Shown here piece after piece: positions 1 to 64,000 of a stretch of DNA of 64,000 bases (position 1 is the first letter of the stretch; the number at the start of each line of letters is the position of its first letter). A program made the translations under genes and the position numbers. Source of the DNA: Ptychodera flava (Eukaryota; Hemichordata; Enteropneusta; Ptychoderidae); the NCBI RefSeq assembly GCF_041260155.1, contig NC_091944.1:28152332-28216331 (forward strand). The letters run 5' to 3'. Under the pieces are notes generated by a model. It had not been told where the DNA came from. It searched no databases and saw only the letters and a program-made list of their open reading frames with translations.

Positions 1-136
1 TTTGATTTTGTGAGGAGGGTCAAAATCTGCAACAGAACCGGAGCAGCTGTCAATCTAATCATGGCGCAGCATGTGCGGGGATAAGATCGACAGGGGATAA
101 AAGCTGGGTCGGTTCACATTTTCGTGGATCCTACAC

Positions 137-1168
137 GATTGGAACTAATTTGGGATAATTGGATGGTGAATTAAAGAGGCACTCCAACTTGGTAAAATTT
201 TTAAAACACATTTTTTAATGCCAACGGTCGATATTTGACGTGGCGACTCCGCGCGGATCGCGAGATATCGATAAAAACATGTCATTTCCCGAGCGTATTT
301 TTCACATCCCGAAGTTTTACGATCGTTTCTGGTTATGATTCGAAATCCCCCGAAAGTGTGTTGTTGTGCTGATTGACGATATTCTAGGGAGTCCAAAAAC
401 GTTCGAATGACGCAATTAATTTACCTCCTACTGCGATGACGTTATATACATCATGATCAATGCCCTTACCTCAGGTATTTTTTTTTAAACTTCTCCTTAG
501 TTTTTGTTGTTTTCATTATTCTCAATCAGTTGTATAAGATTTTTAAACAATACCACATAGATATCCGTTTTTACGTGTAAAATATTAGTGGCCTCTGATG
601 ACTACATTTTGTCGTCTGCCACTCAGTTACGCGTGGTTCGATACATAGCGGCCGCCGCGTGTGGTACGCGCGCATACCACGCGGCGACCACTATGCATGC
701 TATGTATCAACTGCACGTATCTGTCATGTGCTAGTCACCTAAGCGAATTTTGGTGGAATCAGCAAACTTTGTTTTTTGGGTCTTTTTGCCGAGTCAGTAA
801 GACTCGGCTTTCTCCCACGGGACATGACCGATTACCGACGCCAGTGGTACCACAAGGTCCGGCGAGCAATATTTGTCTACAAATTATGAATATGATCAAT
901 AAATGTCTTGTATTAAACTTTTTTTCATTATACGCCTTACCTGTGTCATGGATGTAAAAAATAGTCTATTTTTTACATCCTTACCTGTGTCTAGTGTGTG
1001 CCTATTACTTTACCCTAGCTATCTGTGGATAGTATTTCAAAGAAAACAGTCTATATCTGTTAATTGCCCTCCCTAATCCCCTTTATTAATTTGTTCTGCC
1101 GATCGCCAACGCGGGGGCTTATCGCCCTGACCAAATACCTCGTTAGCAGTTCATAAGGTAGTAGCTCG
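137..1168. repeat. Left arm of a diverged outer inverted repeat
   Basis: Large parts of this stretch are the reverse complement of 19742-20496. Matching blocks include 137-164 with about 20465-20496, 176-282 with the block around 20140-20325, 841-960 with about 19915-20035, and 961-1168 with about 19742-19915. The match is interrupted by indels and is much more diverged than the Polinton ends inside it, so it is older. It may be the terminal repeat of a large DNA transposon or an inverted duplication; no coding region is recognisable in it. Confidence 0.7.
639..708. repeat. Imperfect GC-rich hairpin
   Basis: GATACATAG at the left is mirrored by CTATGTATC at the right, and CCGCGTGTGGTA pairs imperfectly with TACCACGCGG around a CGCGCG centre. 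It could be a very short foldback insertion inside the outer repeat arm. Confidence 0.45.
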
Positions 1169-2123
1169 CTGCGGATCATTTATTTCACGATGATGTCACA
1201 GCAAAATCTCAGACAAATCAATGTATTTTCATCAAAACATGTCTCCAGCTACAATGATTTTACTTTGGTCACATCAGACAGTTGATATTTTAGAAAGGTG
1301 GAGGCTTGCAAAGAATCAAAAGAAAAAGTATTGTGTTTCATAACATCGACAACGAAAAGAACTCTTGTCAAATGCGTAATTTGCAGATCCGAGTTGCTTT
1401 CATTGACATGAGAGTTTTCCTAGTGATAGTATTGGTTTTTTTATTCGTGTTCATTCTCACGCCCGATGGCTTTCCTTCACGATAAATCTCTGCAAAGCAA
1501 TTTACTTGTGGCCAACTTGAGCCTGATTCTAAAAAATCCAACATGATCCTTTCTGTTTTGCGGATCAGACACGAGTAGGCATATCACTGTCAAGCCATTG
1601 GCAGTGGAACTGGTCTTCCACTACACTGTCTTTACGTGTAGTCAAATCTTAAACAGACAGACGAGTTCATTTCGACCCCAGAAACATTCTTGATTTTTTT
1701 AGAAATGTTCTCTAGATTTAATCATGATTTAATCATCCCGACTTTGCACAATCGGGACAAACACTGAAATTACTTCATACGGTAATTTTAGTGTTTGTGC
1801 CTTAGTAGTGTTTTAGTTGTGTCTATTTTTTACATCCATGGCTGTGTCTAACATGGAGGTAGCAGAGACTACCTCCATGTGTCTACCAAATGAAAGCCAG
1901 GGAAATTTGAACAAACTTAACATCCCAACTTTGATGCCGGAGCATTTTAATATACTAAAACACAGTGGGGAGTAACTGATAGTATATCAATCGACCTTGA
2001 CACTCAGCGAAGCTTTTGTTAAAGTATGCAAATTTTGTTTACAACTTGCCCATTTGCTCGCTCCCGTAAACAAGATATGAGCCAGCATAGTTCAAAGGTC
2101 GCAACTTCCGTCTTCCGGCGTTA
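1169..2123. other. Non-coding spacer with two small hairpins
   Basis: No gene is seen between the outer repeat arm and the Polinton. The stretch holds an imperfect hairpin at about 1754-1801, whose arms read GGGACAAACACTGAAATTAC and its near-complement, and a short perfect one at 1851-1880 (ACATGGAGGTAG and its complement). Otherwise it is ordinary AT-rich sequence. Confidence 0.5.
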
Positions 2124-2129
2124 CTCCCA
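2124..2129. repeat. Left 6-bp target-site duplication CTCCCA
   Basis: CTCCCA lies directly before the first base of the left terminal repeat and is repeated exactly at 19538-19543 after the last base of the right one. Six-base duplications are the rule for Polinton integrase. Confidence 0.93.
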
Positions 2130-2772
2130 AGTAGTAGGTATATATTCCCAACTGGGACGAATAAGAATTTTTTACACCATTTTATTCATTTATCTAAAGG
2201 GAGCGAAGGAAAAATTAACCATCCATGTAACTAAAGTATGACCCTGACCTATATACGAACTCACGCACGCGCAACAATTTTGGCGCAGCAGTGCATTGTC
2301 CTGAACTAAGCGGGGAAATTCCCTGCTGAGTCAGGTCCTGGACTTGCGCAATGCGCTATGACTCACCCCCACTATCAAAACGGAACGACATTCTATTCTC
2401 TCTCTCATTTGTTAGATAGATTCTGACTGAGCCGTACCAGAGCCGGTCTGCTCTTACAAAGGCAACCCGTACCGGAACAGTTCCGAAGGTGCGGGTCTCG
2501 TTTCTGGATGTGAATTTTATCTGCTGGCTGGTCCCTTTTCACTATGTTGGAGTCGTCGGAACGAGCGGAACCATAGGGATGTTGCGCAATACCCCTATCG
2601 GAACACTGTTGTGCAATACCCCTATCGGGACGTTTCCAGCAGGGGCTTTCCAGGAATTTCGCAATACCGTTCCAGTTGCTTAGTAACTTGTGATGTCATG
2701 TTCAATGTCTGTCATTCTACAGTTTTCAGAAAATTTTCTGTGGAATTTTTTTCTGAACGACTCTAGTTAACT
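2130..2772 (+). repeat. Left terminal inverted repeat of the Polinton
   Basis: This 643-bp stretch is the reverse complement of 18895-19537 with about five differences: single mismatches near 2152, 2306 and 2442, and two compensating one-base homopolymer indels near the inner end. It holds a partial internal repeat at about 2578-2635 in which ATACCCCTATCGG occurs twice. No gene is convincing in it; reading frames on both sides are mirror copies of each other. Confidence 0.95.
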
Positions 2773-2775
2773 TGT

Positions 2776-3837
2776 TCACCCGATAGATAAAATTTTAGTA
2801 ATTTCCTCTGAACTTAAAATATGTCGGAAGACCATTACTTCAAACAAAATGAGTCGTTTCAGATGAATGGTACTGATATCTAAAGTGTTCACTCTTTTAT
2901 CTCTACGTACAAATGTAGTTCCTAAGTCGTTCTCTACTCTATTCCCTCCAACAAAACATTCAATACTCATTTCATTGCGATCTTTATCAATACTTATGAT
3001 AATATCACAAGTTGTTCTGTTATCTGTTTTCATAGCATAATATCCAACCAAATCGTCAAACTCGTCTCCCGTAGCTAACTTTACACATCTAATGAGAACT
3101 GTACCATGTTGAAGTATTTTCATATTATCAGTCATCTGTTGATTTACTGTCTGTAAAGTGAGAACAGCTGCCTCATCACCGACACTTTTAAGACCCAGTT
3201 TCTTTAAAGTTGTGTCCCAAAATAATCTAACTGGAACTCCGCTAGCTGTATACGAGCAATAATTCTCCCCCTCGTTTATCCACCTTCTTAGTGTATTATC
3301 TGCCTTCATTATTGTATTAAGAGGACTAATTTTAAGGTGAATCGGTATACCAAGAAGTGCAATGTATGGATTCGTAGGAGTAAGCCAACTACGAAAATCT
3401 AGCAACTTATATTTGTTAACATTGCTATCGAAATAAATAACATTTGGAGTCCCCGGCAGTTCATCAACTCCACCCGCAATTTCACTACCCAATATATCTA
3501 AGATGTTACGTGGTACATTATAAGGTCTGAATTTCTGACTATCCCCATCCCACGTCAGAGCAAAAGGAGTAGGATCGTTTGAAGCCTTTGTAGCGTCAAT
3601 TACAGTTTCATCAATGTCTGTAAGTTCGGAAAATTCTACAGCATGTTCGTGGGAGGGTGGCACCGAGGCAGAGGCTAAAACGAAATATTTTTCGCGGTCC
3701 TTGTAACGAAGGACGTAATCCTTATTATGATTAGCAGCTATCTTAGTATTATTGTTCACTTTAACATCACTTAGATCTTCAAGCTCAAGATTTTGTACAT
3801 GAATTGTACCTATACCGAAGCCACTTGGATCAGACAT
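2776..3837 (-). CDS. Conserved Polinton protein, candidate virion surface or attachment protein
   Basis: The ATG at 3837, giving MSDPSGFGIG and about 353 residues, is preferred to the longer frame that opens at 3888 with a TTG codon, because a TATA-like motif (3841-3852) lies just before it. No transmembrane helix or catalytic motif is evident. The composition is rich in beta-forming stretches and polar residues, and the last 60 residues (around SIECFVGGNRVEND) look like the end of a beta-sandwich. It is the outermost gene on the left, stopping only 3 bp inside the terminal repeat, and is divergent from the gene at 3891. The reading frame is intact. I do not recognise a named family; a structural or receptor-binding role is inferred only from position and composition. 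Confidence 0.7.
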   Translation of the reverse strand: MSDPSGFGIGTIHVQNLELEDLSDVKVNNNTKIAANHNKDYVLRYKDREKYFVLASASVPPSHEHAVEFSELTDIDETVIDATKASNDPTPFALTWDGDSQKFRPYNVPRNILDILGSEIAGGVDELPGTPNVIYFDSNVNKYKLLDFRSWLTPTNPYIALLGIPIHLKISPLNTIMKADNTLRRWINEGENYCSYTASGVPVRLFWDTTLKKLGLKSVGDEAAVLTLQTVNQQMTDNMKILQHGTVLIRCVKLATGDEFDDLVGYYAMKTDNRTTCDIIISIDKDRNEMSIECFVGGNRVENDLGTTFVRRDKRVNTLDISTIHLKRLILFEVMVFRHILSSEEITKILSIG

Positions 3838-3890
3838 AATTATACTATATACAGTGAAAATTAAAATAATACCTTGTAATATACACAACC
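3838..3890. promoter_or_regulatory. Compact bidirectional promoter
   Basis: Only 53 bp separate two divergent start codons. On the minus strand TATATAGTATAATT precedes the ATG at 3837; on the plus strand AATATACACAACC precedes the ATG at 3891. Similar TATATA-type motifs precede most genes in the element, which supports a shared promoter type. Confidence 0.55.
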
Positions 3891-4304
3891 ATGGCTTCAG
3901 CTATAGGAATGACAGTTCTCGGTGCTGTATTAAATGCAACGGCATTCACAGGAGGAAATATTATCGGACAAAAGCTTTCGGGGAATGGTGACGCTCTTAT
4001 TGAAGAGAAGGTCCGACATGATAAAGCATTAGAAAAATTTGAACATGATCGCAACGTCTGGTCAGAAAAAAGATTACTACAGGCTGACTGGGAAAGAGAA
4101 AATCGGGCAAAGGACGCGCATGCTGCGGCTGAATTAAGAGATACAGATGCAGAAATCTTGGAAGAAGCAGAAGCGGTGCAAAGCCGTTCCGAAGGGGCAG
4201 TTCAATTCTCAGATTATTATCAGCCCAGTCCTGAGCAAAAGAAATATGAGATGATCTATATTGCTGGAGGATTGGTCGTGGGATGGTTTATGTTACACCG
4301 GTAG
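3891..4304 (+). CDS. Conserved small Polinton membrane protein with coiled-coil middle
   Basis: This 137-residue protein has a Gly/Ala-rich hydrophobic N-terminal segment (about residues 1-26), a long charged and probably helical middle (about 35-95, with many Glu, Lys and Arg), then the motif FSDYYQPSPEQKKYE, and a C-terminal transmembrane helix (about 121-135) ending in HR. I recall similar short proteins with a YQPS motif before a terminal hydrophobic helix from Polinton-like loci in cnidarians. Its function is unknown; the layout would suit a minor virion or membrane-active protein, but that is inference. The frame is intact and the stop is followed by copies of a CGGAAC word. Confidence 0.8.
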   Translation: MASAIGMTVLGAVLNATAFTGGNIIGQKLSGNGDALIEEKVRHDKALEKFEHDRNVWSEKRLLQADWERENRAKDAHAAAELRDTDAEILEEAEAVQSRSEGAVQFSDYYQPSPEQKKYEMIYIAGGLVVGWFMLHR

Positions 4305-4330
4305 GATCCCTTCGGAACGCTTCGGAACGA

Positions 4331-4992
4331 CTACAATAATTCAATACAAAAGTCAATTGGAAAGTTATTGAAATTGATCATCTTTCCATTCTGATCTGTT
4401 ATCCAGATACGAATTGAATTCATGTAATCTCCCCCTTTTCTCAATGGTATAGAAATTGCTCCGTCTTTAAAATCGTAAGTAACCTTTTCACTTATTTCTC
4501 TCGTATCCCGGATGGGAAGTATTTGTAAACAGTTCGATACTTTCCCCTGTATGTATTCACCCGAACCAAATGAAACATATTTCCAGTAACATCGACTACA
4601 TCTGAATGAACTATATATTTAGTGACTGTTAAGAAATCCACTCTCTTCGGACTAATAGTACTTTTTATAACTGGGTTGTCCTCAGGTTTATCTGAAAAAC
4701 CAACTACGTTGGCGAAGCTACCTGTGGCATTGAAATAGACTTTAACATCTTCAGCCAGTGTTAGATAAACATGGCCTGACGGTAGATTTTTTTCAAAATT
4801 AATTTTTTGCTTCAACCCGATTGCTTTGTTTAACGTATCAATATTGTAGTTACCCGGACGTATTGATTTTGTTGTCTTATTTTTTGGGTCGTTTCCTTCT
4901 TGATATTTTAGTACATTATTCGCCCTCGTTATGTTATGCCATGAATTGTACAGTCCACACTCTAGCAGTCGTATCTTCGTAAACTGTGCCAT
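4331..4992 (-). pseudogene. Polinton minor capsid protein (penton-like single jelly roll), one frameshift
   Basis: The first frame (4992 to 4492) begins MAQFTKIRLLECGLYNSWHN, a pattern typical of Polinton minor capsid proteins, followed by a VGFSDKPED region and a TKYIVHSDVVDVTGN segment. It stops at 4492-4494. A second frame, one base off, continues from about 4500 to a stop at 4331-4333 and carries the usual C-terminal pattern SIRIWITDQNGKMINF. A single-base indel near 4490-4500 therefore splits a gene of about 220 codons. The protein would form the five-fold vertices of a capsid. The family call rests on recalled sequence pattern, not on a search. Its neighbours are other presumed virion genes. 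Confidence 0.75.
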
Positions 4993-5079
4993 GTCAATGC
5001 TGGGGTTAAAATTAACAGTAACCGGTTCGCCGTTTCACTTACAATCCAAATGATCATCGTTGTACGTTGTATGTATATA

Positions 5080-5310
5080 TTACAAAGTATAAGGTTCTGC
5101 AGGAATAATATTTTTCTGTTCAAGGAGATCTTTGGTCGCAACCGCGGCAGCAGTCGCACCGCCTAATTTTGCCAAGCGAGTTAAATTTGGTCGACTTGGA
5201 TCGCCCACCTCTATTTTCAGAAATTTGCTGGAGATCATAAGATATCCCATCGCAAGTCCTGCGATTACAATACCATCGTACATTGTGTTTACAACTGTTT
5301 TAGTATCCAT
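5080..5310 (-). CDS. Conserved small Polinton membrane protein, 76 aa
   Basis: The protein begins MDTKTVVNTMYDGIVIAGLAMGY, with a hydrophobic helix at about residues 13-27, then LKIEVGDPS, and a second amphipathic or hydrophobic stretch (about 45-62). It ends with a conserved-looking IIPAE segment. A TATATA-like motif lies at about 5324-5330 before the ATG. I recall short proteins of this shape in Polinton-like loci of other invertebrates, always beside structural genes. Function unknown; a role in the virion or in membrane interaction is a guess. The frame is intact. Confidence 0.75.
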   Translation of the reverse strand: MDTKTVVNTMYDGIVIAGLAMGYLMISSKFLKIEVGDPSRPNLTRLAKLGGATAAAVATKDLLEQKNIIPAEPYTL

Positions 5311-5361
5311 GATTGCTGACTAGTATATAAAATAGAAAATAAAAATAAAAAATATGGGGAG

Positions 5362-5886
5362 TTAATCCATCTCATACAATGTAGAGGAGCTGGGTCCCCC
5401 CTCCCCTCCCCTCGGAACCCCTGTCGGAACTGTTCTGGAGGGAGCTGCTACGGGCTCTGTTTTTTTCGCTTTCTGGGGAGGATCTTTCCGGAGGGAACAG
5501 GGGGTATGCCGAGCACGCCCCCAATATAGCCCTAATGCAGTCAATGAAACTCCCACAATTCCTAAAACAAGATAACATTTATTATACCATTTATTATCGC
5601 GTGAGCTATCACACTGTTCTTTCATTGTAGGCGGTAGGTCTATACAGTTTGCTTCAGTCGCTACCGCATCGCTCCTCTCCATTGCTTGGCGTTTCTTCTC
5701 CTTGTTTTGCCTGTTCCATTCCGCTAATCGCCTGCCCGCAGCAACTCTCCCTGGATGCTTCGTCGGTAACGTAATTTTCTCTATGTTGCGCTGTGTCGGT
5801 GGGAAGGTCGTTGTTTCTGTTTGCGGTGTGGGCCCCGTCGTCGTTTCCGTTTGCTGAGTCGGAATCGTTTGCGAAGTTGAATCCAT
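5362..5886 (-). CDS. Polinton protein with a single membrane helix, overlapping the next gene
   Basis: This 174-residue protein has a Thr/Gln/Pro-rich N-terminus (1-40), a basic motif KHPGRVAAGRRLAEWNR (about 43-59) followed by KEKKRQ, one transmembrane helix at about 103-122 (LVLGIVGVSLTALGLYW), and a Pro/Ser/Gly-rich tail ending LYEMD. The basic motif before a helix recurs in Polinton-like proteins I remember, without a known function. The first 233 bp overlap the 3' part of the gene starting at 6526 in another frame, so both frames are read from the same DNA. The start at 5886 is the first ATG of the frame. Confidence 0.7.
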   Translation of the reverse strand: MDSTSQTIPTQQTETTTGPTPQTETTTFPPTQRNIEKITLPTKHPGRVAAGRRLAEWNRQNKEKKRQAMERSDAVATEANCIDLPPTMKEQCDSSRDNKWYNKCYLVLGIVGVSLTALGLYWGRARHTPCSLRKDPPQKAKKTEPVAAPSRTVPTGVPRGGEGGPSSSTLYEMD

Positions 5887-6526
5887 TTATTTCAGGTACT
5901 ATATTAAACCCGATTTTTTTAAAATTTAAATGTTTACCCGTAATTAAACCGGTGGAAATTAGAGCAATCAGGGGCCCCCATGTGTACGCTATCCGTCCTG
6001 ATAATCGTTTTATTTCACTGTTTAGAATAAAATCCTTTTTAAGATCAGTGGCATAGTTATCTCGATCATCGATTGGAACTACCTGACTTATTGCACGGGC
6101 TCCTAGATCTATGAAACTTTGAGTGATGGTATCACTTATAAGAGAACTGTATTTCGCTTCATAGACTTTAAAGACTCGTGTTATGGATTCATCGTTCCAC
6201 CTTTCCACTTCTCTAACTGTAAACTCCTTACCAAAAAATAACTTACTTTGACCACTTGCGATGACACAGAGTATTTTTTCACGTTTCGTCTCTATTATGG
6301 ATCGAGCGTCCGACGCTGCGGTTGGCCCTTCGGAATGCGCTGCCATATTTGCCGCTGCCGATGACTTTATTAAATTCTCCATTGTTTGCAGTATGTTATC
6401 TATTCTTAGTAAAAAATAAAAAATTCGTTTAAACCTGAATCCGAAATAAAGTATTAACATAGTCTGGAATGTTAGTATCGTTCCGATAGGGATTCCGACA
6501 GGGATTCCGGGAAAATTCTCCTCCAT
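5654..6526 (-). CDS. Polinton membrane-anchored protein, 290 aa
   Basis: The N-terminus MEENFPGIPVGIPIG leads into a hydrophobic helix (about residues 16-40). A soluble region of about 60-175 follows, with the well-ordered segment FFGKEFTVREVERWNDES and the acidic/basic helix around RAISQVVPIDDRDNYATDLKKD. A second hydrophobic stretch (about 183-200) may also span the membrane. The last 75 residues are Asn/Asp/Glu-rich and are read from DNA shared with the gene starting at 5886, so this tail may be dispensable or overprinted. The gene is divergent from the one at 6558 across only 31 bp. Function is unknown; the family is not one I can name. Confidence 0.7.
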   Translation of the reverse strand: MEENFPGIPVGIPIGTILTFQTMLILYFGFRFKRIFYFLLRIDNILQTMENLIKSSAAANMAAHSEGPTAASDARSIIETKREKILCVIASGQSKLFFGKEFTVREVERWNDESITRVFKVYEAKYSSLISDTITQSFIDLGARAISQVVPIDDRDNYATDLKKDFILNSEIKRLSGRIAYTWGPLIALISTGLITGKHLNFKKIGFNIVPEINGFNFANDSDSANGNDDGAHTANRNNDLPTDTAQHRENYVTDEASRESCCGQAISGMEQAKQGEETPSNGEERCGSD

Positions 6527-6557
6527 TTAAATCTATATGTATATAGAAACACAAATA
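6527..6557. promoter_or_regulatory. 31-bp bidirectional promoter
   Basis: The whole gap between two divergent ATG codons is 31 bp and contains TATATGTATATAG, which reads as a TATA-like motif on both strands. The plus-strand frame could also open at 6537, but that ATG lies inside the motif, so 6558 is the likelier start. Confidence 0.55.
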
Positions 6558-7802
6558 ATGAGTACAGACCTATTCCCAGTTGCTTTTCAATTGAATAAGA
6601 CGAGCGTACCAACAGTACAGCATGCTGATATTCCTTCCAAACCGAACGGGGGAATAAAACCTATTCTCATGGACTTAGAAATATATGTAACGCCGACAGA
6701 AAAATTTACTTTTCATCCTCGGGATATATTTAAAGATAACGTAATCACTCATCGATCAGCTAAAGAAAGTAATGTCTGGCTGGGCAGCCCACATATGAAA
6801 TATTGGGACCAGCAACTGAATTTCGCCGTATGGTGTAGCACTACTGGTTGTGGTATATCATTCGCCCATCTATTTGATGAGAAATTTCCTCTGCAAATAC
6901 GATCATTCTGCCGTTTCCATGTATACTTTACAATACGTAGGATCCTTCACGAAATGGGCGTTGCACTTCCAGACGATACCCCCACCTTCAAAGCTGGTGA
7001 CAATCCATACAATCTCGTCCAATATGAACTTCTATGTACAGAATTTGGAAATATAAGTCCAACGAAGTCCGACTTTCGATATCGAAAAGGTCAAAATAAG
7101 GGTCTTGGTTATGGTTATGAATATTATACTAATCGTGGGCCCGTTCGACAGCCTGCCGCTGTATACAACGGTCATGACTTTTTCCTCTCCGCCGACGGAG
7201 GCGTTTTCTATACACATACAATTTTTGGAAAGAAAAAACATGTACTGTCCGACAAAGACCGACCACACTACTATTTCTTCCGAAATGATGGATCGGAGGG
7301 ACAATATAATAGTTTCATTCCTCTGAAGGGAGACTCCGGACTAACAAAGGCCGGTCTCGCCCGCCTCAATGAAAGCCTTGAAGCCTATGTATATTGCATA
7401 CTCGGCGCACAAGCAAATATTCGCAGTACCATAGTGGGTGATACTGGCAGTGCAGAGCAAGTCCGAAAAGAATTCGGCGTTCTCCTCGAAGATGAAATTC
7501 GTAATACCGACAAAGTAATCAGTTATAGGCGATATCAAGACACAATAATGAATACTGGTGTCAAACTTGATATGGCAGTTTCGCCAAATTTACTTCTCTT
7601 ACCGTCTGAGATGGTCATTCTTTCGGGCCCGGCGATCTCAGGTTATAATAATGAATTGCAATACGCAACTGAATCTATGTCCTTCGGGGTGAATGGTGAT
7701 ATAAACACGGAAGTTCGAGAAAGTGCTATACATGAGATGGAAGGGGGGGGAGGATCCCGTGAAGTGGCAGGACGAGCCCGGAGGATCACCACCTCACAAT
7801 GA
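6558..7802 (+). CDS. Large conserved Polinton protein of unknown function, 414 aa
   Basis: The frame is intact from MSTDLFPVAF to a Gly-run and basic tail (GGGGSREVAGRARR). The N-terminal half contains DLEIYVTPTEKFTFHPRDIF and QLNFAVWCSTTGCGIS, the latter followed by a basic, aromatic stretch. The middle is Gly/Tyr-rich (GLGYGYEYY). The C-terminal third contains ILSGPAISGYNNELQYA. No transmembrane helix or enzyme motif is seen. It stands directly upstream of the packaging ATPase, in the place and size range of a structural protein. I do not recognise its fold; a second major virion component is a reasonable guess. The start at 6558 is preferred because a TATATAG motif precedes it. Confidence 0.75.
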   Translation: MSTDLFPVAFQLNKTSVPTVQHADIPSKPNGGIKPILMDLEIYVTPTEKFTFHPRDIFKDNVITHRSAKESNVWLGSPHMKYWDQQLNFAVWCSTTGCGISFAHLFDEKFPLQIRSFCRFHVYFTIRRILHEMGVALPDDTPTFKAGDNPYNLVQYELLCTEFGNISPTKSDFRYRKGQNKGLGYGYEYYTNRGPVRQPAAVYNGHDFFLSADGGVFYTHTIFGKKKHVLSDKDRPHYYFFRNDGSEGQYNSFIPLKGDSGLTKAGLARLNESLEAYVYCILGAQANIRSTIVGDTGSAEQVRKEFGVLLEDEIRNTDKVISYRRYQDTIMNTGVKLDMAVSPNLLLLPSEMVILSGPAISGYNNELQYATESMSFGVNGDINTEVRESAIHEMEGGGGSREVAGRARRITTSQ

Positions 7803-7932
7803 CACGACTCGGGGACCCCCGGAACGGGCAGCATCTACGACCGCGCAGACCCTATTCACGAATTCGGCAAAATTGGTTTGTTATCTTTAGCAATATTCAT
7901 TACATTCATGTACAGTATATAGATCCGATCCG

Positions 7933-8538
7933 ATGGCAATGTTCGCAACCCCACCATTCAACATGATTGTAACTGGACCGACAAATTCTGGCAAAACTGA
8001 ATATGTAATGGATCTCCTCACCGGTCCGTACTTAAGGAAATTTGAATATATAGTTTTCATTTGTCCGACATTCATGAACAATACAACGTATAATAAAAGA
8101 TTCATTTTCACGGATGACAACGTATTCGTGTTTCCGGTCGGACTCGATGCTGTAGATGATACACTAGCCTTCGTGCATAAAGAATGGGCTGGCACGAACA
8201 CTTTAATAATCCTCGACGACTGCGCCTCGTCCAAAGATATGAAGAAGCGCAGTGACGTTTTAGTCAAACTTGGTTTCAGCGCAAGACACGACGGATTATC
8301 TGTCTGGGTTCTGACTCAGCAATATACTAGTATTAGTAAACCATTTAGGGAAAACATACAGATGTTAGTACTATTTTACACACCGAGCAAGACAGACAAC
8401 AAAACTATTATTAAAGAATATGGAATGGAGGTGTCAGAACGGGAGGTGGGTTCCCTAATCAGGCAATTGAAAAATACACCATTCAGTAAACTAGTATTTC
8501 ATTTACGGCATCCGTACGACATTCAATTTTTCGTTTAA
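7933..8538 (+). CDS. ATP: A32-like (FtsK/HerA) DNA-packaging ATPase
   Basis: This 201-residue P-loop ATPase has Walker A GPTNSGKT at residues 15-22 and Walker B LIILDDC at about 91-97. A sensor-like VWVLTQQY at about 131-138 follows, then the basic C-terminal region LVFHLRHPYD. The size and motif order fit the Polinton packaging ATPase related to poxvirus A32, which would drive DNA into the capsid. A TATATAG motif lies about 10 bp before the ATG. The frame is intact, unlike those of several neighbours. It lies between the large structural candidate and the integrase. Confidence 0.9.
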   Translation: MAMFATPPFNMIVTGPTNSGKTEYVMDLLTGPYLRKFEYIVFICPTFMNNTTYNKRFIFTDDNVFVFPVGLDAVDDTLAFVHKEWAGTNTLIILDDCASSKDMKKRSDVLVKLGFSARHDGLSVWVLTQQYTSISKPFRENIQMLVLFYTPSKTDNKTIIKEYGMEVSEREVGSLIRQLKNTPFSKLVFHLRHPYDIQFFV

Positions 8539-8591
8539 TAGGGGAAATATAAACATTATTATGTTCAATATAAACAACTGCTAAGCTAATC

Positions 8592-9712
8592 ATGGAAGAC
8601 GACAACACCGAAGGCACTCTTAGAGAATTATATTACAACCCGAAAACTGGTTTTGGAGGTGTACAAAAATTATATGACGCAGCACGCTCAGCGGACTCCA
8701 CGTCACTAAGAAAGAGGTGCAGGAGTGGTTAAAAACTCAGCTAACTTATAATCTACATAAACCGGTACCTCGTACTCGTGGGGGTGGTTCGGGCGGGAGG
8801 CGCGTTTTTGTAACATCGATAGACGCCCAGTGGGAAGCGGATCTTGTGGAATTCCCTCCCCCGTTCGCAAAAGAGAACCGTAACATTCGATACATGCTAA
8901 CAGTAATCGATGTGCTAAGCAAATATGCATGGGCCAGGCCGATACAGTCAAAAACGGCTGATGATACGTTACAGGCGCTACAAGACGTGATTAAGAAATC
9001 TGGGAGAAGGCCCGACAAACTTCAGACAGATGAGGGGCGGGAATTTACAAACCGAAAAATGCAGGGGTGGCTCCAGGAGTCAGGCATTCATTGGTTTCAC
9101 ACCTACAGTGACAAAAAAGCTAGCGTTGTTGAACGTTTTAATCGGACTCTCAAGACGATGATGTGGAAATACTTTACATATAAACAGACACGTTCCTGGC
9201 TCCCCATTCTACCAGAACTTCTCGAGAATTACAACAACACCGTTCATGGAAGTATCAAAATGAAACCCAGGGACGTAACAGAGGACAACGATTGGCAGGC
9301 ATTTTATACACTATTCGGTCCTGAGTTGGCAGCCGGGGGAGTTAACCCTGAATTCAAGCCGGGAGAACGGGTTCGAATTACAAAATACAAGACCACTTTT
9401 AAGAAAGGATATTTACCAAATTGGACAGAGGAGATTTTCGTGGTTTCAAAAGTGGTGTACGCAGCTGGACTAGGAACGCCGCCAGTTTACAAAATAAAAG
9501 ATCTGAATGGAGAGGAAATACTTGGCACTTTCTATTCTGATGAACTTCAGAGCGCCCTTTCGGAACGGGGAGCCGACGAGTTGTACAGAGTAGAACGAAT
9601 TTTGAAGACGAAAAAAATTAGAGGAAAGAAATATTATCTGATAAAATGGCGCGGCTATCCAGAAAGTTTCAATAGTTGGGAGCCAGAGGAAAATGTTATT
9701 AGAACTTCGTAA
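8592..9712 (+). pseudogene. INT: Polinton integrase (DDE, with C-terminal chromodomain), one frameshift
   Basis: The gene begins at the ATG at 8592 (MEDDNTEGTLREL). A one-base shift near 8695-8715 separates the first 40 residues from the rest, which runs open to 9712. Numbering from the GTG codon at 8717, the catalytic acids are D42 (ADLVEF), D105 (QTDEG) and E139 (VVERFNR), with 33 residues between the last two. A chromodomain-like module ends the protein at about 286-326 (YRVERILKTKK, then YLIKWRGYP and SWEPEENV). The enzyme would insert the element and make the 6-bp duplication. Apart from the shift, all key residues are present. Confidence 0.93.
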
Positions 9713-9734
9713 GTTCCTGTGCTGGTACTTGTCA

Positions 9735-9790
9735 AGTACTAACGTAAGTACTACGTAAGTACTACGTAAGTACTACGTAAGTACTAACGC
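9735..9790. repeat. 11-bp tandem repeat at convergent gene ends
   Basis: ACGTAAGTACT is repeated about four times in a row, with variant copies on both sides. It lies between the stop of the integrase (9712) and the stop of the kinase-exonuclease gene (9784-9786), and runs just into the latter. Each unit contains the palindrome AGTACT and the splice-donor-like word GTAAGT. Confidence 0.85.
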
Positions 9791-10948
9791 AAGTATTTAC
9801 GAAAGTTACTCAATAAGTACCATGGAAAAAGTCTTAATTTCTTGAAAGAAGAAAGTGACAGCTTACCATTATTCTTCCAACCACCTGGCCAAGTATTTAT
9901 CATGTACTGTCGTAAGTAATGTTCACTTACTGCATCTTTTTCGGCAGTATGTGGATGAGGTGGTATCTCAGTTCCTGAACATATTAAGTTTGCAAGATCT
10001 TCAAAACGACTTCTCATGTTACCACAGTCCGTTCTTTCGAGTCCCCCTTTTTCAGCTTTATCGATAAGTTCTGGTTGAAGTATAATGTACACAACTGACA
10101 TGAGCCATAGACAAGTAACTTCAAAGTCCCCCCTTTTCATAATGTCAAGTGCTCGTAGGTCAAACGGAGCATTATAAGCACACACAGATTCACAAGCGTT
10201 AAGAAGTTTGTGTAGGTTCTTTAGTGAGACTCGAGGTTGTTCTAGTTGTTCTTGACCAGGTGGGAAGTACGCTTTTTCAAGTTCCTCCTTGCTGAAACCG
10301 TCTATTAAAAATCCCTGGCTGCCGCCGCTCCATGCAATTCCAAAGTCAAAAGCTCGTGGATATTCTACTGGTCCGACTGTCTCGGTATCAATTGTTGGAT
10401 TAAGTATATTATTGAGAACTTCAGGCGTAAGAGCGTTCCGAATTACCAAACATGGAAGCCTGTAGTCGTGGCAAATTTCTAAGAAAGTCTGTTTGAACTT
10501 GTTGTGAATCTCTTCTAGTTCTTTTAAGGCGGCTATTTCGTACGACCTGGCTCGAGTCAACACATTCCGCCTGCAATAATCCCAAGGCATATCTTTGAAT
10601 ATGATAATGAAACTATGTAAATGGTCAAATGCTCTAGAAACAATCTTTTTTTCTTCCGCTGCCACGCCTCGGATTCTAGAAAAAGTCAGATGTTGAATTA
10701 TGAAGAGTCACAAATAATGTAGCGTTCCGAAGGAGGGAGGCCCTCCTCCCAGCCTGACATTGTAAACTAAGCGTATGTTCTATAAACTGGTTCTGAAAAT
10801 CGGCAATCGAAACGTGGCGCCCATTATAAAAGTCGGCAATGTTGCTGGAAAAACTAGTGTCAAATTCTGGTACGTGAGTCTCCGCCAAATTTATTGCATC
10901 GTAACTCTTACCACTTCCAGTTGGTCCATTTATGAATATGTATGACAT
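9784..10948 (-). pseudogene. Deoxynucleoside kinase fused to DEDDh 3'-5' exonuclease, one frameshift
   Basis: Two frames abut. The first (10948 to 10676) starts MSYIFINGPTGSGKS, a P-loop, and continues DFYNGRHVSIADFQ, like the substrate region of deoxynucleoside kinases. It ends at a stop after a run of five T. The second frame overlaps it one base off and runs to 9784. Numbered from its GTG at 10665, it first completes the kinase pattern (TRARSYE at 38-43, like the lid region, then ELEEIHNKF). It then shows a full DnaQ-type exonuclease: IDTETVG (D93, E95), CAYNAPFDL (D169) and HTAEKDA (H239, D244). A single gene for nucleotide supply plus proofreading or trimming is inferred. The exonuclease call is strong and the kinase call moderate. 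No search was run. Confidence 0.72.
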
Positions 10949-11016
10949 TTTGGGATACTATATCATAGAAAAAAATTTTTTTAAATTATTTTTATTAAGA
11001 TATATACGATAAGACA
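10949..11016. promoter_or_regulatory. Bidirectional promoter, 68 bp
   Basis: AT-rich gap between divergent starts at 10948 and 11017. The minus strand carries TATAGTATCCC before its ATG; the plus strand carries AGATATATACGATAAG before its ATG. Confidence 0.5.
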
Positions 11017-11763
11017 ATGACAATCCTTTCTATTTCAACTGCAATAAAAATACTTGAAACCGGAGAAGAGAATATTCAAATCAGTGACGGCAAACTCATA
11101 TTTGAAGAATCTTTGGTAGATCCTTTCATATACGTAGACAGTGAGCTAGAAGTGGTTTTCCCCATCGGACCTAAGTACGGTTCGGGAGGAGATCCAGCTA
11201 CATGTGATGAAATGTGTGTCCGTTGGCAACCGAGTCTTCAAAAGTTTACCGATTTAATAATATTCCGTACCCTAGGTGAAAGTTTCGATGCAAGCACTGC
11301 TAAAAGTTATGCTGCAAGCCTGGCCGCTCACTCCAAGAATACTACTGGATTTTACAATCCATCTAAAGTGTATCAGAAGCGAGGGAGCGAGGCACAGCCA
11401 GTGGCGTATTTTAAATTTCGGTTTAAAAGAGGGAGAAACACTTCCGATTTCGCTACATGTATTGATATGGTTCAAGAAATTGACTGTGCTTTTAAAACAG
11501 TGAGCCCATTGCCAGTCCGAGAAAATCCTGCTATTGTACCTCGAAATATCCGGAAAGGTAGTAAGATAGAATTCTTAGCATTTAAACCGCGCTTAAGTAA
11601 GCGTGGCCTTTCTTTCACTGTTGAGAGGTTATTTTGTGCTGCGCCTAATAAACCAGAAATTCAAGATGCGGAAGAACTAGTCGACTTAGAAAGATTAGGT
11701 GAGATATATAAACAAATAAATGCTGCCAAAAATATTATAGTGGATTTTGATGACCTATCATAG
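11017..11763 (+). CDS. Polinton protein of unknown function beside the polymerase, 248 aa
   Basis: The intact frame begins MTILSISTAIKILETGEE after a TATATA motif. It contains no membrane helix and no nucleotide-binding motif. The middle is basic (FKFRFKRGRNTS, then RNIRKGSKIEF), and the C-terminus is acidic and ends FDDLS. A basic body with an acidic tail ending near an aromatic residue recalls some viral single-stranded DNA-binding proteins. Its place directly upstream of the DNA polymerase, on the same strand with a 50-bp gap, would fit a replication accessory protein. This is inference; I do not recognise the family. Confidence 0.7.
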   Translation: MTILSISTAIKILETGEENIQISDGKLIFEESLVDPFIYVDSELEVVFPIGPKYGSGGDPATCDEMCVRWQPSLQKFTDLIIFRTLGESFDASTAKSYAASLAAHSKNTTGFYNPSKVYQKRGSEAQPVAYFKFRFKRGRNTSDFATCIDMVQEIDCAFKTVSPLPVRENPAIVPRNIRKGSKIEFLAFKPRLSKRGLSFTVERLFCAAPNKPEIQDAEELVDLERLGEIYKQINAAKNIIVDFDDLS

Positions 11764-11813
11764 AATAATTATTTTTCATTTTAAAAATTTTTAGGATAGT
11801 ATATATCATAAAG

Positions 11814-14800
11814 ATGGCCCGTCGATTACATACAGCATTCAAGGGAGCAGTTTTACGAAAAGAATTTCCTGAAGTCAAGCGAGTCGAGGATATCGGGAGC
11901 TGGTGGATATTTAAGGTATGGCCAAAGAAAGAAAGATGTACTCTGTTTATACTGAAATGGAAGTCAAATTATCGGATCCGAAAACTGGTAATACACAAAA
12001 TCGTACATTGCCTGTTAAATTAAAAAATACATACACAAAAGATGTAAGAGGGGCGGATGTGAAACAACAATTAATAGATCGCTACGATCGTATGCTTGAT
12101 ACAATTGAAGCTGTTGAGGGTTCTGGTCTCGTTCTCGAGGAGATACTTAATTTTGAAGTAATTCTAGTAGAAGCTTTACTCGGGGCTGGCGCAGTCCAAT
12201 TTCCCGGATGGTTAAAAAATAAGCATTGTGTGAGCGATCTTATTCTACCGGTGGGGTCGAGAATTGTTTTCAGTATGCCGTCGTAGCAAGTATAAAGTTG
12301 AGCGATGCCGAGTTTCGTGAAAAGAGGGGTGGTCAGGTAAGGAGAAAATGGAATACGTACGCTCCATTTATGGCTGACTACTGTTGGGAAGGTATTCCCT
12401 TTCCTACGCCCGCCGATCTGACTGTGTTCAGGCGCTTCGAGCAGCAAAATCCGGGCACGAAACTTCAAGTGTTTCAGATCTATGAGTCCGATCCAGCCCC
12501 GTCCGACATAACTGTGTTATATAGCGGAGCCGAGGGGGGAGCGGGACCCCCTGACGGAACGGTTCTGGGAGCGGATCGGGTAGCAAATATATTACTGATA
12601 GTTGGTGGGGAGGAAGGAGCCCGGGGTCACTTCGTGCCAATTACTTCGTTAAATCGTCTTCTTAATTCTCATACTAATCGTAAGAATAAGCACAGAAGGA
12701 AGTGTATTTGCCCGGTTTGTAAAAGAGGTTTTAAGTCAACAGAAGAATTAGAAAAACATCAGGTATACTGTGGAACAGACGCCGCCCAGCCAGTTTTTCC
12801 TAAGGAAGTATGTCAATTTGAAGGACATCGGAAGAAGGTTCCTTCTCCCTACGTCGTCTATGCAGATACTGAGGCAATTATTGAGAAGGGGACCGGTCGA
12901 CATATTCCAATTTGTCTTTCGTATGTTATGGTGGAACGGGGGTGGGGGGTTCCTTCGGAACGGCGGCCCACCGTTTATGGTAAAAGAACATTCACAGGTC
13001 TCTCCTGTGTTACAGAATTTCTAAAGGATATGAAAGAACGGGCCGAGTATTATTCGAAATCGTATTATTGGAAAATAATACCGATGAAAGATCCTTCTAA
13101 TTACGACAATCCAGTCTGTATTGCATGTGGAGAGCCGGCAGGATACCGAGTAGTGAAGGAGGGGGCGACTTTTTATTGCGAGGGATGTCGACCGTCGAGA
13201 ACCATTCCTATCTACTTTCACAACCTCAAGGGATACGATGGTTCTTTTATTTTGAAAGAATTACATGAAATCGTTACCGAAGGAGATGGAGGGGGTTCCG
13301 GACCAGAGCCTAAAATCATAGCTAAGACGAGCAATGGAGGAATTATGGGTCTCTCGAAAACATTTATTTTTAGTGCCTCAATTGTTGTTGCCGGAGGGAA
13401 GAGGGAGATAAAGAAACGTTTCTTTTCTATAAAGTTTATGGATAGTGCTCAGTTGATGATGGGGTCGCTCGCGAAGTTGGCAAAAACTGTGCCGGAGGAT
13501 GGGTGGACGGTACCACTTTCGTACCCGGACATTCAAAGGGCGAAAGGTTTCTTCCCCTACGAATATTTAGACTCGGTTGACAGACTAGAAGAGGAGGAGC
13601 TCCCGGAGAGGGGGGAATTTTATAGCGAATTGACGGAAGAGGGGATTTCAGAGGCCGATTACGAACATGCTTTGCGAGTATGGGACGAAGTTGGATGTCG
13701 TACGATTAAAGATTATATGGAATTCTATTGCGAGACTGACGTTCTCCTTCTTGCAAATATATTCGAAAATTTCCGTGACACATGTTTAGAAGCATATAAG
13801 TTAGATCCGGCCCATTACATGTCAGCGCCCGGCTTGACATGGGATGCTATGTTACTTTATACGGGTAATAAATTTGGGCTCATTCAAGATGCTGAGCAGA
13901 TGAATTTCGTACAGAGGGGGATTCGAGGCGGTATCAGCCAGTGTAATATTCATTATTTACAGACAAATCATCCGGCTTACGTCGCCGCCGAGGGGGCTGG
14001 TGAAGCTGGTGGGAATTACGATCCAGAGAAGCCGGTGTCCGAAATAAAATATCTCGATGCAAACAATCTCTACGGCTGGGCAATGAGTCAGGCAATGCCT
14101 ACGGGCGGACTTCATTGGATGACGATGGAAGAGTGGGACGAATGGGAAGAAGGGGGCCGAGGCGGAGCCGGCGGAGCGGGTTCCGGAGGGTGGGGACCTG
14201 GTTCCACCTTTCCACCAAGTTTTCTAGAAGTAGACTTAGAATATCCGGTCGAATTACATGAAGAACACAGCGATTTGCCATTAGCGCCACATCACTATGA
14301 ATTTCCGAGGCAGGGCACTCGACTGATTACAAGTGTGTTGGACAGAGAGAGATACGTCTTACACTACAAGTTGCTGGAATTCTATCTTCGGATGGGAATG
14401 AGATTGAAAAAGATTTATCGGGTGCTTGCTTTCGATGAGAGGGCATGTCTCGCGAAATATATTGACTTTAACACTAAAATGAGGGCAAAGGGAAAGACAG
14501 ATTTCGAAAAGAATTTCTATAAGCTGATGAATAATGCAATGTTCGGTAAGACAATAGAGGATGTTCGAAAGTACAGAGACTTTAAATTTGTTTCGGACTG
14601 GAACGGTACGGATAGTGGCCGTAAAAAGATTCAGAAGTATAATCCAAAGATGAAACATATAACTTTCATAACTTCCGAAGAGGATGGCGATTCCTGCGAC
14701 AGTGCCCTACTGGAACTGAAAACGGATGAGCATAGATATGTAAAACCAGTTTTCATCGGCGCCGCAGTACTGGAACTTTCTAAGCTGCTTATGTATGAGA

Positions 14801-15370
14801 CGCATTACAATTACTTTCGGGTCCAGTTCCCTGGAATACGATTAGCCTAACATGGATACTGACAGTTTTGTTTACAGTGTACCGATCCCGGACCCGGACG
14901 TAACTTTCAATGATATAGTCCGAGAAGATGTTGAAAAGAATGGTGAGAAGTATATATGATACTAGTGGGATGAGTGGGCCGATTTTCTGAAGATTAATAA
15001 AAAAGTGATAGGTAAATTTAAAGATGAGTTGAATGGTGAACCTATTCTTGATTTTGTCGGCATACGCTCGAAAGTGTATGCTTTTCGAACTCCAACTTCC
15101 GAGACGAAAAAAAATAAAGGGGTGAAAGATGTTTGTGTTAGAAAACATTTGAACTTTGAAGACTATAAGGATCTGTTTAAAACTAGGAAGGAGCCCGAGC
15201 AGGCACAATTTGTACAGTTTGTACGGAAAAAGGCTGGAGAAATCCGTAGTGAAAAGCGTAGTAAAATTATGATGGCGCCAAATGATATCAAACGTGTGCA
15301 GTTATACAATCTGAACACGGGCGAATGGCTGGCAGAAACATGGCCGATAGGACTGACGGGTCATGGTTAA
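11814..15370 (+). pseudogene. POLB: Protein-primed family B DNA polymerase, several frameshifts and stops
   Basis: Start ATG at 11814 after TATATATC. The gene passes through four frames: shifts near 11905-11920, near 12240-12260 and at about 14850, then in-frame TGA (14957) and TAG (14963) before an open C-terminus to 15370. In the long frame from 12226, a Cys/His finger (CPVCKRGF, near residue 160) precedes the exonuclease motifs YADTEA (near 211), FHNLKGYDGSF (near 331) and YCETDVLLL (near 500). Polymerase motif A follows (DANNLYGWAM, near 611), then motif B (KNFYKLMNNAMFGKT, near 761). Motif C (MDTDS, at 14852) lies just past the third shift. Gly-rich inserts occur near residues 355 and 640. 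Protein-primed enzymes of this class copy Polintons; this copy cannot make the full product as read. Confidence 0.95.
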
Positions 15371-16631
15371 AATTGTAAAGACTTTAATCTACTATTTTCA
15401 ACAGATACCTGGGCATCGCTAATAACATAAACGTGGGCAAATATATTATCATTGTGAGCGTCATCACCACCCCACGAGGCATCTTTCTTCAGGATCTCAA
15501 GCTGTATTCCGTCCTTTGTGTTCATTACTTTTAAACCATTTCCATGAAATTCAATATCTTTAAAGCTACGCAGATCGATAAATAGACAGAATTTATTCTT
15601 CAAATAATCAACTTCATCTATATCAATTTCACACCAATCTTTATCTTCAGCAAAATACCGTCGCACCTCTCGCCAAAATTGTCTTGGTATCATCTTCTGA
15701 GCGTACACTTTATTTGCAATGCCTTCAATCATTACAGACACAGATTCAATGGAGGGGTTAAAGAAAAGTTCACTGTTCAGTTCTGTCTGATTCTGATTTT
15801 TAGTGAAGAGTATAGCGATACCTCTAATGCTACGTCGTGGTACATTTATATTTTCATTGATAACCGTGTCCGATTCTTTGAATGGGATTGTTCTAAAATA
15901 ATGTATATGCTCGTAAAGGTAACTTTTTCCACCGTTGTAATAAACCAGCCAGTTGACCCCGCGAGTTCGGGGTCAGAAATTGTTTCGTATTCCATTTGAA
16001 TGTTTTTTAATTTATAATTGGTTGTAACAACCTGATTACTGACAAGTAATTGGGAGGCGGGTGCCAACGTAATTTCCCATTCAATATGACTCCCTAACGC
16101 TTCTGGATATGCAACTCCATGGCCTGTTATGAGGGGGTGAGTGAGACGAATAGCATATTTTGTTTTATATGTGTCGAAAAGTAACTTATCGTTCACGACG
16201 GCGGCATCTGCATCGGTCGCACCGCTTCTTAATTTTCTTAGATTTTCGTTCTGAATTCCGTACAGTGTCATGTTCGATCTCTCCTTTTTATGTTTGAAGA
16301 GATCGCGATAACATTCAATGAGATTATATTTATTCAAATTGAAAAGTTGCTGCCCCTCAAATGTGAGAACCATACGCTCCACCAAATTTTTTGCAACATT
16401 TTGTACTACTCGGTTATATTCATCTCCCATTACTTCGAGATCAAAAACCAGGTCGAAAGTGTTAGGAACTAGTACTACTCCGCTTTCTAACTTCGGACAT
16501 CGTATGATAAGTGTCTGGCCTGGATCTGCCTCACTTGGATTATGAGCAACCACATGATGAGTTCTATATGACTTCGTTCCCTTCGGTATTCGGTTGCTGA
16601 AACTCGGTAATAATGATCTATCGTACCCCAT
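15367..16631 (-). pseudogene. MCP: Probable Polinton major capsid protein (double jelly roll), one frameshift
   Basis: The first frame starts MGYDRSLLPSFSNRIPKG at 16631 after a TATATAC motif and runs to 15846. The segments FDLVFDLEVMGDEYN and LTFEGQQLFNLNKYN, with a long strand-rich middle, match the layout of Polinton capsid proteins, including an ECYRDLFK helix. A frame one base off takes over near 15895-15910 and carries NVPRRSIRGIAILF and the rest of the C-terminus to a stop at 15367-15369. Together they span about 420 codons, which fits a double jelly-roll protein. It ends against the polymerase, sharing 4 bp with its 3' end. The capsid assignment rests on pattern and context, not on a structure search. 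Confidence 0.68.
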
Positions 16632-16802
16632 TTTTGTGTAATGTATATAGTAGAAGAAAAAAAAGAAATTACATGTTATAAAGAAAATTAATCACATCTT
16701 AAGTTTCACTTCGTGTATATAATGACTTAGAAGAAAAAATCACATCTTTACGTAAATATTTCCGTCTGCCTGAAAGATAAATCGATTGCCTGTGTCCGCG
16801 AA

Positions 16803-17081
16803 TCAATATTCTTGGAGATGTTGGACTTCCATTTCATCATTGTCAATCTCCTGAAAGACGTTTATGAATTCTAGTCGCTTAAAGAAGTTAGTCTTTTGAC
16901 ATTCTTTAATGAAAGCTAAAATGTTATGATAAAGATTATCATCTTTGAGTCGGACACCTGGATTTGCTCGAAGGATATGGCGATTTACCCGCCGAAGTTT
17001 GCACCATTCCAATTCGACAGAGAAACCAAACAGGTCTTTATTTTTAGAAAGAAACTTTGCAATATTCTTTTCACCAAACAT
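16803..17081 (-). CDS. Small Polinton protein of unknown function, 92 aa
   Basis: The frame begins MFGEKNIAKFLSKNKDLFGF and ends EVQHLQEY, with no membrane segment or clear motif; it is rich in Asn, Lys and Leu and looks helical. A TATATGG motif lies about 20 bp before the ATG, and the start follows the stop of the upstream gene by about 24 bp. The 170 bp between it and the capsid gene start hold no other frame I can support. It may be a remnant of a longer gene, for example the protease that is otherwise missing, but I see no Cys-His catalytic pattern. Confidence 0.5.
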   Translation of the reverse strand: MFGEKNIAKFLSKNKDLFGFSVELEWCKLRRVNRHILRANPGVRLKDDNLYHNILAFIKECQKTNFFKRLEFINVFQEIDNDEMEVQHLQEY

Positions 17082-17104
17082 GCCGATTCCGTAGGGGCCA
17101 TATA

Positions 17105-18391
17105 TTAGTACATAATTTTATTTATAATGACTAATGTTAAACCAGTTAAAAATATCCATAGCTGTTCTCCAACAAATCCGACAACCGATCCTGCTGTTTT
17201 TAATAGAAAACTGACAAGGGAGCCGATTAAACCTGGTATTGCAGCAGCACTTTTTGCGGCCAATGTTTTTAACCATTCGCCAAATTGCTTTACAATTTCT
17301 TTCGCTTTTGTATATACTTTGGGCGGACCTGAACCACCTGTGTTTGCTCCAGTTCCTGCTCCCCCTCCCCCTCCTCCTCTAGTCACAGCCAGGGCAATTG
17401 TTGATATTGTCATTCCAAGGGCAGTCAGTATTGCAGCGATTGTAATACCATTTCGTTTAAATAACTCTGTCAGCTTCAGCCTGAGTGACAATTCTGGATC
17501 AGAAATTACATCACGAAGAGACCTAGTCGTAGCCAGACTTTCACGTGCCCCGCTAATCTTACCATTTTCGTATTCAATTCGATTGTCAATTTTAGCTTCT
17601 CTTGTTATGAGTTCAGCTAGTAGTTTCTCGGCTTTTTCTTTTGCTTGGGTGTGTTCTACAGGAATTTCCTCTAACTGTTTTTCAACTTCTCTTTTCTCTA
17701 GCCTTATTTTAACTTTTTCATTGTTAAGGTTGCTAATACGCATATTCGCAATCTTAATTCATCATTAATAGCTCTATATTCTGGGTTTAGATTGTTCCAT
17801 TGTTCGATTTTATTTTCAAAAGCTTGTATTTTATCTGCATTACCAGAAGCATCTTGCCGTAAGAATGTCAGTTCATCTTTGTATACACCCATGTCTTCTG
17901 GCGTCATCTTCTCAGCCGGTATTTTATTGTTTTTCACATCTTCAGAATACAATGTAGAACTTACAAATTCGGGCTCTGCGATATCCTCCGTCTTACTGTA
18001 TACTTTAGTTACAAATTCATATCCTCCCGCTTCTTTTTTACTGTCTTGAGCAATTTAAATCCACATCCTGTATTTTTGATAGCCTGAGGTTTTTATAATA
18101 CAGCTTTCCATCCCTAATCTTTGCATTCAAAATTAATTCGTTTCGTGCTGCTTCATCAGTAATATTATTTTCATCTAAGAATTGTTCAGCCATTAGTATT
18201 TCAATTGTTACTCTATATCTAGTCGAAGGATCTACCTGCGGGCTCCGCGCGCTTGAGCTAGCCTGGTAAGAATCGGCTTCTGCAAGGGCATTATCATCGT
18301 CTATAAAGTATGTTTCAGCAGTAGCGTCATCATCATTTAAATTTGCATCATCGAAATCCTGGAGTGGTATATCTTCTCCTCCTTCTGCCAT
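17105..18391 (-). pseudogene. Conserved Polinton membrane protein of about 429 codons, two frameshifts
   Basis: Three overlapping frames form one gene: MAEGGEDIPLQDFDD from 18391 to about 18050, a middle part from about 18045 to 17704, and a C-terminal part from about 17743 to 17105. One-base shifts lie near 18045-18060 and 17704-17745. The N-terminus is acidic. The middle is a long coiled coil. The C-terminus has a hydrophobic helix (ITIAAILTALGMTISTIALA), a Gly-run linker, an amphipathic segment and two further hydrophobic helices (IPGLIGSLVSFLL and a final one ending NKIMY). I remember closely similar C-termini from Polinton-like loci in corals, of unknown function. The layout suits a virion membrane or membrane-remodelling protein, which is inference. 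Confidence 0.7.
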
Positions 18392-18449
18392 ATTGTATTT
18401 CTATATTACTACAATTATTTTTTATCATCCCTTACATATACAGTAAAAA
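18392..18449. promoter_or_regulatory. Bidirectional promoter, 58 bp
   Basis: AT-rich gap between divergent starts at 18391 and 18450. TAATATAGAAAT precedes the minus-strand ATG and ACATATACAGT the plus-strand ATG, as at other divergent gene pairs in this element. Confidence 0.5.
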
Positions 18450-18896
18450 ATGCACATCTCAGTTGTTGAAAGCGTTGAACAATTGGCTGATTATATCGAA
18501 AGAACAAGTGCTGCATATCGACGAAGTTATAAATTAATGGGACGAATTGATATGGCTCTTAATATTACTAAAGGAATTCTTGTAAGCTCTGCTGTAATAG
18601 CGGCAATTCCTACAGTTCCGGTACTCATAGCTTTGACGCCTGTACCAGGTGTTATTATTGATGTAATACAAGGAAAAACTGGAGTATCAAAAAGAAGAGA
18701 GAAGTATAAACATTATTATGTGCAATATAAGCAGTTGTTTACTCAAATACAAGAAAAAGGTGCAACAACAGAAAACGAGTCAGAACTTATTCAGAACATA
18801 TTCAAACAGGCACTAGAAATACAAAAACAAGAAGGATTTAGTCCTCCTCTGGAAAGATACCTAAGACATTATGGATTGAATGGATATGAAAGTTAG
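18450..18896 (+). CDS. Conserved small Polinton membrane protein, 148 aa
   Basis: The N-terminal 40 residues are helical (VEQLADYIERTSAAYRRSYK). Two hydrophobic stretches follow at about residues 43-58 (ILVSSAVIAAIPTVPV) and 60-75, which could form a membrane hairpin. The C-terminal 70 residues are charged with YYVQYKQLFTQIQEK. I recall a similar small hairpin protein at the end of other Polinton-like elements; its function is unknown. The frame is intact, and its stop codon lies at the inner edge of the right terminal repeat, overlapping it by 2 bp. Confidence 0.75.
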   Translation: MHISVVESVEQLADYIERTSAAYRRSYKLMGRIDMALNITKGILVSSAVIAAIPTVPVLIALTPVPGVIIDVIQGKTGVSKRREKYKHYYVQYKQLFTQIQEKGATTENESELIQNIFKQALEIQKQEGFSPPLERYLRHYGLNGYES

Positions 18897-19537
18897 TTAA
18901 CTAGAGTCGTTCAGAAAAAATTCCACAGAAAATTTTTCTGAAAACTGTAGAATGACAGACATTGAACATGACATCACAAGTTACTAAGCAACTGGAACGG
19001 TATTGCGAAATTCCTGGAAAGCCCCTGCTGGAAACGTCCCGATAGGGGTATTGCACAACAGTGTTCCGATAGGGGTATTGCGCAACATCCCTATGGTTCC
19101 GCTCGTTCCGACGACTCCAACATAGTGAAAAGGGACCAGCCAGCAGATAAAATTCACATCCAGAAACGAGACCCGCACCTTCGGAACTGTTCCGGTACGG
19201 GTTGCCTTTGTAAGAGCAGACCGGCTCCGGTACGGCTCAGTCAGAATCTATCTAACAAATGAGAGAGAGAATAGAATGTCGTTCCGTTTTGATAGTGGGG
19301 GTGAGTCATAGCGCATTGCGCAAGTCCAGGACCTGACTCAGCAGGGAATTTCCCCGCTGAGTTCAGGACAATGCACTGCTGCGCCAAAATTGTTGCGCGT
19401 GCGTGAGTTCGTATATAGGTCAGGGTCATACTTTAGTTACATGGATGGTTAATTTTTCCTTCGCTCCCTTTAGATAAATGAATAAAATGGTGTAAAAAAT
19501 TCTTATTCGTCCCAGATGGGAATATATACCTACTACT
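18895..19537 (-). repeat. Right terminal inverted repeat of the Polinton
   Basis: Reverse complement of 2130-2772 with about five differences over 643 bp. It ends CCTACTACT at 19537, directly followed by the second CTCCCA duplication. Confidence 0.95.
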
Positions 19538-19543
19538 CTCCCA
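19538..19543. repeat. Right 6-bp target-site duplication CTCCCA
   Basis: Exact copy of 2124-2129 immediately outside the right terminal repeat. Confidence 0.93.
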
Positions 19544-19741
19544 TCCTCATGCCATCGACTGGTAGAACCACTCGATCGTTGTTCTCCGTCTTCGACCATT
19601 GGAATCCTGAAAATAACTAGTCAGCGTTCTTGCTTGCTTAAGTACAAAGCTGATGCCGACTTTTTTCGAAAATTTACGTCACCTAACCCTTCGAAAATGA
19701 AGATTTTTTGGAATCGGACCCTGAGAGTTTCAGCCCTTTCC

Positions 19742-20496
19742 GTCTACTACCACATGAGCTGCTAACGAGGAATTTGGTCAGTGCGATAAGTGATCGGCAG
19801 AACAAATTACTGTAATGAAGGGGATTAGGGAGGGCAATTAACAGATGTAGACTGTTTTCTTTGAAATACTATACACAGATAGCTAGGGTAAAGTAATAGG
19901 CACACACTAGACACAGGTAAGGCTTGTATAATGAAAACAAGTTTAATACAAGACAGTTATTGATCATATTCATAACTTCTAGACGAATATTGCTCGCGGG
20001 ACCCTGTGGTGGTACTGCTGTGGCGTATAGCAGCGTCAGCGTAGACTCGTACTCCATAGCTTAGTTGACAATGGCCCCAGTGCGGAACGTTCTATGTTCG
20101 GTAGCTGAATTCAGGTGGGCCACCGGAATTCAAACTTCAACTTTTTTGAGGACATGTTTTTATCGTATCTCCCGATCCGCGCGCAGTCGCCATGTCAAAT
20201 ATCGACGGTTGGCATGAAAAAAATTAGCTCTGCATGTGTGTTACCGGCGTAACACACAGCCCTGCCATGCAGAGCTAGAAAAAAATGTGTTTTAAAAATG
20301 TTACTAAGTGGGAGTGCCTGAAGTAAATGTCGATTTAATCTGCAAATGTAAGCTCATCTGCTTTTCTTTTTAAGTTACACACTTGTTTTATGAGTAATTT
20401 GTAATATCGAAACATTCAGCTATATGATACCTAACACTTTTGAAAAATTTTAAAAATATGATAATCCAATTATCCCAAATTAGTTCCAATTATGTC
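19742..20496. repeat. Right arm of the diverged outer inverted repeat
   Basis: Reverse complement, with indels, of blocks in 137-1168. Landmarks are GCTGCTAACGAGG near 19750, CTAGGGTAAAGTAATAGGCA near 19885, GCCATGTCAAATATCGACGG near 20190, and CCAATTATCCCAAATTAG near 20467. Compared with the left arm it has gained a 53-bp hairpin element (20225-20277) and a unique stretch of about 140 bp (about 20322-20462). The 200 bp between the Polinton and this arm hold no gene. Confidence 0.7.
20225..20277. mobile_element. 53-bp hairpin micro-MITE with 9-bp duplication
   Basis: The element reads TAGCTCTGCATG at one end and CATGCAGAGCTA at the other, with an inner palindrome TGTGTTACCGGCGTAACACA. It is flanked on both sides by GAAAAAAAT (20216-20224 and 20278-20286). 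The inverted copy of this locus near 210-220 has a single A/T run and no hairpin, so it serves as the empty site. Confidence 0.8.
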
Positions 20497-20556
20497 CGCG
20501 CTCTGTAAAAATCTCCGCGCTGTGTTAGAAAAATGTCCGCGCTGTGTTAAAATCGT
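20490..20556. repeat. Short tandem repeat of TCCGCGCTGTGTTA
   Basis: Three imperfect units of about 21 bp, each containing TCCGCGCT followed by CTGTAAAAA or GTGTTA. They lie at the outer edge of the right outer repeat arm. Confidence 0.6.
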
Positions 20557-21195
20557 CCAGCTCCCGCTGCATCGGGCAACACACTCTGCACAACTGTTCA
20601 TCACAGTTGCAGTCATCGCAGGTCTGGATTCTTTCAAAACTGCTTTTTTTCTGGTACAAAATTAACGTCCAAATTATCCATGAAAAATAGATCCAAAACT
20701 ACACTGTGCCACCTCTGAATGTCGCGACGGTCGATACCGTATACGCGTACCGCGAGGCCGCGGTACAGAATGAGATAAATCTATTTTTAGTATGCCAAAA
20801 AAGCCAGGACTATTGTTCTCATGTAAATTTACGAAAAAAAATGGTACTGTTTTCTTTTGATTTGAACTCTTGACCCATTTTCTGTGTGACTGCAGCAGGT
20901 ATTTTTTGACAAGTACCGGTATAATAAGTGTTCGTGTTGCATGCGAATAAAATGTAATATCGATATCTGTACGTAATCCCAACTTTAAAAATGCTCGGTC
21001 TCGGGAGCAGAATTTCCGACCTTCGATCTATCGGACGTTCGTTTTCTGCATTTCCCACCCCTGTGCCCTGACTAAAGTTACTCAACTCTGTTAACACAGC
21101 TAGTCTGCATTGATTCTTTTGAGTCCTCCTACAACTAACTCAAGCCCTACAAGTAAGACAACAAAGACACGCAAGTTGATATAATATAATAACAA

Positions 21196-21312
21196 TAACC
21201 CCCTTCGATTTTGGTACAATTCGCTCCATATAGCACTCGCCTATCGGCTCTTACTATATGTCGCGCATTGTACCAAAATCTCGTGTATACCCTCCTGCGG
21301 CGGGGGTTATCG
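21196..21312. repeat. Imperfect hairpin with ATAACCCCC ends
   Basis: GATTTTGGTACAAT near 21215 pairs with ATTGTACCAAAATC near 21270-21283, and ATAACCCCC at the left pairs with GGGGGTTAT at the right. The inner loop also contains TATAG and CTATAT. It resembles a small foldback element; no clear duplication was found. Confidence 0.55.
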
Positions 21313-22422
21313 CTTTTCTGATGTAATTCTTGGTGTGTCCATTGAAAAACAAAATATTGTGGACAAAAATACTGAATTAAATCAGCAAATGCTGACAATT
21401 ACTTGCCTTTAACATTTAATCGCTTAGTTATGTTAAAGTATGTATACCTTAGTTTGCACATGCACATCACTGACTTTATTTCAAAGTTACACAACCTTTA
21501 GTGATAAATCCAGAGATACATGAATGTGTGCACATGGCATGAGGGGATTGTCCTTTAGGCCTACAATGCTGTCAGCTGGCCACTGCCTTCTCCGGTAATT
21601 TTCAATCTATAATCCATCATGGCATATACTATGGTATAGTAGAGCTTAATTTTGAAGTGACAGGACTGGTATTCAGCATGTGCGTAGGCCTAAATCGTGC
21701 CGGTCCTCCCAAAATAGCTGACACTTCAGATTATTTTAATATACTTAAATCACGGATAATGTTACCGCTTCCATTTTGTACTTTCCTATAACTTTTGGTC
21801 TTTATTTTTAATTGGTAGTCATAAAATTTTCCTGGAAACAGTTTATGTACATCTTTTAAAATCCGATTTACTGGTTCAAGCGTGCGAAATTCACGCTAAA
21901 CCCGATGGCCCGAGACCAGCTATTTTCATGCTGGACCAGTAACTCCTGAAAAATGTCCTGCAGTTCCTAAAGACGCGGGCCAGTAACTTTCACTGTATGA
22001 AAAGTAAGTTTACACAAACGTTTTCCCAAGCTAAATACCAGACAAAATTATTCAGAGATACGAAATTTATTCTTTCCAGAGATTTGCAAAACGTGAAATT
22101 CGCAAATAAAAACCGAACAGACTGATCGGTATTATCAAGGCTAAAGACCTTACCTCACCTTTTCTCCCGAGAGTAGTGGCGCTATTTAATACGCTCCCCA
22201 TTTGCTTTCGGTTCGTGATCTCTTTGTGGCCATAAAAGAGTTATTGTTTAGCGTATCGAGGTAAAATGGATTTTCAGGACACTGCAACATTGCACTTTTA
22301 TATGACATCGGACATTTAGCTACTAGACAATACAATATCGACATTAGAATTGTTTGGTCATATATTATATTTGAGTTGGTGGAATCGCCAATATAGGATA
22401 TTTAACCACAGTTTTAGACCCG

Positions 22423-22959
22423 GCGGTGGCAGTCCCCGGGTTGGTGGGTACCCATGCTTGTTACCCAAGTTTGAAAAGTACCCCCTTTCCTAGAATATTT
22501 CTGAGAAAAACACCCCCTATTTGTGGCAAATCTGGGAGAAATTAGCTGTAAAAAACACACCTTTATTTTCGAAATCTAGGAGGTTAGTATGTTGACTTCC
22601 TGGAGATTGACTTTGTATACATGTACATACATCATAAATGTTTGTCCTCACCTGATTTTAGTCACATTCATACACAGTCATCTTCCCTATCCGTTTGGAT
22701 CTGGAGTTCTCTGCTGGCTCCCGTGTGACAATACACCTCCCTGTTTTTCATTTTCTTTGTGAGTGAGACTAGACCAGATTTAGTATCCTAGGGAGATTAT
22801 GAAAGGACTACCCCTAATCTCGGAGGTTACTCTGAAAAAGTACCCCTTTTTCTCGATTCCACGGACCTAGAATCTCCGAGATGACTGAAGAAAAACACCC
22901 CCTTTTCCGTGAATTTGGTAACGCGCATGGGTACCCACCAACCCGGGGACTGCCACCAC
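22423..22959. mobile_element. Inverted-repeat element of about 0.54 kb
   Basis: The left arm (22423-22457) contains GGTGGCAGTCCCCGGG and TGGGTACCCATGC; the right arm (22925-22959) is its reverse complement with one mismatch over about 35 bp. The inside carries two diverged direct copies of a block with AAAGTACCCC and GAAAAACACCCCCT. A related, more decayed block lies at about 24180-24785, interrupted by the palindromic element at 24302. Confidence 0.65.
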
Positions 22960-24301
22960 CGGTACCGGGGTTGTAGACAAGTCCAGCCTCGTATAATTTA
23001 AGTTAGAGTCGGACTCCGAAATCGGGCTTGGCAAGACAGCGGGGCCAGATCTGTAAGGTATAGTGAAATCCCAGATATACATCTAATATTTACCCGCAAT
23101 CTGACAAGTATGGTATCGTCTAATATAGAAATAAGAGTCGGATATAAAGGAAAATGAGGGCAACTCCACACATCGGCTCTACCAAGTTTGTTTAATATTA
23201 CGATATGGTGAATAAAAGGATCATTGCATTTATTTTGTGTGGAATACATGGCGAGACACCGGTGAATCGACAGTGTTTAAACTGCTAAACTTCGAAACTA
23301 GAAAGTAAATGTCCGATATTTAAACATTGTGCAAAATTGCGCCTTCATTGTAATTTGAACTTGATGGCCATTTGCCTTGGTCGCCTGTAAAGATTAAATT
23401 TTTGTGATTCGTCTTTTAACGCGGGTTTCGACACTTCGGTATTTTTTCTCTTCATCACTTGCCCAATTTTTTTGTATTCCCTTTCTTGAATTTGAAGATA
23501 GTCATCTTCCATCAAAGAGGAGAGAAGCCAGAATCATTTTTGAAAGAGTCAACTATTGTAGTGACTGGATTTGCATGTGATCCTGTGTTCAGTGCCAAAC
23601 ATTATCCATCCCTGATCGGAGTTCTGGACGCTTAGCTTTTTCATATTGGGACATATTTCAACTTCAAGCCGAGCTTGTGCTCGTTTTCTCAATGTTAGAA
23701 ATATTTGTTGTGAAAGCTGTTTTAAGAAATTCAAACGTTTATGTGTTTGTGTTTAACCTTTCACTGATTTCATGTTTTTGGCACTGAAATCAGATGCCCA
23801 AACTTTTGGTTTGCATCATTTGCTTCCCTTTCAATAAATTAAAAGGCACAAAAAAGTTTGATGTTAGGATGTTGAAGTGGTGTGTTTTTATTTTTTTAAT
23901 AAAATGTTCTAGTCCCCCGAGAGCGGTTTAGGGCCAGTGATTTTTTAAAGTTGCTGGCACGCTTGGCCTGTGGAGATTTTGCGTGCGTTTCACAAGTGAG
24001 ATGTTCATGTGTAGATGCTTCAACATGCAGGTCAATGTCACACAGTGTGTTGATTTGAAAATAGCTCAGCCTTTGTTGAACAAATATGCAGAAAAATCAT
24101 TTCGGATTGCTTGCTGTTAGCACTTTGATTTCCAAGCATCGACGGTCTATGGTTCCACAAAGTTTCATGATTCCTCTTATCTGGGATTTTTCAACAAAAA
24201 AGACCCCCTTATTTTGAGAAATATGGGAGAATACGACCAAAATAATCCCTTACTTACAAAAGCCAGGAAAGGGAGACGTATTATTAGAGTAAGGTCAATG
24301 C

Positions 24302-24450
24302 TAGCTGTGATATCGCAGCGGTACTTGTGGCGTATATCGAACGCGCTCGGGTCATTGCCACAGTCACAGGGACTGTGGCGATGACCCCAATGACCCGAGC
24401 GCGTTCGATATACGCCATAAGTACTGCTGAGCGCTGCGATATCACAGCTA
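24302..24450. mobile_element. Near-perfect palindromic MITE, 149 bp
   Basis: The element begins TAGCTGTGATATCGCAGCG and ends with the reverse complement, and pairing continues almost to the centre (CACAGTCACAGGGACTGTG). GGTCAATG flanks it on both sides (24293-24300 and 24451-24458), extendable to nine bases with one mismatch. Its ends match those of the element at 48268-48427 in the first eight bases (TAGCTGTG). Confidence 0.85.
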
Positions 24451-25155
24451 GGTCAATGTTGAATTTACATATATTAACACATCAGAGTCTGAAAGAAACT
24501 ATTAACTTTGGAACAGGAGTGAAAAACTCATAAAGTTCATTAGATTTCGAATCCGAGTTTTAAACAAGATCAAAGCAGAGGAAATGAACAATGAAGTTTG
24601 AGTGCCTGATAGGTATTTCCTGGGATATTTCAAACCTTTCTTAGGCCAGGTTTTTGGAAAAGTACCCCTTTTCTCGATTCGACGGACCGGTCGGCGTGAT
24701 AGGGAACTTGATAAAAGACATTCCCTTCCCCGTGATTTCATGAACACTCATGGATACCCACTTCCCACACCACCGGGCTCTCACTAGTGAAACAGCAGTT
24801 ATAGCTGCTGTGGAACCCTCCCATCCCCCTCCAATCCTCTTCCACAGCCTTTCATCCTTTCCTGAAAATATATCATACCGGATTGATGCTATTTTTGTCA
24901 CAATGATGCCAAATGTAAACAAAACTTACCGCGTAAGTGGAGGATTGTAGCAAAGTTGCCTGCCTTGTTCTATATCAAAATCGGGAAACGATCATTTGAT
25001 GTATTGCGCATGCGTCTCTAGTTATTACTATTTGGAGCATTCAGTTAATAATTAATAATAGTTCATAATTCATTCGGGTGGGCCGGCAAATTCTTCCTAT
25101 GCATCTGTCAAAGTAAGCGTCGTGAATTACATTATTGATTTATATTTTATTGCAA

Positions 25156-25480
25156 TGTGTTATTATTATTGTTTACATTGTTATTCAGTCATTTCCTGTT
25201 CAAACCAGTTGTGTTCTAGTATTACAGGTGTTCCTGTGGGAAACTGTCACAACCTTTATGGACCACTCCTACTACCTCCATGTTCTAGCCAATCACAACG
25301 CAGCCCGCTAAAATTGTTTTGTCCTACCGAGGCTATATAAGCACGCATGCCATGTATTTTTGAGAGAGAGAGAGAGTGCATGAGAGTGTGCATATGTAAC
25401 TGATGTAAGTCATGTAACAGTACTGCAGTCAATAAACGTGCGTAACCAGTGACAGTTCAGCTAGGTGTCATTGTCTTGTA
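25156..25480 (+). mobile_element. Possible solo LTR
   Basis: The stretch contains, in order, a GC-richer upstream part, a TATA box in GGCTATATAAGCACGC (about 25331), a GA-rich leader (GAGAGAGAGAGAG), and a polyadenylation signal in TCAATAAACGTGCG (about 25430). That is the U3-R-U5 order of a retrotransposon LTR. It could start at TGTTATT near 25157, but I found no certain TG...CA ends or duplication, and no coding part. An ordinary promoter is the alternative. Confidence 0.35.
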
Positions 25481-26189
25481 TCGTCACCCACTCATTGCTG
25501 TGAAACGAACCCCCTTCCATTGTGGCTCACCCACAATAAGTGATCGCCCCGGCCCAACCCCCACCCCCAAAACGATGCCCCCCCCTCTTTTAAAATGACA
25601 AAAATTTCATGATCCCCCCCTCCCCATTGCTTGCGTAAGTATTGATCCAATTTTGAATGATAACACTGGCTGTTGTGGGTGCATATATACAATATAACAT
25701 CAGTGGAGAAGAAATTTCTTTCCAAGATCATGCTCTTCTTTCAGAACTTGTATACACTGTACGCTGCGTCTCGAAAGGTTCCAAAAGTTCACGTCATGCA
25801 CACAGGGATTATTTAGTCAGTAATCGTGGCTGAAGGTTAACAGTCTTTGAAAATGTCAATTTTCAAAACAAAGAAATTTCATTGTTTCCAAGTTTGTCTC
25901 ATTGCTCTGAATCACACAAACTGACATCTCAGTCTACATAACTGAATAAGTTTGTATGTACACATAAGAAAGAAGACATCGTTAGAAACATACAAGTAAA
26001 ATCAAAAAGCAATATGACTAGGAATTTCAGAAAAGATGATTAAACCAAGAACAAGGAATCTTGGTCGCAAAACACCTGTATGAGATCATGCTGAGAAACT
26101 GACAGACCACATTTCAAAGCTGCATGACATATGTTGGGAGAGGAAAGCGTTTGTAAAAATACCAAAAGCAGACAATTGTTTATAGAAAT

Positions 26190-26790
26190 ATCCACACAAA
26201 CAGGTTATTTTCCATCGTTCGGACAAATCTGGTGGAGATTATCCTTATCCATGCAAACTTGAAATCCATCTGACAAGAAACAAGAGGTTTGAGAGTAGTT
26301 GGTTAACCAAAAAGGAGAAAATTGGCTTTACAATAAGCATACACAATTGTTTTCAGTTAAACAAGTTTAAAAACCCTAGAAAAGTCGTCCAAGAAAATTT
26401 GAATAACGGCACAAAAATTTATATGAAAAATTCTATCATCATTGAGCATTCTGGAAAAGGTCATCACTACAACCTATAGATCAAATTTGAAAGCTATCAG
26501 ACAATAAGCTTCTTCAGGTGTTTTGACAAAAATATGGACCCAAAAAAGACCATTCCTGGAAACCTAAAAACCACGCTAATGAGCTAACACAGAAGCAATT
26601 TCAAAGACCACAAATGAATTCATCAAAAAAATATATGTGAAAATCTTATGATCACTTGATCACAGCTCAATACCCCTTGCAACCTAAAGACCAGATTTGA
26701 AAGTTTTATGACAATTGACCATGGTTTCAAAGAAGACATTTTGACATAACATGAGGAAATTGGCCCCTAATATTTACCAATATAAATGAT
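26190..26790. repeat. Degenerate tandem repeats, satellite-like
   Basis: Phrases such as AAATTTGAAAGCTATCAGACAA, or close variants, recur at intervals of roughly 130-230 bp, next to GACAAAAATATGGACCC-type words. They resemble the units of the 60907-62394 element but are much more decayed. Confidence 0.4.
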
Positions 26791-28959
26791 ATGATACCGT
26801 CAAGTCTTACTCCTTAGGAACCTGAAACGACTCGTTAATTGCTAAAGTCCATGTTCTTGTATGTAATGCAACAGCTCAAAAACATCATCCTCAATACACT
26901 TACAAATAGAAAATATGTAAGTCCATTTATTACATTGAACGATGGAACGGAAGGGGTAGGCACACCTATGGTGTGCTGATAATCCCCTGTTATGTGACTA
27001 GAATGATGCTCATAACCTCTTAGATCATGATCCAAGCGGCTGATTGACTAGCTTGCTCACTAGCCACTTGGCTTGCCCATTATATGTGACAGAGGTATAT
27101 GGTAGTAAAAAGTTTTAAAATATTGCTATTCCTGAATGCTGATGCTCCCTTAAAACAACACAGATGACAGAAATTCATGATCTAATGATGATGCGTACTT
27201 TTAAAAGATATAGAAAAAGCAGTTTATTTTTCCCCAAACTCATACATGTAAAAGCACAAGGTGAAGAGTGTACACAAATAAAAATCCTGGATACAGATAT
27301 TTTGGCATGAATCAACATAAAACTCTATTGAACTTTACAGTACTGTATCAAATAGAAATAAAAACATACCATCCAATGATCAGATGTCCCCGCATGCTGA
27401 GGAGCAGTGCAATGATTGGTCACAAAGCTCCAATGAAACAACAACTTGAGTGTGTGCAATAGTATAATTTAAAAGATTGTTTTGTATCACACATTATCAA
27501 AAGTCTATCATGATTCATTAATTTAGGGTCATATGGTATGGATCATTTTGACACTGATACACACAAAAAGAGCTGGTTTACCAGTTAACAGTTTCCAAAA
27601 CTGTCAACCAGTTCATAGTTTGGAACAACTGTTGACTGGGTAAGTTTGATAGCACAGTCTACACATGGAAATGTTCTAGAAAACAGAGATGTTGTCTGTG
27701 ACCAAAACAATTGATAGCAAAAGAATTTCTCAATTTTGCAATGAGAATATTGGATGAGGAGTATTACGTATCACATAATGAACAGCCATTGGGTAAAAAC
27801 ATCCCGTTGTTTTCCCCTTAGGCCTCAGAGTCACCCCAAAACAGTGTATTTCCCTAGCCCTGGGACTCCTAAAATAGATTGTTTTAAGGGGACTTCCAGG
27901 CCGTTGGGTGACAAACACACCCGGTATGCTGTTACCCCCATGGCCAATACATGTGTGTATATGGTAACATAAGTTTGATAGTGGTGTTCTGAGACAGAAT
28001 ACATGTAACAACTACAGTTTTGAAATGATTACACTAATATTTTCAATCATAGACCCTAAAAAAGGGGTCCATGGTTCAATGCATTGTGAATGGTTAGATT
28101 ATGATCTGGAGTCCTCTTGATGTATAGCATAAGATCTAGACTCTTTCTTCACATACTAACTGCCAAATGAACAGAAATTTATGGTAGTTCAAACAGTTCC
28201 AATGAGTGAGGATTCCGTTATGCAAAGAGCTGTGTGTTCTTTCCCTTACCCCTACAGATTTCTGTAATTCAGCTAAGTTGTAAATGAGAATTTACTGAGA
28301 GTACAGAAGGTTCTCGTCTTGTCTTAAAATAAACTACAGTAACTTCCAATGTAGTTGATACATTTATAATCTAAACAGTATTCAACCATTTTGCTTTGTA
28401 CAAGGCAATATTACTTTTCCGAAGAGACTGACTCAATGACAGTAATGTTCTCTACATATGATGTGACCAGGTAACCAATATTATTATTATTTCAGTTAGT
28501 GATAAAATTGACATAGGACAATCGTTTTCTTGAATGAGATGAAAATTTTCAAACATTGGCTTCTCTGAAAACATAAACTTGGAATTTGTTAATACTACAT
28601 ATGACTCACTTCGACAGGGGCAGCAGATGTCTGGAGTAGCTGGAAACTGTATTTCTGTGTACCACACTACAAGATTTAGTTCTCATATACATAATGATCA
28701 ATACAAGAATGCAGCTTTTCAACACAGTTTTGCTGCAACTGTCGCTGTGGTTTTGCTGCCATGCATAACTGATTTTATTGGGGCAAAATCATACATACTT
28801 GAAGCCTGGTGAATACACCTACTTCCTTACATGGAAATAATATATACTTCTGAAATTTTGGTACACTGAACATATAATGTTAAAATGGTAGTTTCTTACA
28901 GCAACATTTGATACCAATGGTATGATTTTGATTTGAAATTCATATTAATTTTTGAATAA

Positions 28960-29198
28960 ACAGAAAACATGAACATTTCTGATTTAATCAAAAATTTTAC
29001 TTTTCCCCAACCCACTAGGGATGGCATTTTGAATTCAAATATCCATAAATTGTAGGTAACTGGTTTCTCAAGTACCAAACTTGCCCTGTGATCCATGATT
29101 TTCATTCTTGATTTAGCAAGAGAATTGTTGAAAGTTCCCTTGTGGAAAGTTTGAGCAAAAAATTAAGTCTTTCATTATCGAGGCGCGTACTACCTTAA
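28960..29198 (+). mobile_element. Fragment of the 0.36-kb TTAA MITE family
   Basis: It shares GGGATGGCATTTTGAATTCAA, the GTTTGAGCAAAAAATTAAGTC region and the 3' end GTACTACCTTAA with the full copies at 32769 and 37050. The 5' half is not recognisable. Confidence 0.55.
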
Positions 29199-31397
29199 CC
29201 TGTGATTCTGAAGAAAAGATACTTGAAACATTTCAGAGCACTCTTTGCTGATGGTATTCGACCAGTAATATTGTAATGAATTGATGTCCTGCAACCAACT
29301 ACTGAGGTCGTATATTCCACTTGATCATAAACTTACAGGCAAGACTGAAGCACTGGATCTATACTGACCATTTATGCAAATCCGCAAATCTAGTTGCTTC
29401 AAAAGGCTATATGAAGGTCCCCTAGGAAAAACTAATTGTTTTTGTAAGAAAGGTTAGACCAAGTACTCTACAGGCACACCAAGTTGTTATACTTGTCACT
29501 CTTCAGCAGGGCAATCAGCCGTTAACTTAAATGCTCTCAAGTGCGTGTGAAAAGTTGTTGGCCTGAGCATCAGCTGATTGGATTTTGATATCCTCGTGTG
29601 TAATACCTTTGCATTAATTTTACTATCACTCCAGACTTGCCAAAATAACTTCATGTCGCTTGTTCTCTGAATCTCAAGCACTGTGCAACTCAATGCTTGA
29701 GCTACAGTCCTCCCCAGTATGCAGACTGCCTTAAGATTTGGCTTGAAAATAAAAAAGGGAAAAGAAAACACGCTTTCCTGTGAGGAAAATATTTTTTTAA
29801 AAAACCTTGCTACAATACACACCACAGAATCAATTACATGATTAAAAAATCCCAAGAAAATAGCAGTAGTATGCAAATAATACCAGTTTTGACTGATAAC
29901 TGAGCCTGCATGGTATGAATAATGATCACTTCATATGTTATATTACACTGAGCTTCAACTGAGGCAAGAATCAACTCGCAGGCAGGTAAAGCACTTGAAA
30001 TAAAACTTCCTTGCCAAATCTTGGAATGAAATAAAAACAGTCAAAAGCAAAACAAGTCAAGGTACATGCTTCACATTTCCAAAGTCTGAAAAATTATTTA
30101 TAAAAGTATTCCTACAGATCAACAATACCACAACTTTTATACTTCATTATCCGTTTGTCATTGCTTCAGTTTGTTTTCGCTTAAAAACTAAAGCTTAAAA
30201 CACATCATGCTCTTGTCTCTCAATTCTTATTGTTACTCTATAAGTTTTCATTTTTGTAAAGAAATTCTCCCATCATAAGGTCCACCTTTTAATGGAAATA
30301 TTACAATTGAGTTTTATAAGGAAGAGAAAAGCTCCATTTAATTTGAGTATGTCTTTTCTTACAGTGTAATGATCTGTAATGTGCCGTTTTTAGAAGGCAG
30401 ACTTTGATTTGGCAATGTTTGAGTATTGATGGGCCATGGACCAATCAAATTTTACTTTACAGAAATGACCTCTGCTAGTGATTGTCACTCCAATTTCTTC
30501 CTTGATATGTGTCACCATGGCTCTTGGGTATATGTCATATTTATCTGCATCCACCAAATCTTTTTCTGTACATCTAGAATATTTGGATACCTTGAGTTTG
30601 CCTGGGGTAAAAACGAAAAAGTAACATTTTTTCTCTCAGTGTGTTAGAAACAGGTAGTAATGACATTTTTGATGCACATATGAAGTTGGGAGTACTGTTA
30701 GATTTTGTTAGGAGTAGAAGTATGGAAAAAAAGGTGAAAATTGTGTAAATTGTCAGTCGAATTGCAATCTCCCATGACTTGATGTTGCATCTTGTTTAGA
30801 ATTCAATGCAAAGCTATGATTCTTTGCGAATAATCCTGAATGTTGTGATGCTTTGTCTTCAGTGACTTGATGAATACTGTCCGACTTATATCACTGAATA
30901 GATTTTTTTGAAGTGTATTTTTGCTGTAAGAATTTGTGAAAATTATAATTGTGAATCCTTGAGAGCTTCAAGCAATGCTGGACACAAGATTCTACTGTCA
31001 CTGTAGGAACTTCTGTTTACTTCAACATAACAATAATCATTTGTAGATTCTACATGAACTAGCACTCGCTTAAAAATTATAAAAAACTACATACTATGAT
31101 GTGACATTGGCAACAGGTTAGTTTTGCAACTATACATTTTGACGTTTTTCAAGAATATTTGTTCCATTTGTACATAAAGGCTCTTGTTCTTCCTCAAATA
31201 TTATGACAAAATGCCTAGTGTTAAACTTGTTGACACACTATATACTGAAATTCCAACATTGAAATGCAAAGTATGTACCGAAAGTCCAATATTGAAATAC
31301 AAAGCATTAGCTTTGCTAAAAACAAAGCAATATTGCAATGCATTGTGGGTAAAAAGTTGACTTCCCAACACAGCAAGAGTTTGAGATAGTGATCTAA

Positions 31398-31621
31398 TTA
31401 ACCCTTTGAGCGCTGCAATTTTTCCCACCAAAATTATTGTGTGCAACATTTACCCAATTTTGTGAATTTTCTGTAATTTTTTGGACAATTTTAGATCGAA
31501 TGAAGATCACATTTTATTGGCTTCAGATTTTTATCAAAATTTTAGCAAAATTTAGAAAAAAGTTGACTAGTGTATATTTTGATATAGGCGAAAAAAATTG
31601 ACTTGGCGCTCAAAGGGTTAA
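31398..31621. mobile_element. piggyBac-like MITE, 224 bp with TTAA ends
   Basis: The left end is TTAACCCTTTGAGCGC and the right end is its exact reverse complement GCGCTCAAAGGGTTAA. A TTAA target and CCCTTTG-type termini are typical of piggyBac-derived elements. The inside is AT-rich and non-coding. It lies 250 bp downstream of the STK3/4 stop codon, so it may be part of or follow the 3' untranslated region. Confidence 0.75.
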
Positions 31622-31869
31622 TACCTTTAACATTCATATATGGGCTCTGTTTGTTCTAGCTAAAATTATGCATCTTTTAAAACTTTTCATGCATTTCTAA
31701 TATTAAATTCCTGAACAACCTAAAAATTTTACTTTGGCTTCAGCAATCTTGTGTGTTTTACCTGTAGAAGTCTGCCATATGGAGAATGTGGTCGACCATT
31801 TCACACTTTTTTGACTAACTTACGTGGCAAAAACGTATTTATGGTGCTCAGAATTTGTCACCCGTGTAT

Positions 31870-49221
<17,352 letters not shown>

Positions 49222-49735
49222 TTTCTGTGGTTGGTCTTAGGCTTCCGTCCCGATCAAGATACGTTCAGCATTATTCAGCAATTTGACGTTTTTAATGTTA
49301 GTACGGAACCGGAAGAAGAGTCAGTCTTGGGTTCGTGGAATACCTTCGCACTGAGTTATTTGAGTCACGCTGAAGTCTCGCTTGAAGCGAGACTTTCAAC
49401 GTGTTTTCTTCTTTCCGACCATACCTAAGTTTTCTCAGCGTTCTGATCTAAAACTTCCTTGTCTGTCTTATGTATACCAAAAGAGCTATGTAATTAGTCA
49501 ATTCAGTATATGAATATTGGATAGAAAGCTGCGATTTGTCTGACCATAGTAGTCTCTACTACCTCCATGGTCTGACATTGCCACGATTGCAGGACGACAA
49601 ATGAAGGACACCCCTATCGTAAATAGTTTGCCCCAATGTTGTCACCTGATCGCGTATTTGAACTTTTACTCTAAGGTCAACACCGAGTGTCTTGTCATCC
49701 TTCTGACTGAGTGCCTCGTCCAACCGATACGCAAC
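49222..49735. promoter_or_regulatory. Shared promoter region between STK3/4 and LACTB2
   Basis: The start codons of the two divergent genes are 514 bp apart, so 5' untranslated regions and both promoters must fit here, unless an unseen upstream exon exists. No TATA box is obvious. An inverted pair CAGCTGAAGTCTCG-like motif is not exact, but CTGAAGTCTCGCTTGAAGCG near 49371 forms a small hairpin. Confidence 0.5.
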
Positions 49736-52700
49736 ATGACCACCGTGATCCCGAAAGTCGAACAACTATCTTCGAGGGTTATCCGTGTGTTAGGATGCAA
49801 TCCAGGTCCAATGACCCTACAGGGTACAAACACCTACCTTGTGGGAACCGGAAAGAGGTGAGTACTGGACCCCGGTTTTCACTGAGGTCAAGAAACTTTT
49901 GAACTGATTCATCGTTTATCTTCCGTGGGAGCTCTATATTTACAACGGCAGTTATTCTCGTCATCAACTTAATGCAGCCCAATAAACTATATAGTTTAAT
50001 CCAGTGTCTCTTTATACGAGGAAAATGTCAATACAATTGTTTAAGTCAGCAGACAGCACTTCACATACGTTTCAAATTTCTGTTATGAGTTATACCAAGG
50101 GAATGAATGGCCAATTCCATGAACATTAAAGGGGTCAAATTGCACTTTACTTGTGTCGATCACAGCCTTGAACGATGTATATCGCGTGTTTTGTTGTACA
50201 AATTCAATGATACTACAGAAAAGTCTGAGATACTTTCATGTAGTACCAGGGTATGTACCGCAGCAATAGTGTCACCCCAGGGATATATGTGTAAACTGTC
50301 AAATTATACCTGTCAGTGTCAACAATCAATTGTTGTAAATAACTGTTGACACTTAAAATTTGATTGGCCTTTTGATTTTAAGTAACGGAAAATAATCATC
50401 TTATAGAAATTGTGTATGCATAATGCCCTCTCTCATGTTTATACATATGAAAAGTTTGCAACAACTGTATGCCATCTCTTTACACATAATTTTAGGCATA
50501 CAGTACATGTGCATATCATTTGAGAGCCATTGATTGAAGGAAAACAGTATCCAGCCTGAATAAGTTTTGATATCTGTTTTTCTCACAATCATGGAAATAT
50601 TTTGCAGGCGTGTATTGGTAGACACTGGAGAACCTAATGTACCAGAGTATTTGTCAATTTTGAAGACGACATTGAGTGATCATAACATTCAGATACAAGA
50701 AATCCTGTGCACTCACTGGCATCATGATCATGTGGGTGGTATTGCAGGGATATGTGAACAAGTCCAGAAAGGTGAGAGTTCAAAGTTCAGATAAAGTCAT
50801 TTACATCTTGAATCAGAAGAGAACTTTCTTAATTTATGCAAGAATCAGAAGATTATTGACATTTAAATGTTTGTATATCTTTTCCACCATGAAGACTTCA
50901 TTCCCAGAATTTCCAAATTGCCAAGGTTCCCTGAGATAAAAGAAGACATGATAGACTTCGATGCCAAGTACAACTATCTCAATGATGGTGATGTCATCAG
51001 GACAGATGGTGCAACATTAAAGTGAGTGCTCATTATCTCTTTGGTATGCAGATTTTGTTCTGGTCGTAACCTAGTAATGCTATATGCACTAATGCCCAGT
51101 GTTTTTTTAATATTGTCAGAATGTGCAAAGACAGCTCATTGATGTGGTAAAATAACATAATTTCAGATTTCAGTTTGCATTTACCAATAATTTTCATTTT
51201 TGTTTTTCAAAAGCAGTGCAGCTTTGCCATTCATTGCCATTCTGTTTGTTGAGTCTAATTATGGTTCATAAATGAATGCCTGGTTATGCTAGTATATTTT
51301 AAGTTGTCCCATGAGTGCATGCTGTACTGTGTCTATGCATCGGAATCAATCAGCATCTGTTTCTCAATCATTTGTTTTAAGACTGTAAAACAAAAGTTAT
51401 TTCGGGCATAAAATGTCGTTGAGGGCGTACTACATTATTGGGAGCGTAGAAAGTAAAGGGCTATTTATAACATCAGCTAGTGATGTTCATAGACAAGGTA
51501 GCAATATGGTATGGCAATTCTGATAATTGCATAAGTTCTGACAGGATGTTCAGCCATCTTCACAGGTAATTTTACTGATGAGGTGAAAATATATCCAGAA
51601 ATGTTTTCCAAATGAGATAAAAAACAGTACATGAAAAGGTGTGTGTTACATGTAGAAGTGATTTTAATCTGGAAGGATGAAAAATGTGGTCAAAATTCAT
51701 GTTTTTTTCTGTTAAACAGAGTTGTGTACACACCAGGGCACACAGATGATCACATGATATTGGTTCTAGAAGAAGAGGATAATATTTTCACTGGAGATTG
51801 TGTTCTTGGAGAAGGAACGGCAGTAAGTCTATGTAGATTGCTTTCAACAGTTGATTTGAAAGTTTTAATTGTGGCATTTTTCTTTAACCAGTTTTAAAAT
51901 AATGTTATTTGTCGGTAGTTTAATAGACTGTTATCAAATATGGTCATATAGAAATCAGTATTGTAATGCGCTGACGTTGTTTAAAATCCTGGCTGAATGT
52001 GCAGATTTCAGTATAATATGGTGCCCACTATGCATGATGGGATCCACTAATATTCCAGGGGTTACAAAAAGAGTTTGCAATCTGTAGATAAGTAATTTGA
52101 AAGATAGGCAAGACTGATGAACAATGGGCCCCTGCTAAGCTGTAAAACTATTTGGCATTACCTTAGGGGGTATGGTTGTATTTTAATATTCACCATTAAT
52201 GGCACGTCCCTTTTGCCTTAGACAAGCACGATTGTAATTTCAACCATAATGAGGATGTAGCCTCGTGTTTAGACATGATTCAAGTTGGTGAATTTTTACA
52301 AATAAAATCATTTGCAACAGTTTCTCTTGTGTCTCCTCTATTTCATACAAACCGATCTGAAAGTCAGCAGCCTAGGTCAGGTTTTCCTAGATATTGAACA
52401 TGTTACTTTTGAGTCTGCAGTAGTGAGTTAGTTTCTGCAAAATTCATCAGTGAAACTCCCCTGTATCGTGTTCACCCAACTCATCGTGTTCACCCCACTC
52501 ACGTTTAACATGAAAACAGAACACAAATCATAGCGTTCATCCCACTCACACGTTCACAATCATAGACTTGAACCAAGTTAACCAAGTTTTCTTCAGGTGT
52601 GCCAAGTTAATCATTGACTATTCATAGTGAAAGAGGTGTGTCAGTCATTCTTATTGATTGTTAATAGCATGAACTCAACAGTTTTGACAGCACACTTTTT

Positions 52701-53924
52701 GCATGTCTTCTGTAAAGTGAACTCTGTGATTGACTGAATTCTAGCTTAACTTTATCTCTACTTCAATAACCACAGGTGTTTGAAGACTTGTACACTTACA
52801 TGAAGTCCCTCCACAAAATCGTTGACCTTAAACCAGGCGTGTTATACCCAGGACATGGTCCTGTAGTTGACAATGCTGTTCCAAAGTTAAAGTACTACAT
52901 TGATCACAGAAACATGAGAGAAAAACAGATTGTTGAAACTTTGGAGAAAAATAGCGGCAGTTCATTGACTGCGATGGAATTGGTCAAATTTATTTACACG
53001 GTAAGAATATGACATGTGCCAGTAGTACTCCCTCTGGAGGCAATAACTAACGACCACTTTTAACTTTAGTGACTGCATAGAAGATATATTTGCAACAATT
53101 CATTATGGCTTTCTGTTTATTTTATGTAAACATCCTTGATTAAAGTGATGAAAAGCTTGACTTGTCAGTGTTTATTATACACAAATGAGTCTTTGGTGAT
53201 GTAAGATAAATATGACATGGTTGTGTTATGACTGGATCCCGGATACTTCTGCATCCTGACATGTCCCACTCAAATAGTTCCACACAATACAAGTATGCAA
53301 GAAGATGCTTCTATACATGATTCTGGCAAGATTTTAATCATAGGCTTAACCAAGGCCAATTGACAGAGTGACTTTGATGTAAGGGACTTTGTGGTGAATG
53401 CCTGGAGTTAACTTCATTTTATAAGCTCATACTTTGTGATATCAACGTCATGGCTCAATAACCTTTGACCTTAATTCCAGAACACACCTGAACACCTTCA
53501 TCTTGCTGCTGCCAACAATGTCATGCATCACCTTTCAAAACTGGAAAAAGAAGGCAAAGTTGGTAAGTAGACACATTGTATAAGAAGCTTATTCAAAAAA
53601 TAAAACTGTCAATCTGTTGCAGATAATTGCCGTACCAGTAATTATTATAGAACGTGTTTGACACCTGCATTGCAACCATATGAATTCTTTCCAGTTTGGT
53701 TTACACAAACACTTTGATCACGTAGCTTGTGGAGTGTAGTTTGCGTACAGTTTTGTAACATCCATACACAATGAGTCTACTGATCATGTTGTAGGTTTTC
53801 AGTGCCACAATGCCATGGCAACCATTGTTCAGGCCTTTGTAGTTTGACTGACTGATTTGATTTTGCAGTGAAAAAAGAAGAGGAGGAAGACACAAAATGG
53901 AAACTAACTGCCAGTAAACTGTGA
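49736..53924 (+). CDS. LACTB2: LACTB2 endoribonuclease (metallo-beta-lactamase fold), 7 exons, complete
   Basis: Exons: 49736-49857, 50608-50771, 50895-51021, 51720-51822, 52776-53000, 53481-53562 and 53869-53924, all with GT-AG borders. They give 292 residues against 288 in human. The start is [20 protein letters not shown]. Metal-binding motifs are HWHHDH (exon 2), GHTDDH and GDCVLGEGT (exon 4), and YPGHGP (exon 5). The third exon uses a short acceptor (CCATGAAG) rather than the closer-looking CCCAG, because only that choice keeps the frame and the expected [10 protein letters not shown] segment. A C-terminal winged-helix-like part (MELVKFIYT, then [14 protein letters not shown]) follows. 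Human LACTB2 is a mitochondrial single-strand RNA endonuclease; the same role is inferred here. A possible polyadenylation signal lies near 55117. Confidence 0.97.
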
Positions 53925-55673
53925 AGATGAACTCACCTGACTAATCATCCAGTGAATCACACAAGATAATCTGTGGTAGACATGGAGTACAATAGATCAT
54001 TTCATGGATGCATCTGGCTTGAAGCTTGTGTTCAAAATCAAGGACATAAACAACAACTCTTTATGACAAGTGATGGAATGATATCAGTCAGTATTTTCAT
54101 CAACAAAGTTCAATGTACAATTATGACGTATTGTAAACACAAAAATGAAGTACAGAAAAAATTCTTCTCAGGGTTTCATGGTTTCAGGATACAAAACCAT
54201 TGTGAATAGACAACTGCTTGTCTTATATTCATTAAATTGCAAACTTGATATGAATTCTCCCCCTACCATAGATCAAGCCATTATAGTGGTTTGCTTTGGC
54301 ATGAATCTTGTATAATATGCCAGTCAGTTAGTTACAAGCCTTTCTGTAAAATGTACATTTTAATTCTTTTATAATGCAGTGCAGAAAGCAACAGTAAATT
54401 TTGCAGCACATTAGCAGTATGTTTTGATTAAAAAAAACATTCCTATGTACAGAAATTTAGCAATAAAAAAAATTTTGTTCAGACCATTACGTGTTTCTCT
54501 TCAGACCTTCTAGTATTACGTGTGAAGTCCTTGACTCCATGACATGTGAGGTTGTGTTGGCAACTTTTACTTTACAAATTTGAAACGAAAATGATGACGT
54601 GTCTTTGATAAACTGAATGACGGAGACTTTTTGTATAGAGAAAATGCTGGTACCTGTTCTAACATACAATCATCTGATTTATCAAAATGTTATAGTTAAT
54701 GGAGTGCTTCTTGTATATCAGTATTCTCCAAGAATTTTGATATTATATATGCCGTTTTCATGCCAATTAATGAATTAGCAAGTTTTGTTGCTTGCGAAGC
54801 CTCTCATGTTCATCGTGAAATACTTGTCCCTTTACTTTAAGCTTCAGCATATACACTGTGAAGCAGTCCATATTTTGTAACATTAGTCGCTTCAAAAGTA
54901 ATGACCACATGACAAACAGTTGATTCTTACTTCATAATGCAATTTTATTGCATGTGTTCCTTGGAGGCCTGTTTAATTTCATTTGGATGTGTAATTGTAC
55001 ATTAAAAAAAACATCTAAAAATATACAAAGCTGTAGATAATTCTCTGAGAAGTTACTGGAAAAATATTTAGCTTTTTACGACAAGAATTCAGCAGAAAAG
55101 ATTAAAGAATATTCAATAAATAGCCATATTACAAATCAGCATCATCATGGAGGGTATGTTCCAGTATTTCCAATATCATCAGGCACCTTAGGATAAGCAG
55201 ATTATTGACATAACCTTGTTTACAATAATAAGTATTGACTCTGACATGAGGAACTTGGCTGACCACTCGGACATGGCAGTCATTGGTGTACTGTATTGTG
55301 AGAATCAAGCACTGAACAAAACATTCATGTCAGATATTTTGATGTTTTGTTCTCTGCTGTGTATGGATTAATATTACCTCCATCTGTCCCCTTGTCAGGT
55401 GAAGTGTAAACCGTAAAGCCCTGTTCGATTGAGCTTCATACTAGTACTTTTGGTAAAAGTCCACCAGGAAAATAGAGATTTCCTAGGCTATTTTAGTGGC
55501 AGTGTGAAGTGTACGCTCCCTGAAAGGAGAAAGAACCATCAATAGGTTGACTACCGGTATACACATTAAAAGTTCATTGATTATTTTTGCATATGAATTG
55601 GTAAATGATCATCTCTGTATAGTACAATTGGAATGTATATTGTTAAAGTATGTATGTGATTATATTGCCAACA
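53925..55673. other. Convergent intergenic region between LACTB2 and TUBE1
   Basis: The stretch holds the 3' untranslated regions of both genes. AATAAA-type signals occur on the plus strand near 54463 and 55117. No other gene or named repeat was seen. Confidence 0.5.
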
Positions 55674-58600
55674 TCATGTTGCAATTTGTAGTCTTTGGAC
55701 GTCTTCAACAATTCTGCCCATATTGGATTCCAATCCCTGGTATTCCTTCATCAGCGAAGTCAATGATTCCAGACTCTCCGCGAACTGACTCATCTCAAAA
55801 CCATCGACGTGTGTGTAGTGATGGACATGGGCCTGCAAGAAACCAGGAAAATGAGTTTGAATAAGTATTGAGCCAGTCATACTTCACATACCACTGCATC
55901 GGTAGAAGGAAGCTACATCTATTATGAACACATTTTGATAAACTTGTGATCATCGCCAGTTTCAAACTGTCTCTATAATAATCATACTGGTATATTGAAC
56001 ATCTCAGCTGTGCTAAACATAGGCTGGCAATGTGTAGCATCTCAGAAGATTACATCTGATTGGTAGATTGTCACTATTTACAGCAACATAAGGAGTGTGA
56101 ATGAGTCAATGGGAACAATGCATTTCAGCTAAAAGCTTCCGAGGTGCTGCACATTGGCCCAACATAGATAATCCCAAGAATATATTGGATCACGGCAAGA
56201 CATATTACAATTCAATATTATCATATCACCCTTGGTAGACGGAGTACTGCGGAGCTCCCCCAAAAGGCATCTGAACTGAAAAGGTGCAAGACCATGTAAA
56301 AGTACACCTTTAGTTGTAAAGTAAGATGTAATGTAAAAGTGCATCTTACATTTTAGAAAATAATGGCCTAAAATATTACAAACTATGGAAATTTTTCTGC
56401 ATGTTTCTGAAAATACAATCTCAAACCTGAATGCATTATTTTCACCCATGTATAACAGGTAATCAGATTGAATTTATGTGAACTGCCGAGTTTTTTTCAC
56501 CTACCTTTCTTTTGTAGAGTTTGACAAATCTGTCTTTGAGTTCAGAGAAGGTATGGCGTATGCAGGTGTTGTTGGACAGTGTAAGCAGTGAGTATGGCTG
56601 ACCAACTGGTGGCACTGAACAAAGACCGGTCTTCCAACCTTCCTGATTCCAATGAATGAACTGTAACGATGGCTTCAGTCTGCAAGACCGATGGATATAT
56701 CCGTTATGATTGTGATCTCAATGTACACTTGCCCAAAGTCTAGGCGTACAAATGGCTAAGTTCAAGAAATTCAGAAGTGAACGTTTCAGAAAAACCTGTA
56801 GTGTCTTCGTAGCATGCATGCACTTATCATGATAGCACTCACAGTAGTATGATTGAATAGTATTGTTTTGATTGTAGTAATGGTATGATAATTGCAAATG
56901 CCACAATCCCTCCCCAAGGACAATGGAAAGCTACTGGTACATAAGTATTTGCATGCCAGAGAAAGTTCGATGCTTGTGAGAAGTTACACAGTGAAAGAAA
57001 GTAAACTCTTCACAGCTGATGCTAGAACCAATTCAGTTTAAAAACTGCTGAGCAACTAACAGACTGGTCTTAAGCCAACATTATTTTTTTAAACGGAAAT
57101 GTTTCTCAGTCTACAAAAATAGAAACCTGTAGTTGTGCATAACAGAATAATTAATCTTGTATGGTTTCTCCTACGTATCATCGAGTTTTAAGTTTGTTTA
57201 CATTTTCCACATTTTATGTTTGATTATACCCGTATTTCGTGAGATGTACATAAACAAGGCCATTTGACCAGATATTTGGAGTGACTTATCAGTTGTAGAA
57301 TTTTCCTTACCTTTCTATATTTCTCCTGACATCTGAGATTTCAACATTGCCTCTTAGCATGAGAGCACATGCCAAGTACAGACTGTGTTTTGGATCAGCC
57401 TTTATCAGCTGGTGATCTTTGGAAAATGCATCGGAAAACATCTGGTCTAACCTGTCATAAGAACGAAATTTGTGGAAAATGCTTCATCAATACTTTCATC
57501 GCTTTTCCCTGCATATATGGTCTAGCAGTATCATTTGTCACAGTACAGCTGTAAAGGACTGACTTTGATAAAAATGTTATTATCATGATGGTATGAACTT
57601 GGCTAAGGTAAACTACAGATTTTAAAACAGTAGTATATCAGATCCAAACTATAACTGTTAAGAAGAAAGTTACCAGTTGAAGGCCACAATCCAAATTACA
57701 TGGTAACATGGTGTTGGTATGTTTTAGGCAAATTTGTATGGGAGCATGTTACTGCAAGGTAAATTTTAGCCACTAGCATCAAATCTTGTAGCATTTGTTC
57801 CTCAGGCTGGTGAGACATGCAAAGTGTGTATCTTTCTAATTCATGTACTGGATATTGGACTGATTATTCTCTAAATACTCTTGAACTATCGTATATTTAA
57901 CAATGAAATGAAAGATTTAGGAGGTCATCATTGGAATGCATTCAACTAAATGATTACCAGTTGGGTACACCTCAATTTTTCAAAACCGTATTCATGCCTG
58001 TGATCCTACAGCATACGGTAGGTTTCAGGAGCTTACCGTCTTGGTGGTATGTTGATGTCTGAGAGTGAATACAGTGGAGTCAGGCTGGACACAAGATAAT
58101 GGAGTTGAGGAAAAGGCACAAGATTCATTGTGATTTCATTCAGATCCACATTCAATGAACCTTCAAATCTTGCAGAACTGAAAAAAAGAACAAACAATCA
58201 GGTTCAAATTTTGATAAAATATACATTTTGCTGGTATGCTCTCGCATGGTAAAAAGGGTATCACTGTTTATTTCTAAATACCCTTTGCACTATGCGTGAG
58301 GACTTGAGTTGTTTTACTAAACCAAAGTTTTATATTTTTCAAGTCCGACCACTTTTTCTTCTCTGTCTACTAAGCCTCATAACTTCTACAAACTTCAATT
58401 GCACAGATATACTAGATTTGAATAAAAGACTTATCAGTATTCATCTTGTAGAACACTTTTGTTATGAATATACCCGATAAAACAATCATAAGATAAAGAA
58501 TAGCACTGGTTGTGGTGTCAGGAATAAATGTGGTGAGCATCTCAAAAATGACAGCATTTTCAATTCAAAACTGTGAAATTTCTTAGTTCACATAAAGAAT

Positions 58601-61600
58601 TTTGGTTGAGCACAAATGCAAATGAGACTGAAACAAAAAACAACTCTACAATAGTGTAGCAGTAGTTCATTGAAAGGCAGTACCAGTCAATGTGCATCAT
58701 TCTATAGGTGTATGGAATAGACCTTTCATTTCATAGAATTCTAAGAAATGGTGATATATATGCAATCTCACCAATGTCAACTCCTATGTTATGCATGCAA
58801 ATCACTGTTTTGTTGTCACAGTATTCCTACTTCGATCTCAAATTTTCCTGGAAAAATGTCCAACCACACCACTGAAGACAAAGTGGTGGTACTCCTTACG
58901 GATAAGTTACACTTTACTGATTTATAGGAAAAATCATTCTGATCCAGTTTTCAAATTTACCTTGTCATATTGAGTAAGAGGTTGGCCACTATGTTGTTCA
59001 TTTTATCAAATGGTTTCTCTTCGCTCTTCTTGACAATACCACCTGTACTGGCTGTCACTGCACTATCAGCTTTCACTCGGCTGTTTGACGTCATCTGTTT
59101 CTTCCCTGGTTTGTCCGGCGGTAAAGCCTGGCTGATTTTATTGCAAATGTCGACAAGTGCCTGTTTGAAAAAAATCAGAAAATCATGTTTGCACCTTTTT
59201 TAAAAGACTGTTCACTAGCTGGATGGCATATTACTGAATTTGGCTACTTTTACATCAAGTTGCATTGGGTCAAAGTCTGTCCATGAATAAAAACAAAAAT
59301 CAAAAAAATTTTTTTTAGCTTTTTACTGAAAAAAAACACTTGAAAACATTTTTTGATGCAACACGATTGAATTTTACATTGACAAAGGTGGGTGACTACT
59401 ACATCATGCCCATTGGAAACTAAGTTGAAGTGTAATTGTACCTGGTTTTCTATGGGTAGGACGCAGTCTGCATGCTGAGTTAGCTGATGCATTGCCAAGA
59501 CACTGTTGTATGGTGATGTTATGACGTCGTCTTCTGCTGACGGATAAACAGCAGTAACGAACCTGGAAAGGTCAGACGTGAGTAAATTTTTTTGCCTGGT
59601 TTAAGTGATGTATTCATTGCTTTGATAAAGTTTGTATGTGCAATGTGTCATAGTGAGTGTACAAGCGTGAGTGCTTCACAAACTCAACAGCGTGTGGAGG
59701 GGTCACGGTCAGAAAAATGTAACCACTAAGCCCAATTATTATACCACTCTTTTTGAGGGTGGGGATTTGGCCGAGCGGTTCTGTCTGTTGCTTCTCCTCA
59801 AGGTGACTGGATGCCATATGTTGTGAGTTTGAACGCAATTGACAATTACCCGTATTTACTTCAATAGAACACATCAGTGCTGAACGCGTTGTTCCAAAAG
59901 AGCGTGTCCACACAGTGTCGCAAGTTGTTTCCTTTCCCAAAAGAGGCCTGACAACATTACAAATTAAAAATCTTGCTTTTTGAAACATGGTTACCAAATT
60001 GCCAAAGTAACACCATGCAATGCTATTTGGTAATGAAAATGAAAACATTTTGAGAAACATACAACGACACAATAATCATACCTGTAGACATCTGGATACT
60101 CATCACTGAGTAGACTAAGAACTGAAGTGCCAACACCAGAACCAGTACCTGTTGGAAGCAGAGACTGTCAATGACATCAAAAACCACTAAAAACTACTCT
60201 TTCTTTTCATTTTGTATTCACAAACAGAAATCAGATGTACCAGTGCTGGTACTCCATTGCAACATGTGAGCTTTGTATAATGATCAAGAGCGCCCTCTAC
60301 ACAGACACGATACACAATTGATGCACAGGAATTGCCATAGAAGTCTCTGTTTATCTGAACTCACATGTAACAATATAAATATCAAATGACAGAATGTAAA
60401 GAACATATCAAGTTTACACAAAATGAGTTATTGGAGGGAACTCTAGTTTCAGTATCGCTTGTAAACCCCATTTTCAAAAAAATTGTGCCAACTCTTCATA
60501 AAAAATAGAATAAGCTATCATTTTAATATCATTTAGTGAACTTGAAAGTGTCAATGACCTGCAGACATTCTATGAAAAAAATTAAGTGTTACTAACAACA
60601 TAACCAATGGAATCATAGTATTTGCAATAATGAAATAAGAACTTGTTGACAGTTCAGCAAAGCTTTCCCTTACCTCCACCCATGGAATGTAAGACAAAAA
60701 AACATTGAAGACAATCACACTGTTCAGCAGCTCTTCTGATCGTCTCTGTGATTTGCTCCCTGTACTGCTGGCCATAGTTCATGTGACCCACAGCCCTGCC
60801 AATCAAACACAGAAATACAAACCGTGAATGGCAAAAAACCTTGGAAAATATTATTTTCATCACATAGGTAGGAGGATCTGTGTAACAAGCGACCTAGCGG
60901 CCGATATAGCTCCGCTGTGTTTATGTACAGAATAACTATTTTTGACACATGTTGATGAAGAAGGTGGAAATCTTTGATAACTCAATGCAGTGGCCAGAAA
61001 AATGTGGCTAAAATAAGCTGCAAAAATACAAAATTGAAGATTTCATCATACTTTGAATATATCACATCCGATCATCCCTAAGAACATGTCAACCAAAGCT
61101 ATCTGATGAGTAGTATTTTGAGAATAAAATATTCTGACCAAAAATGGCAACAATTGCCCCCCAAAAATAAGAATTGCAGATTTCATCAAAATTTCAAAAT
61201 ATCACACTTAGTTATACCAAATTTCAAAGCTGTTAGACCAGTACTTTTGAGAAACGCATTTTTGACCAAAATGGGAAAAATTGCCCCAAAAATTCAAAAT
61301 TGCAGATGTCATCATTATTTCAATAAATATCATTTAGTTCATCTATGGAAACCTGTATACCAAATTTCAAAGCTATCAGATAAGTAGTTTTGGAAATACA
61401 CATTTTTTGACCAAAAATGGCAAAAATTGCCCCAAAAATACAAAATTACAGATTTCATCAGAAATTCAATATATATTACTAAGCTTATCTGTAGAAACCT
61501 GTATACCAAATTTCAAAGCTATCAGACCAGTACTTTTTGAGAAACACATTTTTTGACCAAAAATGGCAAAAATTGCCCCAAAATTACAAAATTGCAGATT

Positions 61601-64000
61601 TCATCATTATTTCCATAAATATCATTTAGTTCATCTGTAGAAACCTCTATACCAAATTTCAAAGCTATCAGCTGAGTAGTTTTGGAAATACACATTTTTT
61701 GACCAAAAATGGCAAAAATTGCCCCAAAAATACAAAATTACAGATTTCATCAGAAATTCAATATATATTACTTAGTTCATCTATAGAAACCTGTATACCA
61801 AATTTCAAAACTATCAGACCAGTACTTTTTGAGAAATACATTTTTTGACCAAAAATGGCAAAAATTGCCTTAAAATGCAAATTTGCATATTTCTGCACAA
61901 TTTGAACAAATCTGAAATAGATCATCCCTAGGGACATATGTACCAAATATAAAAGCTATCTGACCAGTAGTTTTGAAGAAGAAGATTTTTAAAGATTTTT
62001 TTACCAAAAATGACAAAAATTGCCTTAAAAATACAAATATGCAAATTTCACCACCATTTGAACAAATCTGATTTAAGTCACCCTAAGCAAACTGCATATC
62101 AAATTTCAAAGCAATCGAACAAGCGGTTTCAGAGAAGAAGATTTTTTTACCAAAAACACAAAAAAATGCCCCAAAAATACAAATATGCAAATATCACCAT
62201 GATTTGAAGAAACTGAAGTAAGGTCACCCCAAGTGAACTGCATATAAAATTTCAAAGCAATTGGACTTGTGGTTTCAGAGGAGAAGGCAATTGTTGATGG
62301 ACGACGGACGCCGGACGCCGGACGCCGGACGACGACAGACGACGACGGATAATCAACCTATTTCATAAGCTCCGCGTCGCTGACAGCGGAGCTAATAAAC
62401 ATCAGAGTTCACTGCACTAGAACACTCTTTGTGCCACACATGTGACAAGATTTTTTTAACTATTGTTAACAAGTCTATACACTTCATCAATCTAATTAAA
62501 ATCAGATGTAGTGATTGGTTAATTTTCTCACTCTCTGCTTTGTCTAAGGTTGTTCCCTGTCTTCCTGCAGAGGTAAGGAGAGCAGTTGCAAAAGTTGACA
62601 CGGAAAATGATGAACAGAAGGAAACAAGTTGTCACGACTGAGTGCATCCCTACATCTGATTTTAATAACACTGACATTTCATCAATATTGGGCATTTAAG
62701 TACAATATGCACATCTTGGTCAGGAGCAGCATCAAAGCCTAGTCATTCTGCCAGCTAATTTTGAATCAACTGCAACAATGCTTGACGATTCTTTGCGCTG
62801 GCTGTTCTTGTGCAGACGTGTATGGTGGTGATTAGATTGCAAATTTAGGACAAATGCCAGTCACTGAGTAAAGTGCTTTGGCTTGCTTGAATTTCATAGA
62901 CTTCTAAAGTGTACCACACTAAAAAATTTCATTATGAATGATTGCCTGGTATGCTTTATGAAGAAAAGTGTGACTTATTCCTAATGAAGCTGGAAATGAC
63001 CATATACAATCTTTTCTAAGTTTGCACCTTGTCAGTTCCAACAATATCACACTAGATGGTTTCTTTGAAGAACAGCATTTCACGCTATGTTGAAACCACG
63101 ATACACATTACAGATATTTAATTTAAATTGATACATTTGATTTAGAAAACAAACTGTTCTCACCAGTTATTACCAGATCCTGACACATCTGTTATCAACT
63201 GTCTACAATCGAAAACATCACCCAGAGGGCCTTTGAGTAAATCATTCACAACTCCTTCTTCCATATCAATGAGTACAGCCTATGGAGTGGCAGAAAAAGA
63301 AAAGATGGTAACAGCATATAAGCACATTGCAATTTTCATCAAACAAGGCAACAGCATACAATGCTTTGATTGGTTATCACTGTGTGGACATATGTTATGT
63401 TTTCAATACAAACAAATCTTTCTTTGGTTGCCTTTCCTTTTGTAATACCTTTACTAAGAGAACACAACTTATTGGTCAAATGGAGGAATGCATTTTCTTC
63501 TATGGTAAATTTTAGCATCAACTGATACCAAACATTTGTGTACAATAACACTGTATAGCTTACAAATGTTGGTGTAAAATCATTGTATCATTTATACCAG
63601 TATACTGATAGCACAAAGAAAGCAATCTGATCGGGTGAGACATGAAAATATGTGTGCTATATTCGTGATATAGCACAGTTGGAACACTTGAGAGCTTTCA
63701 GAGAAGAATTCCTTTTTCTACATTGCCTGCTAGAATTTCAATATTATAGCAATAAACCACCTCAGTAACGGGTATACCATTGACCAATTCACTCCATATA
63801 TCCACTTGCTGTCACTCATGCATATACCGGTATGTCATGAATTGGTCAAAGTCTAGTGGTATACCTGCTACAGATACATGGATTTACCATCGTCTATCTC
63901 CATATACTTACAATGGCACTGAGATAAATACATAATTGATAGTAAGTGAATATATACATGATTCCTAATTCATAAATTTAAATACTCACCCTTGCTTTAA
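55674..64000 (-). CDS. TUBE1: Epsilon-tubulin, ten 3' exons, 5' end outside the window
   Basis: Exons, 5' to 3': 63990-64000 (cut by the window), 63164-63279, 60674-60795, 60082-60148, 59442-59562, 58961-59160, 58037-58177, 57311-57451, 56505-56679 and 55674-55832. All have GT-AG borders and join in frame. The last nine give 413 residues plus stop, against about 475 for the whole human protein. Visible are AVLIDMEEGVVNDLL, SGSGNNW, HSMGG joined across an intron to GTGSG (the tubulin GTP-binding signature), ADCVLPIENQ, the epsilon-specific Lys-rich insert before KPFDKMNNIVANLL, and the C-terminus DVQRLQIAT. Epsilon-tubulin supports centriole triplet microtubules and basal bodies. About 60 N-terminal residues are missing here. 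Confidence 0.97.
59765..59860 (+). mobile_element. tRNA-derived SINE relic
   Basis: GGATTTGGCCGAGCGGTTCTG resembles the 5' end and A box of a Ser- or Leu-type tRNA, and GTGAGTTTGAACGCAA, about 50 bp further on, resembles a B box. The intervening length suits a long-variable-arm tRNA, but the anticodon stem does not pair well, so a functional tRNA is unlikely. It lies in a TUBE1 intron, opposite in strand. Confidence 0.5.
60907..62394. mobile_element. Satellite-bearing inverted-repeat element, 1.49 kb
   Basis: The ends are TAGCTCCGCTGT and ACAGCGGAGCTA, exact complements. Inside, a unit of about 130-150 bp is repeated about eight times. Each unit runs through TTTTGACCAAAAATGGCAAAA, ATTGCCCCAAAAATACAAAA, AGATTTCATCA, a CCTGTATACCAAATTTCAAA block and GCTATCAGACCAGTA. 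Near the 3' end is a GC-rich GACGGACGCCGGACG stretch (about 62297-62345). No duplication of nine bases is seen at the edges, though ATA precedes and follows. It has no coding capacity and lies in a TUBE1 intron. Confidence 0.8.

What the first reader, a model, noticed from the sequence alone, without database searches (positions are those of the whole stretch)
9784..10948. Deoxynucleoside kinase-exonuclease fusion carried by a Polinton
Seen: a P-loop (GPTGSGKS) with kinase-like substrate and lid patterns, then complete ExoI, ExoII and ExoIII motifs of the DEDDh type (IDTETVG, NAPFDL, HTAEKDA), across two frames that overlap by one shift. Known: Polinton core genes do not normally include either enzyme. 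Inference: one gene combined dNTP supply with 3'-5' exonuclease activity for the element's own replication. The frames meet at a T-run, so a programmed shift is also conceivable.
Basis: partly seen in the sequence, partly recalled or inferred. Interest (0 to 1): 0.88.

Follow-up and report, generated by a model that had tools for sequence, protein, structure and literature searches.

The report
Polinton gene fusing kinase and exonuclease
A virus-like mobile element in an animal-type genome carries one gene that joins a nucleoside-kinase-like enzyme to a DNA-trimming exonuclease; the copy here is broken, but intact single-frame relatives show that the fusion is real.

Summary
The observation mostly holds. 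The gene (10948→9784, minus strand) lies inside a well-bounded Polinton (2130-19537; 643-bp inverted repeats; 6-bp target-site duplication). Three stretches of the window copy, searched apart, match collinear parts of three database proteins (P0001-P0003; 380-392 aa; 50-65% identity) that hold both halves in one open frame, so the fusion is real. The N-terminal half is a P-loop kinase of the nucleoside/nucleotide-kinase kind: Pfam dNK is hit by 3 of 3 relatives, always below its cut-off; the substrate is undecided. The C-terminal half is a divergent DEDDh-type exonuclease: catalytic residues invariant in 7 of 7 sequences, linked through one database protein to phage exonucleases, but not to Pfam RNase_T. 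The junction reading is wrong: the frame changes twice at about 10,700-10,750, before the T-run, so no programmed shift. The polymerase and a capsid-like gene also seem to change frame; this copy is decayed or misassembled. The polymerase keeps exonuclease motifs, so the extra exonuclease does not replace proofreading. Most likely an accessory DNA-precursor/DNA-processing enzyme. The papers searched showed no report of it. A new architecture in a known kind of element.

The parts
2130..19537 (.). whole Polinton (17,408 bp)
   Evidence: 643-bp terminal inverted repeats, 98% complementary, 99.2% identical; ends AGTAGT/ACTACT and identical 6-bp flanks CTCCCA
2130..2772 (+). left terminal inverted repeat
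18895..19537 (-). right terminal inverted repeat
10748..10948 (-). kinase half, first stretch (P-loop to the FQNQFIEHTLSLQ helix)
   Evidence: 54-65% identical to residues 1-64 of P0001-P0003, BLASTP E 5e-19 to 1e-27
10700..10750 (-). stretch in which the reading frame changes twice; the conserved DSS motif appears in a third frame
   Evidence: stretch approximate
10407..10707 (-). kinase half, second stretch (IIQHLTFSR to the lid CRRNVLTRARSYE and the LxxIHxKF helix)
   Evidence: 58-62% identical to P0001-P0003
9787..10404 (-). DEDDh-type exonuclease half; ExoI DTE, ExoII YNAPFD, ExoIII HTAEKDA
   Evidence: 50-59% identical to P0001-P0003; catalytic residues invariant in 7 of 7 sequences
8717..9712 (+). 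integrase (rve core plus chromodomain), convergent neighbour
   Evidence: Pfam rve 2.6e-15, Chromo 6.2e-13
7933..8538 (+). A32-type packaging ATPase
   Evidence: Pfam Pox_A32 1.2e-14
12226..15370 (+). family-B DNA polymerase with its own exonuclease motifs; a DTD motif lies in another frame after about 14850
   Evidence: Pfam DNA_pol_B_2 2.9e-24 on 12226-14847; DTE and HNLKGYD motifs and plain frames
15367..16631 (-). capsid-like protein (inferred), apparently in two frames
   Evidence: weak Pfam Capsid_N, E 0.078, on 15849-16631; frames; that the two frames are one gene is inferred
11017..11763 (+). divergent neighbour ORF of unknown function (248 aa)
   Evidence: no Pfam family over cut-off
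9734..9795 (.). 11-bp tandem repeat between the convergent integrase and exonuclease ends

Best explanation
An accessory gene of a Polinton lineage that encodes one two-domain protein: an N-terminal P-loop kinase of the dNK/nucleotide-kinase kind and a C-terminal DEDDh 3'-5' exonuclease. Shown: the fusion, the conserved catalytic motifs, the place inside a bounded Polinton, the broken frame in this copy. Inferred: the kinase phosphorylates deoxynucleosides or deoxynucleotides, so that the element can replicate in cells with low dNTP pools. The exonuclease trims or degrades DNA 3' ends as a processing or recycling activity, in addition to the exonuclease domain that the element's own polymerase keeps.
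For: Collinear single-frame relatives P0001-P0003. The two halves are about equally conserved between relatives: kinase 52 and 59%, exonuclease 50 and 52%, each to P0003. Kinase: Pfam dNK E 1.9e-4, 0.023 and 2e-5 in P0001, P0002 and P0003, each over profile positions 1-169 of 203; AAA_28 30.2 bits, over the cut-off of 27, in P0003; PHROG 'thymidylate kinase' 0.0048, 0.011 and 4.5e-7 in the same three; among solved structures 15 of 23 chains listed for the kinase half are NDUFA10, including the 14 best (best E 0.0012, mostly over the lid region), which I recall as a dNK-family protein. Exonuclease: the profile matches P0008 (hhalign 6.2e-9; 30.9 bits against 6.4 for the best of 1000 shuffles); P0008 matches an Enterococcus phage protein annotated exodeoxyribonuclease (E 6e-25) and PHROG 'DNA polymerase exonuclease subunit' (0.0019); catalytic D, E, N, D, H and D invariant across the 7 rows of an alignment that includes both.
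Against: Exonuclease: no Pfam RNase_T match in 0 of 7 halves (that is, none of 7); no exonuclease among PDB chains; no useful profile match to 30 bacterial RNase_T-family sequences; P0008 itself scored only E 0.066 in the database search; P0008 and the phage protein also lack any Pfam family, and 7 of the 10 matching phage records call the gene hypothetical and 2 have no annotation. Kinase: dNK below cut-off in 3 of 3 relatives; against bacterial family sets hhalign put AAA_33 (93%, 112 columns) and AAA_28 (89%, 114 columns) above dNK (82%, only 19 columns round the P-loop), and the dNK model built here gave 6.7 bits at best against 6.5 for a shuffle. The kinase has DSS where dNKs have ERS (ERS is recalled). 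P0004 has lost the P-loop but kept the exonuclease residues, so the two activities are not strictly coupled. Only the window copy shows a Polinton setting; I could not see the DNA around P0001-P0004.
Confidence: 0.6

Rival explanations
1. DNA-salvage enzyme: the exonuclease frees dNMPs from host or waste DNA and the fused kinase acts on dNMPs (a thymidylate/dNMP kinase), so that both steps form one recycling path.
For: The PHROG name for the kinase half is thymidylate kinase; a DEDDh exonuclease releases dNMPs (established knowledge); both halves kept at similar identity.
Against: Pfam Thymidylate_kin is not among the families listed for P0001-P0003 at E 10, and the bacterial thymidylate-kinase set gave only 18% in hhalign. 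P0004 keeps the exonuclease without the P-loop.
Confidence: 0.25
2. Defence-evasion nuclease: the exonuclease removes stray DNA or small RNA that would alert the host, as TREX1-type or ERI1-type DEDDh enzymes do (recalled), and the kinase half is secondary.
For: The exonuclease is kept where the kinase decays (P0004); the polymerase already has exonuclease motifs.
Against: No TREX1 or ERI1 chain came up in the sequence search of solved structures; the only homology link found is to phage proteins, one of them annotated exodeoxyribonuclease.
Confidence: 0.1
3. End-processing enzyme: the kinase is a polynucleotide 5'-kinase (AAA_33 kind) and the exonuclease trims 3' ends, to repair or tidy linear DNA ends.
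For: AAA_33 E 3.8e-4 in P0003 and the best hhalign score among four kinase sets.
Against: AAA_33 was listed for only 1 of 3 relatives, against dNK in 3 of 3; the order of lid and nucleoside-site motifs looks like dNK (my reading). Polinton polymerases are predicted to carry a terminal-protein domain that primes replication at the ends (PMC11071308, passages).
Confidence: 0.1
4. Two separate genes joined by a programmed frameshift at the T-run.
For: The first open frame ends close to a T-run.
Against: Conserved protein sequence is read in the downstream frame from before the T-run, and in a third frame before that. Relatives are one frame. Other genes of this copy also seem to change frame.
Confidence: 0.01

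Closest known systems
Polinton/Maverick elements
   Same: Terminal inverted repeats, 6-bp target-site duplication, AGTAGT/ACTACT ends (the commonest vertebrate Maverick end motif in PMC8097293, passage), rve integrase, A32-type ATPase, family-B polymerase
   Different: Carries a kinase-exonuclease fusion; the genes named in the passages that I saw did not include one
Deoxynucleoside kinase family (Pfam PF01712) and AAA_28 (PF13521)
   Same: P-loop, order of motifs, arginine-rich lid; dNK scores below cut-off, AAA_28 over cut-off in 1 of 3
   Different: DSS in place of ERS (recalled); below the dNK cut-off; fused to an exonuclease
Phage DEDDh-type exonucleases (Enterococcus phage H1 exodeoxyribonuclease; P0008 and its family PHROG 20187)
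   Same: Catalytic residues and spacing; profile link through P0008
   Different: A stand-alone gene in the one phage locus read; the Polinton form has a kinase in front and a conserved PWYLxNN-like C-terminus
Thymidine-kinase-like genes of bidnavirus segments (PMC11071296, passage)
   Same: A small animal DNA virus with a nucleoside-kinase-like gene
   Different: The passage mentions no exonuclease; the word occurs 0 times in that main text

Membership tests
Polinton/Maverick | terminal inverted repeats and 6-bp target-site duplication | tested here: met
   643-bp TIR at 98-99% identity, CTCCCA on both sides
Polinton/Maverick | family-B polymerase, rve integrase, A32-type ATPase | tested here: met
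Polinton/Maverick | double jelly-roll capsid proteins and Ulp1/adenain protease | tested here: inconclusive
Deoxynucleoside kinase (PF01712) | score over the family's curated cut-off | tested here: not met
   21.7, 14.9 and 24.9 bits against 27 in P0001-P0003
Deoxynucleoside kinase (PF01712) | P-loop and arginine-rich lid in order | tested here: met
   3 of 3 full-span relatives and the two window stretches
Deoxynucleoside kinase (PF01712) | ERS catalytic motif (recalled) | tested here: not met
   DSS in P0001-P0003
Deoxynucleoside kinase (PF01712) | phosphorylates deoxynucleosides | not testable with these tools
   needs an assay
DEDDh exonuclease | D.E, NxxxD and HxAxxD residues at family spacing | tested here: met
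   7 of 7 sequences; 15 of 200,000 shuffles
DEDDh exonuclease | match to the RNase_T family (PF00929) | tested here: not met
   0 of 7 at E 10 or better
DEDDh exonuclease | homology to an annotated exonuclease | tested here: met
   indirect, through P0008 to a phage gene annotated exodeoxyribonuclease by its depositors; that phage protein has no Pfam match itself
Programmed frameshift | frames join at the slippery site in relatives | tested here: not met
   relatives are in one frame; window frames change elsewhere

The most novel reading that the evidence does not exclude
A lineage of animal Polintons evolved a self-contained DNA-recycling enzyme, an exonuclease feeding dNMPs to a fused kinase, built partly from a phage-type exonuclease, and used it to replicate in cells that do not make DNA.
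Probability: 0.2. Interest if true: 0.7.

Novelty: new variant of a known kind. Interest (0 to 1): 0.5.

Why it matters
Polintons are discussed as ancestors or relatives of adenoviruses and virophages (PMC11071308, passages) and, in one hypothesis, of giant viruses (PMC10328495, abstract start in the listing). A nucleotide-metabolism enzyme in one suggests that small elements too may manage their own DNA precursors, a trait usually tied to large DNA viruses (recalled). In three searches of a library of about 5.8 billion proteins the fusion came up only in its own small family (these score only candidates that share short words, 757, 8000 and 1103 of them), so it may serve as a marker for this lineage, and it is an enzyme that can be assayed directly.

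Tried and rejected
Programmed shift at the T-run: rejected. Replacement proofreading for a polymerase that lacks an exonuclease: considered, because PMC11071308 (passages) describes loss of that domain in some relatives; rejected, because ExoI- and ExoII-like motifs were found by script and an ExoIII-like YCETD is seen by eye in the translation. Related Polintons in viral contigs: 6 scans with window proteins or the alignments A2 and A4 and one with P0008 confirmed none; scans with a single protein reach close relatives only. Bacterial and archaeal genome contigs: none confirmed with A2. Phage records: no match to P0003 at E 1. Profile comparison with bacterial family sets did not decide the kinase's family. 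For those sets I used all 30 dNK, 20 thymidylate-kinase and 30 RNase_T loci returned, but only 12 of 25 AAA_28 and 18 of 25 AAA_33 loci (17 kept after a length filter); the protein at each locus was picked by a motif pattern, not checked against the family model. A first run read one strand only and was redone. Exonuclease against PDB: 12 of 12 rows are ribosomal protein S10, taken as chance. In one search two of the seven exonuclease rows were hidden by duplicate names; one search repeated the motif check on all 7.

Literature. Searches. One search (polinton with deoxynucleoside kinase) listed one paper, on algal viruses, not opened; searches listed none; (polinton with exonuclease) listed 30 of 30, of which I opened 4; one search listed 30 of 296, 15 of 29, 20 of 138, so those are partial. 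11 papers were opened by term search only: in 8 I saw passages; in 3 the terms did not occur at all; no whole text was read. In one search the word kinase was not among the terms. None of what I saw describes a kinase-exonuclease fusion in a Polinton.

Full report
What is there. On the minus strand, 10948 to 9784, an open frame with a P-loop (MSYIFINGPTGSGKS...) is followed in another frame by a kinase-like lid (CRRNVLTRARSYE) and three exonuclease motifs, DTETVG, YNAPFD and HTAEKDA. The exonuclease motif set at DEDDh-like spacing occurs in 1 of 75 long frames of the window, this one, and in 15 of 200,000 shuffles of its sequence.

Setting. The gene lies between a chromodomain integrase (8717-9712) and a family-B polymerase (from 12226), near an A32-type ATPase (7933-8538). 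The element is bounded by 643-bp inverted repeats, 2130-2772 and 18895-19537, 98% complementary by one tool and 99.2% identical by BLASTN. It starts AGTAGT, ends ACTACT, and is flanked on both sides by CTCCCA. That is a 17,408-bp Polinton with an intact insertion scar. No whole genome is held for the window. The nearest named hint is a Ptychodera flava (acorn worm) gene model, P0005, that contains 32 residues at 88% identity to the exonuclease, so a hemichordate or close relative is a fair guess but not shown.

The fusion is real. A search with the exonuclease piece returned five proteins: P0001, P0002 and P0003 (380, 381 and 392 aa, both halves in one frame), P0004 (349 aa) and the Ptychodera fragment P0005. 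A profile search added P0006 and P0007, which lack the kinase N-terminus; whether their contigs are cut there could not be seen. Three pieces of the window gene, compared apart, match collinear parts of P0001-P0003: 54-65%, 58-62% and 50-59% identity. Between relatives the kinase half (52 and 59%) and the exonuclease half (50 and 52%) are conserved to a similar degree.

The junction. Aligned to the single-frame relatives, the window copy reads IIQHLTFSRIRG in the downstream frame, from before the T-run and across it, and the conserved DSS motif in a third frame before that. The frame thus changes twice within about 10,700-10,750. The polymerase seems to change frame too (a DTD motif lies in another frame after about 14850), and so does a capsid-like gene (two open frames overlap at about 15,850-15,970); for these two the break is inferred from motifs and open frames, not from an alignment to relatives. 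With inverted repeats 98-99% identical, either the copy decayed recently or the assembly has indel errors; the tools cannot tell which. A programmed shift is not needed and does not fit.

The kinase half. Pfam dNK is hit by 3 of 3 full-span relatives over profile positions 1-169 of 203 (E 1.9e-4, 0.023 and 2e-5) but below the curated cut-off; AAA_28 passes its cut-off in 1 of 3. PHROG 'thymidylate kinase' gives 4.5e-7 at best. In the PDB the kinase profile lists 23 chains at E 10 or better; 15 are NDUFA10, including the 14 best (best E 0.0012, mainly over the lid region), the other 8 look like chance. NDUFA10 is recalled as a dNK-family protein. Results against a firm dNK label: against bacterial family sets, hhalign gave AAA_33 93% and AAA_28 89% over 112-114 columns, dNK 82% over only 19 columns round the P-loop, and thymidylate kinase 18%. 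Models built from the same sets gave 22.5 bits for AAA_28 and 12.3 for AAA_33 in P0003's kinase half, but for dNK 6.7 bits at best against 6.5 for the best of 1000 shuffles. I call it a P-loop kinase of the nucleoside/nucleotide-kinase kind with dNK-like motif order, substrate unknown.

The exonuclease half. 0 of 7 halves match Pfam RNase_T, and no exonuclease came up in the PDB by sequence. The profile finds P0008 at E 0.066 in the database search; compared directly the match is clear (hhalign E 6.2e-9; 30.9 bits against 6.4 for the best of 1000 shuffles). P0008 matches 10 phage records: 1 annotated exodeoxyribonuclease, 7 hypothetical, 2 without annotation. It also matches PHROG 20187 (unknown function, 1e-28) and PHROG 192 'DNA polymerase exonuclease subunit' at 0.0019. 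Neither P0008 nor the annotated phage protein has a Pfam match, and the phage protein finds no exonuclease in the PDB. The catalytic D, E, N, D, H and D are invariant in the 7-row alignment that includes both. Direct hints are weak but agree: PHROG 17 (DNA polymerase) 7e-4 for the window piece and NCBIfam DNA polymerase III epsilon 0.0064 for P0001, far below that model's cut-off.

How it may work. The element's own polymerase keeps exonuclease motifs, so the extra exonuclease is not a stand-in for proofreading. P0004 lacks the P-loop, DSS and lid patterns but keeps all three exonuclease motifs, so the exonuclease can be useful without the kinase. I favour an accessory enzyme that supplies DNA precursors and processes or recycles DNA ends (0.6). 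The recycling version, with a dNMP kinase fed by the exonuclease, is the more interesting form (0.25 as a rival). All functional steps are inference.

Novelty. In 10 virus or element papers opened by term search, the passages shown mention neither a nucleoside kinase nor a separate exonuclease as a Polinton gene; targeted searches found no report (lists partly capped, as told under Tried and rejected). This is an absence in those searches only. I rate it a new domain architecture in a known kind of element.

Noticed in passing
138-1164 and 19744-20490: A second, weaker set of inverted-repeat arms (87-100% identity in pieces) flanks the Polinton on both sides; the Polinton may have inserted into another inverted-repeat element.
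   Followed up: partly
12226-15370 and 15367-16631: The polymerase and a capsid-like gene of the same element also seem to change frame although the inverted repeats are 98-99% identical.
   Followed up: partly
9734-9795: An 11-bp tandem repeat (AAGTACTACGT, 5.5 copies) sits in the convergent gap and overlaps the end of the exonuclease frame.
   Followed up: no
61213-62286: A 146-bp tandem repeat array, about 6 to 7 copies.
   Followed up: no
P0005 (Ptychodera flava gene model, not in the window): An acorn-worm gene model joins a fragment of this exonuclease to a trypsin domain; probably a gene-prediction artefact over an element remnant.
   Followed up: no
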